DNA of 64,000 nt from Cytophaga sp. FL35 (GTDB taxonomy: Bacteria > Bacteroidota > Bacteroidia > Flavobacteriales > Flavobacteriaceae): contig NZ_JACSOH010000014.1 in assembly GCF_014349235.1 (NCBI RefSeq), positions 1 to 64,000 on the forward strand, written 5' to 3'. Under the pieces are notes generated by a model that saw nothing but the letters and a program-made list of their open reading frames with translations, was not told the origin of the DNA and did no database searches. Position numbers and translations under genes: made by a program. Each line of letters begins with the position of its first letter. Position 1 is the first letter of the stretch. Below, piece by piece: positions 1-64,000 of the stretch.

Positions 1-1
1 C

Positions 2-376
2 CATATCGGAAGGAAGATCAGCAGGATCAGAGAGCTAAGGGGAATGAAGCAGGAAACCTTGGCCGAACAGTTGGGCATCAGCCAACAGGCGGTATCCAAT
101 ATCGAGAACAGCGAAAAGGTGGAGGATTCGAAGTTGGGAGAGATAGCCAAGGCTTTGGGAGTCACCAAAGAGGGAATCCAACAATTCAATGAAGAGTCAA
201 TTTTCAATTATTTCAATAGCTTTCACGACAGCAGTGCTTTTAATACACACTGTACATTCAATCCACTGGATAAATTGATGGATGCTCATGAGGAGAACAA
301 AAAACTTTATGAACGTCTTGTTCAAGCGGAAAAGGATAAGGTTGCTTATCTAGAAAAACTTCTCGATAAAAAATAA
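2..376 (+). CDS. XRE-family helix-turn-helix regulator, 5' end cut by window edge
   Basis: A Cro/C1-type DNA-binding domain fills the first half. The first ATG in the window is at 44, but the reading frame is open back to position 2 and the upstream codons (GRKISRIRELRG) are the normal first helix of an XRE domain. The true start therefore lies at or before the window edge. The recognition helix region reads LGISQQAVSNIE. The C-terminal part is charged and probably coiled coil (residues EENKKLYERLVQAEKDKVAY), as in XRE proteins that dimerise. It lies in the mobile island and faces the ImmA/IrrE operon, but is not joined to it. The partner and target are unknown. The family call is secure, the function is not. 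Confidence 0.85.
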   Translation, partial: HIGRKISRIRELRGMKQETLAEQLGISQQAVSNIENSEKVEDSKLGEIAKALGVTKEGIQQFNEESIFNYFNSFHDSSAFNTHCTFNPLDKLMDAHEENKKLYERLVQAEKDKVAYLEKLLDKK

Positions 377-387
377 TTCCGCCTCGC

Positions 388-585
388 TCAGTAAATTAGT
401 TTCGGTAAGATTTGGGCTTGCAGCACTTCACTTCGTTTCGTTCGCTTATTTATTTTTACAGGAAATGTGAGCCGATTAAAACTTCTATTCGGCTCAAATA
501 AATGAATAAAATGATTTGAATGAGTTGTCATCATGGCTTGATTTGAAGATTGATCAATTTCTAAGCCATTAATATTCAATGTCAT
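388..585 (-). CDS. Small hypothetical ORF directly after the ImmA/IrrE gene
   Basis: A 65-aa frame whose ATG directly follows the TAA stop of the upstream protease gene, an arrangement that allows translational coupling. I do not recognise the product, which has no clear domain, signal or membrane segment. Against it, an 8-bp inverted repeat (468-475 with 489-496) sits inside the frame, and the C-terminal part is a low-complexity, basic stretch of the sort that intergenic flavobacterial sequence often encodes by chance. It may be an untranslated 3' region. Confidence 0.3.
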   Translation of the reverse strand: MTLNINGLEIDQSSNQAMMTTHSNHFIHLFEPNRSFNRLTFPVKINKRTKRSEVLQAQILPKLIY

Positions 586-1401
586 TTATTCTTCCCATAT
601 GATGCTTAGGGTATAATCTCCAACACATCGAGCATGCTCATAAAACTTCTCTATTGCCTGTTCCTCAGACTTTATATTAAACCAGTCCATGGCAAAAACT
701 TCTTCAGTAGTTTTTGGTGACCTGCCTAGTTCAAAGTATTCTCCCGCCACTGTATCTTCTGGGATTTTATCCTTCCCATATTTTAACCATTTGTACCTAA
801 AATCATATGAACTCCAATACCACTTTACTTTTCCTTTGAAACCACAGACTACTAAAATTGGATGATTTCCAATCGCACAGAACCTTAAAGCCGTAGCTGA
901 CAAACTTGTTCCAAATTTACTTGCAAGTTCTTCTATTATTCTGAACTGAAATTTTTTACTGTAATAAAAGGATTTAAATCGATTTTCAGGCATCAATAGA
1001 CATGAAGAAAAATAATCGGCTTGCCTTTCTGCTCGGTTCTTGCTAACGAAACCTGTAAATGAACCATGGCTTGGTGACTTGCCTGATGTAAGCGCAACCC
1101 TATGGCTATCTATGAAATAGTGTCCAAGTTCATGTCCGAAAGTAAATCTTGATCTCTTAGAATAAGCGTGACCCAGTTTATCAATATTAATGTAGATGTG
1201 AAATTTTCCATTAAAGTGTTCCAGTAAGCCATCATAAGAATCATCATAGTTACCATAACTAAAAGTTATTTGGTTTTTTGTTGCGATTACACTTGGATCA
1301 ATATGGCTCTCAGGGAAATAATAATCAGATATACTGCTTGCCAGCTCATTGATATTTATTACATCATCTCTTGTTAAAAATTCATTCGTTCTCTGCTGCA
1401 T
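586..1401 (-). CDS. ImmA/IrrE-family metallo-endopeptidase
   Basis: A 271-aa protein with the zinc-protease motif HELGH at residues 90-94. The downstream ERQADYFSSCLLMP block matches the third-ligand helix of ImmA/IrrE (COG2856) proteins. Family members such as Bacillus ImmA and Deinococcus IrrE cleave a repressor encoded beside them and so switch on a regulon. Here the two genes upstream in the same operon encode a sigma-70-family factor and an unknown 103-aa protein, and the start overlaps the preceding gene by 20 bp, so the three are probably co-translated. An attractive inference is that the protease controls the sigma factor or its small partner by cleavage. The target is not shown by sequence. 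Confidence 0.88.
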   Translation of the reverse strand: MQQRTNEFLTRDDVININELASSISDYYFPESHIDPSVIATKNQITFSYGNYDDSYDGLLEHFNGKFHIYINIDKLGHAYSKRSRFTFGHELGHYFIDSHRVALTSGKSPSHGSFTGFVSKNRAERQADYFSSCLLMPENRFKSFYYSKKFQFRIIEELASKFGTSLSATALRFCAIGNHPILVVCGFKGKVKWYWSSYDFRYKWLKYGKDKIPEDTVAGEYFELGRSPKTTEEVFAMDWFNIKSEEQAIEKFYEHARCVGDYTLSIIWEE

Positions 1402-1684
1402 TACGGTCTTTATTCATCCTTTCCCGGACTTCCTTTGTGATTTTCTTACCGTCCCTTGCTGCCATAGCAAGATTACCCGATGCATCTAACGGTGAATCCT
1501 TTTTAATGTCAATAACCTTATTGGATTTATACGCAATAATATCCTTTATGTCTGGCCATTTTGCAGGTGATTCATATTCCTTTTCAAACTTCTCTTCAAA
1601 TGCCTTTATTTCATCAGAAGTCTGGGGGATGGAATAACCGTACTTATTTAACAATTTTCCTATATCCTTCTTTTTTGATGGCAT
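1382..1684 (-). CDS. Small unknown protein between sigma factor and ImmA/IrrE protease
   Basis: About 100 aa, highly charged, with no membrane segment or signal. I recognise no family. The start may be the ATG at 1684 or a GTG at 1693 whose first bases overlap the TGA of the sigma gene. The end overlaps the protease gene by 20 bp, so the operon position is tight. The C-terminus is very basic and then acidic (DGKKITKEVRERMNKDRN). By position it is a candidate for the cleaved partner of the protease or for an anti-sigma protein, but that is inference from gene order only. Confidence 0.7.
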   Translation of the reverse strand: MPSKKKDIGKLLNKYGYSIPQTSDEIKAFEEKFEKEYESPAKWPDIKDIIAYKSNKVIDIKKDSPLDASGNLAMAARDGKKITKEVRERMNKDRNAAENE

Positions 1685-1689
1685 AATGC

Positions 1690-2328
1690 TCACTTTATTT
1701 TTAATTCCATCTTTTCTTTTATCTTTTTTTTGGCTCGACTTATTATTTGTCTAATATTAAGCCAAGTAGTCTCAAACTGTGATTCCATGAGGTTAATTAT
1801 GGAATCAGGCATATTCTTTCCTTCTTCATAGTATGAAAAGAACATTTTTATGATGTCCCTGTCTCGTTCTTTAAACTCCATTAGGCACTTGTCCACTAAA
1901 TTGTTTTTTAAAGGCATTTGGGTTTCCAATTCTTCATATTCCTCCTCCTCCAATTTCCAAAGCCAATCATTGTTCTCATCATCAACTTTAAGTTTTTCAT
2001 TTTTTCTGACTTCTGCAAAACCTCTTAACTGTTCAAGTCTCTTTAATCGAGCAACTACAGCTAAATATACTTTAAATCCATCTATTTGGGTTTTGTGGGT
2101 CTTTTGGTTATAAGACCATTTAGTTGGATTGTTCCAAACATAATTGAAAACATCACTTACCACGGTAGTAGCAATTTCTTCGCGTTGACGCACATAATCA
2201 ATGTTTTTTACAGTGATATTATATACAAACCTTCTGAATTCTTCGTACAAGGTACCTAATGCCAATTGTGCATCTTTAGGATTTTCATCTTTATCATCTA
2301 TTTGCAAGAGTAGAAATTCTATATCCAT
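1690..2328 (-). CDS. Sigma-70-family RNA polymerase sigma factor (accessory)
   Basis: About 212 aa. The N-terminal part (YEEFRRFVYNITVKN, then a helix with TTVVSDVFNYVW) looks like sigma region 2. The C-terminal part (ERDRDIIKMFFSYYEEGKN, then IRQIISRAKKKIKEKM) looks like region 4 with its helix-turn-helix. An acidic insert (DDENNDWLWKLEEEEYEEL) separates them. ATG 2328 is preferred over the GTG at 2334. It is the first gene of a three-gene operon with an unknown small protein and an ImmA/IrrE protease, diverging from the small gene at 2441. No known ECF group can be assigned by eye. The family call is good, the regulon is unknown. Confidence 0.75.
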   Translation of the reverse strand: MDIEFLLLQIDDKDENPKDAQLALGTLYEEFRRFVYNITVKNIDYVRQREEIATTVVSDVFNYVWNNPTKWSYNQKTHKTQIDGFKVYLAVVARLKRLEQLRGFAEVRKNEKLKVDDENNDWLWKLEEEEYEELETQMPLKNNLVDKCLMEFKERDRDIIKMFFSYYEEGKNMPDSIINLMESQFETTWLNIRQIISRAKKKIKEKMELKIK

Positions 2329-2440
2329 ACCCACCTATATATGTCAAAAGTGTTATAAAAAAATTCTGTCACGCTTTAATCATATGATTGTGTGGACCCA
2401 AAACCCACGTGACCTATTGTTTAATTTAAATATTGATGCC

Positions 2441-2617
2441 ATGGCAACAAATGGAAAGTCCGGAGACGGCAGGAGACACGGGGCGGTAAAAAATCGTTCC
2501 CAAGTACAAAACCCAAAAACAGGAATTTGGGTGAAGCGAGATTCAGAAACGGGGAGATTTATGGATGGTAAAACATCCAGCGACAAACCCTTTAAAGGAG
2601 TACGAAAAGAAAAATAA
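2441..2617 (+). CDS. Small conserved basic protein (58 aa)
   Basis: A 58-aa product with a glycine-rich N-terminus (NGKSGDGRRHG) and a patterned core (NPKTGIWVKRDSETGRFMD) ending in a lysine-rich tail. I recall very similar short proteins of unknown function, with the NPKTG-W-KRD-ETGRFMD pattern, in many Bacteroidota genomes, often in islands. The frame is open upstream of 2441, but ATG 2441 is the first sensible start and gives the expected protein. It lies 106 bp from the divergent sigma operon and just before the frameshifted gene at 2624, with which it may be co-transcribed. Function unknown. Confidence 0.75.
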   Translation: MATNGKSGDGRRHGAVKNRSQVQNPKTGIWVKRDSETGRFMDGKTSSDKPFKGVRKEK

Positions 2618-2623
2618 GTAGAC

Positions 2624-3867
2624 ATGAAAAAAAACTTTATCCAAGAAAACACTATCCTTTATCCGGAAAACACTTCGGGAAGAATCAAGGTTGAAAAGCT
2701 ATTAGGGTTATTAGATGAACATCCATACAAGAACGACCTGATAAAGAGTTTGAACATTGAACATATCATGGATGATTACATTACCATAGATTATGTTGAT
2801 ACAATCTATAGTGAAATCAAGAAAATACTTACTAAATATAAAGGTTTAACATTCTTGCGCAAACAAAACACATTGATGTTTTTGAAAAGAGTATAGATGG
2901 CGATGATGAGATTGTCTTCTTTTTTGAAGAATATGTTGAAGATGGAGTAGTTGGTAACAAGCTGGATGCAATTTCAATTTATGGAGCTAAAAACTCCTTT
3001 CTTGATGAGTATGTATTGACCAAGTATGCTAATAATCTTTTTAAAATTGGCCAGCCGGAATTAGCTCGTTACAACGTGCAATTTTTCAAAAGTTTGGCTT
3101 TAACTTCTGATGAATACAATAAAGAGAGGAATTACAGACTACTTTCTGATGGTGAAAATGTCTTTGTCCGTGGAATAGTCTCTACCCAACGGTATCATGA
3201 ATATGGAGTCGATTTTGCATTTGTTGTGGCCATGATAGTTTTGCATGAGAACATGAAGCAAAATAAAGGTGTTGAATATGAAATTAGAAGTGCGGCGCTT
3301 AATGAATCCAAATTGGATATGATAATTGCAGAAAAATATACCCATGAGGCGGGCTCTTTTGGATATGTGTCTACTGCAATAAAAGTTTCCACCAATGATC
3401 TTGGAAACGGATCTTTGAATTTCACGAATGTTTTACAGGTTTTGCAAAAGAATCAAAAAGGCATTTATCTTATACCAAGACGTGACACCATTTTCGAAAA
3501 TGACCCCTTAATTATTCCGCATAGTAAAAAGCCTGAAAACGTTTTTCCTTTGTTTAATGATATGGGATTCATTTTGAATACTTCAAAGGATTTTGTTCAA
3601 GAGCTTAAAAGTATTAAAACAATTAAAAATCCTGATGAACTTAGGGTGAAAATTCTTTTCAAATTGAACAATAGCCGAAGTTCTTTTAATGGCATCAAAA
3701 AACTATCAGATATTTTTAGCCGTAGGATTGATAATGAAATTAGCAACTTTACAAAACTCCTTGAAATGTGTAATAAAGCTGAAGAACTCAATCTGGAATA
3801 TGATTTGAAAGAAAAGCTTCGATATATTATATCTGATATTATATTATACGGCAAGGCAAGAGATTAG
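2624..3867 (+). pseudogene. Unknown soluble protein, about 413 aa, interrupted by a frameshift near 2855-2870
   Basis: Two frames make one apparent gene. The first (2624-2896) encodes 90 aa and ends TFLRKQNTLMFLKRV. The second is open from 2842 to 3867 in the -1 frame but has no ATG before its only start-like codon, TTG 3016. Read through, the upstream part of that frame (TKHIDVFEKSIDGDDE, then IVFFFEEYVEDGVVGNK) is good protein that follows naturally after ..LTKYKGLTFLRKQ. A one-base loss, or two-base gain, in the A/C-rich run around 2860-2870 explains this. I do not recognise the family. The C-terminal half is helical and charged (KLSDIFSRRIDNEISNF). The next gene, a membrane protein, is also frameshifted, which suggests a decayed pair or a local sequencing fault. 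Confidence 0.6.
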
Positions 3868-3985
3868 GATATTGAAAGGCTTCATTTTAAGAGTGGACTG
3901 AACATTATTTAAGATTAATTGATGGTTTTGTTATCTTCATTGACAGCCTTGAGTGCCAATCTGCTTACAACTAATCTTACTAGAA

Positions 3986-4640
3986 ATGACAGCAAATTTT
4001 ACGCTTCGAGATTTTTTAGTTTATTTTTCTTCAGGAGCTTTTTTCATAGTATCCTTTGATTTTCTTTGAGACAGTTCTGAAAATAACTGAGGATTTCTTC
4101 ACAAGACATAATTTCATTAAAGAGTTTTCTGGATTAATTATAATCCTAGCTGTTCCTTTGGTGTATATTGTAGGCCACTTGCTACATGGTATAGGTTTCC
4201 TGTCATTGCAAACATATAAAGTAATTCACTCTAATTTAGATAAATGGGGTTTGAGAAAGTTCAAGTTTGTTGAGTTAATATTGAGTATAACTCATCTCTT
4301 CATGTACAAAAATAAGGTTATTAATTCCGAAATTGAGGAAAACAAGAAAAACAAAACTTGGAATAGTCCTGAGGCCTTTTGGGAATCATGTGCGCTACTA
4401 CAAGTTCAAGGAACCTTTGGCCCAGCAAATTATTGGTATACAATAAATGATTTATTTAAGGGATTGTATACAACAACGCTTTTCGCTACAATAATTTGTC
4501 TAATCTGCAGTAAATTGGTTCTTGGCACCATTTTCTGTGGGTTAATGCTCATGTGCCAATTTCGAGCTATACAGTTTGCCAATAGTTTTGTTTTGACTGT
4601 AAGAAGATTAAGTAAATTTGAAGTAAAGACTCAACAATAA
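3986..4640 (+). pseudogene. Unknown multi-pass membrane protein, about 217 aa, apparent frameshift near 4056-4068
   Basis: From ATG 3986 the frame encodes MTANFTLRDFLVYFSSGAFF then IVSFDFL, a convincing first membrane helix, and stops at TGA 4067. The longer downstream frame has only a TTG start (4056) just after a stop, but continues smoothly as FFETVLKITEDFFTRHNF, a second helix around PLVYIVGHLLHGIG, and two close helices near the C-terminus (TTLFATIICLICSKLVLG and following). A +1 shift in the run gattttcttt joins the two into one protein with about four membrane segments. I do not recognise the family. Gene order (soluble protein, then a four-helix membrane protein, in an island) is reminiscent of two-gene defence modules. 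This is inference only. Confidence 0.6.
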
Positions 4641-4785
4641 ATAACAAGCTTTAATTGATAGTTCCAAATCGATAATTACAAGATTAATATGACATAGGGA
4701 TGCTTAGGCGCATATAAAATAGTGATTCAAAAATCCTTCTTAAGAACACATTAATACTTGAAAAATAATATTCAAAAAGAACAAT

Positions 4786-5019
4786 ATGCGTATATATAAA
4801 AAACATTTTTTGTTATTTAATAATGCGGGTGTTATTAATGCAACTACTCCTAAAAATTGGGCAAGAGCTCATCAAGATAGATTTCCAGATTATTCCTTTG
4901 TTGATGCCAAAAATACCCCTAGAACCAAGGAAATCGAAAAATTTCTTGAAGAAACCTTAAAGTTTAGAAGGGTTGAAAATGAAGAAATTGTAATTCTATA
5001 TCCCTACGATAACCTATAA
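4786..5019 (+). CDS. Hypothetical protein, 77 aa, last gene of the island
   Basis: A compact 77-aa protein with no signal or membrane segment, and a probable alpha/beta mix ending in an acidic strand (ENEEIVILYPYDNL). I do not recognise a family. It has a good ATG, protein-like composition, and a hairpin resembling a terminator 24 bp after its stop, all in favour of a real gene. It is the final gene before the tRNA 3'-end fragment at 5319. Confidence 0.6.
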   Translation: MRIYKKHFLLFNNAGVINATTPKNWARAHQDRFPDYSFVDAKNTPRTKEIEKFLEETLKFRRVENEEIVILYPYDNL

Positions 5020-5042
5020 TCTCTAATAAAAATCTAGAACAA

Positions 5043-5063
5043 TCCTACATTCCTCATGTAGGA
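5043..5063 (+). terminator. Hairpin after the 77-aa gene
   Basis: An 8-bp perfect inverted repeat (TCCTACAT / ATGTAGGA) with a 5-nt loop, followed by ATTTTCT. The stem is modest and the T-run imperfect, so terminator function is plausible but not certain. Confidence 0.45.
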
Positions 5064-5318
5064 ATTTTCTACAGATATATCAATTTCATACTTCCAAAAT
5101 GGTGTAAAAGAACTACTTCCATTATCCGGTCATGAAAATGTAAATTTATGACTGAAAGCACTTTATGTAATTAATATTGAAATCAAAACCCTATTGCGTA
5201 TCAAAATCTATCGTTTTTAATGTTAAATGGTTAAAATTTGTTAAAAGGTGAGCAATTCGGTTCCTCTCAAAAATGCCCCTCTGTGAGACCTTGAAAAATG
5301 GGATATTTCAACAAAAAA

Positions 5319-5338
5319 TTCGAGTCCCGTCCAGACCG
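5319..5338 (+). other. tRNA 3'-end fragment (probably tRNA-Asp): presumed attachment site
   Basis: The 20 bases read as T-loop (TTCGAGT), 3' T-stem (CCCGT), 3' acceptor strand (CCAGACC) and a G discriminator. The bases just upstream (CAACAAAAAA) cannot pair with the T-stem, and no D-arm, anticodon arm or 5' acceptor is present. It is therefore only the 3' end of a tRNA, the usual remnant left at the far end of an element integrated into a tRNA gene. From memory, flavobacterial tRNA-Asp ends with this T-arm and a close acceptor with G73. The intact tRNA should lie outside the window, upstream of position 1. Confidence 0.7.
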
Positions 5339-5341
5339 CAA

Positions 5342-5369
5342 AAGCCTCAACGAAAGTTGAGGCTTTTTT
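5342..5369 (+). terminator. Strong intrinsic terminator of the original tRNA gene
   Basis: A 10-bp perfect stem AAGCCTCAAC / GTTGAGGCTT with a GAAA tetraloop, followed by a T-run. It lies 3 bp after the tRNA fragment, as expected for the terminator of the tRNA gene now displaced by the island. Confidence 0.85.
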
Positions 5370-5456
5370 GGTTTTCATTACTACCCTTTTCTAGACAAAA
5401 TGTTCCATCTAATGGTAATGAATATGTAGGCCGATTAAAATCCTAAATAAGAGTCG

Positions 5457-5464
5457 TAAATTTG
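5457..5464 (+). promoter_or_regulatory. Bacteroidota -7 box (TAAATTTG) for the RluA-type gene
   Basis: A perfect match to TAnnTTTG, 56 bp upstream of the chosen start at 5520. No clear TTG -33 element is seen at the usual distance, so this is a one-element match. Confidence 0.45.
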
Positions 5465-5519
5465 CAAGACTAATAAAATCAAGCTTAGACTCGAAATCAA
5501 ATTCTAAAATAGTCAGTTA

Positions 5520-7184
5520 TTGGCAGCCCTTTCACATTCAAAAAAGCCCAAATTAGTTGATCTCAAAACAATAAGAGACTTTCAAATTCCAGAAAGTTTC
5601 GAATACCCACATTTCTATAGGCCCGCGCCTGTGGCGCAAGAAGCGGCACGCGACCTTCAAAAGAGATTAAAGTTGGAATTGCCTGAGCTAGAGAACCTAT
5701 CAAAAGGTAGAATGCTTGGTGTTTTGGTAGTTCAAACAAAAGAGGGAGCATTTGGATATCTTTCAGCCTATTCCGGGGAGTTGCAAGCCGAATTGGAAAT
5801 TATGCCTTTTGTACCTCCGGTTTATCAACTGCCAAAAGGGGAGAATTTTCCTAAAATGGCACAAATAAATTCCATAGGTAAGGAGGTGCATACCTTGGAA
5901 TCAAGTGAAGGATACATTAGCGCTAAAATTGAACTTCAACAAATTCTCAAAGAAACGGAGGTAAATATTCTCGAGGCTAAAAAAAAGGCTAAGATTGCTA
6001 AGGAAAAACGAGATGAATTAAGAATAGAAGCTGCTGGTCTTCCTGAAAATGAGCGTAGAAATCAGCTTGACCAGCTAAACCTAGAAGGTGCACACCATGG
6101 AATGGATTTAAGGAGGTACATCCGGTCTGAAAACCTTAAATTGGAAAAGGCGAAAGAGGTAGTTCGGGAGATTGAAAAACATATTAACGCGTTAAAGGTC
6201 CTTAGAAGGGAAAAATCCGCGGAGTTGCAGGAAGTAATTTTCCAATCCTTTGTGTTCATGAATAAATTAGGGGAACGAAAGAACGCTATGGAAGTATTCA
6301 ATGATTTTGGGGTTGAGGTTCCACCGGCAGGAGCAGGGGAGTGCGCCGCACCTAAATTGTTTCAATATGCATTTAAGCATTCAATGACTCCTATTGCCCT
6401 TGCGGAGTTTTGGTGGGGGGCATCTCCCAATTCTGAAATTAGGGAGCATGGAAAATTCTATCCGGCCTGTAAAAGAAAATGTCAACCCATCTTGGATCAC
6501 ATGCTAAAAGGCATGCAGGTAAAACCAAATCCCTTATTGGAGAATTTTGGGGAAGGTAAAGATTTGGAGGTATTATTTGAAGACGAGCACTTGGTCGTAG
6601 TCAATAAGCCCTCGGGAATGTTGTCTGTTTCCGGCAGATATATCAAAGACTCGGTCCAGACTCGTGTGCAACAGCGTTACCCAAAAGCTACGGGGCCAAT
6701 GATTGTTCACAGGTTAGATCAGGACACTTCCGGGGTAATGGTTGTGGCGCTCAATAAAGTTTCCCATAAACGGCTGCAGCAACAATTTTTAGAGCGAAGT
6801 ATTCAAAAGACCTATATGGCAATTCTCGAAAAGCCAATTCATAAATCCAAAGGAGTAATCAAGCTTCCCCTTATTTTGGATATTAACAATCGCCCCATGC
6901 AAATGGTTAGTTATAAGCATGGGAAACCGGCTTTAACCCATTACGAAGTAATGGAGGAATCAGCTTTAAGAACCCTAATAAGGTTGAAACCCATAACGGG
7001 GCGTTCCCACCAACTAAGGGTTCATTGCGCGCACAAATTAGGATTGCATGCACCAATTGTTGGGGATAATTTATATGGAACTCCTGAAAAGAGACTTTGT
7101 TTACATGCACAACAGATAAAGTTCTCGCATCCAATAACAGGACAAACTTTACATATTAAAACCGACCTGCCTTTCTCCCTGTGA
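5520..7184 (+). CDS. RluA-family RNA pseudouridine synthase with long N-terminal extension
   Basis: The C-terminal third (about residues 350-554) is an RluA-type pseudouridine synthase that converts uridine to pseudouridine in rRNA or tRNA. It has a clear catalytic block HRLDQDTSG with the nucleophile Asp, and a terminal LHAQQIKFSHP motif. The first 330 residues are the extension found in roughly 550-aa members of this family (GRMLGVLVVQTKEGAFGYLS), followed by a long charged coiled-coil region. The start is TTG 5520. The only in-frame ATG (5712) would delete conserved extension sequence, and an in-frame stop lies at 5505, so TTG is preferred. Exact target RNA cannot be told from sequence. 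It stands alone just outside the island junction. Confidence 0.9.
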   Translation: MAALSHSKKPKLVDLKTIRDFQIPESFEYPHFYRPAPVAQEAARDLQKRLKLELPELENLSKGRMLGVLVVQTKEGAFGYLSAYSGELQAELEIMPFVPPVYQLPKGENFPKMAQINSIGKEVHTLESSEGYISAKIELQQILKETEVNILEAKKKAKIAKEKRDELRIEAAGLPENERRNQLDQLNLEGAHHGMDLRRYIRSENLKLEKAKEVVREIEKHINALKVLRREKSAELQEVIFQSFVFMNKLGERKNAMEVFNDFGVEVPPAGAGECAAPKLFQYAFKHSMTPIALAEFWWGASPNSEIREHGKFYPACKRKCQPILDHMLKGMQVKPNPLLENFGEGKDLEVLFEDEHLVVVNKPSGMLSVSGRYIKDSVQTRVQQRYPKATGPMIVHRLDQDTSGVMVVALNKVSHKRLQQQFLERSIQKTYMAILEKPIHKSKGVIKLPLILDINNRPMQMVSYKHGKPALTHYEVMEESALRTLIRLKPITGRSHQLRVHCAHKLGLHAPIVGDNLYGTPEKRLCLHAQQIKFSHPITGQTLHIKTDLPFSL

Positions 7185-7307
7185 GAGTAACTGATGAAAG
7201 AAGGGTAAATGCGTAGGTCACTTACTCAATTTATGAAATCTTACTCTATGGCGTATCTAATATGAGCTAAATACAGCTTTTTTATTTTAAGTGTAAAATA
7301 AACACCT

Positions 7308-7315
7308 TATATTTG
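7308..7315 (+). promoter_or_regulatory. Bacteroidota -7 box (TATATTTG) before the GH43 gene
   Basis: A perfect TAnnTTTG match that would start transcription near 7322. It overlaps the first possible start codon of the GH43 frame (TTG 7313) and therefore argues for the ATG at 7340 instead. Confidence 0.5.
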
Positions 7316-7339
7316 GTTGCTTATATTAATCAATTTATT

Positions 7340-9520
7340 ATGTATCCTTACCTCATTCTGCCAAGTTCACAAAAAGGAGCTTTTGCTAAGTCAATTCTTT
7401 GCTCACTTTTACTATTGTTTCTTTTTAACGGTTGTAGCTTTTCTTCAAATGAAACATATACCAACTATCTCTTTACCTATTTTGTGGGTAATGGAGAGGG
7501 AGAAGAAGCGGTACATTATGCTATTAGTCCAGATGGTTATCATTACTATGCGCTAAATAATAACATGCCTATTTTGGATAGTCATAAAATTAGTGTGACC
7601 GGTGGGGTAAGGGATCCCCATATTTTACGAGGTGAGGATGGTACTTATTATATGGTTTTGACGGATTTGCTATCTAAAAATGGTTGGACCAATACAGCTA
7701 TGATTCTATTGACTTCAAAAGATTTGATTTCATGGACATCTACCGTAATTGATATACCTGAAGCGTACCCGGAAAAATTTGGGAATGTAAACAGGGTTTG
7801 GGCTCCCCAGACCATATATGACAAGGAGAAAGACAAGTATATGGTTTACTTTTCAATGTTGGAACCGGGGAGTTATGACAAAATATATTATGCCTATGCC
7901 AATGCAGATTTTAATGGCTTGGAAGCTGCCCCCGAGCAGCTTTTCTACAGTCCAAATGAAAAGGCCAATATTGATGGTGATATCATTTATAATAATGGAA
8001 AATATCATCTCTTTTATAAAACGGAGGGTACCACGGATAAAGGTATAAAAGTAGCCATCTCAGACAGTTTGACCGGTGGGTATAAGGCGTTGGAGGGTAA
8101 CGTTGATCAAACAGATGAGGCCGTTGAAGGGTCGGGAGTTTTCAAGTTAATTGATGGTGATGAATACATTCTAATGTATGATATGTACATGAGCGGTACC
8201 TATCAATTTACCAAAAGCGCCGATCTCAAGAATTTTGAAGTGGTAGATGAAGAAGTTTATATGAATTTTCATCCGCGTCATGGAACGGTTCTTCCAATTA
8301 CCCAAGAAGAGACAGAACGTCTATTACATAGTTTTCCGTCTAAAGATTTACCGTCCATATTGTCAGTCCGGTCCCCACAGGCCAAGCCCATCAATCTAGA
8401 AATCAATAAAAAGGATAAAGAAATTTACATTCCTGTAGAGGAGGGTACAGACATTTCTAATTTTGACCCTCAATTTAAAATGTTTCCGGGTACGGAAATG
8501 CTGCCTGCTGGAGCTCAAGATTTTAGTGGATCCCCAGTTTCTTATGTATTACATACCCTAAATGGAAAAGAAGAAAATTATAAGGTAAATGTCCAAATAG
8601 CGAATAATCCCGTTTTAAAGGGGTATTATGCAGATCCAGAAATTATTTATTCAGAAAAAAACCAAAAATATTATTTGTACCCTACAAGTGACGGTTTTAC
8701 TGGTTGGTCCGGTACTTACTTCAAAACGTTTAGCTCCAAGAATCTAGTTCACTGGGAAGATGAGGGAACTATCTTGGATTTGAAAAAGGACGTTTCTTGG
8801 GCCAATAGAAATGCTTGGGCCCCCACCATGGTAGAGACAAAAATTGACGGCAACTATACATATTTTTATTACTTCACTGCAGCCCAGAAAATAGGGGTAG
8901 CCTACAGCAATGAACCTACGGGGCCCTTTAAGGATTCCGGCTCGGCCTTAATTGATTTTAAGCCTGACGGTATAACCGGTGGCCAAGAAATTGATCCGGA
9001 TGTTTTTATCGATCCCAAGACTGGTACGCCTTATTTATATTGGGGAAATGGTTATTTGGCCGTGGCTGAATTAAATCCTGATATGCTTTCCATTAAAAAA
9101 GAAACCGTAAAGGTCTTAACTCCAGACGATACATTTAGGGAGGGTGCAGAAATTATCTATAGAAATGGAACCTATTATTTTCTATGGTCTCAAGATGATA
9201 CCAGAAGTCCTGATTATAGGGTTCGGTACGCAAAGGCAAAATCACCCTTAGGACCCTTGGAAATTCCTGAAAATAATTTAGTAATTAAACGAGATGATAA
9301 GTTAGGTATCTATGGTACGGGCCATAACTCCGTAATACAAGTCCCTGATAGTGATGAATGGTATCTGGTATACCATCGGTTTAATAGGCCCAAGGGTATT
9401 ACAATGGGAGATGCCGCAGGGTATAATAGGGAGGTTTGTATAGATAAGCTAACTTTTGACTCCAATGGGAACATAAATGAAGCCCAACCCACCTTAGATG
9501 GCATAGACCCGCTTAGGTAA
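7340..9520 (+). CDS. Tandem two-domain GH43 glycoside hydrolase, lipoprotein
   Basis: About 726 aa with a hydrophobic leader ending in a lipobox (LFNGC), so exported and lipid-anchored. Two five-bladed beta-propeller domains of glycoside hydrolase family 43 follow. The first starts near VTGGVRDPHILR and carries DGDIIY and EGSGVFK. The second starts near GYYADPEIIY and carries IDPDVFID and EGAEIIY. These correspond to the Asp base, Asp modulator and Glu acid of the family. A short strand-rich linker (about residues 340-420) separates them. GH43 enzymes cut arabinan, xylan or galactan side chains; substrate is not predictable here. It has no SusC/SusD neighbours, so it is not part of a typical polysaccharide utilisation locus. 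Confidence 0.88.
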   Translation: MYPYLILPSSQKGAFAKSILCSLLLLFLFNGCSFSSNETYTNYLFTYFVGNGEGEEAVHYAISPDGYHYYALNNNMPILDSHKISVTGGVRDPHILRGEDGTYYMVLTDLLSKNGWTNTAMILLTSKDLISWTSTVIDIPEAYPEKFGNVNRVWAPQTIYDKEKDKYMVYFSMLEPGSYDKIYYAYANADFNGLEAAPEQLFYSPNEKANIDGDIIYNNGKYHLFYKTEGTTDKGIKVAISDSLTGGYKALEGNVDQTDEAVEGSGVFKLIDGDEYILMYDMYMSGTYQFTKSADLKNFEVVDEEVYMNFHPRHGTVLPITQEETERLLHSFPSKDLPSILSVRSPQAKPINLEINKKDKEIYIPVEEGTDISNFDPQFKMFPGTEMLPAGAQDFSGSPVSYVLHTLNGKEENYKVNVQIANNPVLKGYYADPEIIYSEKNQKYYLYPTSDGFTGWSGTYFKTFSSKNLVHWEDEGTILDLKKDVSWANRNAWAPTMVETKIDGNYTYFYYFTAAQKIGVAYSNEPTGPFKDSGSALIDFKPDGITGGQEIDPDVFIDPKTGTPYLYWGNGYLAVAELNPDMLSIKKETVKVLTPDDTFREGAEIIYRNGTYYFLWSQDDTRSPDYRVRYAKAKSPLGPLEIPENNLVIKRDDKLGIYGTGHNSVIQVPDSDEWYLVYHRFNRPKGITMGDAAGYNREVCIDKLTFDSNGNINEAQPTLDGIDPLR

Positions 9521-9553
9521 AAAAGGCTTTTAAAGCCTAGAGATGGCCTTATA

Positions 9554-9569
9554 TTACCCATACGGGTAA
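9554..9569. promoter_or_regulatory. Palindrome TTACCC-N4-GGGTAA, possible activator site
   Basis: A perfect 6+6 inverted repeat about 95 bp upstream of the -24 element of the kinase/regulator operon, a normal distance for an NtrC-type enhancer site. Its outer form TTAC...GTAA recurs at 12257-12273, before the second sigma-54-like promoter. The role as binding site of the regulator at 10793 is inference. Confidence 0.35.
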
Positions 9570-9609
9570 AAACTATCCGTTATACAATTTCTTTAGATGT
9601 TATATTTTG

Positions 9610-9620
9610 CTGAAATTCAG
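9610..9620. promoter_or_regulatory. Palindrome CTGAAATTCAG
   Basis: A perfect 11-bp palindrome about 35 bp upstream of the -24/-12 promoter of the kinase operon. It could be a second regulator site, but short AT-rich palindromes are common by chance. Confidence 0.2.
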
Positions 9621-9654
9621 TGAGATATAATGAATGTTTCTTTCTCAGATTTCA

Positions 9655-9669
9655 AGGCATGGCCCTTGC
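9655..9669 (+). promoter_or_regulatory. Sigma-54 (-24/-12) promoter for the kinase/NtrC operon
   Basis: The sequence AGGCATGGCCCTTGC fits the sigma-54 consensus TGGCACG-N4-TTGC, with the essential GG and GC dinucleotides at exact spacing and two mismatches. Transcription would begin near 9681, 36 bp before ATG 9717. Since the operon encodes an NtrC-type sigma-54 activator, autoregulation is likely. Confidence 0.7.
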
Positions 9670-9716
9670 TCTTCTTTCTTTTGCAATATTTCAAGCCAGC
9701 GATTTAGAAAGGTCAT

Positions 9717-10793
9717 ATGAATATTACCCAAGAGGCATTAAAGGAAAGAATTAAGGAGCTTACCTGTTTATATGAGGTTTCCTCTTTTATAGTCAATGCT
9801 TCGAAAGAGAATTTAGATGAAGTGTTAAGAGCCATTGCTTTTAGTGTAAAACGAGGCTTCCATCACCCAAATAAAACCCAGGTCGCTATAAACGTTTCCG
9901 GGATGAAAATTATTACCGGTAAAAGTATAGGGAACTGTAGCTTAAGCTCCCATATTCTGGTTTTTAACAAGAAGGAGGGGCATATAAAGGTAACCGTTCA
10001 AGATTTTGAATTAGGTTTTCTTGTGGAGGAACAGGCCCTCCTAGATAGTATCGCCCTAAAATTGGGTAACCTTCTTGAAAAATTACAAATACAGGAAAAT
10101 GAACGTTCCCTTAGAAGGCAAATGGAACGGGCAAGTAGGTTAGCTATTTTAGGGGAAATTACTGCAGGAATTGCACATGAATTAAATACTCCTTTGGCCA
10201 ATATTTTAGGGTACGCAGAACTTTTAAAGTCAGATTTGCAAGACTGTAATATGGGTATCCAAGACGTTGATAGAATCATCCAAAGCTCCATATTTACACG
10301 GGAGGTAGTAAAAAAACTCATGTTCTTTGCTTGCGAAATGCCTCAGGAAATGAACGAGGTCAATATTGTTCCTCATGTTAAAGGAGCAATGGACCTTTTG
10401 GATAATTCCTTTAAAAAAGAGGAAGTTAAGTATAAGTTGGTAATGGATAAGGAGAAGATTTGCTTAAAAGCAGATATCATACAGCTTACCCAAATCATTT
10501 TTAACCTGATGATCAATGCGCTCTATTTTTCACCAAAGAAGGGCTTGGTCCTGTTGGAAGTCCTGGATGGCAATAGCGGGATAACCATAAGAGTTTCTGA
10601 TGAGGGACCGGGGTTGTCAGAAAAAGCATTGGATAAAGTTTTTGAACCCTTTTTTACAACAAAACCTATTGGTGAAGGTTCAGGGTTGGGGCTTAGCGTG
10701 GTTCATGGTATTGTTGCCAGCCATAAAGGAACTATTGAGGCCGATAACGGAAAGAAAAGTGGAGCGATTTTCACGGTAAAAATACCTAAGTAA
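9717..10793 (+). CDS. Sensor histidine kinase, partner of the NtrC-type regulator
   Basis: A 358-aa cytoplasmic kinase with no membrane segment. Residues 1-120 form a GAF-like sensory region, followed by a short coiled coil. HisKA has the phospho-accepting His in GIAHELNTPLANILGY (H154). The HATPase domain has N (MINALYF), G1 (DEGPGLS) and G2 (GEGSGLGLSVVHG) boxes. It autophosphorylates and passes the phosphate to the response regulator encoded next, whose ATG overlaps its TAA stop. A sigma-54-type promoter precedes it. The signal is unknown; the soluble GAF-like input suggests a cytoplasmic cue. Confidence 0.93.
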   Translation: MNITQEALKERIKELTCLYEVSSFIVNASKENLDEVLRAIAFSVKRGFHHPNKTQVAINVSGMKIITGKSIGNCSLSSHILVFNKKEGHIKVTVQDFELGFLVEEQALLDSIALKLGNLLEKLQIQENERSLRRQMERASRLAILGEITAGIAHELNTPLANILGYAELLKSDLQDCNMGIQDVDRIIQSSIFTREVVKKLMFFACEMPQEMNEVNIVPHVKGAMDLLDNSFKKEEVKYKLVMDKEKICLKADIIQLTQIIFNLMINALYFSPKKGLVLLEVLDGNSGITIRVSDEGPGLSEKALDKVFEPFFTTKPIGEGSGLGLSVVHGIVASHKGTIEADNGKKSGAIFTVKIPK

Positions 10794-12133
10794 TGGAATT
10801 ACGAAAAGAGAACGTACTTATAGTTGATGATGATATTGGTATATTAGAATTGTTGCAAAGGCATTTGCTGTCATGGAACCTCCATTGTTACAAGGCCATT
10901 TCCGTTAAGGAAGCGGTAGCTATTCTGCGTGATGCAAAAATTGATTTGCTTATTACAGATTTAAAAATGCCCCATGTAGATGGCTTTGAACTTATCAAAT
11001 TTGTATCTGAACATTATCCTCAAATACCAAAGTTGGTCATTACGGGATATCCCTCTGTTCAGGGTTCCCTTCAATCCATTAAATCGGGGGTAGCAGACTA
11101 CCTTACCAAACCTTTTACCAAACAGGAGTTGGCGCAGGCCATAGAAAAATCTATTGGTGGCTTGGAAGAAAACGTTCAACAAAAGGAAAGGGGAACATTA
11201 CCACAGAATTATAACCAACCTAAACCCTACAAGGAAATTGTTGGAAAGTCCGATGCGATTAAAAAAGTTTTTCAGCTAATGGATCGTGTTAAGGATAATA
11301 AGGCAACGGTTTTAATTAATGGGGAAAGTGGTACAGGAAAAGAACTGGTGGCTCAAGGAATACATTTCGGGGGAAAGTTTTCAAGGGCGCCGTTCATTCC
11401 TGTCAATTGTGGGGCTATACCTGAGAATTTATTGGAATCGGAACTATTCGGTTATGTAAAAGGAGCTTTTACCGGAGCGGATACCACGAGAGATGGCTAT
11501 TTTCAGGCAGCCAATGGAGGTACACTCTTTTTAGATGAAATAGGGAGTGCTTCCTTGGCAGTACAGACCAGATTGTTACGAGTTTTGCAGGAAAAGGAAG
11601 TAGTTAAAGTAGGCTCTAGAAAACCTGAAAAGATTGAGGTTCGGGTCATAGCTGCCACCAATGAAGAACTCGCCAAGTTAATTGAAGCAAAAAGATTTAG
11701 GGAGGATCTGTACTACAGGTTAACCGTTGTGGAAATTGAAATGCCACCCTTAAGAAAAAGGATAGGGGATATTCCACTTTTGGTAGACCGCTTTTTATTC
11801 AAATATGGAATGGAATACCGTAACGGTTTTGTCAAAATAGATGATGAAGCCCTGGGAGTGCTTAAAAGATACAGCTGGCCGGGAAACGTCCGGGAACTAG
11901 AGAATGTAGTACAGAGAGCGGTAATTATGGGAGATGGTAGCTTGGGACTAGGGCATTTACCGGACACTATTAAATATCAAATAGATTTTCCAGATGAGGA
12001 TTTAATGCCTTTAAAGGAAGTGGAAAAGAGATACATTCAAAAAGTGTTGAATCGTATGGAAAATAACAAGACCAAGGCGGCTGAAATTTTGGGCATCACT
12101 AGAAAAACCCTTAGAAAAAAACTGGTAGATTAA
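10793..12133 (+). CDS. NtrC-family sigma-54-dependent response regulator
   Basis: A 446-aa activator of the usual three parts. The receiver (1-120) has the phospho-Asp at residue 56 in LLITDLKMP. The AAA+ ATPase has Walker A GESGTGKE (177-184), the sigma-54-contacting loop GAFTGA (224-229) and Walker B TLFLDEI. A Fis-type helix-turn-helix (NKTKAAEILGITRKTLRKKL) ends the protein. The GAFTGA loop is intact, so it should remodel sigma-54 holoenzyme. It is translationally coupled to its kinase. Two sigma-54-like promoters nearby (9655 and 12307) make its own operon and the following stress operon probable targets. Confidence 0.95.
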   Translation: MELRKENVLIVDDDIGILELLQRHLLSWNLHCYKAISVKEAVAILRDAKIDLLITDLKMPHVDGFELIKFVSEHYPQIPKLVITGYPSVQGSLQSIKSGVADYLTKPFTKQELAQAIEKSIGGLEENVQQKERGTLPQNYNQPKPYKEIVGKSDAIKKVFQLMDRVKDNKATVLINGESGTGKELVAQGIHFGGKFSRAPFIPVNCGAIPENLLESELFGYVKGAFTGADTTRDGYFQAANGGTLFLDEIGSASLAVQTRLLRVLQEKEVVKVGSRKPEKIEVRVIAATNEELAKLIEAKRFREDLYYRLTVVEIEMPPLRKRIGDIPLLVDRFLFKYGMEYRNGFVKIDDEALGVLKRYSWPGNVRELENVVQRAVIMGDGSLGLGHLPDTIKYQIDFPDEDLMPLKEVEKRYIQKVLNRMENNKTKAAEILGITRKTLRKKLVD

Positions 12134-12256
12134 TTTCTAGAGAGACAGTGTTTTCCGTTTCAGAGGGTGCCATTATTTAAATAAGATACAAAATACCCAG
12201 CTGGGTCTTTAGGTTCCACTCTTATTAATTTCTTTTCAATTACGGAACAATGTAAG

Positions 12257-12273
12257 TTACTGTAATATAGTAA
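12257..12273. promoter_or_regulatory. Palindrome TTACT-N7-AGTAA, possible activator site
   Basis: An inverted repeat about 43 bp upstream of the -24 element at 12307. It shares the TTAC...GTAA ends with the palindrome at 9554-9569, so both may be bound by the NtrC-type regulator. Suggestive only; the region is AT-rich. Confidence 0.35.
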
Positions 12274-12306
12274 ATTATGTTTGTATTAAATGGATGCTGG
12301 TATTAC

Positions 12307-12321
12307 TGGCATAGCTATTGT
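12307..12321 (+). promoter_or_regulatory. Putative sigma-54 (-24/-12) promoter for the stress-protein operon
   Basis: TGGCATAGCTATTGT matches the consensus TGGCACG-N4-TTGC in the TGGCA block and the TTG with exact spacing. The final C of TTGC is T here, so it is weaker than the site at 9655. Transcription would begin near 12333, 55 bp before the ATG at 12388. It lies directly after the gene for a sigma-54 activator. Confidence 0.55.
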
Positions 12322-12387
12322 CTTTTAGTAGGAACCATCATTTTCCAGGGTTAAAATTATCTTTTTAAAGCGATAACAATACGGCAT

Positions 12388-12807
12388 ATGAAATACGAAA
12401 GACTGATTATAGAGAAGAAAGAATATGTGATGCTCAAACGTCTTTTAAACGTTTCGGGACATACCGGAGATGAAAGCATAAAAACTTCCATTATTAAATT
12501 AAGTGCTGAGTTAACAGATGCAAAAATTATTGACAACCATGAGATACCTTCAGATGTTGTTCGGTTTAATAGTAACGTAACTATCTCCTCTTCTGAGGGG
12601 TGGGAGCGTACCATTCAATTGGTAATGCCCTCTGAAAGAAATTTCAAAGAAGGAAAAATATCGGTACTTACTCCTATGGGAGCGGCCCTATTTGGGTATG
12701 CTTCAGGAGATGAGGTAGAATGGCAATTTCCGTCTGGATTTAAAAAAATAAAAATTAAGCAGGTAGAACAGGAGCCGTATTATAATAGCTTGGATGTGTC
12801 CATTTAA
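12388..12807 (+). CDS. GreA/GreB C-terminal-domain protein (Rnk-like)
   Basis: A 139-aa protein. The C-terminal 60 residues (ISVLTPMGAALFGYASGDEVEW followed by FPSG) are the FKBP-like GreA/GreB C-terminal domain. The N-terminal part is short and lacks the long acidic-tipped coiled coil of true GreA, as in Rnk and related proteins that bind RNA polymerase without cleaving backtracked RNA. It heads a small operon with an unknown protein, a universal stress protein and a 37-aa membrane peptide, behind a sigma-54-like promoter. A role in adjusting transcription in stress or low-energy states fits the context, by inference. Confidence 0.8.
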   Translation: MKYERLIIEKKEYVMLKRLLNVSGHTGDESIKTSIIKLSAELTDAKIIDNHEIPSDVVRFNSNVTISSSEGWERTIQLVMPSERNFKEGKISVLTPMGAALFGYASGDEVEWQFPSGFKKIKIKQVEQEPYYNSLDVSI

Positions 12808-12817
12808 ATTCAAGGGT

Positions 12818-13225
12818 ATGAAAAATGAATATTTGGAAATATATCATCATGATAGCGATAGAACAGTGACCCACAAGTTAAATTCATTAGAATTACGAGG
12901 CTGGATAACTAATTTAAAATATGTACAAAAGGAATTAGGAAGCCTATTAGACATCTGTTCAAATGAAATAAGAAGTAAGCTAAAGGATAGTGATCTTTTT
13001 GTAAAATTTGACAAGAAAAAGGAGGAGAACGCCAGAATTCTGGAAATACTCACCCGTTACTCCCATTCAAGGTCGTCTATAACGGAGTGCGATGAAATGG
13101 AATGTGATATGGCTTACATTAAAGAACATGAAATGTACAGAAAAAGCTATCACTACCACGTAGATAAGTATAGAATGCTAAAGGAAGAGTTCTTTGCTAA
13201 AATGAGGAACAAGCTGGTAGGGTGA
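12818..13225 (+). CDS. Hypothetical helical protein in the stress operon
   Basis: About 135 aa, rich in charged helices, with no signal or membrane segment. I recognise no family. An ATG at 12794 is also possible, but it would overlap the preceding gene; ATG 12818 (MKNEYLEIYHHD) is preferred. Several His, Cys and Glu residues occur (ECDEMECDMAYIKEHEMY), which might bind a metal, but no standard motif is present. It lies between the Rnk-like gene and the universal stress protein and is probably co-expressed with them. Confidence 0.6.
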   Translation: MKNEYLEIYHHDSDRTVTHKLNSLELRGWITNLKYVQKELGSLLDICSNEIRSKLKDSDLFVKFDKKKEENARILEILTRYSHSRSSITECDEMECDMAYIKEHEMYRKSYHYHVDKYRMLKEEFFAKMRNKLVG

Positions 13226-13284
13226 CCAATCGTACCAAAAAGTATAGATCAAGTCAATTATTAACTAACATAAAAAGTGAACTT

Positions 13285-14130
13285 ATGAGTAAGAAGGTTT
13301 TAGTACCCGTGCATCATTTAAAGGAATCTGTAAAGGCGTTGGAATACCTTTCAAATCTTTTTGCCAGACAGGAGTGTACGTTCTACTTGCTCCACACCTA
13401 TAGTTATAAAATGACCGGCCTTGATTCCCTTCAACTATTACATGAAGACGAAGCATTCTTTGCAAAACCCAAAGAGGCTTCGGAAAATCTTATTTTAAGT
13501 ATCAAAGCAAGGTTTGCAAGTGCCCACCTGAATAATAGACATACTTACAAGGCTGTGTCTGAATGCTCCAACTTAATATCTTCTATTAACAGGAATGTTT
13601 CGAAATTTCAAATAGATATTGTTGCGGTATCCATGCAAGCTATTCAAAAAGGGCTATATAGCTTTTATAATTCCAAAACCAAAAGTATCCTGGAAAAGGT
13701 TCGTAGTTGCCCTGTAATGGTGTTGCCGTCTACGGTAGTACCCTCTAAGAGGAGTAAAATAGTATTCGCCTCTAATTTTACAGAACCTATGGGGCAAGGG
13801 GAGTTGGTACAACTGATCAATATTTTTGGGAACACCAATATAGATTTTAAAATTGTTCAAGTTGGAGATGAAAATTTTCTAACTGATGAGCAAATAGAGA
13901 ATAGGGATACTTTGAAGGTTAGTCTATACGGTATTTCAAAATCCCCTGTTAAGGAAGTATTTGTAAACTCTCTTGATAGCCTTAAAGGTTACGGTCATGA
14001 ACATGCCAAAAGTATTATATGTCTGTTAGACCGTAAGCCTTCATTTTTACGAAGATTAGGCTTTGCCAAATCTCCTATCACAACATTAGGCCCCATTAGT
14101 AAAATTCCTTTGATAGCCTTGCATGTATGA
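13285..14130 (+). CDS. Tandem universal stress protein (UspA family)
   Basis: About 281 aa with two Usp-like halves. The N-terminal half begins in the normal way (MSKKVLVPVHHLKESVKAL) and contains KFQIDIVAVSMQ and SCPVMVLPS, which close the first alpha/beta domain. The second half (SKIVFASNFTEPMGQGEL onward) is more divergent. The frame is open upstream to a GTG at 13222, but ATG 13285 gives the standard Usp start. The ATP-binding GxxG signature is not clear in either half. Its TGA stop overlaps the ATG of the following 37-aa peptide. Usp proteins support survival under starvation, oxygen or energy stress. Confidence 0.82.
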   Translation: MSKKVLVPVHHLKESVKALEYLSNLFARQECTFYLLHTYSYKMTGLDSLQLLHEDEAFFAKPKEASENLILSIKARFASAHLNNRHTYKAVSECSNLISSINRNVSKFQIDIVAVSMQAIQKGLYSFYNSKTKSILEKVRSCPVMVLPSTVVPSKRSKIVFASNFTEPMGQGELVQLINIFGNTNIDFKIVQVGDENFLTDEQIENRDTLKVSLYGISKSPVKEVFVNSLDSLKGYGHEHAKSIICLLDRKPSFLRRLGFAKSPITTLGPISKIPLIALHV

Positions 14131-14240
14131 GACACAATAAGAAAAAGGATTTTACATTTAAACTTACGCTCATCGTTATTGGTATTATAATAGCAGTGGT
14201 ATTATGTTTATTGGTGCCCGCTCCCATTTTTGCGAATTAA
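14127..14240 (+). CDS. 37-aa single-span membrane peptide
   Basis: A short frame starting ATGA on the stop codon of the universal stress protein gene. The product has a charged N-terminus (MRHNKKKDFTFK), one strong membrane helix (LTLIVIGIIIAVVLCLLV) and a short PAPIFAN tail. Coupled position and ideal membrane-peptide layout make it a likely real gene that usual length cut-offs would miss. No family is recognised. Small single-span peptides often act as subunits or modulators of membrane complexes. That role is inference. Confidence 0.6.
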   Translation: MRHNKKKDFTFKLTLIVIGIIIAVVLCLLVPAPIFAN

Positions 14241-14267
14241 TAACTATTAGGGCTGTTTCCTGTTCTT

Positions 14268-14630
14268 TTATCTCGCCTCTAACTCGGTTTCAATTCTTTT
14301 TTTTAGTTGACTTAGTTTTGCCTCGTTTTCCCGGTGTATGGACACTTCATGAAACAGCTCAAGGGCCAATGCCTTTTTTGCAGGTTGTTCATAGCGTTCT
14401 GGTTTGCACCTCTTGATCAGTGATGTATAGGTCTTTTGTATTTCATGAGAGTCTAGGGCTTCCTCCGTGGTAACAACTAATTTCCATTTTTTGATCTCAT
14501 TATATTTTTTCTTGTCTTTCCTGAAATTTCTTTGAACGCCTATTAAAACACCTGTCATAATAAGTATGACCAGTACTTCTAATAAAATTGTGGCCTGCCA
14601 CCAATTGATTTCTACCAGTACGTTCAACAT
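14268..14630 (-). CDS. Membrane-anchored hypothetical protein with J-domain-like tail
   Basis: A 120-aa protein with one N-terminal membrane helix (about residues 10-32) and a basic stretch after it (RNFRKDKKKYNEIKKWK). The cytosolic tail (EIQKTYTSLIKRCKPERYEQ, then a long helix) resembles the layout of a DnaJ J-domain, but KPE stands in place of the essential HPD, so DnaK stimulation is unlikely. The likeness is weak and by eye. It is convergent with the stress operon, 27 bp from the end of the 37-aa peptide. Function unknown. Confidence 0.65.
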   Translation of the reverse strand: MLNVLVEINWWQATILLEVLVILIMTGVLIGVQRNFRKDKKKYNEIKKWKLVVTTEEALDSHEIQKTYTSLIKRCKPERYEQPAKKALALELFHEVSIHRENEAKLSQLKKRIETELEAR

Positions 14631-14862
14631 GGGTTACTAATGCTATATCTTACTTATTAGGAAAGACCAAGTCCACCATTGTAAGGGATCCCCCAATCCT
14701 CTTAGTGGTAGACCGGTCTTATGCTGTTATTGCACTACTTTTAATAGGAATGCTTATTTTGTAAAGCTTTACTGTTTTCGGTTTGTTGGGTAAACCTAAG
14801 GAGATAAGAATTCAAAACTTTACGGATTTCTGTAAGGCGGTAAAAAATCTTTGAAAAGAGAT

Positions 14863-15528
14863 TTATATTTTGCCCAGTTTCACCAATTTGGCAATTAGGT
14901 GGTGGGTATTCTTTGCGCCAAACTTATCAAAAAGCCGACCTACTTTTTTATCTATGGTACTCTCGCTACTGGGGCTTATTTTTTCATCTTTCAATTTCTG
15001 AGAAATTTCCTTTTTGGTAAGGCCTTCAGAAAGGTTTTGAAGAATAAAAAGGTCATAGGAATCCAGTTCCAGAACTTGGTTAGTGGTATTTATATTGATT
15101 TGAGGAGATACATAGGTTCTGTTCTGCAAGGTTTCCTGTATGGCCATCACCAGTTCATTTAAACTATTACGCCCTTTGCAGACGTATCCGTTGATTTTAT
15201 AGTCCTTGAACAGAGAGTTTATTTCCATTGGATTGTCAACCATGCTGTTGACAATAATTTTTATGTTGGAATCCACTTGTCTAATAGCTCCGATCAAATC
15301 TTTGCCAGACTTCAACCTTCTTTCTACCGGACCTTCTTGAAAGGATAAATCCGTTACCAAAAGATCAAAAGGGTCCCCATTATTGTAGGCCACCTTTATT
15401 CTATTAAAAGCATTGTCGCAATAAAGCTCTTCCTGTATCTGTTCTGCCTGTAGCTTGTTTTCCAAAGTGTTGGCAATACCCTTGTTGGTGTCTTGAAAAT
15501 CTTCGGCAATGAGTATTTTTTTAAACAT
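14863..15528 (-). CDS. LuxR/NarL-type response regulator
   Basis: About 221 aa starting at ATG 15528 (MFKKILIAEDFQDTNKG); the longer open frame upstream overlaps the kinase gene and is not used. The receiver has acidic residues ED near the start and the phospho-Asp in LLVTDLSF. The C-terminal LuxR-type helix-turn-helix (LSEGLTKKEISQKL, then STIDKKVGRLFDKFGAKN) binds DNA. It follows the TPR histidine kinase by 10 bp and is clearly its partner. The target genes are not evident; nothing adjacent is an obvious regulon member. Confidence 0.9.
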   Translation of the reverse strand: MFKKILIAEDFQDTNKGIANTLENKLQAEQIQEELYCDNAFNRIKVAYNNGDPFDLLVTDLSFQEGPVERRLKSGKDLIGAIRQVDSNIKIIVNSMVDNPMEINSLFKDYKINGYVCKGRNSLNELVMAIQETLQNRTYVSPQININTTNQVLELDSYDLFILQNLSEGLTKKEISQKLKDEKISPSSESTIDKKVGRLFDKFGAKNTHHLIAKLVKLGKI

Positions 15529-15538
15529 ATGGAAGGTG

Positions 15539-17524
15539 TTATCCGGGGATTTCAATGAGAGCTTTAAAGCCCTCTCCCTTGTTGGACTCAAAAGTAATGC
15601 TTCCTCCAATGGAAAGAATACGCTTTTCCGTAATGAGGAGTCCGTTTTTTTTAAGTAGGTCTTTTTTCGTGGCACCAACGCCATCATCCATATACTCGAT
15701 AAGTAGACCTTTGCTTTTGGTCGTAAATTGCAAACCTACTAAAGAAGCCTTACTGTGCTTCTTCATATTGATCATCAATTCTTGAAGTACTTTATAAATG
15801 GTTTTTTTAGTTAAATCAGACAGGGCGTTCCATTCAATTTCCTTACTTCCGGTAACCAACAATTGGGCGTCTTGGCAATAGGTGCCCATCATACCAAAAA
15901 GCGTCTCTTTGAAATTAGTACCTGTATCTACGTCATTAATTTTTCTGGAGAAATTTCTGCTCTGGTCATATAGATCACCAATGACGTCTAACACGTCATT
16001 GGATTGATGGTTGTTTTGTAGCATAATCATTGCATGGTTGAGTTTGGAGCCAAAATCATCATGCATTTTCTTCGAAAGAGACGCCTCCGTTTCATAAATA
16101 GCCCGTAATTGAGCATTTTTGCTCTCTTGCTTTAGATGTTTGTTCCGCTGGATGAAAAAATAGGCTGCAAACATAGAAAACACCAACAGTACAATTAAGG
16201 TAGCTACTGCTATGATACGTTGATTTTTGAATTTTATGGTCTGTAATTCTTGCTCCGCGTGAGCTTTTTCTAATCTTAAAATAGATTCTTGCTTCTGTTT
16301 ATCGTCATAGATGTATTTGGCAAATTGTGTCTTAACCTTTAATTCTTGTGCATAGATACTGTCCTGTAATTGGATATACCTATTCTTTAAGGCGATGTTA
16401 GTGGGTTCTAAATCCAATAACATTGTTAGGGCATCCATTTCTGCTCTTGGAATCCCCAACCGTTGTGATAGGTGAATGACACTGTCTATATAGATTTTTG
16501 TCTTTGAAGGTTCCTGCTTCTTTGAAAATTCCGCTAGATGGGTATAGCTGGCAATTTGTCCTCGGTAATCTTTTTGAATCCTTCTTATCTTAAGGGGAGT
16601 TATAAAGTTTTCTTCCTTTATTTTCTCTCCGTTCAACCATTGTGCGTAAGCGAGGTTGTCCAATACTCGAGCATATTGTCTGTTATTCGTTATAAGGAGA
16701 CTGTCATGTACAATGCTTTTTAATAGCTGTTTGGCTTTTTTAAAATTAGAAATATCAATATAGGTCGTTGCCAAATTATTGGTAAAGACCAATTTGTCCA
16801 TTGCACTGTTGGAAATTCTTATCGCCTGTTGGTAGGACTCTAAGGCCTCTTCATAGTTGAGTAGTTTTCTATGGTTGGTACCTAAGCTATTATAGCATTG
16901 GGCAATCATGGTAGAATCTTTCATAAACCTTAAACCATCTACCAAGGTCTCTTTGCTGCCAAAGAAGTCGTTTTGGTCTTTTTGAATAACACCAATGTTC
17001 AATAGGGTTTGGGCCACTTGGTTACTATCCTTTAACTTTAAGTGATAGTTTTTGGCCTTGGTGTAGTGTAAAACGGCCTCAGGAAAATTATGGGTGTTTT
17101 GGGATTGATAATACCCTAAGAGGTAATGGTATTTTGCAAGAGCTTTATTATTCTGAATCTTTGACTCTTTTGCTTCCAACAATTTTCCATAATGTAATAA
17201 GCTATCAAATTCCTGAAGTTGAAAATGAAGAAAAGACTTATAGGATAGAACCTCGCCTAAGACAGAGTCATTCTCAAGAGTCAATTGTTCTTGGTAAGCT
17301 TTGTTAATGAATACCTTCCTCTCCTTTAGCGTAAATTCTTTATTATATGCGCGTTCAATTTGGGAAGCAACGCTGTTTGTGTCAACGGAATTTTGACTGT
17401 TTTCAATCGTGTTTTTTTGGGAGCAGGAACCCCAAAGGACGATAATTAGTAATGGGAGAAACGTTCTCAGTTTTTGATTGGTTAATTGGTTGCGAATGAT
17501 GCTAAGACGGACCAAATTAAGCAA
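15539..17524 (-). CDS. TPR-domain sensor histidine kinase, probable lipoprotein-type leader
   Basis: A 661-aa sensor common in Flavobacteriia. A leader with a lipobox-like end (VLWGSC) precedes a long periplasmic array of tetratricopeptide repeats (about 60-400). A coiled coil and one membrane helix (IAVATLIVLLVFSMFAAYFF) follow. Then comes a HisKA_3-type dimerisation helix (KKMHDDFGSKLNHAM, with the His near 485) and a HATPase domain (MDDGVGATKKDLLKKNGL). It phosphorylates the LuxR-type regulator downstream. The start codon is TTG 17524; no in-frame ATG lies before the leader, so the exact start is uncertain. The TPR ligand is unknown. Confidence 0.9.
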   Translation of the reverse strand: MLNLVRLSIIRNQLTNQKLRTFLPLLIIVLWGSCSQKNTIENSQNSVDTNSVASQIERAYNKEFTLKERKVFINKAYQEQLTLENDSVLGEVLSYKSFLHFQLQEFDSLLHYGKLLEAKESKIQNNKALAKYHYLLGYYQSQNTHNFPEAVLHYTKAKNYHLKLKDSNQVAQTLLNIGVIQKDQNDFFGSKETLVDGLRFMKDSTMIAQCYNSLGTNHRKLLNYEEALESYQQAIRISNSAMDKLVFTNNLATTYIDISNFKKAKQLLKSIVHDSLLITNNRQYARVLDNLAYAQWLNGEKIKEENFITPLKIRRIQKDYRGQIASYTHLAEFSKKQEPSKTKIYIDSVIHLSQRLGIPRAEMDALTMLLDLEPTNIALKNRYIQLQDSIYAQELKVKTQFAKYIYDDKQKQESILRLEKAHAEQELQTIKFKNQRIIAVATLIVLLVFSMFAAYFFIQRNKHLKQESKNAQLRAIYETEASLSKKMHDDFGSKLNHAMIMLQNNHQSNDVLDVIGDLYDQSRNFSRKINDVDTGTNFKETLFGMMGTYCQDAQLLVTGSKEIEWNALSDLTKKTIYKVLQELMINMKKHSKASLVGLQFTTKSKGLLIEYMDDGVGATKKDLLKKNGLLITEKRILSIGGSITFESNKGEGFKALIEIPG

Positions 17525-17602
17525 AAAAATGGACTAAGGAAATTTTGGCTAAAGCTAGTTGAGACCTATTTTAGTAATAAAATTAGAAGTAATGCAAATA
17601 AA

Positions 17603-17629
17603 TTAAATAATTGAAAATAAGTTATTTAA
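17603..17629. repeat. AT-only inverted repeat upstream of ssb
   Basis: A perfect 8-bp repeat TTAAATAA / TTATTTAA with an 11-nt spacer in the 235-bp gap between the divergent kinase and ssb genes. It may be an operator or a chance feature of AT-rich DNA. Confidence 0.3.
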
Positions 17630-17694
17630 TAGTTTTTAAACGTTTACAAATGAAAGTAATTGTTTTATAACCGAGTGTAGTTTGAATCTCGTTT

Positions 17695-17702
17695 TATGTT
17701 TG
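17695..17702 (+). promoter_or_regulatory. Possible -7 box (TATGTTTG) for the short ssb gene
   Basis: A perfect TAnnTTTG match 58 bp before ATG 17760, with no TTG at the proper -33 distance. One-element match only. Confidence 0.35.
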
Positions 17703-17759
17703 CAGTGTCGGTGGTTAAGAATGCCGATAGTATTAACTGTTTAACGTAAAACTTATATT

Positions 17760-18092
17760 ATGAACGCCTTAAAAAACAAAGTACAGTTGATTGGAAACTT
17801 GGGTCAAGACCCAGAAATTGTAACCCTGGAAAATGGAAGTAAACTTGCCAAATTTTCCATAGCCACTAGCGAGAGCTATAAGAATGCGCAGGGAGTTAAA
17901 GTAGAAGATGTACAATGGCATAATGTAGTAGCTTGGGGAAAAACCGCGGACATTGTTGAAAACTATTTGGAAAAAGGAAAACAGGTAGCCGTAGAAGGTA
18001 AGCTTACCCATAGGTCCTATGAAACCAAAGAAGGTGAAAAGCGATACATAACCGAGGTAAGATGTAATGAGTTGTTGATGCTCGGAAAATAA
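17760..18092 (+). CDS. ssb: Single-stranded DNA-binding protein, short form without acidic tail
   Basis: A 110-aa OB-fold protein: MNALKNKVQLIGNLGQDPEI at the start, the typical FSIATSESYKNAQG and WHNVVAWGKTADIVENYLEK core, and a final strand YITEVRCNELLMLGK. The protein stops right after the OB fold. The flexible tail and acidic tip (usually DDDIPF) through which SSB recruits DNA repair and replication enzymes are absent. It is probably a second SSB, with the full-length copy elsewhere in the genome. The gene is monocistronic, with a terminator directly after it. Confidence 0.92.
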   Translation: MNALKNKVQLIGNLGQDPEIVTLENGSKLAKFSIATSESYKNAQGVKVEDVQWHNVVAWGKTADIVENYLEKGKQVAVEGKLTHRSYETKEGEKRYITEVRCNELLMLGK

Positions 18093-18110
18093 TTGCGGAA
18101 TTTAAATTGG

Positions 18111-18137
18111 AAAGGGCGGTGTTTACCGTCCTTTTTT
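18111..18137 (+). terminator. Intrinsic terminator of the short ssb gene
   Basis: A 10-bp stem AAAGGGCGGT / ACCGTCCTTT (one G-T pair) with a GTTT loop, running into a T-rich tail, 18 bp after the stop codon. It sits between convergent genes and may act in both directions. Confidence 0.8.
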
Positions 18138-18158
18138 ATTTTAGAAAATTACTGGGGA

Positions 18159-19817
18159 TTACTTCACGGAACGTTCTAGTTTTTTAATCCGTTTTTGAAT
18201 ATTTTCCAAATCGGGAACGGTTGTAACTTCCATTTGTTGCGCTTTTTTAAATGACTCCAAAGCCAAACGTAGGTAACCTTTTTCTTGATAGTAACGCCCC
18301 ACGGTGTAATGAGATTCCCAAAAATTAGGATTAAGAGCAATGAGATTGCTTAGTTGTCCTTGTTCCACATTTTTCTTTTCTGCAATAGCTTGGGAGATTT
18401 CGGTCTTTAATTTTCTATAGCGTTGGTAATGTTTAAAAGCCAAGCTATTTTCAAAGGGGTCTGCCGCAATGGTTTTTTCTGCATTGTTAACGGTAGAAAT
18501 TTTGTCTGCTTGTTTTTCTGAAGAAAACACTTCATTTAAATCATAGCTTACAAATTCTCCCAATTGAAATGGATTGCTTGATACCCACACTTTTAATTCT
18601 TCCGGTTGAAAAACTATTCCATGATGGGCTAAAAGTTGATTCAAAGCCTTTTCATTGCCGTATCCAATAAGTTCATCATCCAACCCCTCTCGGTTCCTTA
18701 GAATGTCAACAGCGCTCCTAGGTGTAACTTTTGGGGTCTGGGCCAATAGCTCTTCCATACGTTCAAAGCGGTATTGCGAGTGACTCTCAAAAATATGTTT
18801 TTGATTCTTTTTATCATCGGCGTAAGCGCTGGACTGAAAATGGTTGGAACATATGAGCTGGTTGCCATTGTCAACCTCATAAACTCCAAATTTCTGCGGA
18901 GAGACTTCTATTAAAACTGCTTTATCATCTTTGGCACTACCTACAAAAATAGATTCGGACACAAATACTTCTCTTTTTTTGGCAATCGCAATAGCCTCCT
19001 CAATATTGGAGGCAAATTGTAAAATTTCTCTAGTAACCAGAGAAATTGGGGTTTTTGCTACCAGGGGAAATTGAGATTTGCCGGCATTGATGGTTACCGT
19101 TAATCCTTGGTCGTTCATGCCGCTAACAACACCGATCATTCCTCCCCAAGTAACGGACATGAATTTGTGACCTTCATCCGGGGCCACAAAGGAAATAATC
19201 TTATTCTTGGCAAAATCATCGCCTGCATAAAAATCAAAGTTTCGGGCAATGATAAGATTTCCGTCCGCAGAATGGTTTCCCCAAGCGGCAAAGGAAGAGC
19301 AGCCAACCAAAGCCAAATCCTGTAGGGCATGACCAATATCATGTGCCCCATGAAAGTACATCACCCTTTGATAGGGCTCTGCAATGTGGTTGTAATCTGA
19401 TGAAGCATATTGACTAATGCCATAAAGTTCAGCCTTCAGGCGTTCATCCACATGCAAATACATTTTTCTATTGAACCATGCCAAGAACTTTCTAAGCAGC
19501 TTTTGTTTTCCTTTGGAAGGTACCAATTCGTCTATCTTTTTTACGAATACATGTTCCTGTTCATTAAAAAGTTCTTGAGTGAGCTTTCCATTTTTAAGTC
19601 CAAGTTCATAGGCATTGCCGCTTATGTAGAGCTCCCAAAGACCATGCTGGTTTTTAATAAGAAAGTTATCGTCTAGATGAAATGTAGTGTCGTTTACTTT
19701 TACCCTTTCGGGTACATTCACTTCGTATGAGTTCAGTTGGGGTTGGTCCTTTAAGGATTTGGAAACTCCGCAGGAAGCCAAAAGTAGTACGATAAAAATG
19801 TAGGTAAAAAACTTCAA
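18159..19817 (-). CDS. C45-type N-terminal-nucleophile acyltransferase/amidase lipoprotein
   Basis: A 552-aa lipoprotein (leader ends LLLASCG). The core is an acyl-CoA:6-aminopenicillanate acyltransferase/C45 fold. The predicted self-cleavage site and nucleophile is Cys 173 in LVGCSSFAAWG, followed by IIARNFDFYAGDDF and VTWGGMIGVVSGMNDQGL. A short TPR-like pair ends the protein (ESHYTVGRYYQEKGYLRLAL). The start is a TTG, the only codon that includes the leader. It is the last gene of the pigment cluster's minus-strand run. I recall such C45 proteins beside flexirubin genes. A role in acyl transfer or ester formation at the outer envelope is inference. Confidence 0.8.
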   Translation of the reverse strand: MKFFTYIFIVLLLASCGVSKSLKDQPQLNSYEVNVPERVKVNDTTFHLDDNFLIKNQHGLWELYISGNAYELGLKNGKLTQELFNEQEHVFVKKIDELVPSKGKQKLLRKFLAWFNRKMYLHVDERLKAELYGISQYASSDYNHIAEPYQRVMYFHGAHDIGHALQDLALVGCSSFAAWGNHSADGNLIIARNFDFYAGDDFAKNKIISFVAPDEGHKFMSVTWGGMIGVVSGMNDQGLTVTINAGKSQFPLVAKTPISLVTREILQFASNIEEAIAIAKKREVFVSESIFVGSAKDDKAVLIEVSPQKFGVYEVDNGNQLICSNHFQSSAYADDKKNQKHIFESHSQYRFERMEELLAQTPKVTPRSAVDILRNREGLDDELIGYGNEKALNQLLAHHGIVFQPEELKVWVSSNPFQLGEFVSYDLNEVFSSEKQADKISTVNNAEKTIAADPFENSLAFKHYQRYRKLKTEISQAIAEKKNVEQGQLSNLIALNPNFWESHYTVGRYYQEKGYLRLALESFKKAQQMEVTTVPDLENIQKRIKKLERSVK

Positions 19818-19832
19818 GACGAGACGGGATTT

Positions 19833-20714
19833 TTAAATAAGGTTTTGGGCTTTCAAAGTTCGTTCTGTGCGTTTAATGGCCCATCGGTCTTTATAATCCA
19901 ACCACTTTTGTCCTGCATATTTTCGCGTAATGTTATCAATGTGCCTCATGATCATTACATTATATAACATGTTTGCAAATCTAGATGGTTTTCTGGGTAA
20001 AGCCCTCAGGGTCATAGAAAATCCGCCGTTGAGGTACCTGATAGAGTGCCAATACCCACTTGGCATGTAGAGGGCATCTCCGTGTTTCATTTCTGCACGT
20101 ATTCCTTCCGCATATTTGAGTGCAGGATATTTATCAAAATCAGGCTTGTCCATATCAATATCCTCTATATTATGAATGGAAAAAGGCACTTTATATAGGT
20201 ATTGGGTTTGTTCTGGCGAAAAGAGGGTTACTTCTTTGTTTCCGTCAAAATGAAAGTGCATGGCATCTGGTAGATCAATGTCATAATGCATAAAAACTTT
20301 GGATTTTCCTCCACCGAAGAAGAGGGCCGGAAGTTTTTTAAAGAACTTGAGACCTAGGTCTGGATACTCAAAATCCTGCAAAAGTTCTGGCATCTCTTTT
20401 AGAATATTGTAGAAGAAAATTCTTAGGTCCGTTGGTTCCGTTTTAAGAAGTTCTACATAATCGTACAGCTTCATTTTTTTTACGGGTTCATAAACACTTT
20501 GCTTGTCTTTGGCAGGTTCATTATTGTATAAAGGAACAACCTGATCTCCCGCCTTTTCTTGAACATACGATAGTTTCCATTTTTCAAAAGCAGGCCAGTC
20601 TTTGGTCAAACCGGTGATTAACACGGGTTTTTGTGGTTTATAGTGGTGTTTGATAAAATCTTCTTTGGAAATATGCTCCACTGTGGTGACCGGACTTACC
20701 TTGAATGTATTCAT
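19833..20714 (-). CDS. JmjC/cupin-like Fe(II) and 2-oxoglutarate oxygenase-type protein
   Basis: A 293-aa cupin_8/JmjC protein. The entry motif KPVLITGLTKDWPAFEKW is typical, the iron ligands are HYD (143-145) and a distal His 223 in SGYWHSIRY, and the core strand reads EVTLFSPEQTQYLY. Such enzymes hydroxylate proteins or small molecules using iron and 2-oxoglutarate. The gene overlaps the FAD oxidoreductase upstream by 4 bp and precedes the C45 lipoprotein, so it belongs to the pigment operon. Hydroxylation of the polyene or resorcinol is possible but unproved. Confidence 0.8.
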   Translation of the reverse strand: MNTFKVSPVTTVEHISKEDFIKHHYKPQKPVLITGLTKDWPAFEKWKLSYVQEKAGDQVVPLYNNEPAKDKQSVYEPVKKMKLYDYVELLKTEPTDLRIFFYNILKEMPELLQDFEYPDLGLKFFKKLPALFFGGGKSKVFMHYDIDLPDAMHFHFDGNKEVTLFSPEQTQYLYKVPFSIHNIEDIDMDKPDFDKYPALKYAEGIRAEMKHGDALYMPSGYWHSIRYLNGGFSMTLRALPRKPSRFANMLYNVMIMRHIDNITRKYAGQKWLDYKDRWAIKRTERTLKAQNLI

Positions 20715-22261
20715 TCTACGCTTATTTTAGTGTCTTTCTCAGAATTGCAATGCGTTATTTTATGGAGGAGATATTCACTGCCCAATATTTCTGAACAAGT
20801 AACCACACCGCTAATGGTTACCCCCAAAATACCGTGCATATTAAGGCTTTGTCCCGTTAAGAATAGGTTTTCAACCTTGGTTCGTGTAGATATAAAGGAA
20901 CGTAACGGGTTTTCAACATCCTTAACGTATCCGTACATAGAGCCTCGATTGCAACCAATATAATCTCTGTAGGATAAAGGGCTAGAGGTGTATACGGATT
21001 GTATACATTCTCGAAGGTTGGGGAATTTTTTAGCGACCTGATCAATAAGGATTTCCGCCTTTTCGGCCTTGAATTCTTCATAGGTTTGTCCCCTATCATT
21101 CTTTGCTGTTACGGTGTTGAAAGTCTTGGCCCACGGCTCAACTTCATCAAACCTCATATAGGTAATGGCCGTGAGTTGGTCTGCCCATTCATCTTGATTT
21201 TTTCGGGTACCCATGGAAATCATATAAGTCTCAGGCCAACTTTTTTGAGAGTATTCAGCTCCTGTCCAAACCTTGTTAGGGTGTTTAAAATGGTAATAAT
21301 TGTGGTTAATGTATCTGAAGGATTTTGGTTTTAGTACTATGTGTACGCTAAAGGCGGAAATAGTACTTTCCATATTCGCAACACGCCTATTGAACGGTTT
21401 TTTAAAGTTGTGTTCACCGGCAAGCTTTATGGTAGTTTTGGGTTCAATATTAGAGATGAATATATCACCTCTAATGATTTGCCCCTTGGCGGTACGGGCA
21501 GCGGTAATTTTACCATCTTGGCTATCAAAACCTATAACTTCTTGATGCTTAAAGGCCTCTCCTCCATACTCTTTCAGTTTTCTTATAAGTATTTTGGTTA
21601 TCTGACTTCCGCCATCCGCACATCTATAAGCACTTTCTATAAATGAATTAACGGAAAGAGCATGTACGTAAAATGGCGTTTTTTCTGGGTCGCCTGCATA
21701 AAGCAGATTAGAACCGGCCAAAACTGCTTGAAGTTTCTCGTTTTTGGTTAGGGAATCGATAAATCCCTTCGCTGGAATTTTAAAAAGGTCGGAATCTTTA
21801 TGATAGGGCTTGCCCAGTTCTAGCTTGTATAACGGGAACCGATTGCATATTTCCTGTAACTTTTCACAATATGTACGAATGGCTTCCTCTTCTTCTGGAA
21901 AGAGTTTTGTAAGTTTCTCTATAAAGTTTTCATAACCTTGGGCATGAGGATATTCTTGCTCGTCATTGTCAAACGTTACAATGTCAAAACCATCTATATC
22001 CAGTTTTTTAAGGTCAAGCCCCTCTAAAAGACCTAAGTAATCAAAATATCTGTATAGGTTTTGGCCCTCATCCAGGCCACCAATATAATGAACGCCCGTA
22101 TCAAAAATAGTGCGTTCCCTTACAAAGGTTTGTAGATTACCCCCAAACTGATTGTTTTTCTCCAGAACGCAAACTGATTTGCCTTCACGAGCCAAGATAT
22201 TGGCGGTAACCAAACCTCCCATACCGCTTCCAACAATGACTACATCGTAGAATTCCTTCAC
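20711..22261 (-). CDS. CrtI/carotenoid-isomerase-like FAD oxidoreductase
   Basis: A 516-aa flavoprotein of the phytoene desaturase/retinol saturase type. It has the N-terminal dinucleotide-binding fold DVVIVGSGMGGLVTANILAR and the GGNLQTF segment, and a C-terminal FAD-closing motif LFLTGQSLNMHGILG. Start is GTG 22261, sharing GTGA with the stop of the MMPL gene. It is co-translated with the exporter and the JmjC protein. In a polyene cluster it could saturate, desaturate or isomerise conjugated double bonds. Relatives act on long isoprenoid polyenes, so action on an aryl polyene chain is reasonable inference. Confidence 0.85.
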   Translation of the reverse strand: MKEFYDVVIVGSGMGGLVTANILAREGKSVCVLEKNNQFGGNLQTFVRERTIFDTGVHYIGGLDEGQNLYRYFDYLGLLEGLDLKKLDIDGFDIVTFDNDEQEYPHAQGYENFIEKLTKLFPEEEEAIRTYCEKLQEICNRFPLYKLELGKPYHKDSDLFKIPAKGFIDSLTKNEKLQAVLAGSNLLYAGDPEKTPFYVHALSVNSFIESAYRCADGGSQITKILIRKLKEYGGEAFKHQEVIGFDSQDGKITAARTAKGQIIRGDIFISNIEPKTTIKLAGEHNFKKPFNRRVANMESTISAFSVHIVLKPKSFRYINHNYYHFKHPNKVWTGAEYSQKSWPETYMISMGTRKNQDEWADQLTAITYMRFDEVEPWAKTFNTVTAKNDRGQTYEEFKAEKAEILIDQVAKKFPNLRECIQSVYTSSPLSYRDYIGCNRGSMYGYVKDVENPLRSFISTRTKVENLFLTGQSLNMHGILGVTISGVVTCSEILGSEYLLHKITHCNSEKDTKISVE

Positions 22262-25200
22262 TGGATATCTTTTTTGAGCATTATAAAGGTATCATTTTGA
22301 AGTAAAACTTTGAAACCTAAGGGTACTTGGGGAGTTCTTTCTTCTGAAAATTGTACGATGGTCCCAATAGTAGAAAGTATTTCATTTGGAATATTGGACA
22401 GGGGAAAAAGTTCCTTTTCAATAATTAAAGTTGTCCCTCTGTTTTCGAAAGTTGATTCCAAATTGTCCTCCACAATTGTTTTACTGTACCGGTGTGTCAA
22501 ATAATGATGGGCTAAAATAGACCTTTCATGTTCCTGCTCTATATATGCAAAAAATTTACGGTCAATGGAGTCCAATGAAAGCAATAGTGGAAGATGTATA
22601 TTTCTTTCGGTGATGTACATTATCTGATCTTTCTCCGCCAGCTCGTGCATTAGTTGGTGATAGGCAGTTTGTCTTTTTTTTAAATCTTCCCTCACATATT
22701 TAAAGAGAGCATCACCTTTATATCTAAAGTTTTCCAAAATGGTCTTATGCCAGTAGACAGGTGATTCCAATTCCTTGCGCCAAGCCCTGAATTCACTTCT
22801 AAAATAGGCGCCAACCTGTTTTGCCCTTTGTGTATATGTTTCACCAAATCGTAAATCTTTAGGAGAAATTCTATCTAAGGATTTGGCTGTTATACTTCCG
22901 TCTCTAATAACGAAACTGCCTTTGGGCGAGACTTCGGATGCGCCATGAATCATTACGGGAACAATATCTAAATTCAGTTTTTCCGCTAAATAAAAAGCTC
23001 CTTTGTGAAATCTCCCAATTTTGTTGGAATTGGAACGAGATCCTTCTGGAAAGGCAATGATGCTGAATCCTTGCTTTAATTTTTCACTTAAATGGGCTTC
23101 ACCACCTTCGATTCCCCCGGAAACAGGATATGCTCCTGAAAGTCTGGCGGCACTACCTATTATTTTAGAATTGTACACATGGTCCTTTACCAAATAAATG
23201 GTTTTTGGGTGTAACATTCCCATGACCAGGATATCAAGAAAACTACTGTGATTGGCTATCAATAAAGCCGGTTGGTCAAATTTTTTTCTTTCCAGATGAA
23301 GTAGCTTCTTTTTTACAAATGGATTGGTGTACAAAACCGATTTCATAAAACTGGAAGTTAGCCGGTGAAGTACCATATTTTTGTTCTTCGCCGCTTTGGG
23401 ATTTAATTTTAAATAACCCCAAGAGTAAAGGCTTAGGAAGAAACCGCCCAAATCAAAATAGGCGAAGGACAATAGCGAATGGATGAGCACTCTTGGCTTA
23501 ATAGGTCTTTTATTACGATTACCAATAAAAAGTTGAAACAATAAGGGTTGCACGATAAAAGCGGTAAATGCGGCACAAAAGATTCCAATAAGGGAAACCG
23601 AAGAAATGGTATAGAGAACCGGATGCTTGGCGAAAATTAGCACACCTACACCAGCTATTGTTGTAATTACGGATAGAATAATGGAAGTTTTATGGGTAGA
23701 CAAGGCACGCTCTCCTGTCCTGTATTCCGTAAGTAGTCCGTTAGTAATGAAAATGCTATAATCCACACCCAAACCAAAAATGAAGCTGCAGATTATTATA
23801 TTGAAAATATTGAATTCCAAGCCTAATAACCCCATAATTCCAACGGTAAGAAACCAAGTAAGAAATATGGGAATAGCAGTGATCAAGGTTAAAACCAAAC
23901 GCCTATAGAAAAGAAATAAAATTACGATTACCGCAATAAGGGAATAGCTCAAAAGCTCGTTAAAATCGTCTTTAAGACTACCTAAAAATGACTCGTTTAC
24001 TTGCTGCCTGTCTATAAGAAGGGTGTTCTCCATTTTGGAAAACTTTTGGCGGACCTCTGTTATATATTCCGCATTTATTTTTGCCAAAGAAGTGACCGTA
24101 GTTGTTTCCCCGTCCTTTACCAAATAATCTTCCACAGGAAATGCCCTTATGCTTTTTACGTCATCAATACTTAAATTGCCAAAATCTTTCTTTAAATAAG
24201 AATAGAATGGACCAAAGGTGGTTTCCTTGAAACCTAACCTGTTCCCGGTTTCTACTAGATTGTTATTTAGGTTTTTTATTTTTTCCGGTGACCAAAATTG
24301 CCGCCAAGCATTTGTTTTTTCATTTTGAATTTTATGCGATTTTACCAAAGAGCTTATCGAGCCAAAGTTGAGTACTTTGTTTTCAGCTTTTAATTCATCC
24401 AGCTGGTTATATATTTGGTCATTCTGTTCTAAAACTTTCTGAAAATTGTCTCCATAAGTAGCTAGGTAAATGGACTTTGAGCCCATGTCCGTCAATTTTT
24501 CCAATCGCTCACGTGCCTCAATAAGGGCCTCGGTCTCATAATTTAACTTCGCAATGTCCTTATTGAACCTAACCTTTTGATAGGTAAAAACACTTGCGAC
24601 CGTAATTAATAACAGCATTATGATGGCCCATTTATTCCTATGTAGCGAATGTGCCGCCAATCTATCCAAAACAGTATTTTTGGATATAATCGTCTTTTGG
24701 GGTTTGTAGGCCAAGGGAATAAAAAGTAGCGCGAATACCGATGCGCCTAATACGCTAACTGCCGCAAATACACCTAAATCCTGCAAGGCCTGTGAACTTA
24801 AAAACAGTAGGCAGAGAAATGCGGATGCCGTTGTGAGACTGCTCATTAATACCGCTGGCGCTACCTCCTTATAAACTGAAGTAACCGTATTGCCTTCGCG
24901 CAAATGGGTGAGAATATGCAGTCCATAATCCAAGGTGACACCCAGAAGGACGGAACCTATACCTAATGAAATAGCGGAAATATCCTCTCGTACCAGAACG
25001 AGGATAGCAATGGCCAAAAGTCCACCAAAAAAGGCCGGTGCAAATAGAATAAAAGGTAAGGCCCACTTACGATAAAAGATAATTAGCAATAATATGAGCA
25101 AGGTCATAGCAATGCTTACCGTAAATTGAATGTCACGCTTTATCTGTTTTGCATTGCTTACGGCGCTTAGGGCGGCACCAAAGTATTCTATTTGAACTTT

Positions 25201-25935
25201 ACTGGAATATTTGCTGTTCAGTTGTTCTTGAAGTTGGTAAAGAGCTTCAGCAAAAGGGGCGTTCTTATTGGTCTCATTGGAACCAAATGTTGGAGTGATA
25301 AAAAGTAGGATACTTTCCTCGTTCGCATCCAATAAAAAGCCGTTTTTCACTTTAAAACCTTCGCCAAAACCTAATTTTTGTAATTTTTTAAGCCCAATAA
25401 AAGATAGCCCTAAAGGATCCTTTACAATATTTTTTTTGGCAACGATACCAGCTGGTGAAATCAAGGTGCGGTAGTTGGCTTCCGTAATCTTTGCAATACT
25501 ATCAGTCGCCAGTTTGGCCTCTATGGTTTGGTAATCTTCGGCATCCAGGAACAATGGAAGATTTTGGTAGACGAGGTCAAAAGTAGATTGGATGACATTG
25601 TTCTCTACCTTGCCCTGGATGTTTTTTACGAACTCGCCTTGGGAAGCATTTAAACTGTCTAAAAACTCACTTGCATAGGTAGTTAAGTCCTCCGTAGAGC
25701 CTTTTTTTCCTTTTCGGATGTTGACAATAATCTTATCCGTAAATGTGATGGATTTTAACAGCTTTTGAACTCGTTGAGTTTCCTCGTTTACAGGTATTAG
25801 GGCACTAATGTCATCATCAAATTGAATCTGTCTTATAATGGTTCCCAATACTACTAAAAGCAGAAAAAATCCGGTTAGCGCTATCCATTTTTTGGAGGCG
25901 ATCCATTGATATGTCCTTAAGAAAATATCACCCAT
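22258..25935 (-). CDS. MMPL exporter fused to PlsC-like acyltransferase and a degenerate methyltransferase-like domain
   Basis: 1225 aa, three parts. Residues 1 to about 830 are an RND/MMPL exporter with two sets of membrane helices (for example SIAMTLLILLLIIFYRKW and SLIAVIVILFLFYRRLVLTL) and two periplasmic loops. Residues about 860-1050 are a lysophospholipid acyltransferase domain with the HX4D box in NHSSFLD (895-901) and the FPEGSRS box, both intact. The last 180 residues align by eye with the class I methyltransferase domain seen in trifunctional relatives (FRYKGDALFKYVR at the start, LDSIDRKFFAYIEQEHERS further on), but the glycine-rich SAM loop is missing. It likely moves polyene lipids across the inner membrane and acylates them. 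Confidence 0.88.
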   Translation of the reverse strand: MGDIFLRTYQWIASKKWIALTGFFLLLVVLGTIIRQIQFDDDISALIPVNEETQRVQKLLKSITFTDKIIVNIRKGKKGSTEDLTTYASEFLDSLNASQGEFVKNIQGKVENNVIQSTFDLVYQNLPLFLDAEDYQTIEAKLATDSIAKITEANYRTLISPAGIVAKKNIVKDPLGLSFIGLKKLQKLGFGEGFKVKNGFLLDANEESILLFITPTFGSNETNKNAPFAEALYQLQEQLNSKYSSKVQIEYFGAALSAVSNAKQIKRDIQFTVSIAMTLLILLLIIFYRKWALPFILFAPAFFGGLLAIAILVLVREDISAISLGIGSVLLGVTLDYGLHILTHLREGNTVTSVYKEVAPAVLMSSLTTASAFLCLLFLSSQALQDLGVFAAVSVLGASVFALLFIPLAYKPQKTIISKNTVLDRLAAHSLHRNKWAIIMLLLITVASVFTYQKVRFNKDIAKLNYETEALIEARERLEKLTDMGSKSIYLATYGDNFQKVLEQNDQIYNQLDELKAENKVLNFGSISSLVKSHKIQNEKTNAWRQFWSPEKIKNLNNNLVETGNRLGFKETTFGPFYSYLKKDFGNLSIDDVKSIRAFPVEDYLVKDGETTTVTSLAKINAEYITEVRQKFSKMENTLLIDRQQVNESFLGSLKDDFNELLSYSLIAVIVILFLFYRRLVLTLITAIPIFLTWFLTVGIMGLLGLEFNIFNIIICSFIFGLGVDYSIFITNGLLTEYRTGERALSTHKTSIILSVITTIAGVGVLIFAKHPVLYTISSVSLIGIFCAAFTAFIVQPLLFQLFIGNRNKRPIKPRVLIHSLLSFAYFDLGGFFLSLYSWGYLKLNPKAAKNKNMVLHRLTSSFMKSVLYTNPFVKKKLLHLERKKFDQPALLIANHSSFLDILVMGMLHPKTIYLVKDHVYNSKIIGSAARLSGAYPVSGGIEGGEAHLSEKLKQGFSIIAFPEGSRSNSNKIGRFHKGAFYLAEKLNLDIVPVMIHGASEVSPKGSFVIRDGSITAKSLDRISPKDLRFGETYTQRAKQVGAYFRSEFRAWRKELESPVYWHKTILENFRYKGDALFKYVREDLKKRQTAYHQLMHELAEKDQIMYITERNIHLPLLLSLDSIDRKFFAYIEQEHERSILAHHYLTHRYSKTIVEDNLESTFENRGTTLIIEKELFPLSNIPNEILSTIGTIVQFSEERTPQVPLGFKVLLQNDTFIMLKKDIQ

Positions 25936-27100
25936 TTCCTAGGCTCATTTTTTTACGTTTGGCTATTTGATTGAGGCTAAAATAACCAATGAAACCGCCC
26001 AGAACGGAAACACCAACTGCTAAAATAAGGCTACCGATTATATACGCCTTCACACCCTTAAATGCCAATAAATTGTCTTTTAAATTCTCTAGGGATAAAA
26101 ACTGTTCCTCGCCTAGAATCCATCCGCCTACTTGTAAACCTCCCAATAAAATAAAGGGTATAAAAGGGGGTAGACTTACATTGCTAAAAGCAAAGGCAAT
26201 GGGTTTGTTAAGTTTGAACAAAAAGGCACCACCAAGTACCAATAGGGTGTGTAGGCCCCAAAACGGACTTAAGCCAACGAAAAGACCTAATGCTATGGAA
26301 AGGGCTTTCTTTTTTGGACTGTCCGTATGACCTAGGACATCTTCAAGTAAGAATCGCTTAAAGCCTTTTTTTTTAATTCTTCTAAAAAAGTCCCGAGGTT
26401 TTATATACACTAAGGCTATCATTACCAACACGGTGTTGAGCACGCTGATACGTGCAAAATCCGGTACTGTTCTAAAATGCGAGACACGTTCCTCTTCGTT
26501 ATAGGAAATTTTTACCGGCAGATTTTTTACCTCCGTTCCGCTCCATGCGGCCCTTACGATTACCTCAATTTCAAATTCAAATTTAGGGGTGCGGAATGTG
26601 AGGTTTTTAAGGGTATGAAGGGGGTAAAGTCTAAAACCGCATTGGGTATCGGTTAGTTTAATACCTGTTTCAAACCAAAACCAAAAATTGGAAAATTTGT
26701 TGCCAAAACTACTTTTCCCTGGAACGTCATGCTGGTTCATGTTTCTAGAACCTATATAAAGCACATTTTTTGTTTCTTCCTCTTTTAGGGCATCTAGAAA
26801 AACAGGAATATCATCAGGATAATGCTGCCCGTCAGAATCTATTGTAATGGCAAAATCATATTCTCTGGCCACCGCTTCTGCAAAACCGACTTTTAAGGCG
26901 TTGCCCTTACCTTGGTTTTTGGATAGGTGTACTTGCGCTATCTGCTTAAAATCTTTAAGAATAGTTGAAGTGGTATCCGTAGCTCCATCATTGACCACAA
27001 TGATATCCTTCGTGTACAAAAGAATTTCATTCAATACCCGTTTTAAGGTTCTGTCATTATTGTAGGTAGGTACAAGGACGCAACAATTAAGGAGCTCCAT
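25928..27100 (-). CDS. GT2 glycosyltransferase fused to DUF2062 membrane domain
   Basis: About 390 aa. The N-terminal half is a family 2 glycosyltransferase of the dolichol-phosphate-mannose-synthase type (VLVPTYNNDRTLKRVL, then DIIVVNDGATD and ITIDSDGQHYPDDI). The C-terminal half is DUF2062 with several membrane helices and the typical GLFVGLSPFWGLHTLL motif. ATG 27100 is preferred; a GTG at 27142 is also open. It overlaps the MMPL gene by 8 bp. A Bacteroidota promoter lies about 105 bp upstream of the ATG region. GT2-DUF2062 proteins recur in aryl polyene loci, where they may glycosylate the lipid end of the pigment or its carrier. Confidence 0.85.
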   Translation of the reverse strand: MELLNCCVLVPTYNNDRTLKRVLNEILLYTKDIIVVNDGATDTTSTILKDFKQIAQVHLSKNQGKGNALKVGFAEAVAREYDFAITIDSDGQHYPDDIPVFLDALKEEETKNVLYIGSRNMNQHDVPGKSSFGNKFSNFWFWFETGIKLTDTQCGFRLYPLHTLKNLTFRTPKFEFEIEVIVRAAWSGTEVKNLPVKISYNEEERVSHFRTVPDFARISVLNTVLVMIALVYIKPRDFFRRIKKKGFKRFLLEDVLGHTDSPKKKALSIALGLFVGLSPFWGLHTLLVLGGAFLFKLNKPIAFAFSNVSLPPFIPFILLGGLQVGGWILGEEQFLSLENLKDNLLAFKGVKAYIIGSLILAVGVSVLGGFIGYFSLNQIAKRKKMSLGNG

Positions 27101-27253
27101 GTCTTTTTGAACAGTAGGGGTATTCACTGGCAAATTGGTCACATTTAGTTAACGGGGGTACATGAATAACTGCCATTCATAAGAATTAGTATCCTTTTTT
27201 AGAGGTTACATTCGTACGTTAAAGTAGTTGCGCCCCGTATGTTGGTTCCAATT

Positions 27254-27283
27254 CAAAGATAAGGATTAGGAAGTCTAAAACAA
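27254..27283 (-). promoter_or_regulatory. Internal Bacteroidota promoter TTG-N19-TATCTTTG
   Basis: On the minus strand, TTG (27283-27281) and TATCTTTG (27261-27254) are 19 nt apart, an ideal match to TTG-N17-23-TAnnTTTG. Transcription would start near 27247 and run into the GT2-DUF2062, MMPL, FAD oxidoreductase, JmjC and C45 genes, giving that end of the cluster its own promoter. Confidence 0.65.
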
Positions 27284-27769
27284 TTGCTTTTCCTCTTCCG
27301 AGAAACTTTCAGATTTTTTAATATATCCCTTCACAAAGTTTTTGGCACCTTGGGATTTAAGTTCCTTATAATGTTCTAATATGTAGTCCTTGTCTTCCTC
27401 AACGTTTCTGTGATACCCTAGTATTTTAGGTAGATTTTCCTGAATACTCAATCTTAGGCAGCGTATTTCAACATTTTTTGAATCTGCTTCTATGGCATGT
27501 TCCAACAACTCTTTCCCATCTTTAAAGTAATCTTTTTTGGCCTTATATCCATCGGCATATCGTGCCATCATGGTAGTAACGGCTCCTTTGTAGGCTACTT
27601 TGGTAGGATCGTCATTTTTAGCCACTGAGGTTAAATCACTGTATAACTCCTTTAAGGCCTTTTCGCTCTGGGCTGCATCAATATAAGCTTCACGTATTTC
27701 TTCTATGGAGTTCGCGCTAAAAAAGGCGGTAAAGGAGAAAAGCGAGACAAACAGAAATTTTAGGCCCAT
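27275..27769 (-). CDS. Secreted hypothetical protein of the pigment cluster
   Basis: 164 aa with a cleavable-type signal peptide (MGLKFLFVSLFSFTAFFSAN). The mature part is helical, with a segment that looks like one TPR-style pair (DGKELLEHAIEADSKNVEIR). I cannot name a family, but proteins of this size and pattern occur at the same place in other flexirubin loci as I recall them. It lies 4 bp after the dehydratase-like gene and is probably co-transcribed. Location is likely periplasmic. Confidence 0.7.
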   Translation of the reverse strand: MGLKFLFVSLFSFTAFFSANSIEEIREAYIDAAQSEKALKELYSDLTSVAKNDDPTKVAYKGAVTTMMARYADGYKAKKDYFKDGKELLEHAIEADSKNVEIRCLRLSIQENLPKILGYHRNVEEDKDYILEHYKELKSQGAKNFVKGYIKKSESFSEEEKQLF

Positions 27770-27773
27770 GTTG

Positions 27774-28139
27774 TTACAGTGTTTTAAAAGTGGCGTTCAA
27801 TTTTAGTGCCAGAGTGTCCTCAAAGGATACGGTGGTCTTAACCTTGTATTGATTTTCACTTTCTGTGATTTGTAATTGAAGCTGAATAACGTCATTTTTT
27901 TCAGGATTAATGATCGCCATGAACTTTACATTTGATGCTACCGATAAAAAAAGTTCTTTTTCGGTCTTTTTTTCGGTGAGTTCTTTGATCATTTGAATCA
28001 TACAGACACCGGGCATAACCGGATTGCCTGGAAAATGACCTTCAAAAACCTCATGGTCTTTATTTAATTGTACCGATGCTTCCAGTTGATCCTGATCGGT
28101 TTTAAACTCTAGAATAGTATATAAGCCTTCAATTAACAT
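27774..28139 (-). CDS. FabZ-like hotdog dehydratase, active-site Glu replaced by Gln
   Basis: A 121-aa single hotdog domain with the FabZ hallmark FEGHFPGNPVMPGV, including the catalytic His. In FabZ the second catalytic residue is a Glu in the helix right after PGV. Here that place reads CMIQMIKEL, with Gln where Glu is expected, so activity may be changed or lost, or a neighbouring subunit may supply the residue. Two further hotdog proteins lie at 40105 and 40565. In the polyene pathway these would remove water from 3-hydroxyacyl-ACP to extend the conjugated chain. It lies between an outer-membrane-type gene and the secreted 164-aa protein. Confidence 0.8.
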   Translation of the reverse strand: MLIEGLYTILEFKTDQDQLEASVQLNKDHEVFEGHFPGNPVMPGVCMIQMIKELTEKKTEKELFLSVASNVKFMAIINPEKNDVIQLQLQITESENQYKVKTTVSFEDTLALKLNATFKTL

Positions 28140-28142
28140 GAA

Positions 28143-28721
28143 TTACAATTTAAATTTATATGCGGCACCTACTTGGAATACACCGTTTAAATTACTGCCA
28201 GGTTCCTCGTAGAGATCATCACTTCCAAGAAAATCTACACTTATAGTGCCTTGTTTATATCTGGCCTCAAGGGCTAGGCCAAAAGGAAATTCATAACCTA
28301 TGCCGCCCAGGACCGCAACATCTACTGGCGATATTTCTTCATCAATCGTAAAATTTGTAAAGTTGATAAAGTTATTTTTTAAGTTGATGTCCAAGCTCAA
28401 GCCTACTATAAAATGGAAACCATTGAAGGGGGTAACGTAAAACTTATTAGGGATTCCAATGGATAGATAATTAATGTTGACGTCTCCATAATCCATGGAA
28501 TTGGATTCTCCCCCTTGGTTGGAATATAAAATTTCTGGTTGAAGAGTGTAATAATCCGTGATAGGTATTTTTAAAAATGCCCCAACATAAAGACCATTTT
28601 TAGGTTCCAATGCCGTTTTGCTAATGTTGGAACTGTTCAAGCCTAGCTTTATTCCAGGTCCCACTTGTGCGTACAGACATCCTGAAAACAATAAAAGAAC
28701 AAGAAGTTTTAACTTTTGCAT
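28143..28721 (-). CDS. Outer-membrane beta-barrel protein
   Basis: 192 aa with a signal peptide (KLLVLLLFSGCLYAQ) followed by regularly alternating strands with aromatic ends (YYTLQPEILYSNQGG and GVFQVGAAYKFKL), ending in a C-terminal hydrophobic strand. This is the pattern of the small Bacteroidota porin-like barrel family. Its TAA overlaps nothing, and its ATG shares one base with the stop of the lipoprotein gene upstream. It could help place or hold the pigment in the outer membrane, which is where flexirubin-type pigments reside. Confidence 0.8.
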   Translation of the reverse strand: MQKLKLLVLLLFSGCLYAQVGPGIKLGLNSSNISKTALEPKNGLYVGAFLKIPITDYYTLQPEILYSNQGGESNSMDYGDVNINYLSIGIPNKFYVTPFNGFHFIVGLSLDINLKNNFINFTNFTIDEEISPVDVAVLGGIGYEFPFGLALEARYKQGTISVDFLGSDDLYEEPGSNLNGVFQVGAAYKFKL

Positions 28722-29329
28722 TATAGTGCTTTAAATGTTAACTGTAGTGGTAGATTGTTATGGATAATTTGAATGGATTTTGCGAAATCGCCCTCCACAC
28801 TATTAAAAATGTGGGCTACTTTTTCCTTACCATTTTTAGTCCTGCTTATTCTCTTTAATTGGTTTTGTTGAAAGTAAAAATAATGTTTTTTGGATAGGAG
28901 CTGTGATTCAGAAAGAGTTTGCTGGCCTTTTTGGTAGTGCTGTGATACCTCCAATTTCTCGGTAACTAAGGCCGTCAGGTCTTGCTGTAGAATATTCAAC
29001 AAAATTTTCCGGTCCATATCCTTAAGGATTTTGTGAATCGTGAACTCCTGATTTTTTATAGAAAAGTCGAAAATGGTATTTCCCATTTCCGTGGTAAAAA
29101 CCATTCTATGGTTATTCTCACCAATCTTTTTGACAATGAATAAACCGCCAAAGGAATTTCCAAATGCATCTATGTTCGCCTTGTAAACATAATCTTTTGA
29201 AGTATCTGAAAAATAAGGGTTAATGATATTATGCGTAGAGGTAGTAACCTGTGTGAACTGTTGTTTTTTAGGGAAGGAAGCACAAGCGACGAAGAAGATA
29301 AATAGAATACTACTGGCTAAAATCCGCAT
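28721..29329 (-). CDS. Predicted lipoprotein of the pigment cluster
   Basis: About 202 aa from ATG 29329 (MRILASSILFIFFVACASF), a lipoprotein-type leader with VAC at the anchor site. The longer open frame would place 13 residues before the leader and is rejected. The mature part is a mix of strands and charged turns (THNIINPYFSDTSKDYVYKA) without a named family. The start overlaps the LolA-like gene by 20 bp, so the two are tightly coupled. In aryl polyene clusters a lipoprotein beside LolA is standard (the ApeF/ApeJ region), suggesting a role in delivery to the outer membrane. Confidence 0.7.
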   Translation of the reverse strand: MRILASSILFIFFVACASFPKKQQFTQVTTSTHNIINPYFSDTSKDYVYKANIDAFGNSFGGLFIVKKIGENNHRMVFTTEMGNTIFDFSIKNQEFTIHKILKDMDRKILLNILQQDLTALVTEKLEVSQHYQKGQQTLSESQLLSKKHYFYFQQNQLKRISRTKNGKEKVAHIFNSVEGDFAKSIQIIHNNLPLQLTFKAL

Positions 29330-29960
29330 CTGATAAGGGTTGATTGGTAGTTCTGTTAGAAAAAACAATTTGGGTGTAATCTCCAGAAGGCTCTATCATT
29401 TTTACTTCTACCACATCGCCTATCTTGCTAAACTTAATGTGGAAGGCATTAATGAATTCTGATAATTGGGGGTCTTTGGGTAGAAAGTGAACAAGCTGTT
29501 CATCACCGTCTTTAAAAAACTCCATATCAAATTCATTGGTATTGAACATATCACCTCTTATACTGCTGGCAATAAGGTTGTTGAGGCGTTCAAACAATTT
29601 GTTTCCGCCTACATCCAAATTTTTCTTGTTGCCATCATCATTAATATAAACGGTTTGGTCCTTAAAAATTATTGAATAAGTGTAGGGTTGGGTGTATTCC
29701 CATTTAACCTGGTCTGGTTCTTTAAATGTTAATTTTCCCTTGGATTCAATATCATTGGACAAAAAGTCTATATGCTTATACTGGGTAAAATCGCTTTTAA
29801 TGGTCTGAGTGTTCCCTGCCAAGGATTTTACTTTATTCTTTAAATAGTTGGCCTCTGTCACGCTCATGGGGCTTTGGGCCATTCCGCAAAATGAAAAGCT
29901 AAGGCATAAATAGTAAAGGAAGCTTTTGATATTGTTTCGCGTATTTTTAGTCTTGAACAT
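29310..29960 (-). CDS. LolA-like outer-membrane lipoprotein carrier
   Basis: 216 aa with a signal peptide (about residues 14-30). The mature part shows the LolA fold: an early TIKSDFTQYKHIDFLS strand pair, then GKLTFKEPDQVKWEYTQPY and YSIIFKDQTVYINDDGNKK. LolA is a periplasmic shuttle with a hydrophobic groove. Aryl polyene clusters carry a dedicated LolA-like protein that is thought to carry the hydrophobic product to the outer membrane. It is coupled to a lipoprotein gene downstream and overlaps the deacetylase gene by 14 bp. Confidence 0.85.
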   Translation of the reverse strand: MFKTKNTRNNIKSFLYYLCLSFSFCGMAQSPMSVTEANYLKNKVKSLAGNTQTIKSDFTQYKHIDFLSNDIESKGKLTFKEPDQVKWEYTQPYTYSIIFKDQTVYINDDGNKKNLDVGGNKLFERLNNLIASSIRGDMFNTNEFDMEFFKDGDEQLVHFLPKDPQLSEFINAFHIKFSKIGDVVEVKMIEPSGDYTQIVFSNRTTNQPLSDADFSQ

Positions 29961-30741
29961 AGGCCTTGATTCCTAGCAATTGATCCACAGGAACAGATTG
30001 CAGATTTTTCTGCTGCAAAAATACCAATAACCGTTCCAAAACAGCTACTGATTTATCGCTTGTATCATGGAGTAAAATTACATCGCCCTTTTTTACTTTG
30101 GAAGTGATTCTTTTTAGGACCATATTTTCTGTACGCGGCGTAGTATCCAAAGAACGTACATTCCAGCCAATGGAGACAACTTTTAGTTTTTTTACCACTT
30201 TTTCTATGGATGGGTTGGTAACCCCAAATGCCGGTCTATACATATTCATTGTGAGACCGCTTATTTCTTTAATGGTATCCTTGGCTTTTTGCAGTTCTTG
30301 TTCTACTTCTGTTACCCCATAGAAACCAAAAGACCGGGAATGGCTATAGGTATGGTTGCCAACTGTATGGCCTTCCGCAATAATTCTTCTTACTATGTCT
30401 GGGTGTTTTTCAACCTTGTTGGCAATACAGAAAAAGGTAGCCTTGGCCTCATACTTTTTTAATAGGTCTAGCATTATTGGGGTGAAACTGGGCTCAGGGC
30501 CATCATCAAACGTAATGGATACCCAATTTTTATCCATGTTTTTATTAGAGGAGATAGAGGTAAGGTGAAAATTCCAACGCACAAAAAAGGAACCGCACAG
30601 GGTAATTAAAAACCAGGTTAAGACTACCAGTACATATATGAACCAAGGTATGTGGTAGAAATAATCATAAGCAATTAAGGCTGTTAGCACCAGGGCCGTA
30701 GTTGGATAAACTACCCTTCTTGTAAGCAGACCGCCTAACAT
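29947..30741 (-). CDS. Polysaccharide deacetylase (NodB homology) with N-terminal membrane helices
   Basis: 264 aa. Two hydrophobic segments (about residues 14-55) precede a NodB domain. Motif 1 is WVSITFDDGPEPS, with the base Asp and metal Asp. Motif 2 is EGHTVGNHTYSHS, with the metal His residues. RPAFGVTNPS and VILLHDTS follow, where the family has RPP and LxH motifs. Such metal-dependent hydrolases remove N- or O-acetyl groups from sugars. It is unusual in a pigment locus and may act on a sugar added by the GT2 enzyme. It overlaps genes on both sides, so membership in the operon is clear. Confidence 0.85.
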   Translation of the reverse strand: MLGGLLTRRVVYPTTALVLTALIAYDYFYHIPWFIYVLVVLTWFLITLCGSFFVRWNFHLTSISSNKNMDKNWVSITFDDGPEPSFTPIMLDLLKKYEAKATFFCIANKVEKHPDIVRRIIAEGHTVGNHTYSHSRSFGFYGVTEVEQELQKAKDTIKEISGLTMNMYRPAFGVTNPSIEKVVKKLKVVSIGWNVRSLDTTPRTENMVLKRITSKVKKGDVILLHDTSDKSVAVLERLLVFLQQKNLQSVPVDQLLGIKAYVQD

Positions 30742-31808
30742 TTCCTTAGTAAAAGTAGACTGTGGTTTTCTCCTCTATATTGGTTGTAGATTAAGATGGT
30801 TTTTGGGCTAGTGATTTCATGGTTATCCCTCAAAACAGCACTAGGTACTACACCTTCTTTTAGAATTTTGTTGGCTAACCAAAATCCAAAACCATTAGCG
30901 GTGTCATACTCCCCGCTTAAATGTTTGAAGTACGCTTTTGAGTGACTTACAAAAGTACCTTCATTCAGGGTTTGGTAGTACGTATCAAATTCTACATCGC
31001 CATTATTCCCCAATAATAGCAAATCTATTTCTTCCGGGTCTAAGATATTTTCATTTAGAAATTGAAGGATTTCATTTTCTACCTCTTCAATTTGTAGGGT
31101 GTTAAAGGTTTTTATACCCAATAATTCGGCATAACTTCCGGCTTTTTTCTTATTGGATAGCACAAAAAAATGGGCGCCTTCAGAAAAAATAGCCCCTTTA
31201 GTTTGACTTTTTAGTACATTGAAAGTTTCAGTTGGCTCTTTTTTAATATGTCCTATAAGGTGGTGTGTATTTACATGATGGTCTACCAATTCATCAACTG
31301 CACCCACGAGTATGGTCTGCGCTTCGTCTTCTTCTAATTGCAATTTGGCATCCAATAGCGAGGATTCCAATGAAATGGAGGAGTGTACGTAGGTAAAATT
31401 GTGTCCTTTGCAACCCATTCCCAAGGCAATTTGTCCTGCAACGGTATTATGTGATGATTGAATAAAACGGGTAGGAGTTAAAAACTGTTCATCGTTATCG
31501 ATTATGTCCTTGACAAACTTTTCCGAGTCTCCAATACAACCCAGACCGGTACCTACAATAATCGCATCTACCTCCCTTTCTTCTAGGTCGGCTTCGGTGA
31601 GTGCGTTTTTTGCGCTTACCGTACTCATTTTAATGCCTTTTGCCATACGTCTGGCCGCCGCGGGAGGTATGTATTCCTTGTAATTGGGGTCAATTACACG
31701 AACCGTGGTGTCATTATACGTAATAATATCCTCTAAAAAAGAGGAACTGTCAAATGTTTTCTGCGCGGAAACGGAGCCTACACTTTGTATGTACACCGGT
31801 TTTTTCAT
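30735..31808 (-). CDS. Ketosynthase-like protein lacking the catalytic Cys (chain-length-factor type)
   Basis: A 357-aa thiolase-fold protein. The place of the ketosynthase nucleophile reads FTYVHSSISLESSLLDA, with no Cys, and the two catalytic His motifs of FabF (HGTAT and GHT) are also absent. It is therefore a non-condensing partner, like the chain-length factor of type II polyketide systems or ApeC of aryl polyene clusters. Its ATG overlaps the stop of the active ketosynthase upstream by 4 bp, as expected for a KS/CLF heterodimer. It probably sets the polyene length. Confidence 0.85.
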   Translation of the reverse strand: MKKPVYIQSVGSVSAQKTFDSSSFLEDIITYNDTTVRVIDPNYKEYIPPAAARRMAKGIKMSTVSAKNALTEADLEEREVDAIIVGTGLGCIGDSEKFVKDIIDNDEQFLTPTRFIQSSHNTVAGQIALGMGCKGHNFTYVHSSISLESSLLDAKLQLEEDEAQTILVGAVDELVDHHVNTHHLIGHIKKEPTETFNVLKSQTKGAIFSEGAHFFVLSNKKKAGSYAELLGIKTFNTLQIEEVENEILQFLNENILDPEEIDLLLLGNNGDVEFDTYYQTLNEGTFVSHSKAYFKHLSGEYDTANGFGFWLANKILKEGVVPSAVLRDNHEITSPKTILIYNQYRGENHSLLLLRKC

Positions 31809-33004
31809 GCCTCTTTAGAAAAAATTAGTGTGGAACAGTTGCCGCCAAAGCCAAAAGAATTGGAAAGTACCGTTTGTAACGGCTTTTCTTTTGTTTCGGT
31901 TATGGGCGTTAGGTCAAACTCCTTCATGGGGGTTTGAAAATTCAGGTTGGGGAAAATAAGGTTGTTTTGTAGTGCCAAAACCGAATATACAGCTTCAACG
32001 CCTCCTGCAGCTGCCAACGTATGTCCGGTAAATGACTTGGTTGAACTAAATTCTGGTACCCCATCCTTGAAAATACGCAATAAGGCCCTACCTTCGGAAA
32101 GGTCGTTATTGGGTGTCGCCGTTCCGTGGGCATTCAAATAATCAATAGATTCAGGTAAAAGTCCAGCCACTTTTAAGGCTTTTTGCATGGCTAAAACAGC
32201 GCCGTCGCCATTTTCGGAGGAAGCGGTTTGGTGGTAGGCATCATTGGCATTGCCATACCCTTTAACATAGCCCAAAACCTTTTTCTGTTTTTTTTGAACC
32301 ATGGCATCCGACTCCAAAACCAAGTAAGCGGCAGCTTCACCCAAATTTAATCCCTTTCTATTATCATCAAAAGGTGTACTGTAGGTATCGGATAGAATCA
32401 TCAACGTCTTAAAACCGTTGATAGTGAATTTTGAAAGGCTATCCGTTCCCCCAACAATAACACGGTCCAATTGTCCGGATTTTATCATTCTTGCGCCTAG
32501 CATAATAGCATTGGCGGCAGAAGAACAAGCCGTGCTAATGGTGGTAACAAAGCCTTTTTCAAGACCTAGATATTTTGCTATTTTATTGGTGGAGTCCCCG
32601 GCGTGCAGCCCAGTAATATGTTGTCTTATTCCAGGGTTTTTCTCGTAGTCATAGAAATACTGTTCAGATTTGTCCATACCGCCCACAGTGGTGCCGGAAA
32701 TGAAACCTGTACTTACTTCGTTGATATCTGTGATTTCTGCACTTTCAAGGGCTTCTTTTGCTGCTATTGAACCAATAAGCACGGTACGTGACCATTGGTT
32801 GGCCTCAATTCCAAGCTTTTTTTCCAGAACAGGATTGGTATCTTCAATTTCCCCCACCATAATCTCATCCTCGTGGATGGTCTTAATTTGGGTGATTTTT
32901 GAGATGCCAATTTTATTAGAAGTAAGCGACCGCAGATTTTCCTGCACATTGTTGCCAATGGCGGAAATAATACCCATTCCGGTTATTGCTACCCCTCTAC
33001 CCAT
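31805..33004 (-). CDS. Beta-ketoacyl-ACP synthase II-type (active KS of the polyene KS/CLF pair)
   Basis: A 399-aa FabF-like enzyme with the full triad: Cys in ISTACSSAANAIML, His in NAHGTATPNND and His in SFTGHTLAAAGG. It adds two-carbon units from malonyl-ACP to the growing aryl polyenoyl-ACP. It is coupled to the Cys-less partner downstream and preceded by an ACP gene 34 bp upstream. It corresponds in layout to ApeO of aryl polyene clusters. Confidence 0.92.
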   Translation of the reverse strand: MGRGVAITGMGIISAIGNNVQENLRSLTSNKIGISKITQIKTIHEDEIMVGEIEDTNPVLEKKLGIEANQWSRTVLIGSIAAKEALESAEITDINEVSTGFISGTTVGGMDKSEQYFYDYEKNPGIRQHITGLHAGDSTNKIAKYLGLEKGFVTTISTACSSAANAIMLGARMIKSGQLDRVIVGGTDSLSKFTINGFKTLMILSDTYSTPFDDNRKGLNLGEAAAYLVLESDAMVQKKQKKVLGYVKGYGNANDAYHQTASSENGDGAVLAMQKALKVAGLLPESIDYLNAHGTATPNNDLSEGRALLRIFKDGVPEFSSTKSFTGHTLAAAGGVEAVYSVLALQNNLIFPNLNFQTPMKEFDLTPITETKEKPLQTVLSNSFGFGGNCSTLIFSKEA

Positions 33005-33038
33005 TATTTTGTACGGAACTTTTTAGCCGTGAAAGTTT

Positions 33039-33296
33039 TTATCTGCTCCTGTTGGCTTCTATGTAAGCGGCCATGGTTTGAACCGATTCAAAAATTTTCC
33101 TTCCCTCCTTTGGGTCGGCCAATTTAATCCCGTAATCCTTATCCAACATTACGATCAATTCCAGGGCATCTATGGAATCTAGCCCCAAACCTTCGCCAAA
33201 GAGCAGGTCATTATCCTGAATTTCATCTACGGCAACGTCTTCAAGGTTTAATTGCTCTATGATTTTCTCCTTCAGCTCTTGTTTTAACTCACTCAT
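33039..33296 (-). CDS. Acyl carrier protein (first copy)
   Basis: 85 aa, acidic, four-helix ACP with the phosphopantetheine-bearing Ser 41 in GLGLDSIDALELIV. It would carry the polyene intermediates for the KS/CLF pair next to it. It overlaps the KS-like gene upstream by 8 bp. A second ACP lies at 44058, which fits two separate chains (polyene and resorcinol) being made. Confidence 0.93.
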   Translation of the reverse strand: MSELKQELKEKIIEQLNLEDVAVDEIQDNDLLFGEGLGLDSIDALELIVMLDKDYGIKLADPKEGRKIFESVQTMAAYIEANRSR

Positions 33297-33912
33297 TGGT
33301 AAAATATAATCTAGTTATTTCTTCTTTTGTATGATTGAGGTTTCCGTTAGCGGAAACCACATATAAAAACGCTTCGTAAGAGTCTTCATCTACATCTACC
33401 CATCCACATAAAACAGAATCAGCCTTTTTATTCTGTAAAAGACTATTGGTATATTCCCATAAATAGTCCGCATTAAATGCGTCAAAGATAAAAAAACTAT
33501 TTTCAGAATACAGTTTATGCCTAATGCTAATTTCGCCCATACAAATGTTAGGCAAAGTGTAAACAAAAACGGCGGGACTGGGAAAATAATTGTCAGCGTC
33601 CTCAATGGATTTTTGATATTTTCTATCGGTATCTAAACTGGCGCTTTTGTTGGCTAGAACTATTGCCGTATTTTCTTGAAACAGATTGTTTTCCTTAAGG
33701 CTGTTGAGAAGTACATCGGCACAAAGAAACCCCAGTTTGCTAAGTCTGTCCATTTTAAAGAATTTGGAATAATCCGTTTTAAAATGTTGATAAGCGAGTT
33801 TCAAAAATTCATTAAGCGTAGAGGTGTCCTCGGAAAATAGGAGTTCCTCGTTTTTTAGGACGGTGTTATCCTTAATACGGCAATAGCCTTGTATGAAATT
33901 ATTCTTGTTCAA
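33289..33912 (-). CDS. Short ketosynthase-like protein (3-oxoacyl synthase relative) of unknown role
   Basis: About 207 aa. The region SPAVFVYTLPNICMGEISI followed by a conserved aromatic segment matches the N-terminal part of the small KS-like proteins seen in aryl polyene and flexirubin clusters. No active-site Cys-containing motif (ACSSG type) or His motifs are present, so it is not a condensing enzyme. No ATG is available at the 5' end. TTG 33912 starts 8 bp after the methyltransferase stop, giving (M)NKNNFIQGYCRIKDN, and is preferred to TTG 33960, which would overlap that gene by 41 bp. Confidence 0.7.
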   Translation of the reverse strand: MNKNNFIQGYCRIKDNTVLKNEELLFSEDTSTLNEFLKLAYQHFKTDYSKFFKMDRLSKLGFLCADVLLNSLKENNLFQENTAIVLANKSASLDTDRKYQKSIEDADNYFPSPAVFVYTLPNICMGEISIRHKLYSENSFFIFDAFNADYLWEYTNSLLQNKKADSVLCGWVDVDEDSYEAFLYVVSANGNLNHTKEEITRLYFTNE

Positions 33913-33919
33913 GAAATGA

Positions 33920-34981
33920 TTAGTTCTTTTTGCAGACCAACATGGTATGAAATTCACCAATGGCCAAGTCTTCTGTAAGTGTTAGTCCGGCCTTATAAAT
34001 TAAATCTATAAATTCTACAGCTTTGTACATTTTGCTATTTCCGTTGGCCATTGCGGTGAAGTATAAAGAAGTGGCTTCCAATGTAAAACGGGCATTCGCA
34101 AATTTTTGCCTGTCCGTAAATGTTTCTATGATAATAAGTTCTGTATTATCATCCATAGAATTTACACAGGTTTTCAAAATGTTGAGTATTTCCTCTTTGG
34201 AAAAACAGTCTAAAAATTGACTCATCCAAATGGTATCCGCCCCAGCGGGAATGGTCGGGTTTGATGACAGCCAGTCAATTTCCTGTCCTGTAACCCTATT
34301 TTCCAATCCGTTGTTTTTAGTATTGGCCAGTGCTTTTTTCAATTGTCCGGGCAAATCGAAAATTTTAATATGCACTTCTGGGTCAAAATTGGCACAAAGA
34401 ACGGCAAATTTACCGGTGTTCCCACCAATATCGAAAAGGGTCTTTGGTTTACGTCTAAAGACCAAGGGTAGGGCTTCGCCAAAAATCTCATCGGAATAAA
34501 AATGATCAAAGGCGAACCAAGATTGCTGCACTCTTTCCGGTAATTGTGAAAGACCTTCATATACGGTAGGCCAATTACCCAACTCCTTTAAGCCGGCAGG
34601 TTTGCCTGTTTCTATGGCTTCTGGTAGATGGTAGAGTCCTTGGTAGCAAACGTCTTGGGTGAAATTTAGATTGGCCTCGGTCATTTTGTTATAATTCAGG
34701 AAATACCCAATTTTAGTGAGGTCATAATTTCCGTTTTCATCTTGAGAAACGATATCCGAGCTTTCTGCAACTTCGAGCAAAACACTTAAGCCATATTCCG
34801 TTAAATTCAATGCCATGGCAAGATTTTCTAGGGAGGTCTTCCCCTCTCTTGAGTGCTCAAAAATATAGTCCAAAACACCAAGTTTCCTTAAAGAGACCGT
34901 AGTTTGAAATATAAAGGGGGCAAAAGCAATCTTTTGGGCTTCTTCAAGCGCTTTGATAGCCTTAATGGGTTTTTTGGCCAT
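33920..34981 (-). CDS. SAM-dependent O-methyltransferase-type enzyme
   Basis: A 353-aa class I methyltransferase with an N-terminal winged-helix dimerisation domain (FAPFIFQTTVSLRKLGVLDY), typical of small-molecule O-methyltransferases. The SAM loop is TLFDIGGNTGKFA, then HIKIFDLPGQ and a GADTIWMSQFLDCFS segment. It transfers a methyl group, possibly to the aryl ring or a hydroxyl of the pigment. It lies between two ketosynthase genes in the cluster. No regulatory site was seen in the 88-bp gap upstream. Confidence 0.88.
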   Translation of the reverse strand: MAKKPIKAIKALEEAQKIAFAPFIFQTTVSLRKLGVLDYIFEHSREGKTSLENLAMALNLTEYGLSVLLEVAESSDIVSQDENGNYDLTKIGYFLNYNKMTEANLNFTQDVCYQGLYHLPEAIETGKPAGLKELGNWPTVYEGLSQLPERVQQSWFAFDHFYSDEIFGEALPLVFRRKPKTLFDIGGNTGKFAVLCANFDPEVHIKIFDLPGQLKKALANTKNNGLENRVTGQEIDWLSSNPTIPAGADTIWMSQFLDCFSKEEILNILKTCVNSMDDNTELIIIETFTDRQKFANARFTLEATSLYFTAMANGNSKMYKAVEFIDLIYKAGLTLTEDLAIGEFHTMLVCKKN

Positions 34982-35069
34982 TATAAGTAATAATCTATGT
35001 GAAGGGTAAATTTAGGCATTGAGACTCAAATAGAAAACAAATGTTAAATTTTTAGAAGCTCATATAGCA

Positions 35070-36212
35070 CTATATCTTTTTAAAGATAGCTGCCGTGTTG
35101 GAACCTCCAAATCCTGATGCCGTCTTTAAAAATATGTTTAGGGGTGTTTCTTTTGGTTTCTGAATAATGTTCAATGAATGCGAAACTCCTAATTCTCGGA
35201 ATCCTACGGAAGGAAAAAGGGTATTTCTTTTAAGAGAATGCATTCCTATAATAGTTTCCAGAAGTCCCGAAGCGCCAAGGGTATGACCAAAATATCCTTT
35301 TAAACTGTTAATGGGTGTTTCTTGCATACCACAACGGTTAAAGGCAATAGACTCCATTTCATCGTTGTATTGGGTGGCCGTACCGTGTGCGGATATGTAG
35401 TCTATTTCACTAGCATTTAGCTTGGCTTCTTTAAGGGCGGATTGAACACTACGGTAAAGACCTTCCCCCGTTCTAGAGGGGCCAGAAATATGATTGGCAT
35501 CGTTACAGGAAGCATCACCTACAATTTCTACTGATTCCTCAATTGCCAACGAATGGTGTTTGGTTACCAAAACGCTGGTAGCTACCTCCCCAATATTGAT
35601 TCCTGTCCTGGTCTTGCAGTACGGTCTGCAGGGTTCGTCACTTAAGGCTTGAAAAGCATTGAAGCCAGAAATGATGAATTTTGTCACCAGGTCTCCCGCA
35701 ACTACAAAAATGTGGTCAAATTTTTGGCCGTTTACCAATCTCTTTGCAATAGATAAGGCCAATACTCCGGAAACACAGGCGTTGGATACTACTATTGGTT
35801 CTGTTGTAAAACCGAAAAAGTTTCCAATTTCTAACGCTAATTTACTTAGATACGCCCTTTCACGTGAAAAAGGGTTTTTGTTGTCAAGCACGTCTATATT
35901 TCCCTTAGTGGTGGATATGATCAACCCTACGCGCCCGCTCAATTTTATATTTGCTTTTTGGATAGTATCAGATAGGCTAACCAGCATCATTTGCTCCAAA
36001 CGGGTGTGGGGCGATGTAGGAGCGATTTTTCGGTAGGCTGCTTTCAGCTTTTCTGGGTCCACCATGGAGCTGATAAACGGTTTTTCAAGAATAGTGGGTT
36101 TGGTTATGGAACGTAATCCGGTTTTACCTTGGGCAATTTGTTCCACTACCTCTTGGCTGTTGAAACCCAGAGAGGAAATGATGTTGTTGTATGATATAAT
36201 GGGATTACTCAT
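35070..36212 (-). CDS. Beta-ketoacyl-ACP synthase (second active KS)
   Basis: About 380 aa with the complete triad: Cys in VVSNACVSGVLALS, His in ISAHGTATQYND and His in LKGYFGHTLGASG. The N-terminal region is shorter than in FabF. ATG 36212 (MSNPIISYNN) is preferred to TTG 36224; either overlaps the thioesterase gene by a few bases. One KS in such loci builds the polyene and another probably the alkyl chains of the resorcinol. Which chain this one serves cannot be told. Confidence 0.9.
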   Translation of the reverse strand: MSNPIISYNNIISSLGFNSQEVVEQIAQGKTGLRSITKPTILEKPFISSMVDPEKLKAAYRKIAPTSPHTRLEQMMLVSLSDTIQKANIKLSGRVGLIISTTKGNIDVLDNKNPFSRERAYLSKLALEIGNFFGFTTEPIVVSNACVSGVLALSIAKRLVNGQKFDHIFVVAGDLVTKFIISGFNAFQALSDEPCRPYCKTRTGINIGEVATSVLVTKHHSLAIEESVEIVGDASCNDANHISGPSRTGEGLYRSVQSALKEAKLNASEIDYISAHGTATQYNDEMESIAFNRCGMQETPINSLKGYFGHTLGASGLLETIIGMHSLKRNTLFPSVGFRELGVSHSLNIIQKPKETPLNIFLKTASGFGGSNTAAIFKKI

Positions 36213-36654
36213 CCAGCAGACCAACTTTTATTTTCCATTCCCTGAAAAAATCCGGTAGGGTAAGGGAAAGTTCTCCGCCCAACGCCACAAAAACCTGTAC
36301 AGTCTCACCGGTGCAAACTACTTTTCCAGAAGGATTCAGCAATTCATATTTAAATATCATCTTGGCAGCGGCAGAATCAATATAGGTTGTTTTAATTTTT
36401 GCGATATCCCCATATTCCAAGGGAAGTTTATGTTCACATTTTGAAGAAACTATGGGAGTAGAAAAATTATGGCTTTTTTGGTCTAAATAAGATATGCCAT
36501 GGTGTCTACCAAAGGCTTCCCTGCCATCTTCAAAATACTGAATATAGTTACCATGCCATACAATGCCTAAGGGGTCGCATTCTGAAAATCGAATGCGTAC
36601 CTCGGATGTTAAACTTAAGTCCGGGGTTTTATTAGACGGCAATTTGTCTCTCAT
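36205..36654 (-). CDS. 4HBT/YbgC-type acyl thioesterase
   Basis: A 149-aa hotdog thioesterase. The catalytic region is VRIRFSECDPLGIVWHGNYI, with the Asp of the 4-hydroxybenzoyl-CoA thioesterase family, and EDGREAFGRHHG follows. It hydrolyses acyl thioesters from CoA or ACP. In aryl polyene clusters a thioesterase of this type edits or releases chains. It overlaps the ABC permease gene by 23 bp and the ketosynthase gene downstream. Confidence 0.88.
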   Translation of the reverse strand: MRDKLPSNKTPDLSLTSEVRIRFSECDPLGIVWHGNYIQYFEDGREAFGRHHGISYLDQKSHNFSTPIVSSKCEHKLPLEYGDIAKIKTTYIDSAAAKMIFKYELLNPSGKVVCTGETVQVFVALGGELSLTLPDFFREWKIKVGLLDE

Positions 36655-37900
36655 TGTAAAATATGGCTATTCCTGTGGTTATAAGAAAGAACAAAAATAA
36701 CAAAGCGATTTCGGGAAGCAACTCCAATATTCCAACATTTCTTAGGAATACATCATAAAAAGCGCTCAAACCCCAATTCATAGGAGATACATTCGATAAA
36801 GCTTGCATGAATTTTGGCATGGCAAAAACGGGCACCCACACCCCGCCCAAGGCGGCCAAAATAACTACAAAGGTTGCCCCAAATGGTGCCGATTGTTCTT
36901 GAGATTTAGCTACTGTACCCAATAAAAGTCCTAGTCCCACCGCTGCCAGACCGGCAAAAAAGGCAACAAAAAATAACATAGGCAGTTTTCCGGCAACCGA
37001 TAACTCGGGAAGGCCCAAAATAGGGAACAGAAAAACGCCCACTAGTAACATGAGCGCAAATTGTATGAGGGCTACCGTTAGAAAAACTATTGTTTTTCCT
37101 CCCAAAACCGTTCCGTAGGAAACAGGATTGGTACGCAATCGAACAAAAGTGCCCAAGTTCTTTTCATTCACCATATTTATGGAGAGGGGCAGGATGATAA
37201 AAAAGATGGCAAATAAGGTCCAAGCCGGTATATTGTGTTGTGTAGAATTTGGAATGGCAGATTTATCAGGAACATCGCCGGGAGCAATTTCAGAAAAAGT
37301 TATAAAGGGTTGGGTGTCAAAAATTTCCTCCGTAGGGTCATCTGTAAGTTCTTCTTGGAACGCCTTATAGATAGATTCGGTTTCTATTTTGGATACCATT
37401 TGGTTAATGCCGCTCTTGATAGAGTTTCTAAAAGAAAGCTGGGTAGCCGGGTCAAAATATAACTTTACTTCTTTCTTGCTATTTGCGGACGTTTGAATGG
37501 CTTCGGCATCATTTCCATTGAATTTGCTAAGGATACCCTCCACATTCTCCAGTACTTTACGGTTTAAGGCAGACGAGAGATTTTCGGGAATTACAATTGC
37601 CAGCTGATAATCGCCGTTTTGGACGAGTTGTTGTGCCTTTCTTTCATTTTCTTGGGGTACAATTTCAAACTGTTGGGCCGCGGCCATATTTTCCCTGATT
37701 TGTTCGGAAACACTTCCCTTATCCTTATCAACCAATAAAATGGGAATTTTTGATTCCTTCAGTGTTTTGAAAGTACCATCTTGAATGGTGGTGATGGTAA
37801 TCACCAAAAGCAGTGGCATTAAAAATAAAATGGCCAGCCCACCAAAATCCCTAGTGAGCAATAAGAACTCTTTTGTTGCAGAAGCCCAAAGTTTATGCAT
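36632..37900 (-). CDS. ABC-2-type transporter permease
   Basis: 422 aa. One N-terminal membrane helix (LAILFLMPLLLVITITTI) is followed by a large extracytoplasmic loop and five to six C-terminal helices, ending near the last residues (ALLFLFFLITTGIAIFY). This matches the ABC-2 membrane family (YhgE/LinL-like half). With the ATPase upstream, which overlaps it by 8 bp, it forms an exporter. The substrate may be a pigment part or a lipid. Confidence 0.88.
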   Translation of the reverse strand: MHKLWASATKEFLLLTRDFGGLAILFLMPLLLVITITTIQDGTFKTLKESKIPILLVDKDKGSVSEQIRENMAAAQQFEIVPQENERKAQQLVQNGDYQLAIVIPENLSSALNRKVLENVEGILSKFNGNDAEAIQTSANSKKEVKLYFDPATQLSFRNSIKSGINQMVSKIETESIYKAFQEELTDDPTEEIFDTQPFITFSEIAPGDVPDKSAIPNSTQHNIPAWTLFAIFFIILPLSINMVNEKNLGTFVRLRTNPVSYGTVLGGKTIVFLTVALIQFALMLLVGVFLFPILGLPELSVAGKLPMLFFVAFFAGLAAVGLGLLLGTVAKSQEQSAPFGATFVVILAALGGVWVPVFAMPKFMQALSNVSPMNWGLSAFYDVFLRNVGILELLPEIALLFLFFLITTGIAIFYNERQIAV

Positions 37901-38636
37901 AATCCCTTAAAGCTTTTCCTGTTTTTGCCAAAAATACCTCTTCCAAGTTTTTGGCTTCCGGTTCTTTCCTTATCAATTCTTCCGGTTTTCCTTTGCATAT
38001 AATAGTACCAAGGTCTATTATGGCAATTCTAGAACAAAATTCTTCCGCTTCATTTAAGTGATGGCTGGTGTACAGGATGGTGGTGCCATTTTTGTTCAAT
38101 TCTTTCAAAAAGCTCATAATGGCGTTTTTAGACTGTACATCAACTCCTACGGTGGGTTCATCCAAAAAAAGGACTTTGGGTTGATGCAATATTCCGGCAA
38201 TTAGATTGATGCGTCTTTTCATACCTCCGGAGAAGGTTTTTATTTTCTTATGGGAGAAAGGTTTAAGGCCCAAAATATCAAGATGTTCATTTATTTTTTG
38301 GGTGAGCACCGTACCACTTAACCCATACATGCTCCCAAAATACTTGAGGTTTTCAAACGCTGTGAGTGTAGGGTAGAGGGCGTATTCTTGAGGAACAATA
38401 CCGATCATTTGTTTTAATCGGGACATTTGCCCCTGATAACTTAGTCCATCTATGGTGAAGGATCCTGATGTGGGTTTGAGCAGGGAGCTCAACATAGAAA
38501 TCAGGGTGGTTTTTCCTGCCCCATTGGGTCCTAAAATTCCAAAGACCTCACCTTCATTAATAACCAGGTCCAAATTATGAACCGAAAACCTTTCGGCATT
38601 CTTATATTTTTTTGAGAGCTGGTTTATTTGAATCAT
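37893..38636 (-). CDS. ABC transporter ATP-binding protein
   Basis: A 247-aa ATPase with Walker A GPNGAGKTTL, Q-loop VPQEYALYPTL, signature TFSGGMKRRINL, Walker B VLFLDEPTVGVD and H-loop YTSHHL. It is the CcmA/NatA-like type used with ABC-2 permeases. Its stop overlaps the permease start and its ATG shares 4 bp with the BtrH-like gene upstream, so the three are co-translated. Confidence 0.93.
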   Translation of the reverse strand: MIQINQLSKKYKNAERFSVHNLDLVINEGEVFGILGPNGAGKTTLISMLSSLLKPTSGSFTIDGLSYQGQMSRLKQMIGIVPQEYALYPTLTAFENLKYFGSMYGLSGTVLTQKINEHLDILGLKPFSHKKIKTFSGGMKRRINLIAGILHQPKVLFLDEPTVGVDVQSKNAIMSFLKELNKNGTTILYTSHHLNEAEEFCSRIAIIDLGTIICKGKPEELIRKEPEAKNLEEVFLAKTGKALRDYA

Positions 38637-39628
38637 ACGGCTTTACGTAGGGCTTTAAAAAAGGCCTCTTCCCTTTGGGCAATGGACATTAATTGATCGG
38701 AAATGGAATCATAGTTCTCTAATTGGCCGCTCCTGTTCTTGTAGATTCGGGATGCTTCCAAGGCAAAATCACGCCAAGCGTCTCCAATTTGGGTCATTTC
38801 CTTAGAGAAATCCTTTAGTTTTTCATTTTTAAGTACATCACTGGCTTCTTGAAGAAAAGCAGCATAAATGTATCTGAATCCACCGCCACCAGTGCCAATT
38901 TCCTCTTGCATCCGTACAATTTGGCCTAAATAATGGTTGGCTTTTTTTGGGCCGAGCTTTTTGGGCCATTTTTTAATATTCTTGGCCACCCAGCGCATGG
39001 CCCTAACACCAACTATGGGTGCAGGGGCGAGCATATCTCTACACGTGTGCTTTATGCCCTTTACAATGGCTGTTTCCAATTCCAGTTTTTGGGGAAATGA
39101 GGTAGGATAATAGATATGGCCCTTTGGGGCGAAAGCTCCTTTGGCAAAGCGTACTTTTTCAAGTTGTTTTTCCGTTAAGGTGGTAACACCTTCCATTACA
39201 GGGTCGCTAATAAGGTAATTGCCGTTTTCCTTTCCATAGACCACCATATTATGGGCGTTGAAATGAAAACGATACTCATCCGGAAAGTATATAAGGTTGT
39301 ATACCCCAACTTGAAGTCCTACCGGGTTGTTATTGTTCAAATTATGGTCCAATCTTTCCTTGGCTTTTTTGGGATCTTTGAACTTTTCCCTTTTTACCTT
39401 TACCCCAACTCGTTTGGCAAACCTATTAAAAACCAGGCCGGGCATGACCCTATAGGTGAAAACAGGTGCGTAATTGACCTTTATGAATGGCAAATAACTA
39501 AATAGGAGTCCGGAGCCAATGCCAAATACCATGGGTTCGCTTACTTCAAAACCATTATGGCGCATAAGGTTGGAAACCACACCGTTTTCGCAATGTGCCG
39601 ATTGCTTGTGGGTAAAGTCTATTTGCAT
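38633..39628 (-). CDS. BtrH-N/DUF4872 protein (Cys-His peptidase-like fold)
   Basis: A 331-aa protein. The N-terminal domain matches BtrH, the enzyme that moves a gamma-glutamyl aminobutyryl group from an ACP to butirosin. The Cys-containing entry AHCENGVVSNLMRHNG and a His-containing HFNAHNMVVYGK segment fit the papain-like pair. The C-terminal part (GGGFRYIYAAFLQEASDV) matches the helical DUF4872. It could therefore transfer an acyl group from an ACP onto an acceptor, for example joining polyene to resorcinol. That is inference. It sits between the ABC ATPase and a 134-aa unknown. Confidence 0.8.
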   Translation of the reverse strand: MQIDFTHKQSAHCENGVVSNLMRHNGFEVSEPMVFGIGSGLLFSYLPFIKVNYAPVFTYRVMPGLVFNRFAKRVGVKVKREKFKDPKKAKERLDHNLNNNNPVGLQVGVYNLIYFPDEYRFHFNAHNMVVYGKENGNYLISDPVMEGVTTLTEKQLEKVRFAKGAFAPKGHIYYPTSFPQKLELETAIVKGIKHTCRDMLAPAPIVGVRAMRWVAKNIKKWPKKLGPKKANHYLGQIVRMQEEIGTGGGGFRYIYAAFLQEASDVLKNEKLKDFSKEMTQIGDAWRDFALEASRIYKNRSGQLENYDSISDQLMSIAQREEAFFKALRKAV

Positions 39629-40033
39629 TTATTGATCTTTAATGTGCTTTAATTCGTCAATGCCAATCTCAAAAACATTGGCATATTTTTGAAGTGTTTT
39701 GGTTGATAATTTTTTAAAGACCGAAGGTTTAAAGTGACGTTTTACTCTCCACTGCCATAGCCCAACATAACTTGCCAGAATGGGTACATCCATCTTATGG
39801 AGCTCCATGTAATATTCAATGGGGCTGGTCTTCTTCTCGATTACACGTTGCTTTGCTTCCTCTACACGTTCTTCAATTTCCTTTATGGCATTGTCCAAAG
39901 CAATAGTTTTTGGTTCCCAACCAGTACTTAATTCGGTAACATAATTGCCATTTTCATCAACTGCATACACCATGTCTTTAATGTTGGCTTTTTGAAGCTG
40001 ACTTTTGTCCTGGGGTACCTCTTTCTTTTTCAT
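39629..40033 (-). CDS. Conserved hypothetical, 134 aa, before the BtrH-like gene
   Basis: 134 aa, charged, with no signal peptide or membrane segment. The C-terminal part (KLSTKTLQKYANVFEIGIDELKHI) resembles a small helical bundle. It directly abuts the BtrH-like gene (1 bp between stop and ATG), so a functional link to it or to the ABC pair is likely. I recall proteins of this type only from flexirubin-like loci. No function is known to me. A 71-bp gap upstream separates it from the dehydratase genes. Confidence 0.7.
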   Translation of the reverse strand: MKKKEVPQDKSQLQKANIKDMVYAVDENGNYVTELSTGWEPKTIALDNAIKEIEERVEEAKQRVIEKKTSPIEYYMELHKMDVPILASYVGLWQWRVKRHFKPSVFKKLSTKTLQKYANVFEIGIDELKHIKDQ

Positions 40034-40104
40034 AGTAGCGAAGTAAACAATATTTTAACTAAGCTTTTTAGGGGATTTCAATGTTGCTATAACCGGCACA
40101 CTGA

Positions 40105-40563
40105 CTAAACTTCGTGGATTAAAAAATTAAAGGTACAATCTACGATTAAATCATCATTTGTAAAAGTCGAGGAGGTAATCGTGCATACACTCATGGTGCC
40201 AGTGTCAAATCTGGAGATGAGTTTGGCCTTGGTAACCAATAACTCGTTGACCTTTGGAAGTTTTTTTATTTCAACTTTTTTAATGGCACTAATGTAGCCT
40301 ACAAGCTTATTGCCAGACCCTTCAAGATCCTCATCATCAAAATAACTTTGGCCTACAATGGCAGTACTTGCTTGGGCAGCATTTTCAATAAGTCCCGCCT
40401 CGGCTAAATATCCTTTTGAATTGATAAAAATGCAGTCCTCAGTAATTTCGTAATGGGTAATTACAGAGTCCTCGTCAAGATATGGGGTCACCGTAGCCAT
40501 AAGCATGGGAGGCCTATGGGGTAAAAAATTCTTTATGTTGATATCGTACCTGGCCTTTTTCAT
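40105..40563 (-). CDS. Hotdog dehydratase-like protein (ApeP/FabZ-like), His present
   Basis: 152 aa with the entry NFLPHRPPMLMATVTPY, keeping the His of the FabA/FabZ group, and the helix GYLAEAGLIENAAQ, keeping the Glu. It is therefore a plausible active 3-hydroxyacyl-ACP dehydratase, forming the double bonds of the polyene. It lies 1 bp after a related gene (40565) whose corresponding His is Gln, so the pair may work as a heterodimer, as described for dehydratases of aryl polyene systems. Confidence 0.85.
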   Translation of the reverse strand: MKKARYDINIKNFLPHRPPMLMATVTPYLDEDSVITHYEITEDCIFINSKGYLAEAGLIENAAQASTAIVGQSYFDDEDLEGSGNKLVGYISAIKKVEIKKLPKVNELLVTKAKLISRFDTGTMSVCTITSSTFTNDDLIVDCTFNFLIHEV

Positions 40564-40564
40564 T

Positions 40565-41002
40565 CTATTTGGCCAAGGCCGTTTTCATTTCACTATTGGC
40601 GATAATCCTACCATCACATTCTACCTGTGCTTTTACCAAGGTCACATCCATAATATCATGAAGAATTTCAACAGTAGTTACCAACTTTTGTGAATTTCTA
40701 GGTAAATGGAAAATTTCTGCTTTCTTAATAGCTCCAATGTACCCTGTTGGTGCCGGTTTTTCTAGTAAGTAATATTTGTATCCTGTATGTAGGGCAATCG
40801 TTTGTGCCATATTTTCGATAAGTCCGGCAGCAGAGAAAAAATCTTCTTCTGCCAAAATGTTGGTAGGACCTATGGTAAAGTTTGATACAATTTTTTTATC
40901 TGCATACTCAACTAAAGAATCTACCATTACAAATGGTGATTTTTGAGGTATTAGCGATAATAAGAAATCGCCAGAGGCAATATGGTCATTTGTTTCTGCC
41001 AT
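40565..41002 (-). CDS. Hotdog dehydratase-like protein, His replaced by Gln
   Basis: 145 aa and similar in fold to the next gene. The entry reads LIPQKSPFVMVDSLVEY, with Gln in place of the catalytic His, while the helix AAGLIENMAQTIAL keeps the Glu. Alone it is unlikely to be a full dehydratase. Paired with the 40105 product, which has both residues, it could form a mixed active unit. Its ATG shares one base with the stop of darB. Confidence 0.82.
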   Translation of the reverse strand: MAETNDHIASGDFLLSLIPQKSPFVMVDSLVEYADKKIVSNFTIGPTNILAEEDFFSAAGLIENMAQTIALHTGYKYYLLEKPAPTGYIGAIKKAEIFHLPRNSQKLVTTVEILHDIMDVTLVKAQVECDGRIIANSEMKTALAK

Positions 41003-42135
41003 TAACAGACAGTTAAATAGGCATACATATATGAAAATCTAGCACTCTCCGGAACATGGAAAAGAATTTTATCACCCTTTTTTAATTGTCCGGAAGCGAC
41101 TAATTCCTCTAACATAACGTAAATGGAAGCAGCTCCAATATTTCCTACTTGTTGAAGATTCAAGAACCATTTTTTCCAAGGCATTTCTATACCTTGCTCC
41201 TTCATTTCGTCATAAAGGCCTTGCTTGAAATAATAGGATGAAATGTGTGGCAGATAGTAATCTACGTCATCAGGACCTATACCGTGCTTTTCGTAGGTCA
41301 TTTTTAAACTGTGAACTCCCTTTTTAAGGATATTATCACCTAATAACCTTGTATCCTGTTTCATGGCGAACAAAGACCTTTTTCCCCATTCTTCGGACGG
41401 AAATTCACTCCAGGGTGTCAACTGGCCATTTTCTTCCTTTTCCGCACCGGCATACATGCAGGTTTCCATTTCAAAGGCATATGAGTAACCGTCCATCCAC
41501 TCGATTTTGAGTGGTTGCTTTCCTTTTGGCTCACTTTCCAATAACACAGCTCCAGATCCATCGGATAGCATCCATCTTAGAAACTCCTTGTTAAAAGCTA
41601 ATATAGGACTCTCTTCCAGTTCTTTTAATTGTTCCACCTCATTTTGAAAAATTCGCTCTTTCATCCAAGAGGAAGTTCTTTCAGAGCCGGCGCAGGCAGC
41701 ATTTTGTGTTTCTCCCGCTTTAACGGATAAATAACCGTATTTAAGGGCGTTCATACCTGAACAACAGGCTCCAGAAGACGAGTTTATTTCCATGTTCCTA
41801 TTTTTAAGGAAACCGTGTACCATACTGGTGTGGGAAGGAAGCACCTGGTCAGGGCTAGAGGTACCACAGGATAACAGTTCAATATCTTGGACTGTAAATT
41901 CATCGTCACAAAGACCCTCTACCGCCGCTGCGGCCAGCTGCGCATTATTGTGAGTGGTCTTACCCTCATCATCAATAGCGTAATATCTCGTTTTTATTTG
42001 ATTGTTTCTTAGGACAATTCTTCTTGCCTTGGAAGCTTTTCCATCAATGACCCCCAGTTTTTCCTCCATTTGGTCATTGTCTACTGGTTTATTCGGTAAA
42101 AATTTGGAAATTCTGGTAATGTAAACGTCCTTCAT
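41002..42135 (-). CDS. darB: DarB-like ketoacyl synthase III for dialkylresorcinol
   Basis: About 377 aa, FabH-like. The Cys is in SSSGACCSGMNALKYGYL (near residue 125), the His in YYLPHISSYYF and the Asn in QVGNIGAASIYVM. It precedes darA, which with the rest of the locus identifies it as DarB. In established dialkylresorcinol biosynthesis, DarB condenses two beta-ketoacyl thioesters and closes the ring to a cyclohexanedione. ATG 42135 is preferred to TTG 42138. Confidence 0.9.
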   Translation of the reverse strand: MKDVYITRISKFLPNKPVDNDQMEEKLGVIDGKASKARRIVLRNNQIKTRYYAIDDEGKTTHNNAQLAAAAVEGLCDDEFTVQDIELLSCGTSSPDQVLPSHTSMVHGFLKNRNMEINSSSGACCSGMNALKYGYLSVKAGETQNAACAGSERTSSWMKERIFQNEVEQLKELEESPILAFNKEFLRWMLSDGSGAVLLESEPKGKQPLKIEWMDGYSYAFEMETCMYAGAEKEENGQLTPWSEFPSEEWGKRSLFAMKQDTRLLGDNILKKGVHSLKMTYEKHGIGPDDVDYYLPHISSYYFKQGLYDEMKEQGIEMPWKKWFLNLQQVGNIGAASIYVMLEELVASGQLKKGDKILFHVPESARFSYMYAYLTVC

Positions 42136-42138
42136 CAA

Positions 42139-43062
42139 TTATTCATTTAAAGCCACGGAGGAATAGTATTTTCTCTCCCTTCTCCTCTTGGCCGTCATAG
42201 GCAAATAAGTCAGCAAAAATACGATAAAAACTATAGGGGCTATGACCCAGATGGCAAATAACAAATAATATTTGAACAAACCAATCCATTTTGTTCGTTT
42301 AGGATTTCCGGCCTTTCCCTTTTTAATAATCTGGTTCGCCCATTTGGAAAAGAGCACATTGCCACGTTCATCGGTTCTTACCAAATAGGGGTTTACCTTT
42401 ACGGCATCCAAAGCCAATAACTGGTTCTGTAATTCATTAAACTTACCGGACAACAAAGCTTTTTTAATGGGGGTGCCAAATTTGGAAGCTCCTTCAATCT
42501 CCTCATCTGAAACCCCAGGCTTGGGAAATATTCCAAAAAGTCTATCTTTTTTCCCTTTCATCATCCAATGCTGAATGGTGATTACGCTTATATGGTTGAT
42601 GTGGCGATCTACCATGGCTATGTGACCCGTTAATTGGGCTCCAGTTTCTTTAAGTAAGCGCTTCACCTTTTCTTGCGCCTGTATCCACATATTTCTACAG
42701 GCCACAAGCGTTACTACTGGCGTATTATTAAGTAATTTTTTTGCCGATTCTGAATTTAAAAAGGAACTAATAGGGCGGGAAGGGGTAAGGAACCAAACTT
42801 GGTAGCCTAAAATGACCAAATCATATTTTTTGCTCAAAATTTCTTCTGGCGGTCTTTCCAATTCTTGAGGGACCTGTAAGAAAGATTCTGGAAACACCTC
42901 ATAAAAATCCTCTGCTTTCCATGGAAAACCGTACTCTTGAGATGGGGTAATTTTATAGTAGGAGATATTTATTTCTTCGCCTTTTAGAGTGGTTTCAATA
43001 TTTTTTAAAATATCTAAAAGTTGCCCTGTTTGGGAGTAGTAAACGATCAGTACTTCTTTCAT
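42139..43062 (-). CDS. darA: DarA-like aromatase of dialkylresorcinol biosynthesis
   Basis: 307 aa. A flavodoxin-like N-terminal domain (LIVYYSQTGQLLDILKNIE, with the phosphate-binding SQTGQ loop, then DLVILGYQVWFLTPSRP) is followed by one C-terminal membrane helix (AIWVIAPIVFIVFLLTYL). This is the layout of DarA, which oxidises the cyclohexanedione made by DarB to the aromatic resorcinol. It lies just before darB and overlaps the acyltransferase gene by 4 bp. Confidence 0.9.
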   Translation of the reverse strand: MKEVLIVYYSQTGQLLDILKNIETTLKGEEINISYYKITPSQEYGFPWKAEDFYEVFPESFLQVPQELERPPEEILSKKYDLVILGYQVWFLTPSRPISSFLNSESAKKLLNNTPVVTLVACRNMWIQAQEKVKRLLKETGAQLTGHIAMVDRHINHISVITIQHWMMKGKKDRLFGIFPKPGVSDEEIEGASKFGTPIKKALLSGKFNELQNQLLALDAVKVNPYLVRTDERGNVLFSKWANQIIKKGKAGNPKRTKWIGLFKYYLLFAIWVIAPIVFIVFLLTYLPMTAKRRRERKYYSSVALNE

Positions 43063-43943
43063 TCCTTATCTAGTTCGTTCCAAAAATCAAAAAAATTGAA
43101 CCATTGCAGGGGGTATTTTTTAATGATCCACTCCATACTTTGTGTGTACTCATCCAGCAGGCCCTGTGCATCCCTTGCCTTAAAATCTGCCTGTCTAGCG
43201 TAAAGGCTATAATGTTTCTTGGTCTCCTTCATCACATAGACAAACAATACGGGCATATTAAGTCTCGATGCCAAAAGGTAAGGGCCCAACGGAAACTCTG
43301 CTTCCTTTCCCAAAAGTTTGCTGCTCATAGTTTTGGTTCCCGGGAGATACCTGTCTCCGGTAAACACCACTAAACCGCCCTTGTCCAGAGCCGAATGTAT
43401 TTCAAAGATATGGCTCATGTCTTCTTTTACCAAGATGAATTCAAGCTGGGATTTAACCACAATACTATCCATATAGTCTAGAATGCTCTGTTGTTCATCC
43501 CTGGTGGTCACCATGCTTATCTTATTGATACTATAACGGTTTTCAAGAAAGTAATGTGCAATTTCAAAATTGCCTACGTGGCCGCTCAATAAAATGCCTC
43601 CTTGGTTCTTTTTCAGAAGATTATCTATGTATTCGATTCCGTCATGGGTATAGGTGAACTTTTCCCGGAGACCCGTAGAAATTGCTACCCTGTCTATGAG
43701 AATTCTACCTAGGGTATAGTAGCTCTTATAAATACTGAGAACGCTTTTGGTTTTAGAATAACCCAATCTAAGCCTAAAATAGCGATAGATACAGCGAGAG
43801 CTTTTTGAGGAAAACAAGAAATAGTAAAATGCTACAAACCTAAGTACAAAGTATGCGACACCAATCCCTAAGTTTTTTAATAGAAAGATAAATATCTTAT
43901 AGCCTAGGAGATTGCCTCTAGATTGTCCTTCCCATTCTGCCAT
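43059..43943 (-). CDS. LpxL/HtrB-like lysophospholipid acyltransferase
   Basis: 294 aa with one N-terminal membrane helix and the family motif GILLSGHVGNFEIAHYF, with an HX4E catalytic pair. VVFTGDRYLPG and FPLGPYLLASRL follow. These enzymes transfer an acyl chain from ACP to a hydroxyl. In a flexirubin locus the natural suggestion is ester formation between polyene acid and dialkylresorcinol, which is inference; the BtrH-like, PlsC-like and C45 proteins are rivals for that step. It lies between the second ACP and darA. Confidence 0.87.
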   Translation of the reverse strand: MAEWEGQSRGNLLGYKIFIFLLKNLGIGVAYFVLRFVAFYYFLFSSKSSRCIYRYFRLRLGYSKTKSVLSIYKSYYTLGRILIDRVAISTGLREKFTYTHDGIEYIDNLLKKNQGGILLSGHVGNFEIAHYFLENRYSINKISMVTTRDEQQSILDYMDSIVVKSQLEFILVKEDMSHIFEIHSALDKGGLVVFTGDRYLPGTKTMSSKLLGKEAEFPLGPYLLASRLNMPVLFVYVMKETKKHYSLYARQADFKARDAQGLLDEYTQSMEWIIKKYPLQWFNFFDFWNELDKE

Positions 43944-44011
43944 TTAGGGTCGCTGCTTAAGGTGATTAGGCGTAAAAATAGGTTTTCTAGCGTATTTAGG
44001 TAAGTAGAAGT

Positions 44012-44025
44012 TCAAGAATTCTTGA
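44012..44025. promoter_or_regulatory. Perfect 14-bp palindrome TCAAGAATTCTTGA
   Basis: It lies in the 114-bp gap between the ACP gene (44058) and the acyltransferase gene (43943). No T-run follows, so it is more like an operator or processing hairpin than a terminator. Function unknown. Confidence 0.35.
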
Positions 44026-44057
44026 CTTTTAAGATAAGGAGATGCCTTTAAGGTTGG

Positions 44058-44306
44058 TTAGGCCAATTTTGCCTCGATCAGGTCGTAAAAGTTTTGCAAC
44101 GTATGAACGTTTATAAAGTCTTCCCCTACCAATTTAACACCAAAATTGCTTTCTACGGCAACAACAAGGTCCACAAAATCCAAGCTGTCCAAGTCCAAAG
44201 CTTCTTTTAGATTGGCTTCTGGTTTGATCTCATCCTCATCTACTTCAAATTCATCGATGAGAAATAAGTTAATTTTCTCAACAATTTCTTCCTTGGTCAA
44301 TGTCAT
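44058..44306 (-). CDS. Acyl carrier protein (second copy)
   Basis: 82 aa, acidic, with the phosphopantetheine Ser 41 in ALDLDSLDFVDLVV. Its start shares one base with the stop of the ketosynthase upstream, so it is the probable carrier for that enzyme. It lies close to darA/darB, and may serve the alkyl chains of the resorcinol. The 114-bp gap downstream contains a palindrome. Confidence 0.93.
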   Translation of the reverse strand: MTLTKEEIVEKINLFLIDEFEVDEDEIKPEANLKEALDLDSLDFVDLVVAVESNFGVKLVGEDFINVHTLQNFYDLIEAKLA

Positions 44307-45529
44307 TAGTTACTCGCTTTTTTTAATATGAGAGCGGAATTCGTTCCGCCAAAACCGAATGAGTTGGACAAAAATACATCAATTTTTTTATTTAAGGTTT
44401 CCTTAACAATGTTTAATTTTTCAGAGTCCTCATCCGGATTTTTAAGATTGATATTAGGGGCTATGAACGAATTTTCCATCATAATTAGGGAGTACACAAT
44501 TTCGCTTGCTCCAGCCATCCAACATTCGTGGCCGGTCATGGATTTAGTGGAGCTTACATGTGGGTTGCTTTCCCCAAAAACATCATATATGGCCTTTGCC
44601 TCATTGGCATCACCTACGGGAGTTGAGGTGGCATGCGCATTTACATAATCCACCTCAGAGGCTTGCATATTGGCATCTTCCAGAGCTCTTTTCATTGCCC
44701 TTGCCGGTCCATCTACGTTTGGTGTGGAAATATGGTCGCCATTGGATGAAAAACCGTATCCCACTACTTCGGCGAGGATCGGAGCACCTCTTTTTATAGC
44801 AGATTCATAACTCTCTACAATTAGCGTAGCACCACCTCCACTTGGCACAAGTCCATTTCTGTCCTTATCAAAAGGTTTGGAGGCCTCCTCAGGGTTTTCC
44901 GTATTAACGGCAAATACACCCAGACCGTCAAAACTAGCCATTGATTCTTTATTGATTTCTTGGGCACCTCCGGCTATGATACAATCTTGAAGGCCACTTT
45001 TAATTAAATGATATGCTAGGCCAACGGAGTGTGATCCACTGGCGCAAGCTGCGCTTATGGACAAATTAATTCCCTTTAATTTGAAAATAGTAGATAGGTT
45101 CATGGTTACCGTGGAGTTCATGGCCTTGAAAATGGCTCCTGAACCTACCAACGTTGTATCTCCTTTTTCCCTGATGATGTCTATAGATTCTACAGTTGCT
45201 TTTGCTGTACTGTCATTGCCATAAAGAATTCCGATTTCATTTTTTTCCATGAAATCCTCATCTATTTTGGCCATTCGTAGCGCTTCAATGGTGGCCATAT
45301 ATGCGTATTGAGCTTCTTGGCCCATGCTAACGCGTTGCCTTTTTGAAAGTAGTTTTTTTAAATCCGGTTCCTCGACAAAACCTGTTATCGGGGATCGGTA
45401 GCCAAAAGAAGCTCTTTCGGGATCATAGATGATTCCGGATTTTCCTTCGTATAGCGATTTTTTTACTTCTTCTAGGTTTTTTCCGATGCATGAATAAATG
45501 CCCATGCCCGTAATTACTACTCTCCTCAT
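44306..45529 (-). CDS. Beta-ketoacyl-ACP synthase (third active KS), FabF/FabB type
   Basis: 407 aa with Cys in ISAACASGSHSVGLAY, His in VNAHATSTPVGD and His in KSMTGHECWMAGASE. It forms an operon with the ACP at 44058 and precedes the acyltransferase and darA/darB. The residue pattern differs from the polyene KS at 31805 (HATST in place of HGTAT), which suggests a different chain length or substrate. A 13-bp inverted repeat lies 100 bp upstream. Confidence 0.92.
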   Translation of the reverse strand: MRRVVITGMGIYSCIGKNLEEVKKSLYEGKSGIIYDPERASFGYRSPITGFVEEPDLKKLLSKRQRVSMGQEAQYAYMATIEALRMAKIDEDFMEKNEIGILYGNDSTAKATVESIDIIREKGDTTLVGSGAIFKAMNSTVTMNLSTIFKLKGINLSISAACASGSHSVGLAYHLIKSGLQDCIIAGGAQEINKESMASFDGLGVFAVNTENPEEASKPFDKDRNGLVPSGGGATLIVESYESAIKRGAPILAEVVGYGFSSNGDHISTPNVDGPARAMKRALEDANMQASEVDYVNAHATSTPVGDANEAKAIYDVFGESNPHVSSTKSMTGHECWMAGASEIVYSLIMMENSFIAPNINLKNPDEDSEKLNIVKETLNKKIDVFLSNSFGFGGTNSALILKKASN

Positions 45530-45630
45530 TCTGTCACTGTAGATGTTGGTATGCTAACCTAATATAATAAAGTTCTTGCTTTTAACGGTTTATTAATACG
45601 AAAATTGCCAAGCTCTAAGATATAAAAAGA

Positions 45631-45675
45631 CACTGATAGTTAATTGTCAAAGAGGTAGGGTCTTAACTATCAGTG
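45631..45675 (-). terminator. Perfect 13-bp inverted repeat between ketoreductase and ketosynthase genes
   Basis: CACTGATAGTTAA (45631-45643) and TTAACTATCAGTG (45663-45675) are exact inverse copies with a 19-nt spacer. On the minus strand the hairpin is 18 bp after the ketoreductase stop and is followed by TCTTTTTAT, so a terminator is the simplest reading. The long, clean arms and the position before the next operon also fit an operator. Confidence 0.6.
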
Positions 45676-45693
45676 TGATATCATAGATGGGTA

Positions 45694-46440
45694 CTAGGAA
45701 TATATTCCGCCGTTAATATTGATTACTTCGCCGGTAATGTATCCTGACTTATGGGATGCAAGAAACGAAACTACATGGGCAACTTCTTCTGCTGTTCCAA
45801 ATCTGTTGGCAGGAATCATTTTTTTAAGTTCCCTTTCATCCAAATCTTCGGTCATGTCCGTTTTGATGAAACCAGGTGCTACGGCATTTACCGTCACTTT
45901 TCTTTTGGCCACTTCTTGTGCCAAGGCTTTTGTAGCACCAATTACCGCACCTTTGGCAGCGGAATAATTGGTTTGCCCTGGGGTGCCTTTTTGTCCGGAA
46001 ACCGAAACCATATTAATTATCCTACCGTATTTATTCACCAGTAGGTTCTGGATGAGGGCGTTGGTAACGTTATAGAATCCGTTAAGGCTGGTCTCAATAA
46101 CCTTGGACCAATCTTCCATTGGCATCCACATGAACAAACCGTCCTTGGTAATGCCCGCATTATTGATTAGCACCTCAATGACCGCATTTTTATGTTGCTC
46201 ATGCCAGTTTTCTAAAACGCTTTTTACCTTATTGGCTTCGGTAACGTTGAATTGAATGAGCTCACCGCTTCCACCAGCTTCTTCCACCAATTGAAGTGTT
46301 TCTTTCGCCGCTTCGCTATTGCTATTATAGTTGATAAGGATTTTATAATCTAAATCTTTGGCCAATTGCACACAGATGGCACGGCCTATTCCTCGTGACC
46401 CACCTGTTACCAAAGCGTACTTCTCCTTTTCTTCTTTCAT
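45694..46440 (-). CDS. FabG-like 3-oxoacyl-ACP reductase (SDR)
   Basis: About 248 aa from ATG 46440 (MKEEKEKYALVTGGSRGIG). The longer frame would overlap the WG-repeat gene and is rejected. Short-chain dehydrogenase features are complete: the NADP-binding GGSRGIG, NNAG, catalytic Ser in INMVSVSGQKG, YSAAK with Tyr and Lys, and a C-terminal INGGIY. It reduces 3-oxoacyl-ACP to 3-hydroxyacyl-ACP in chain building. It is the only such reductase in the window and probably serves both polyene and alkyl chains. Confidence 0.93.
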   Translation of the reverse strand: MKEEKEKYALVTGGSRGIGRAICVQLAKDLDYKILINYNSNSEAAKETLQLVEEAGGSGELIQFNVTEANKVKSVLENWHEQHKNAVIEVLINNAGITKDGLFMWMPMEDWSKVIETSLNGFYNVTNALIQNLLVNKYGRIINMVSVSGQKGTPGQTNYSAAKGAVIGATKALAQEVAKRKVTVNAVAPGFIKTDMTEDLDERELKKMIPANRFGTAEEVAHVVSFLASHKSGYITGEVININGGIYS

Positions 46441-46463
46441 CCCCAATTTTAAATTTATACAGC

Positions 46464-47591
46464 TTACTCTACAGATGTGAACGGCTCCGCATTTTGGAAC
46501 CATTTATCCGCCAGTAATTTTCCGTTTTTATCCAAGAAACCCCAACCTTTTTTGGTTTTTACCCTGGCGAGACCATTGATGAAGCCTTTTGAATCATTTC
46601 CTGCCAAAAATGCCAGACCTGCCGTAATATCATATTCCAACGGGATAATTTCTTTTCCGGAAGTGTCTATAAAGCCCCATTGTTTCTGCTTTACAGGGGC
46701 CATTCCATTTTCAGCGAATACTTCTGCATCCCTATATTGTGCTTCAATGACCATTTCTCCCTTTTCATTTATGTAGCCCCAGCTTTTGCCTTCCGCTACG
46801 GGAGCCAACCCTTTGACAAAGGCTCGTGCCTTATCAAATTGCGGTTCTATTTCCCATTTTCCCTGGTTGTTTACAAAACCTATTTTTTTGTCCTTTCTAG
46901 CATAGGTTAAATTGGAGTTTCCATAAAAACCCCAAACCTTGTCCGCACCTTCTATGGGGTTGAATTTGCCATTGGCAATGATACCGTAAGAGCCACCTTT
47001 CATTCCTTCCACACCATTGGTATGATATTCGTTGCCAATTTCTTCATATTCCACGGGTATAACCACTTTACCTTTAGAATTGATCATTCCCCACAAATCA
47101 CCTTTTTGTATCTTGGCGTGTCCATTCCTGAATTTTTTAATAGCGTCATAAGTAGGCTCCAGGATAACTTTTCCATTCGTGCCAAGTAATCCTATTTTGT
47201 CCCCATTTCTATATAATGCCACCCCATCTTCAAAATCGTAATATTTTTCCGCGGCGGGTACATCCAACTTCTTTCCTGTTTTGTCTATGTAATGCCACTC
47301 ACCATTTTCTGAAACCATGGCATATCCTGAATCAAAATACTTGACCTTTTCAAATTTGGGTTCTATCGCCCAGTCACCATTGGGTTTAATGTATCCCCAT
47401 TGCTTGTCCTTAATCGCGGCCGCCAAGCCATTGGAGAACGTTTTGGCATTGTCAAACTTGGGTTCAATTACATAATTTCCCTTTTTGTCTATGTAGCCGA
47501 ACTTTCCATCTTCCCGTACCAATGAAAGTTCTTGGGCGTAGATGATAACCGAATTGAATGCCAGAAGCAGTAAAAAAATCTTTGTTTTCAT
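46464..47591 (-). CDS. Secreted WG-repeat protein
   Basis: About 375 aa from ATG 47591, with a signal peptide (KIFLLLLAFNSVIIYAQ). The mature protein is a chain of about a dozen WG repeats (KQWGYIKPNGDWAIEPKFEK and similar), each a short beta unit with an aromatic-Gly turn and an IEPKF-like strand. The DNA repeats are diverged, so this is old protein repetition and not recent tandem duplication. WG proteins are probable binding scaffolds. Presence inside the pigment run, between ammonia-lyase and ketoreductase, suggests periplasmic or surface location and co-expression, but no role is known. Confidence 0.85.
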   Translation of the reverse strand: MKTKIFLLLLAFNSVIIYAQELSLVREDGKFGYIDKKGNYVIEPKFDNAKTFSNGLAAAIKDKQWGYIKPNGDWAIEPKFEKVKYFDSGYAMVSENGEWHYIDKTGKKLDVPAAEKYYDFEDGVALYRNGDKIGLLGTNGKVILEPTYDAIKKFRNGHAKIQKGDLWGMINSKGKVVIPVEYEEIGNEYHTNGVEGMKGGSYGIIANGKFNPIEGADKVWGFYGNSNLTYARKDKKIGFVNNQGKWEIEPQFDKARAFVKGLAPVAEGKSWGYINEKGEMVIEAQYRDAEVFAENGMAPVKQKQWGFIDTSGKEIIPLEYDITAGLAFLAGNDSKGFINGLARVKTKKGWGFLDKNGKLLADKWFQNAEPFTSVE

Positions 47592-47706
47592 GATGTTAGA
47601 AATTTTAAATAACAACTTGTTTCTTTTTTTGAACCGAACCATTGCGGCGAAAAGAATGATAGCTGCTTTAAAAAGACCAAGGGGTCAATTGCTTTCCGCT
47701 CTATAG

Positions 47707-49239
47707 TTACTTGTTCCTATGGTTAGTGATAAATTCTTTCACTTGGTTAACATAGGGATACATAATCATATCCTCTTTGAACGGGGGAACTATTTTTCTG
47801 ACGGCATCATACATGTTTTTTGTTTTCGTAGATACCTTATCTTGAACACTAAGATACTCAATTGCCTGTACTACTGTAATCATTTCAATGGCAATAATTT
47901 CAAAGGCATTTTCAATCACTTTTTTGGTGATCAAAGCGGCATTGGTACCCATGCTGACAATATCCTGATTGTCGTTGTTATTGGGGATGCTATGAACGTA
48001 CATTGGGTTGGAGAGCATTTGGTTCTCTGCGGTGGTTGAGGTGGCGGTAAACTGTACTCCTTGCATGCCAAAATTTAGTCCTAAAGTTCCTAGGTTAACG
48101 AAAGGGGGCAGGATGTCATTTAATTTGGAGTTCATTAAATAGTTCAATTGGCGCTCTGCCAACATACTCATTTTGGTGACTACAATCTTAAGTTTGTCCA
48201 TTTCCAGTGAAACATAGTCCCCGTGAAAATTACCGCCGTGGTAAACGTTCTTTTTATCAACATCCACAATAGGGTTGTCATTGGCGGAGTTTACTTCTTC
48301 AATAAGTATGCGTTGTACATCGTTAAGGGTATCCAGTACGGGCCCCAAGATTTGAGGTACACATCTTATGGAATAGTATTCTTGGACTTTTTCCTCAAAA
48401 ACCGAAACATGCCCATTGGTGTCCGTATAAAGATGGTGTTCTCTTTTTCTTGTTAGTGTGCTGTCCTTTAAATGGCTTCGCATGGCCCTTGCAATTTCAC
48501 GCTGCCCTTTATGCATTTTAGTGAAATTCAGTTCTTCGGACAGGTGGTCATCATAAGCTTGCATTATTTCGTTAATAGCAGAGGAACATGAAATCATCCA
48601 TTCCAGAAGTCTACGGGTGTAAATGGCGTTTACAATTCCAATACCGGTCATAACCGAGGTACCGTTGATAAGGCCCAGGCCTTCACGAAGCTCCACTTTA
48701 ATGGGCTCAACACTTTCCTCTTTATAAACCTCCGCTGTTGGTCTCCTTTTTCCCTTGTGAAAAACTTCGCCCTCACCAATCAAAACCAAGGCTAAATGGG
48801 CCAATTGTACGAGATCCCCGCTAGCTCCAACCCCTCCGTGTTCATAAATGAGCGGGGTAATGTTTTTGTTGATCAAATCTGTCATGGTCTGCATGACAGA
48901 AACATGAACTCCAGAATTACCAAGACTCAAGGTGTTGAGCCGGGCCAGCATTGCGGCCCTCACATGTTTTTCCGGAATAGGGTTACCGCTACCTGATGCG
49001 TGACTACGAATTAAGTTGTATTGTGACTGAAGCGTTTCGGAATCTTTTATTTTATACTGTGCCATTGGGCCGAAACCTGTATTGACACCGTAAATAACTT
49101 TGTTCTTGGAGAACTCCTTTAAAAAATCAAAACTGTTTTTTACGTTCTCAAGGACCTCTTCATTAACGGAAAGGGGTTCATTGTCAAAAATAACACTATA
49201 GAACTCTTCAATTCCTAACTTTCCTTTTATTTCTGGCAT
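47707..49239 (-). CDS. Aromatic amino acid ammonia-lyase (probably tyrosine ammonia-lyase)
   Basis: 510 aa. The self-forming MIO cofactor triad Ala-Ser-Gly is at residues 139-141 in GGVGASGDLVQLAH. From memory the whole sequence is close to the characterised Flavobacterium johnsoniae tyrosine ammonia-lyase, including VIYGVNTGFGPMAQY and SIPNNNDNQDIVSMG. The pair that sets substrate choice is Ser-His (79-80) in NLIRSHASGSG, as in that enzyme. It would turn tyrosine into 4-coumarate, the aryl starter of flexirubin. No other histidine-degradation gene is nearby, so HutH is unlikely. It diverges from the FAD enzyme at 49423. Confidence 0.88.
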   Translation of the reverse strand: MPEIKGKLGIEEFYSVIFDNEPLSVNEEVLENVKNSFDFLKEFSKNKVIYGVNTGFGPMAQYKIKDSETLQSQYNLIRSHASGSGNPIPEKHVRAAMLARLNTLSLGNSGVHVSVMQTMTDLINKNITPLIYEHGGVGASGDLVQLAHLALVLIGEGEVFHKGKRRPTAEVYKEESVEPIKVELREGLGLINGTSVMTGIGIVNAIYTRRLLEWMISCSSAINEIMQAYDDHLSEELNFTKMHKGQREIARAMRSHLKDSTLTRKREHHLYTDTNGHVSVFEEKVQEYYSIRCVPQILGPVLDTLNDVQRILIEEVNSANDNPIVDVDKKNVYHGGNFHGDYVSLEMDKLKIVVTKMSMLAERQLNYLMNSKLNDILPPFVNLGTLGLNFGMQGVQFTATSTTAENQMLSNPMYVHSIPNNNDNQDIVSMGTNAALITKKVIENAFEIIAIEMITVVQAIEYLSVQDKVSTKTKNMYDAVRKIVPPFKEDMIMYPYVNQVKEFITNHRNK

Positions 49240-49422
49240 TTTCTGGTTGGTGTTCGCTTATGATTCTTGTATTTCGGGAGGGCTAAAATAAATAATTCAA
49301 GATGCAAATTACTAATAATTAGGTAAGGAATATTGTATTTTTACTCGAGAATTGAATGAAATTGTAGTTCTGGCTTGAATGAAAATTTAAGCGGAAGCTG
49401 TTTCTTTTTTAAAGAGGTGTAC

Positions 49423-50673
49423 ATGCAAAACCAATCAGTAGATGTTTTAATAATTGGGGCGGGACCGTCTGGGGCGGTTTCTGCTGCTTATCTTCACAAG
49501 CAAGGGCTCCAGGTGAAAGTGGTGGAAAAAAGTAAGTTTCCCAGATTTGTAATAGGGGAAAGTCTTTTGCCTCGATGTATGGACCATTTTGAGGAAGTTG
49601 GACTGTTGGACGCTTTAAAAGCCAAGAACTTTGAGGTGAAGGCGGGAGCGCGGTTTATGCGAGGTGAGAAGATTTGTAATTTCGATTTTAGCAAAAAGTT
49701 TACTGAGGGTTGGGATTGGACTTGGCAGGTGCCACGGGCCGATTTTGATAAAACCCTTACCGATACTTTGGAAAGTTGGGGGGTTGATATCGCCTTTGAA
49801 CAGGAAGTGGTTGGAGTTGATTTTAAAGGAAGCGATTCTATAACTACCTTAAAGGACAAGGATGGAAGCCTTTCGGCCGTTGAAGCGAAATTTATTATAG
49901 ATTCCAGCGGCCATGGTAGGGTCTTGCCAAGGCTTTTGGATTTGGACAAACCTTCTGATATTGGCCGACATTCATCCATTTTCACCCATGTAAAAGATAC
50001 CAAAAGGCCGGAGGGACGTGAAGGTACCATCATCACTTTTGATATTGTAAGTTTAGATACTTGGCTGTGGGTCATACCTTTTTCCAATGGTTTCACGAGT
50101 ATTGGCTTTGTAGGGCCTTCGGATTATATCGATTCTTTTTCTGGAAACAAGACCGAAAAACTTCAAGAAATGATGAAGTTGTCCGATTATTACTTTGATA
50201 GGTTTGATGGTCTTGAGTATGAATTTGAGCCGGTAGTCATTAAAAATATCGCCAAATCGGTCAAAAAACTATACGGTGAAGGTTTTGCCCTAACGGGAAA
50301 TAGTGCCGAGTTTTTGGACCCTGTTTTTTCATCAGGAGTTACCTTCGCTACGGAATCTTCGTTGGTCGCTTCTAAATTGATAGCCAAACAGCTTTCCGGT
50401 GATAAGGTGGATTGGGAAACGGAGTATTCTGATTATATGAAACAGGGTGTAGAGGTATTTGCAACCTATGTGAAAGAATGGTATACGGGCAATTTGCAAA
50501 CTATTTTCTTTGATAGTAATGACAATCCTGTGATTAAGGCGCAGATTTGTGCGGTTTTGGCCGGTTATGTTTGGGATAGGGAAAATCCCTTTGTTAAAAA
50601 CCATCACCGACTGGTGAAAACAGTGGCCCGAATAGCTGAGATGGAAAAAGAGGCCGATAAGTCCATAGGTTGA
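49423..50673 (+). CDS. FAD-dependent halogenase-like oxidoreductase
   Basis: About 416 aa from ATG 49423; an upstream TTG frame is rejected. The FAD fold VLIIGAGPSGAVSAAYL and the IGESLLP segment are followed, from about residue 214, by WLWVIP, which fits the WxWxIP signature of flavin-dependent halogenases. A GNSAEFLDPVFSSGV segment then closes the FAD site. Some flexirubins are chlorinated or hydroxylated on the ring, so ring halogenation is plausible. Related proteins with this motif act as plain monooxygenases, so activity is uncertain. It is divergent from the ammonia-lyase gene and is the cluster's only plus-strand gene. Confidence 0.82.
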   Translation: MQNQSVDVLIIGAGPSGAVSAAYLHKQGLQVKVVEKSKFPRFVIGESLLPRCMDHFEEVGLLDALKAKNFEVKAGARFMRGEKICNFDFSKKFTEGWDWTWQVPRADFDKTLTDTLESWGVDIAFEQEVVGVDFKGSDSITTLKDKDGSLSAVEAKFIIDSSGHGRVLPRLLDLDKPSDIGRHSSIFTHVKDTKRPEGREGTIITFDIVSLDTWLWVIPFSNGFTSIGFVGPSDYIDSFSGNKTEKLQEMMKLSDYYFDRFDGLEYEFEPVVIKNIAKSVKKLYGEGFALTGNSAEFLDPVFSSGVTFATESSLVASKLIAKQLSGDKVDWETEYSDYMKQGVEVFATYVKEWYTGNLQTIFFDSNDNPVIKAQICAVLAGYVWDRENPFVKNHHRLVKTVARIAEMEKEADKSIG

Positions 50674-50711
50674 AATATATTTCTTTAACGACCTCGAAAT
50701 AGTTTATCGGA

Positions 50712-51323
50712 TTAAAAAGATTTCGTTTTCTTGAGAATCAATCTGGCAAAAGACTTGCCGGTTTTGGCGTATCCTTCACCCAAGCGGTCTTCATTGCTAA
50801 AACTACTGCCCCATTGGTCACCGGGGGCGTTTTCGCTGCTCACCTCTGCCAGTAGGTTATTTCTATTGGAAGTTTCCACAAATTTAAGGTTCGTGGTCAC
50901 CTTTGCCGGTTGTTTCATAACTCCGGCATCCCAACCTGGGTAGACCCAAACGGTTTCAACGATTAAGGTGTATTTGGCTTCGGGTACATTTTCTTTAAAG
51001 GCAATGCCGTGGTCATCGTAGAAATATCTGTTCATAAGCTCTAAAAATTTGGGCTGCCAAATAAGTTCAGGGGCTGCGGCCCATTTTTTCTTCCAAGCTT
51101 CCCCTTTGCCTGGGGATTTCTCTTCTAATTCGGCCGAGTGTTCCTGAATGTACTGCTCTTGAGGTATATTCTTTTTAAGCAGTTTCATGTCGTCATAAAC
51201 AAACTCGACGTTTATTTCATTTTGCCCCGGTAAATAATCGAAATTTCCTTCTTGAATCTTCATTTTTTGCGAATAGCCGAACGCAGCTATACAAAATAGT
51301 AGGATGGTAATGCTATTTTTCAT
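50712..51323 (-). CDS. Secreted hypothetical protein
   Basis: 203 aa with a signal peptide (MKNSITILLFCIAAFGYSQ). The mature part has strand-rich segments (EAKYTLIVETVWVYPGWDAG, then VTTNLKFVETSNRN) and looks like a beta-sandwich or lipocalin-like fold, but I cannot name a family. It is convergent with the halogenase-like gene and separate from the following hydrolase gene. Membership in the pigment locus is unclear. Confidence 0.75.
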   Translation of the reverse strand: MKNSITILLFCIAAFGYSQKMKIQEGNFDYLPGQNEINVEFVYDDMKLLKKNIPQEQYIQEHSAELEEKSPGKGEAWKKKWAAAPELIWQPKFLELMNRYFYDDHGIAFKENVPEAKYTLIVETVWVYPGWDAGVMKQPAKVTTNLKFVETSNRNNLLAEVSSENAPGDQWGSSFSNEDRLGEGYAKTGKSFARLILKKTKSF

Positions 51324-51383
51324 AATAGAGTATGTTGTTTTCTTTTTATGGAAAAAGGCTCAAAAGGTTAACGTGGAGTCTTG

Positions 51384-52673
51384 TTAATCGTCAATGGCGG
51401 CAAAAACCATTTGACGAAATTTCCATCTGGTTTCGTCACTAACTTCGCCTTGGGTCTGTTTCATTAGAATACCGATTACCTGCTCTTCGGGGTCCGCAAA
51501 GTATTGGGTGTTGAAGTACCCTCCCCAGTCAAAAGTTCCGTTACTTCCCCAGCCGCCAGCAGCTACACCTTTTGGTGTTACTACGCCAAAAGCAAGGCCG
51601 TAATGCCTGGTGCCATCACCAAAAAAATCTTTAGATTGGTTCTGCATCATACTTTCAATAGTTGTTCTGCTAAGAATTCTGGTACCGTTCAATTCGCCAC
51701 CGTTAAGGTACATCTGTAGAAAAGTAGCGTAATCTTTGGCCGTACTTGATAATCCCGCTCCTCCGGAAAAGAACTTTTGAGCTCCTTTCTTGGGGTAATC
51801 GGTATCATAGAAAGTGGTTGGGTATTTCTCCCATTTTCCATTGTTGATTTGCTGTACGGTAACGAGTCTGTCATGTTTGTCCTTGGGTAAATAGAAATAG
51901 GTGTCATCCATCCCAAGAGGGTCGAAAATTCGGGTTCTCAAAAACTCATCGAAAGTAATCCCTGATATGACCTCGATAAAATATCCCAAAACATCAAGGC
52001 CTTCGCTATAATAATAAGCGTCTCCAGGATTATGATGAAGCGGTAGTTGGGCTAATTTTTTCACGCTGCTTTCAATTGAAATATCTTCTGTGGTGAAAAG
52101 GTCTGTAATACCGGCTTTTTTATAGATTTTCTTGAAGCGTTCATCACCATCGATAACCCCGTACCCCAAACCGGAAGTGTGCGTTAATAAATGACGGATG
52201 GTAATTTCGTTTTTGGCCGGTCGGGTTGTGTAGGTATCATTTAGAATGCTATAAGAATCTAAGATTTGCGGGTCTTTGAATTCGGGAATGTATTTTGAGA
52301 TAGGGTCATCCAATTTAAATTTACCTTCTTCCCAGAGCATCATCACCGCTGTAGAAGTTATGGCCTTGGTCTGCGAGGCAATTCGAAAAATGGTATTTTT
52401 CTCCATTGCTTTCTTAGACCTGTTGTCTGCCATACCAAAAGCTTCATGAAAAACGATTTTACCGTCTTTGGCAATGAGGGCAACAACGCCAGGAATCTGT
52501 TTTTCGTCAACGGCCTGTTCCAACATGTTGGCAATTTTGTTTAGCCTTTCTTGAGACATACCCACTTCCGAAGATGTGGCTGATTGAAGGGGTGCCGATT
52601 TTTTAACGGACGGGGTTTGACCAATGGAAACAAAACAAAAAAGAGAAAGTAATAGGGTGGTTAATTTTTTCAT
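51384..52673 (-). CDS. Class C beta-lactamase-like serine hydrolase
   Basis: 429 aa with a signal peptide (KLTTLLLSLFCFVSIGQ). The Ser-x-x-Lys motif is SQTK in IASQTKAITSTAVMML, and the Tyr motif is YYSEG, where class C enzymes have YSN. GGYFN-type sequence near the end fits the third motif region. These proteins are mostly esterases or D-aminopeptidases, not drug-degrading enzymes. It is probably periplasmic or exported. It stands alone. Confidence 0.88.
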   Translation of the reverse strand: MKKLTTLLLSLFCFVSIGQTPSVKKSAPLQSATSSEVGMSQERLNKIANMLEQAVDEKQIPGVVALIAKDGKIVFHEAFGMADNRSKKAMEKNTIFRIASQTKAITSTAVMMLWEEGKFKLDDPISKYIPEFKDPQILDSYSILNDTYTTRPAKNEITIRHLLTHTSGLGYGVIDGDERFKKIYKKAGITDLFTTEDISIESSVKKLAQLPLHHNPGDAYYYSEGLDVLGYFIEVISGITFDEFLRTRIFDPLGMDDTYFYLPKDKHDRLVTVQQINNGKWEKYPTTFYDTDYPKKGAQKFFSGGAGLSSTAKDYATFLQMYLNGGELNGTRILSRTTIESMMQNQSKDFFGDGTRHYGLAFGVVTPKGVAAGGWGSNGTFDWGGYFNTQYFADPEEQVIGILMKQTQGEVSDETRWKFRQMVFAAIDD

Positions 52674-52732
52674 GTTGGAAATTTACCTAAAAATAGGTTA
52701 TTCTAGCATGAAATAATCAGGTTGGCGACATA

Positions 52733-53566
52733 TTAAAAATTCACGGTCACTCCCAAGGTGCCGGGACCAAAGTTGAGGTTCCAACTGGTTCTCTTGTCTT
52801 GGTTGTTGTATTTTTCGTTGTACTTTCTATCGAGATATTTGTCAATCGACTCTACTGTTGCGACACTAATGGCAATGGCAAAAACGAAGTCGCTCAACCA
52901 ATGTTGTCCGTCCCATATTCGTGAAAGTCCGGGTATGGCTCCAACGGTATAAATACCAGCTTTTGCCCACGGACTTTTAAATTGTTTCCCGATGGCATAC
53001 GCATTGGTAAAGGCCAACAATGCATGTCCAGAAGGAAAAGAATGGAAATTACGGCTTGAATTAAAAGGGTCAAAAGTGTCTTTACCAAGCATGGCAACGG
53101 GTCTTGCCCTGCCAACTGCTGATTTTAATACCTGTTGTAAAAAGCCAGCTGAAGTGGCCGAAGCAATCAAAAGCACTCCGGTTCTTCGTAATTTTTTATT
53201 TTTGGCAATTAAACCTGTAAGGTATACCCCTGAGGTGACCAAGTAATTGTTTTCCGGACTACCGTAAAAAGTACCATACGAACGAATGACCTCCGGTACT
53301 CCTTCCTTTTGAAGGCGAATAAAGCGAGAAGTGTCGTCATCAATTAAATAAACGGCAGCCGTCCCCGCTACTACACCTCCAAATTGCGCCCATTGTTTGC
53401 CTTGCCAATGGAAAGGTCTGGCGTAGGAGTAGCCCACACCCTTGAACATATTTACAAAGTCATATTTAAACATGTCCCAGCGTTTTTCGCTAGGTACCAT
53501 AATGCTATCTTGGGAAAAGGAGTTACTAAAAGCTAAAAAGGCCAGAACGAACAAAATCTTTTTCAT
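52733..53566 (-). CDS. PAP2-family phosphatase with signal peptide
   Basis: About 277 aa from ATG 53566 (MKKILFVLAFLAFSNSFSQ). A TTG frame starting at 53575 is rejected, because a TATTTTTG -7-like box lies across it (53573-53580). The three PAP2 motifs are intact: KSAVGRARP, SFPSGHALLAF and SRIWDGQHWLSD. Several membrane helices follow the signal. The family removes phosphate from lipid phosphates such as undecaprenyl or phosphatidylglycerol phosphates. No operon partner is clear. Confidence 0.88.
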   Translation of the reverse strand: MKKILFVLAFLAFSNSFSQDSIMVPSEKRWDMFKYDFVNMFKGVGYSYARPFHWQGKQWAQFGGVVAGTAAVYLIDDDTSRFIRLQKEGVPEVIRSYGTFYGSPENNYLVTSGVYLTGLIAKNKKLRRTGVLLIASATSAGFLQQVLKSAVGRARPVAMLGKDTFDPFNSSRNFHSFPSGHALLAFTNAYAIGKQFKSPWAKAGIYTVGAIPGLSRIWDGQHWLSDFVFAIAISVATVESIDKYLDRKYNEKYNNQDKRTSWNLNFGPGTLGVTVNF

Positions 53567-53642
53567 AGATTGCAAAAATACAGTGTTTGCTTATTCCGGT
53601 ACGAGTGACTTGCAAATAAAAAATAACCCATTCAATTCAATT

Positions 53643-54683
53643 TTAATGCTTTACTAGCACGGGATCCTTGAGAGTGAGAAAAAAGTCATCAAGAATTGCT
53701 TTCTTTTCAAAATTTTCCCAAACCGTAATTTTTCGTTCATTATTAGGGCGCTCCACCCATTTGCCGTCTATTAGAATGGGAGCTGGTATCTCTTTCGTTG
53801 TTCCCCAATTGGGTTCTTTTAGAATGGCCAAGGCGACCATATCGAACAATGGCCTTGATTTTTTTGGATTGCTACCAATATGGGCTTCATCAAAAATATG
53901 CTCAAAGAGACTGATAGAGTAGTCGCCAAATGTATGAAATTCACCTCCGTGTCGGCCAACAATAGGGGTGCTTGCCTTCGGACCCAAACCGGGCATTTTT
54001 TTGTTGATTTCCTCTTGGGTAATGGCAACGGCATCGGTACCAGAAGGCTTCCCGTACCGCACCGTAACCATTTCAAAAGGAATCTTGCTGTTAAGAACGT
54101 AATTCATGGAAACAGTATCGTTTACCTGATTATACTCACCCGGATCGGGATAATTGCTTCCCAGCCAAACAATTTTAGTGCGTTTTGCAAATGACGGGTC
54201 TTTTTTTAGTGCCAAGGCAATGTTGGTAAGTTTGCCTACTGCTACGATAATGGTGTTTTCATCTTTGGTTTCTTCCAGTAGAAAGTCAACCCCTTCTTTT
54301 CCGTCAAAATTAGTAGAATCAAAATCAGCGGAAATTTCCTTGAAATTGGCATCCGCTCCTTTTAAAAGAGGTAGTTTGCCCTTAATATTACAGAGCTGCA
54401 TGATTCGTTCCGCTTCATCATAATGGCTTTGTATTTTTTTGCCGTTGTAGGTGGCGTTGACCGTTATTCCTTTTACATCAAAAACATCCCCATTTAAAAA
54501 CATATAAGCCAAAGCATGTTGGTCATCAAGTTCATTATTGGCATCGGTATCAAAGATTACTTTGATTTTTGGTATGTCGCTGTTTTCGGCTGATTTTTCT
54601 TCTGGGGCAATTGTGGTAGGTTTTTGCTTGCAAGCTGTTATTGTTAACGAAAAACTAAGGACAAGAAGAGGTAAGTGTTTCAT
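53643..54683 (-). CDS. Nucleoside hydrolase-like lipoprotein
   Basis: 346 aa with a leader ending at a lipobox-like LTITAC. The calcium-binding Asp cluster of inosine-uridine nucleoside hydrolases appears as IFDTDANNELDDQHALAY, a variant seen in exported bacterial members. VAVGKLTNIALAL and a late His/Asp region complete the fold. It cuts the N-glycosidic bond of ribonucleosides, here at the cell surface or periplasm, probably for scavenging. Confidence 0.85.
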   Translation of the reverse strand: MKHLPLLVLSFSLTITACKQKPTTIAPEEKSAENSDIPKIKVIFDTDANNELDDQHALAYMFLNGDVFDVKGITVNATYNGKKIQSHYDEAERIMQLCNIKGKLPLLKGADANFKEISADFDSTNFDGKEGVDFLLEETKDENTIIVAVGKLTNIALALKKDPSFAKRTKIVWLGSNYPDPGEYNQVNDTVSMNYVLNSKIPFEMVTVRYGKPSGTDAVAITQEEINKKMPGLGPKASTPIVGRHGGEFHTFGDYSISLFEHIFDEAHIGSNPKKSRPLFDMVALAILKEPNWGTTKEIPAPILIDGKWVERPNNERKITVWENFEKKAILDDFFLTLKDPVLVKH

Positions 54684-54755
54684 AGTAAAATCATTGAAGT
54701 TGAATCCTTCAAATTACAAAAAAATGATATCACAGAGTCGTGATTTTATATTTAG

Positions 54756-55658
54756 CTAAAAGAAAAGATCTTGGGCCAACCTAAAAGTATTGGCATGTGC
54801 CTCTACGATGATTTTTATATCAGGGGAATAGCCGCCGCCCATACTGCATTGTACAGGAATTTTGCGCTTGAGGCAAGTGGCAAGAACAAAAGCATCCCTT
54901 TTTTTACAACCTTCCAGCGTGAGGCCAAGTGTGCCTAGCTTGTCGGATGCCAAAATATCTACTCCGGAAAGGAAAAAAATAAAATCAGGTCGAACCTTAT
55001 CAATTAGTTGTGGCAATGTCGTTTGCAAAATCTCTAGATATTCTTCGTCTCCGGTGCCTTTTTTTAAAGGGATGTCAAGATCAGATTTTTCCTTTTTAAA
55101 CGGATAGTTGCCTTCGCCATGCACGGAGAACGTAAAAACGGAAGGGTCGTTTTGAAATATTTCCGCGGTGCCGTTTCCCTGATGTACGTCTAGGTCAACT
55201 ATCAAAATCTTTTCTGCAAACCCTTTGCTTTGTAAGTAACGTGCCCCAATGGCCTGGTCGTTCAGCATGCAAAAAGCTTCGCCTCGGTTGCTATAAGCGT
55301 GATGGGTACCACCTGCTATATTCATTGAAACCCCATATTCTAATGCATATTCACAAGCTTTCATGGTGCCATCTGAAATAATACGTTCCCGTTCTACGAG
55401 GGCTTCGTTAAGTGGAAAGCCAATTTTTCTAGCCTCGCGAGGGGGAATTTTGATGTTCAATAAATCGTAATAATATTCTGGATCGTGAACGGCCACTAGG
55501 TATTTATCATTGGGTATGACGGGTTCAAAGAAGTTTTCTTGGGTACAGGTGCCTTCATGTAACAGTTGCTTGGGAAGCAATTCGTACTTGATCATGGGAA
55601 ATCGATGACCTTCCGGTAATGGGTGATTATAAATAGGGTGATAGGCTATTTTTAGCAT
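54756..55658 (-). CDS. Histone-deacetylase-family protein
   Basis: A 300-aa arginase/deacetylase-fold enzyme. The active-site residues are in AGGTHHAYSNRGEAFCMLND (His pair), ILIVDLDVHQGNG (zinc Asp and His) and FFLSGVDILASDKLG (zinc Asp). Bacterial relatives remove acetyl groups from small amines or acetoin-linked proteins. The substrate is not known. It lies 2 bp after the tex gene and is probably co-transcribed with it. Confidence 0.9.
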   Translation of the reverse strand: MLKIAYHPIYNHPLPEGHRFPMIKYELLPKQLLHEGTCTQENFFEPVIPNDKYLVAVHDPEYYYDLLNIKIPPREARKIGFPLNEALVERERIISDGTMKACEYALEYGVSMNIAGGTHHAYSNRGEAFCMLNDQAIGARYLQSKGFAEKILIVDLDVHQGNGTAEIFQNDPSVFTFSVHGEGNYPFKKEKSDLDIPLKKGTGDEEYLEILQTTLPQLIDKVRPDFIFFLSGVDILASDKLGTLGLTLEGCKKRDAFVLATCLKRKIPVQCSMGGGYSPDIKIIVEAHANTFRLAQDLFF

Positions 55659-55660
55659 GG

Positions 55661-57793
55661 CTATAAATCGCCTTTATGTAGTTTTAACTGAATCCGTTTT
55701 CTGGGAATATCTACTTGCAACACTTTTACGATGATCTGTTGGTGCAAATGCACATGTTCGTTCACATCTTTGACAAAGGCATCGGCAAGATTAGATACAT
55801 GAATAAGCCCACTTTCTTTGATGCCAATATCCACAAAACACCCAAAATTGGTGATATTATTGACGATACCGGGCAGCAATTGACCTTCGCGCAGGTCATC
55901 AATGGTTTTGATGTTCTGGTCAAAAGTAAAAACCTTCGCTTTTTCCCTAAGGTCCAACCCGGGTTTTTCCAGTTCCTTTATAATATCTTGAAGGGTAGGT
56001 AGACCGATTTCATCGGTGCAGTAGTTTTCGAGAGGGATACTCTTCAAAACTTCCTTGTTCCCGATGATTTCGGATAATGGCATCTTTTTATCCTTGGCCA
56101 TCTGCTCTACAATACCGTAACTTTCTGGGTGAACGGCAGAGTCATCCAAGGGATTTTTGGCATTTTTTATTCGAAGGAAAGCGGCGCCCTGTTCAAAGGC
56201 CTTTTCTCCTAATCGAGCCACTTTTTTTATGTCGGAACGTTTGCTGAATGGGCCGTTTTCGTTACGATGAGCCACGATGTTCTCGGCCAGCTTGGGGCCA
56301 ATTCCTGAAACATAACTTAAAAGCGGAACACTGGCAGTATTGATGTTTACGCCAACGGAATTCACACAACTTTCTACGGTTCTGTCCAATGAAGTCTGTA
56401 ATTTACTTTGGTCCACATCATGCTGGTATTGCCCCACACCGATAGATTTAGGGTCTATTTTCACCAACTCGGCCAGCGGGTCTGCCAATCTTCTGCCTAT
56501 TGAGACCGCACCGCGTACGGTAACATCGTAGTTCGGGAATTCTTCTCTTGCAATTTTCGAGGCGGAATAAATAGAGGCACCGGCCTCGCTTACCACATAA
56601 ACTTCAACCGGATTTTTAAAATGTACCCTCTTTACCAAACGCTCCGTTTCGCGGGAAGCCGTACCATTACCAATGGCAATAGCCTCAATTTTGTAGGCGT
56701 CTGCTAATGTACTCAGTTTTTTCAGGGCACCTTTGGTATCATTTTGCGGTGCATGTGGAAAAATGGTTTCATTGTGCTCCAAATCCCCGGTGGCACTCAA
56801 ACAGACCACCTTACAACCCGTTCTAAAACCGGGGTCAATGGCCAAAATTCGTTTTTCCCCTACCGGTGAACCTAGCAGCAATTGTTGTAAGTTCTTGGCG
56901 AATACTTTAATGGCATCATCATCGGCCTTCTCTTTCGCCTTTTTTAGAAGTTCGTTAGATAGGGAAGGGAATAGCAACCGTTTATAGGCATCTTCAATGG
57001 CTATTTGAATGTGTGACGTACATGAATTGTTCGGTTTAATGGTACGTTGCTCGATTTTAGAAAGGATAAAATCAGTATCCAATTCTAATTTCACTCTTAT
57101 AAAACCTTCGTTTTCAGCTCTAAGAATCGCCAATAACCGATGCGAAGGGCAACGGTTGAGCGATTCGCTCCAATCAAAATAGTCCCTGAATTTTTGGGCA
57201 CCTTCTTCCTCTTTTTTGGTAGAAACCTCCTTTGTTGTCAGCATGGCCGACCTTTCCAATTGTGAACGGATGAGGTTTCTAATAGAGATTCGCTCATTAA
57301 GCCATTCGGCAATGATGTGTCGCGCTCCCTCCAAGGCGGCATCCGTATCAGGAACTTCAGAATTAATATACTGCTGGGCGGCCGATTCAATATCCCTATG
57401 GTTTTGGGCCATGATGATTTTTGCCAAGGGCTCCAAACCGTTTTTACGAGCTGTTTCGGCTTTGGTTTTTCTCTTTTTCTTAAAAGGAAGGTAAAGGTCT
57501 TCCAAGCTCACCAAATCTTCGGTTTGGGAAATTTTGTTCATGAGCTCATCGGTAAGAGAGCCTTGCTCCTCAATGGCTTTTAGAATGGTTTCCTTACGCC
57601 TTTCAAGGTTTTCAAACTGCGTTTTGAACTCTACAATTTGCCCAATCTGTACTTCATCTAAATTGCCGGTCTTTTCTTTACGGTAACGGGCGATAAAGGG
57701 GATGGTGCAATCTTCTTCCAGTAGGGATACTGTATTTTTGATACCTTTTTCGGGAAGCTGGGTATGTTTTAGTAGGTAAGGTAGGAGTTGCAT
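55661..57793 (-). CDS. tex: Tex-like RNA-binding transcription accessory protein
   Basis: 710 aa, the usual Tex architecture: an N-terminal helical Tex domain, a YqgF resolvase-like domain (ILAIDPGFRTGCKVVCLS), helix-hairpin-helix repeats (SYVSGIGPKLAENIVAHR) and a C-terminal S1 domain (NFGCFVDIGIKESGLIHVS). It binds nucleic acid and associates with transcription. Length and motifs are complete. It is followed 2 bp later by the deacetylase-family gene. Confidence 0.95.
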   Translation of the reverse strand: MQLLPYLLKHTQLPEKGIKNTVSLLEEDCTIPFIARYRKEKTGNLDEVQIGQIVEFKTQFENLERRKETILKAIEEQGSLTDELMNKISQTEDLVSLEDLYLPFKKKRKTKAETARKNGLEPLAKIIMAQNHRDIESAAQQYINSEVPDTDAALEGARHIIAEWLNERISIRNLIRSQLERSAMLTTKEVSTKKEEEGAQKFRDYFDWSESLNRCPSHRLLAILRAENEGFIRVKLELDTDFILSKIEQRTIKPNNSCTSHIQIAIEDAYKRLLFPSLSNELLKKAKEKADDDAIKVFAKNLQQLLLGSPVGEKRILAIDPGFRTGCKVVCLSATGDLEHNETIFPHAPQNDTKGALKKLSTLADAYKIEAIAIGNGTASRETERLVKRVHFKNPVEVYVVSEAGASIYSASKIAREEFPNYDVTVRGAVSIGRRLADPLAELVKIDPKSIGVGQYQHDVDQSKLQTSLDRTVESCVNSVGVNINTASVPLLSYVSGIGPKLAENIVAHRNENGPFSKRSDIKKVARLGEKAFEQGAAFLRIKNAKNPLDDSAVHPESYGIVEQMAKDKKMPLSEIIGNKEVLKSIPLENYCTDEIGLPTLQDIIKELEKPGLDLREKAKVFTFDQNIKTIDDLREGQLLPGIVNNITNFGCFVDIGIKESGLIHVSNLADAFVKDVNEHVHLHQQIIVKVLQVDIPRKRIQLKLHKGDL

Positions 57794-57870
57794 TTGTTAA
57801 AAGTAGAATATAAGTTATAACCTTGAAAAAGAACATCACAATTCTATAGGCCGATTCAAGTTTGTTTGTC

Positions 57871-57892
57871 AGGTCGAGCGCAGTCGAGACCT
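57871..57892. repeat. Dispersed palindromic repeat with core GGTCGAGCGCAGTCGAGACC
   Basis: An imperfect palindrome (AGGTC ends pairing with GACCT, inner TCGA...TCGA) in the 185-bp gap between tex and metG. From memory, this GTCGAGCGCAGTCGAG sequence recurs between genes in many Flavobacteriaceae genomes. No second copy is seen in this window. It may be a REP-like element or part of a tailing terminator. Confidence 0.5.
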
Positions 57893-57978
57893 AATTTATT
57901 CAAAAATGGACCAGAGAGATGGCTAATGGCCACTTTTAACTTCTCGATTACCCTTAATCTGACACTTTACAGGGAAAA

Positions 57979-60048
57979 TTAACTTATCCCTTCGCCGTTA
58001 CCAACACCTTCTTCATCGGGGTTGACGAAAACCAATTTACCCTCTTTGCTTTCGGTCATCAGAATCATGCCCTGACTTTCTACACCACGTAAAGGTCGCG
58101 GTGCCAAGTTGACTAAAACCGTTACTTTTTTACCGATAATATCTTCTGGTTTAAAGCTTTCCGAGATACCGGAAACAATGGTTCTGGTGTCAATGCCCGT
58201 ATCTACCTTCAAGACCAAAAGTTTTTTGGTCTTGGGCATTTTTTCTGCCTCGAGAATGGTACCCACGCGCATATCCAATTTCGTAAAATCATCAAAGGTG
58301 ATGGTCTCTTTTTGAGGTGTGACCGCCTTCTTTTCGTTCTCGTTCGCTTTTTTGGTAGCTTCCAATTTATCTAATTTTTTTTGAATTTCGCTGTCCTCTA
58401 TTTTTCGGAATAACAGCTGAGATTGATTTATTTTATGATCGGCCGCCAATAGGGTTTCTTTTTCTAAAACATCGTTCCATCCCAATTCATTGGATGCCGC
58501 TAAAATCGACTTTAATTTACTTGAAGTGAACGGTAAAAATGGCTCGCTTAAAACCGCAAGTGCAGTAGCTATCTGTAAAGCCACATACATAATGGTTTTT
58601 ACCCTTTCCTCATCCTGTTTGATGACTTTCCAAGGTTCTTCATCTGCTAGGTATTTATTTCCTAAACGGGCAAGGTTCATAAATTCTTGAGCGGCTTCCC
58701 TAAAACGGTATCTTTCCAAGGAACTAGAAATAATTTCCGGGTATTTTTTAAGGGCATCCAAAGTTTCTTGGTCCACCTCCGTAAAGTTGGACGGTGCAGG
58801 AACCACTCCCTCATAATATTTATTGGTAAGAACCACCACTCGGTTAATGAAATTGCCCAAGATGGCCACCAGTTCATTGTTGTTTCGGGCCTGAAAATCC
58901 TTCCAGGTAAAATCATTGTCCTTTGTTTCCGGGGCATTGGCCGTTAGGGTATAACGTAACACATCTTGCATATCTGGAAACTCTTCCAAATATTCATGCA
59001 GCCACACCGCCCAATTTTTGGAAGTGGAGAGTTTGTTGCCTTCCAAATTCAAAAACTCATTGGCCGGAACGTTTTCCGGAAGAATATAACCTCCGTGTGA
59101 TTTTAGAATGGCCGGAAATATGATGCAGTGAAAAACGATATTATCTTTTCCTATAAAATGCACCAATTTGGTGTCTTTATCTTTCCAATAAGGCTCCCAA
59201 TCCTTACCTTCTCTTTTTGCCCACTCTTTGGTAGAGGAGATGTAGCCAATTGGGGCATCGAACCATACGTATAGTACCTTGCCTTCTCCGCCTTCTGCCG
59301 GCACCGGAATACCCCAATCCAAATCTCGGGTAACCGCTCTAGGCTCGAGTCCGCCATCTATCCAGCTTTTACATTGCCCGTACACATTGGGCTTCCAATC
59401 ATTTTTATGGCCTTCAAGGATCCATTCCCGTAAAAAGCCTTCGTACCTGTCCAAAGGCAAGAACCAGTGTTTGGTTTCTTTCGTGGTAGGTGTGCTTCCG
59501 GTTATGGTGGATTTCGGGTTGATCAAATCCGTAGCGTTCAAGGAAGAACCGCAATTTTCACATTGGTCCCCATAAGCTTCCTCATGACCACATTTGGGGC
59601 ATGTGCCAATAACAAAACGATCCGCCAAAAATTGTTTGGCTTCCTCGTCATATAATTGAGCCGTGGTTTCTTCTATGAAATCTCCTTGCTCATATAATTT
59701 TTTAAAAAATTCCGATGCCGTCTCATGGTGGATATCCGCAGAGGTTCTAGAATAATTGTCAAATGTGATACCGAAGTCCTGAAACGACTTCTTAATGATG
59801 GCATGGTACATATCGATAACCTCTTTGGGTGTTACCCCTTCCTTTTTCGCCTTCATTGAAATAGCGACCCCATGCTCATCGCTTCCACAAACGAAAGCCA
59901 CTTCTTTACCTGTTAATCTCAGGTATCTAGCATAGATATCCGCAGGTACATAAACGCCTGCCAAGTGACCAATATGAATGGGTCCATTGGTATAGGGTAG
60001 TGCTGCGGTAATTGTATATCGTTTGGGAGTATGATTGTTTTCGGACAT
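57979..60048 (-). CDS. metG: Methionyl-tRNA synthetase with C-terminal tRNA-binding domain
   Basis: About 689 aa from ATG 60048 ([12 protein letters not shown]). The class I HIGH motif is HIGHLAG after LPYTNGPI. The zinc knuckle uses four Cys in [18 protein letters not shown]. The KMSKS loop is KLSTSKNW. The C-terminal domain [18 protein letters not shown] is the extra tRNA-binding/dimerisation module. It charges tRNA-Met and is essential. A matching promoter lies just upstream. Confidence 0.97.
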
Positions 60049-60066
60049 CAAAATAAAATTAAGCCA

Positions 60067-60098
60067 CAAAAATACGTTTTTTGAATCGAGGGATACAA
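60067..60098 (-). promoter_or_regulatory. Bacteroidota promoter of metG (TTG-N21-TATTTTTG)
   Basis: On the minus strand, TTG (60098-60096) and TATTTTTG (60074-60067) are 21 nt apart, within the consensus range. Transcription would start near 60060, leaving a short leader before ATG 60048. Confidence 0.55.
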
Positions 60099-60114
60099 GT
60101 TATCTTAAAAAAGC

Positions 60115-60149
60115 AAAACCCTCACGCTATTGTTCAGTGTGAGGGTTTT
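60115..60149 (-). terminator. Bidirectional terminator after the DUF1501 gene
   Basis: An 11-bp perfect stem AAAACCCTCAC / GTGAGGGTTTT with a 13-nt loop. Reading the minus strand it lies about 20 bp after the DUF1501 stop codon and runs into T-rich sequence. Confidence 0.8.
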
Positions 60150-60169
60150 ATAGAATGAAGGGATAGCGT

Positions 60170-61879
60170 TTAGGCTACCATAATAGATTTACTCATTTTA
60201 TGGTCCTGCACTTGAATACGGTATATATATTTGCCTGCTGCCAAATGACCGGGCATACTTTCCTTTATATTTATTTCGTTGGCCCCAGCGGACATTATGG
60301 TGTTTCGAACGGTGCCCACGCTTTGCCCTACTATATTAAATAACTGAATATCTATATGCGCTGTTACAGGCATTTCTATGTAAATATGTGGAGCGTCATC
60401 CGTTGGGTAAAACGGTTTGTGGACAATAGCATTTATTTCTGCACTACTTGGTACTACGGGACTTTCCGCTTGGCTGTCTGGAGTGGTAGGAATGGTAGGC
60501 TCTCCATCACTGTACGCAATTTCAGGAAAATCGGTTCCACTACAATTAAAACCTAAATTGACTGGAGCGTAGGGGTGGTCCAGTAAGTGTTGTTCTACCA
60601 GTGGAATAGGTACACAGAGCCATTCTGCCAATACGGTGGCATATAAGTCCCTAAAATCCATGGTGTATTCCAAATTTCCTCGGCCATCCGGGTTTTCCAA
60701 GGTGGGGTGTTCCCCAACAAAGGCACTGCCTTCAAGACCTTTGCCAAAGAAAAGGGTAGGGGCCGCTTTCCCGTGATCGGTACCATTGGAGCCGTTTTCA
60801 AAAATACGTCTACCAAATTCTGAAAAGGTCATACTTAATACTTTATCATCCTGTTGGGTGTAGCCAAGGTCTTCGTAAAAGTTGTTTATGGCGATGGATA
60901 AATTACTCATAAGTCGCTCATGCGCCAATGGTTGATTGCCGTGAGTGTCAAAACCTCCCATAGAGATCATATACACCTTGGTACCCAAATTACCTTTGAT
61001 CAAACGGGCCAAAAGTGCCAATTGTCGGGCAAATCCGTTATCTTGATATTCTACCTGGTTCTGACCTCGGGACCAAGCATCATGTATGATGCCAGAATAT
61101 TCATAAGTGGTATTGGCTACACCTCTTAAAAATTTCAATTGGTCACCGTACATACAATCATTGAACAAAGTATCATCTAGACCATATCTTACACCGGATT
61201 CTGCAATTTCTTCCAATTGTTGAACATTGGAGGTTACAAAGGCATAATTGGTTTCTTCTCCTTGAAAAACCAAGCTTCCAAACTGACCTATTTGAATGGC
61301 CGCCGGCGCTGGAGGCGGAGAAATGAGATAGTCTGGATATGTGTTTTCAAAATGTCTTCCCATCCAACCGGTATTCAATCCTTTAAAACCCGTTGTTGCT
61401 AAATCCGTATTGGCAAAAATATCGGACCCCGTAAAATGGGAAAGGCTTTGACCTTCATATCCTACGCCGTGAACCGCTTTAAATTGTCCGGTATCCCACA
61501 TGGCTTCTATGGATTTCATATAGGAGGGTACACCAAATTCATCCGTAAGTTTTAAAACCTTACTTTCCGGAATATAGATATTGGGCCTGGCATTGGCATA
61601 TTGGTCATACTGTTCTATGGGTATGACCGTACTTAATCCATCATTGCCGCCTGCCAAGCGAATGAGGATTAAAATGTTATCCGTTTCGGCGGCTGAAATA
61701 GCCGAGGTTAAAGGTGATGGTGCCGATGCCGTTAAAAAATTGGAACCAAGCATCATAGAGCCTGAACCGGCAATTCCTAAGGCTTGCAAAAACGAACGTC
61801 TGCTCCAAGTTTTGTGTTCTTGGTCGTGGCCCTCATGCTGAAGACCTTTGTATGGGGAATTATGATGATTGTCGCACAT
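60170..61879 (-). CDS. DUF1501 protein with Tat-type signal and type IX sorting tail
   Basis: 569 aa. A twin-arginine signal (WSRRSFLQALGIAGSGSM) leads into DUF1501, an alkaline-phosphatase-like fold (ILIRLAGGNDGLSTVIP, SMGGFDTHGNQ). The last 80 residues (INIKESMPGHLAAGKYIYRI and on) form a type A sorting domain for type IX secretion, so the protein is probably placed on or beyond the outer membrane. The Tat and T9SS signals together are unusual but recur in this family. It is the second gene of a pair, 9 bp after the DUF1800 gene. Confidence 0.9.
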   Translation of the reverse strand: MCDNHHNSPYKGLQHEGHDQEHKTWSRRSFLQALGIAGSGSMMLGSNFLTASAPSPLTSAISAAETDNILILIRLAGGNDGLSTVIPIEQYDQYANARPNIYIPESKVLKLTDEFGVPSYMKSIEAMWDTGQFKAVHGVGYEGQSLSHFTGSDIFANTDLATTGFKGLNTGWMGRHFENTYPDYLISPPPAPAAIQIGQFGSLVFQGEETNYAFVTSNVQQLEEIAESGVRYGLDDTLFNDCMYGDQLKFLRGVANTTYEYSGIIHDAWSRGQNQVEYQDNGFARQLALLARLIKGNLGTKVYMISMGGFDTHGNQPLAHERLMSNLSIAINNFYEDLGYTQQDDKVLSMTFSEFGRRIFENGSNGTDHGKAAPTLFFGKGLEGSAFVGEHPTLENPDGRGNLEYTMDFRDLYATVLAEWLCVPIPLVEQHLLDHPYAPVNLGFNCSGTDFPEIAYSDGEPTIPTTPDSQAESPVVPSSAEINAIVHKPFYPTDDAPHIYIEMPVTAHIDIQLFNIVGQSVGTVRNTIMSAGANEINIKESMPGHLAAGKYIYRIQVQDHKMSKSIMVA

Positions 61880-61888
61880 AGCTGTAGG

Positions 61889-63382
61889 TTATTTAAGTTG
61901 AAATTCAGGTTGTCTCCCTAGGTATTGTAGCAGCAAGTAAACTTGGGATGGCCCCTCCATAGAGGTTTGTAGGGTCCACGTGGGGGTGGAACCACCTTCA
62001 TAGTATTGTTCTTGAACATCGCTTCTAAAAACGGTGTAGGCTTTATCGTATTCAGATTCATTAAGAAGACCTTTGGGCAAAATAAAATCGATTATGGCCC
62101 GTGCAATGATATCTGGGTTGTTACTGGTCATGCCATCCATGCCGGTCAAGGAGAGACCAAGGTTCCTAAATTGTTCAGGGTCTTCATCAAAAAACTCTTC
62201 AAGCATGCTCTCAATGGTCAACCATCTACCAATCATGAAATTGGTATTGATCCAGGTACGGTCTCTTTGCCATCCGTTCACATCAAAAGGATTGAACATG
62301 ACTTGACTTAGTAAACCACTGTAATTGATAACGGTTTCAACGGTGGTGTCCGTTCTATTAAAACTTGACTCTTTTAGTAAATTAAAATAAAGGTCGTACG
62401 GACTTTTGATTATGACACCAATTGCTTCTTCATCAAAGAAATGTTGACTTTTAAATAATTGGGATAGTACGGGGGCTATTTCAAAGTTGTTGGATAAAAA
62501 AGTAGTGGCCATGCCGTCTATTATTGTTTGGGCATTGCCAGCGGCATCTTTTGAATCTGGGTGCACAAAAAACTCGTAAAGCTTTCGGCATATAAAATCG
62601 GCAATTTCATTGGGCCGTTGCTCAAATAAGATATCTATGACATCATCATACCCCCAATTTCCGGTCTGCCCCAGGATGGTCTTAGAGCCTTCATCATGCC
62701 TATCTGCCCTAAAAGTTACCTGTTCACAACCTAATTCTCCTCTTTCAACATATCCTGTTAAAGCCTTTGCTGTTTCAATGATATCTTGTTCCGTATAACC
62801 TATTCCCTCGCCTAGGGTGAACAATTCGTAAAGTTCACGGGCGTAGTTTTCGTTGGGATTGTTTCCGTTGTTATAAACACCATCTAGGTAATATAGCATG
62901 GCACTAGTGAGGCCAATTTCACTAACGAAAGTTTTGAAGTTACCTAGGGAATTTCTTTGTAAGCAATCAATATAATGGTATAAAAAGCTATTACAGTTGT
63001 ATACTTCCAGTTGCGTTACAAAATGGTTGCTCCAAAAGAAACTAAGTCTGTCCCTAAGATTATTGTCCAACATTTGATTGGCATAGGCGAGGCTAAATTC
63101 TCCTTTTTGCTGCCTTACCATGGCATCTCTCTGTTGATCGTCTTCGGGATAATTACTGTTGTTCCAGTTGGCCCAAGTAGGAGCCGCAATGGGAGCTTGG
63201 TTGATGGCTTGGTTGATCAAATTGTCTACCAAAGTGCCGGCATTTTGTCCTTCTGCTTGATCGATAGTCGCAGCAGAAGCGCTAAACCCCAGACGTCTGT
63301 AAAGATGTGCAGCTTTGGACCGGTCCAAAGGTGTGTTATACGGTGCTAGGGATCCCGTATTACAGTTGATAAAGTATTCCAT
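61889..63382 (-). CDS. DUF1800 protein
   Basis: 497 aa. Typical entry AAHLYRRLGFSASAATIDQA and the helical core with LSFFWSNHFVTQLEVYN and NPNENYARELYELFTLG identify DUF1800. This family is nearly always encoded beside DUF1501, as here, and the pair is assumed to work together on an exported substrate, but the activity is unknown to me. No signal peptide is obvious, which is common for this family; export may depend on the partner. Confidence 0.9.
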   Translation of the reverse strand: MEYFINCNTGSLAPYNTPLDRSKAAHLYRRLGFSASAATIDQAEGQNAGTLVDNLINQAINQAPIAAPTWANWNNSNYPEDDQQRDAMVRQQKGEFSLAYANQMLDNNLRDRLSFFWSNHFVTQLEVYNCNSFLYHYIDCLQRNSLGNFKTFVSEIGLTSAMLYYLDGVYNNGNNPNENYARELYELFTLGEGIGYTEQDIIETAKALTGYVERGELGCEQVTFRADRHDEGSKTILGQTGNWGYDDVIDILFEQRPNEIADFICRKLYEFFVHPDSKDAAGNAQTIIDGMATTFLSNNFEIAPVLSQLFKSQHFFDEEAIGVIIKSPYDLYFNLLKESSFNRTDTTVETVINYSGLLSQVMFNPFDVNGWQRDRTWINTNFMIGRWLTIESMLEEFFDEDPEQFRNLGLSLTGMDGMTSNNPDIIARAIIDFILPKGLLNESEYDKAYTVFRSDVQEQYYEGGSTPTWTLQTSMEGPSQVYLLLQYLGRQPEFQLK

Positions 63383-63576
63383 AATTTTTGTAGGCTTTAA
63401 GAACCGTTTATGTGTTTGGGGTCAATTCTTAACGAACAAGCGTTTTGGATAGTATGGGGTTTGCAGTATTTTCGATGTATGACGTATAGATTTACGGGTA
63501 GGTATGCAATTTTAGGTGTTAAGGGACCCAAGTTTTCGATGAACTACCTCTTTTTTTAACCACAAATCAATGAGAA

Positions 63577-63936
63577 ATGGGAAAGCATAATGAATTTGGA
63601 AAGGAAGGAGAAAAACTAGCAGTAGACCATTTAATTGCTAAAGGATATGAGATAAGGGAGAAAAATTACAGGTATCTAAAGGCTGAAATAGACATTATTG
63701 CCCAAAAGGATGGTGTTTTAGGTATTGTTGAGGTTAGGGCACGGAGTAACGACCAAATAATACCCATAGCCGAAACCATCACTCCCAAGAAAATTAAATT
63801 GTTGGTGGCCGCTGCAGACAATTATGTCACAGAAAATGAACTGGATGTGGAGGTAAGGTTTGATGTAATTACCATTCTAAAAAATAATAAGATGTTTAAA
63901 ATAGAGCATTTGGAAAGTGCTTTCTATCATTTTTGA
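63577..63936 (+). CDS. YraN/UPF0102 endonuclease-like protein
   Basis: 119 aa with the family's restriction-endonuclease-like fold. FGKEGEKLAVDHLIAKGY begins the protein. KAEIDIIAQKDGVLGIVEVRAR contains the Asp and Glu-x-Arg of the PD-(D/E)XK core, with Arg where Lys is usual. The precise DNA role is not established. It is complete within the window and unlinked to its divergent neighbour. Confidence 0.93.
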   Translation: MGKHNEFGKEGEKLAVDHLIAKGYEIREKNYRYLKAEIDIIAQKDGVLGIVEVRARSNDQIIPIAETITPKKIKLLVAAADNYVTENELDVEVRFDVITILKNNKMFKIEHLESAFYHF

Positions 63937-64000
63937 GAGAAAAGTAGTCTGTTCTTATATTTTTCGATTTTTAGTATTTACACAATTTGTTTTATTTATA

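Follow-up and report, generated by a model that had tools for sequence, protein, structure and literature searches.

The 64,000-nt stretch of DNA analysed here, referred to as the window, opens with about 5.3 kb of accessory-type genes that stop at what looks like the 3′ end of a tRNA-Asp gene. Is this the right end of an island integrated at that tRNA, and if so, where is its other end and what became of the tRNA's own terminator?

A tRNA-Asp 3′ end and a stranded terminator at the island boundary

Two adjacent features mark the boundary:
5319..5339, + strand: attR core, the tRNA-Asp 3′ end left by integration (core match to the tRNA-Asp on contig C35)
5340..5367, + strand: native tRNA-Asp terminator, stranded outside the island (folding; by-eye likeness in relatives)

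Positions 5319–5339 read TTCGAGTCCCGTCCAGACCGC, which comprises the T-loop, the 3′ T-stem strand, the 3′ acceptor strand, the discriminator and a C. The fragment is thus the tRNA 3′ end described by the original prediction and extends one base beyond the 5319–5338 given there. It occurs once in the window. ARAGORN found no tRNA in the whole window and Rfam returned nothing at gathering score, so this site lacks the 5′ portion of the tRNA. The terminator, said to be intact 3′ of the fragment, is present as a 12-pair stem (−18.0 kcal/mol, z −5.4). When 30 loci were printed and compared by eye, a similar terminator was seen directly 3′ of an intact tRNA-Asp in at least three relatives (L013, L018 and L019), the arrangement anticipated for related genomes.

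The other end of the island lies on a different contig

The other end had been expected to the left of the window. This was wrong: contig C14 begins with the first base of the window, so the other end has to be on another contig. Elsewhere in the same genome TTCGAGTCCCGTCCAGACCGC occurs once, where it ends a complete tRNA-Asp(GTC) on contig C35. The proposed search for a complete tRNA-Asp with the same 3′ end and an adjacent tyrosine recombinase therefore succeeded there, with all 21 bases shared. The first aligned residue of the integrase lies 252 nt 3′ of this tRNA, and its Arm-DNA-bind_5, SAM_5 and Phage_integrase domains all score over the Pfam cut-offs; Arm-DNA-bind, SAM-like and Phage_integrase domains together are what we take to define recombinases of the IntDOT/IntN1 type. 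The attL on C35 consists of the complete tRNA-Asp, an element-borne hairpin, arm repeats and the integrase. In addition to the 21-nt core, the two ends have an arm repeat in common:
5254..5270, + strand: direct repeat common to the left end, C35:18504–18520 (two places in the genome with at most one mismatch)

Judged from its sequence, this repeat is probably an arm-type site of the integrase. The locus has the parts of a tRNA-integrated island, with a complete tRNA at one end, its 3′ end repeated at the other and an integrase adjoining.

Flanks and related islands

The first gene outside the island is:
5520..7184, + strand: RluA-type pseudouridine synthase (Pfam PseudoU_synth_2, E 6.2e-35)

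Both flanks are colinear with Euzebyella saccharophila, the C35 left flank up to the tRNA at 93–94% and window positions 5319–19083 at 90%, and the neighbour gene of the same site in that species is 88% identical to the RluA-type gene. The tRNA-Asp of E. saccharophila is filled by a 28.7-kb island without DNA similarity to ours; that genome has the same flanks without this DNA and is itself occupied. Positions 1–5318 matched none of five related loci. Neither outcome named as speaking against an island, the lack of an upstream tRNA with this 3′ end or the presence of 1–5318 as shared core sequence, arose. We found no truly empty site with both flanks, as E. saccharophila is occupied and the congener G002 lacks the right flank next to its tRNA-Asp. 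None of the RluA-like gene loci scanned in nine named relatives contained a tRNA-Asp (eight of them hold 8 kb upstream, L046 almost none). With no named empty site, the synteny rests on E. saccharophila. The genes to the right had been called core, which holds at the genus level at most: the RluA-like gene was matched at E ≤ 1e-60 in 9 of 60 genomes examined, our own included, and had no match at this level in G002.

The element has relatives at the same target, recognizable by a shared region next to the core:
5230..5293, + strand: conserved attR arm region of the element family (alignment with four other tRNA-Asp islands)

These four islands come from three other genera. Within the arm region GTTAAAAGGTGAGC is identical in 5/5 aligned islands, and three of the four others (G392, G365 and G127) have a terminator after the tRNA fragment by eye. 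All 15 loci listed with an integrase at least 54% identical, our own included, are at tRNA-Asp (13 complete, 2 truncated). In the nearest relative, G213 (integrase 87%), a search of 60 kb revealed no attR.

Extent and cargo of the island

The contig start cuts through a gene:
2..376, + strand: XRE/HTH gene cut by the contig start (Pfam HTH_3, E 1.2e-12)

This gene has copies on contigs C37 (79%) and C17 (65%). We infer that it is part of an XRE and HEPN gene pair whose divergent HEPN partner falls in the assembly gap, and that C35 and C14 join across this repeated pair of ~1.1 kb. The island would then run from C35:18395 to window position 5339, about 19.7 kb. A longer or rearranged interior may exist, because the gap sequence is common to contig C53 and to a second island, C37/C10.

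Cargo genes recognized on the island encode a carbamoyltransferase, a Fic protein, a radical-SAM system of the His-Xaa-Ser type and a CapP/CapH-like pair. In the window the cargo comprises:
586..1401, − strand: CapP-like metallopeptidase of the ImmA/IrrE type (PADLOC capP, E 7.5e-61; Pfam Peptidase_M78, E 7.3e-11)
1382..1693, − strand: CapH-like small protein overlapping capP (PADLOC capH, E 1e-6; no Pfam match)
1690..2334, − strand: ECF-sigma-like protein (NCBIfam sigma-factor models, best E 5.6e-7, all under cut-offs; no Pfam match)
2624..5019, + strand: open reading frames 2624–2896, 3016–3867, 4056–4640 and 4786–5019 (no Pfam or NCBIfam match)

The ImmA/IrrE and sigma-factor assignments made from the letters were both correct in type, the latter through weak matches under the cut-offs; a PDB search with the sigma-like protein gave insignificant matches only. 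A CapH/CapP defence regulator would be expected beside a defence operon; the pair is present, and a PADLOC scan of 1690–2334, 3016–3867 and 4056–4640 recognized no defence effector. HxsB, HxsC and HxsD are over their NCBIfam cut-offs; a His-Xaa-Ser run is visible in a candidate HxsA repeat protein, which scores 28.4 bits against a cut-off of 121.65. Pfam scans of 18 island proteins (10 from C35 and 8 on the island side of the window, with the inferred ~1.1-kb gap outside the scan) gave no match to the relaxase or type IV secretion genes of an ICE or IME and no virion structural or packaging genes of a prophage. We did not adopt Fic as a fixed partner of the integrase, since it is enriched and not constant: of 13 other tRNA-Asp regions, 6 had it (one just 3.2 kb long, four of 40–60 kb), and none of 11 regions of 20 kb at other sites did.

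Taken together, we hold with little doubt that window positions 1–5339 are the right, attR-side end of a genomic island that a tyrosine recombinase integrated into the 3′ half of tRNA-Asp in a Euzebyella-like flavobacterium, as originally predicted; the matching tRNA end and integrase on C35 and the synteny with E. saccharophila support this. The view that the tRNA match arose by chance, or marks a stray tRNA pseudogene, within ordinary chromosome (1–5318) can draw on the fact that just 21 nt are shared with the tRNA. We give it practically no credence, as none of 100 shuffles matched TTCGAGTCCCGTCCAGACCGC even with up to three mismatches allowed, colinearity with the sister species starts only at 5319, which already contradicts it, and so does the alignment of the arm region with the attR of four other islands. 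A rather improbable alternative is that C35 and C14 do not bound a single simple island, either because the interior is composite or tandem or because recombination between XRE/HEPN copies swapped ends with the tRNA-Lys island. Parts of the repeat do lie on C35, C37, C53 and C14, and tandem elements occur at tRNA-Asp in relatives (L104 and L106; G225). Yet the att sites pair up within each island (Asp on C35/C14, Lys on C37/C10), and the flanks of the Asp site in E. saccharophila border one island.

A conserved hairpin behind the tRNA

In most elements examined with this integrase family, a hairpin followed by a T-run lies 26–27 nt 3′ of the tRNA. We compared 48 integrase loci, 20 from one search and 28 further from another, with one per genome within each; more than 100 further listed integrase places were left out as regards tRNA or hairpin. 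Two loci (L108 and L111, 0.9 and 0.98 alike others) were removed before alignment. Across the alignment 91.2% of the helix cells are paired and 55 are double changes, and covariation was 0.422 compared with 0.149 in shuffled and at most 0.120 in slid controls. Because the 9-pair helix was defined on L066, the first row, the paired percentage is biased, and we therefore rely on the double changes and the slid controls. At least five T in the next eight bases follow the hairpin in 34 of 35 well-paired rows. Run on the complete alignment, RNAalifold predicted a weak structure of 4 pairs only (−0.92 kcal/mol). The full hairpin is absent in 5 of 41 aligned attL regions, four at tRNA-Pro and one at tRNA-Arg; hairpin-bearing elements target Asp, Ser, Lys, Arg, Ala, tmRNA and some Pro sites. 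L110 was misplaced by MAFFT, and its hairpin is plain in the per-locus scan, which used a score threshold of 28 chosen by hand and a shuffle preserving base composition only. L076 and L085 exceed this threshold with hairpins at other positions.

Discussion

From its sequence and position, the element hairpin probably replaces the displaced terminator of the tRNA. The integrase would recombine the core of the circular element with the core in tRNA-Asp, and the element would provide a new 3′ end that keeps the tRNA whole. The old 3′ end and the native terminator would be shifted to the far side of the island, 5319–5367. We propose that the element's own hairpin with a T-run, 26–27 nt behind the tRNA, is there to make up for a native terminator now out of reach of that gene; the hairpin would most likely stop tRNA transcription ahead of the integrase gene. 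No other full-length tRNA-Asp match besides the C35 gene is listed for the genome.

The hairpin could instead be a palindrome to which the integrase or an excision factor binds. Its location between the core and the arm repeats would suit such a role, and three inner A–T pairs hardly vary. We nevertheless regard this as unlikely, given that the outer pairs covary on both sides and a T-run comes next, as an RNA structure predicts. Somewhat less unlikely, though still doubtful, is that, once the element is integrated, the integrase gene is transcribed from the tRNA promoter and the hairpin acts as an attenuator that only reduces this transcript. In 43 of the 48 loci the tRNA and the integrase gene point the same way, 212–299 nt apart, and ICEKp1 is described as shifting the tRNA terminator away, relying on the tRNA promoter and carrying terminator-like stem-loops ahead of int (PMC13023037). 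Against this, the hairpin sits immediately behind the tRNA at an almost constant distance, and its region is predicted to fold about as strongly as the native terminator (z −5.2 and −5.4 against shuffles), which suggests strong stopping. We therefore favour, with some reserve, the view that this tRNA/tmRNA integrase lineage, in its bacterial family and order, evolved an attP with a built-in replacement terminator 26–27 nt behind the tRNA, kept by compensatory change, that protects the target gene and insulates the integrase, the reverse of ICEKp1.

Recombinases with arm-binding, SAM-like and catalytic domains and with arm-type sites beside the core include IntN1 of NBU1 and IntDOT of CTnDOT from Bacteroides. 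Those elements are mobilizable or conjugative, whereas the scans made of the present island showed no relaxase or transfer gene. The paper on the Riemerella anatipestifer 10K genomic island (PMC6764341), which mentions NBU1 IntN1, describes a tRNA-Arg-linked element whose integration and excision were shown experimentally. It resembles ours in its tRNA linkage, Flavobacteriaceae host, IntN1-like integrase domain and direct-repeat att sites. By our reading of the printed sequence, its 53-bp att repeat itself holds a terminator-like stem-loop (PMC6764341), whereas in the present island the crossover is inside the tRNA and the element hairpin is distinct from the native terminator. ICEKp1 of Klebsiella shares the codirectional integrase behind the tRNA, the native terminator displaced to the far end and the int-leader stem-loops, but its tRNA promoter drives int (PMC13023037); our island differs in the covarying hairpin and T-run 26–27 nt behind the tRNA and in the lack of conjugation genes among the proteins scanned. 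The KplE1 prophage or 'STI' arrangement has the same tRNA-then-integrase orientation, with the int promoter expected to overlap attL; it is an E. coli prophage, and the portion of PMC2951348 at hand describes no conserved hairpin.

The island itself is an ordinary textbook case, now described with both ends, flanks and relatives; what is new is the conserved hairpin of the integrase family. It makes the fate of tRNA transcription, once an island displaces the terminator, a testable matter. Should the hairpin prove to be a terminator, tRNA islands would follow different strategies, some harnessing the tRNA promoter and others shutting it off. Together with the arm motif, it could be a signature for finding the attL of such islands in draft genomes.

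Two probable ends of one island

The island ends on the right at a 21-nt tRNA 3′ end, which the original prediction had recognized as the remnant left by an integrated element:

Window 5319–5339: attR core, tRNA 3′ end, TTCGAGTCCCGTCCAGACCGC

This core comprises the T-loop, 3′ T-stem strand, 3′ acceptor strand and discriminator plus one C, and is directly followed by a terminator-like stem of 12 pairs (5340–5367; −18.0 kcal/mol, z −5.4). Both the remnant and its reading as an island end were confirmed. The core occurs once in the 64-kb window and, with up to 3 mismatches allowed, in 0 of 100 shuffled controls. ARAGORN found no tRNA anywhere in the 64 kb, and Rfam at gathering score found nothing in the window. 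The expectation that the other end would lie left of the window did not hold: window base 1 is the end of contig C14.

The genome (4.84 Mb, 81 contigs) has just one other copy of the core, at C35:18374–18394, the 3′ terminus of a complete tRNA-Asp(GTC) that is the only full-length tRNA-Asp of this genome among the matches listed (E to about 1.6e-5). The adjoining tyrosine recombinase that had been predicted was found behind it, with Arm-DNA-bind_5, Phage_int_SAM_5 and Phage_integrase all above cut-off; the 411-residue integrase query stretch starts 252 nt past the tRNA and the longest ORF 72 nt earlier. The probable arm-type repeat AATTCGGTKCCTCTCAA (≤ 1 mismatch) is found genome-wide only at window 5254–5270 and C35:18504–18520. 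A perfect small inverted repeat, TTGGAATATTTCCAA, lies right after the attL tRNA end, ahead of the main hairpin (C35, L002:1522–1536), and is present too in two further loci, L100 and L101.

Flanks in relatives

E. saccharophila 7SM30 matches C35 colinearly at 93–94% as far as L004:2403, a few bases beyond the tRNA end, and window 5319–19083 at 90%. In that species, 28.7 kb lie between the complete tRNA-Asp and a 3′ fragment of 47 nt:

G001:C8:1002469–1031243 (L053–L055): E. saccharophila island, 28.7 kb, same tRNA-Asp

DNA comparison of this interval with our island gave no match. Since the flanks are colinear and the DNA between them is unmatched, these are two different islands at one tRNA-Asp with the same flanks. 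By eye, translations of the E. saccharophila island include a nosZ cluster, ABC exporters, relaxase-like genes and a broken integrase, and it carries its own terminator-like stem (L053:7555–7578). Its att core begins in the anticodon arm. The congener G002 shares the left flank at 72–76%; the RluA-like gene that flanks the island on the right (window 5520–7184) had no match there at E ≤ 1e-60. In at least 3 of 30 relatives' loci (L013, L018, L019; by eye), an intact tRNA-Asp is immediately followed by a terminator similar to that at window 5340–5367, the arrangement that had been predicted for the empty state, with the tRNA directly before the terminator at 5342.

Assembly and cargo

C35 runs out within the final bases of a gene of HEPN type (Pfam HEPN E 6.6e-5) that is whole on contig C53 and partial on C37, and C14 begins within an XRE gene, the divergent partner of the HEPN gene in an arrangement repeated on C37. 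The missing stretch would be about 1.1 kb (972 bp as on C53 plus 172 bp as on C37); with C35 joined to C14, the island would thus measure 13.2 + 1.1 + 5.3, or about 19.7 kb. The genome holds a second island of the same family and anatomy, with tRNA-Lys and integrase on C37 (L093:15007–18595) and a matching attR, a tRNA-Lys 3′ fragment, at C10:158574–158594 (L180), where by eye the arm repeat recurs and a hairpin resembles a terminator. By its core, each of the two attL contigs matches one of the two attR contigs, and the simple C35–C14 join is therefore favoured. C53 (L092), 4.6 kb long, carries the HEPN gene and a tyrosine recombinase of another type (Phage_int_SAM_4) and may belong to one of the islands.

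The left arm encodes Fic/DUF4172 (L004:4297–5424), MBOAT, a protein with weak GDSL and beta-propeller matches, and a His-Xaa-Ser system adjoining a carbamoyltransferase and MBOAT:

L004:9719–13314 (C35), minus strand: His-Xaa-Ser system, HxsC, HxsB, HxsD, HxsA-like

HxsC, HxsB and HxsD scored above cut-offs and the HxsA-like protein below; the carbamoyltransferase matched Pfam Carbam_trans_N and _C, with NodU, far below cut-off, as its top NCBIfam name. HxsB and HxsC are described as putatively maturing the His-Xaa-Ser motif (PMC9062424). Out of 299 genomes in the family, only our own and G031 had HxsB above cut-off, and the G031 locus had no tRNA within the 20 kb read. The right arm holds XRE, CapP-like (E 7.5e-61) and CapH-like (E 1e-6) genes, a weakly matching ECF-sigma-like gene and ORFs without assigned function. 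The sigma-like, CapH-like and CapP-like genes form one overlapping run (window 586–2334), possibly a protease-controlled switch, with no recognised defence effector adjoining. Pfam scans of 18 island proteins found no relaxase, secretion or virion genes.

Sister islands of the integrase family

A complete, codirectional tRNA or tmRNA lies 212–299 nt ahead of 43 of the 48 integrase relatives examined (Asp 13, Ser 16, Pro 7, tmRNA 3, Arg 2, Lys 1, Ala 1). The remaining loci have a truncated tRNA 3′ end ahead (L083, L104, L106) or none (L081, L084). Where the integrase is at least 54% identical (15 listed loci, our own counted), the site is always tRNA-Asp. The attR search, which left out L145 and L146 (truncated tRNA), located the same core 11–15 kb from the tRNA in G225 (one mismatch), G392, G365 and G127 (L140); none appeared in 60 kb of G213, nor in the 20 kb or less of L138, L139 and L141–L144. 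About 100 bp ahead of the attR core could be aligned in all five islands, the window's own among them, an alignment spanning three other genera (G225 and G392 are one genus). By eye, a terminator stands behind the attR fragment in G392, G365 and G127. In blastp of five islands (E ≤ 1e-5, ORFs ≥ 70 aa; first 15 kb of G213), the only common proteins were integrase (5/5) and Fic (4/5). Of 13 further tRNA-Asp regions, 6 encode Fic/DUF4172 (L140, L141, L145, L128, L134, L136), versus 0 of 11 at other sites.

A conserved hairpin behind the tRNA

In most attL sites examined, the tRNA is followed by AAAANCCTGTAAA-loop-TTTACAGGNTTTT or a variant. The best hairpin score reached 28 in 39 of 43 loci within the first 110 nt versus 8 of 43 over the 110 nt that follow, and in 0 of 215 shuffles; a plain sequence pattern with ≤ 3 changes recovered 32 of 43. 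Across 41 aligned rows (L110 misaligned), 91.2% of the cells of the 9-pair stem are paired, both sides vary in 7 of 9 pairs, and 55 cells carry double changes. The covariation score was 0.422 versus 0.149 for shuffled and ≤ 0.120 for slid alignments, where the shuffle comparison may be inflated by kinship among the sequences and the stem structure was taken from one of the aligned rows; RNAalifold unaided returned just 4 of the 9 pairs. At least 8 pairs form in 35 rows, and in 34 of these 35 the 8 bases behind the stem include ≥ 5 T; the stem likewise lies 26–27 nt from the tRNA end in 34 of 35. Exceptions are L076 (7/9 pairs), L079, L080, L082 and L085. Among 31 tRNA-Asp sites (30 loci, own genome and relatives), the pattern occurred in our island only; L031 has a similar hairpin that escaped the pattern, and a looser arm pattern was additionally present in L019 and L031.

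In G225, a second family-type hairpin stands behind the attR fragment (L128:14672) in place of a terminator. The L104 and L106 integrases sit behind truncated tRNA ends that start in the anticodon arm. The truncated ends and the second hairpin are signs of tandem accretion at tRNA-Asp.

At the level of sequence, then, one end of the island has a whole tRNA followed by a structured hairpin that belongs to the element, and the opposite end has the tRNA 3′ end with its terminator. From this we infer its integration history, and the hairpin would end tRNA transcription. ICEKp1 is reported to displace the tRNA terminator and to transcribe int from the tRNA promoter, stem-loops being a potential attenuator (PMC13023037), and the tRNA–int orientation is described for KplE1 (PMC2951348). 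In the Riemerella 10K island it is the att repeat itself, as printed in PMC6764341, that holds a stem-loop by our own reading of the sequence. Among the matches listed from the open-access literature, we recognised no earlier description of such a tRNA replacement terminator. The island is of an ordinary kind; what raises the finding above an ordinary island is the family-wide hairpin.
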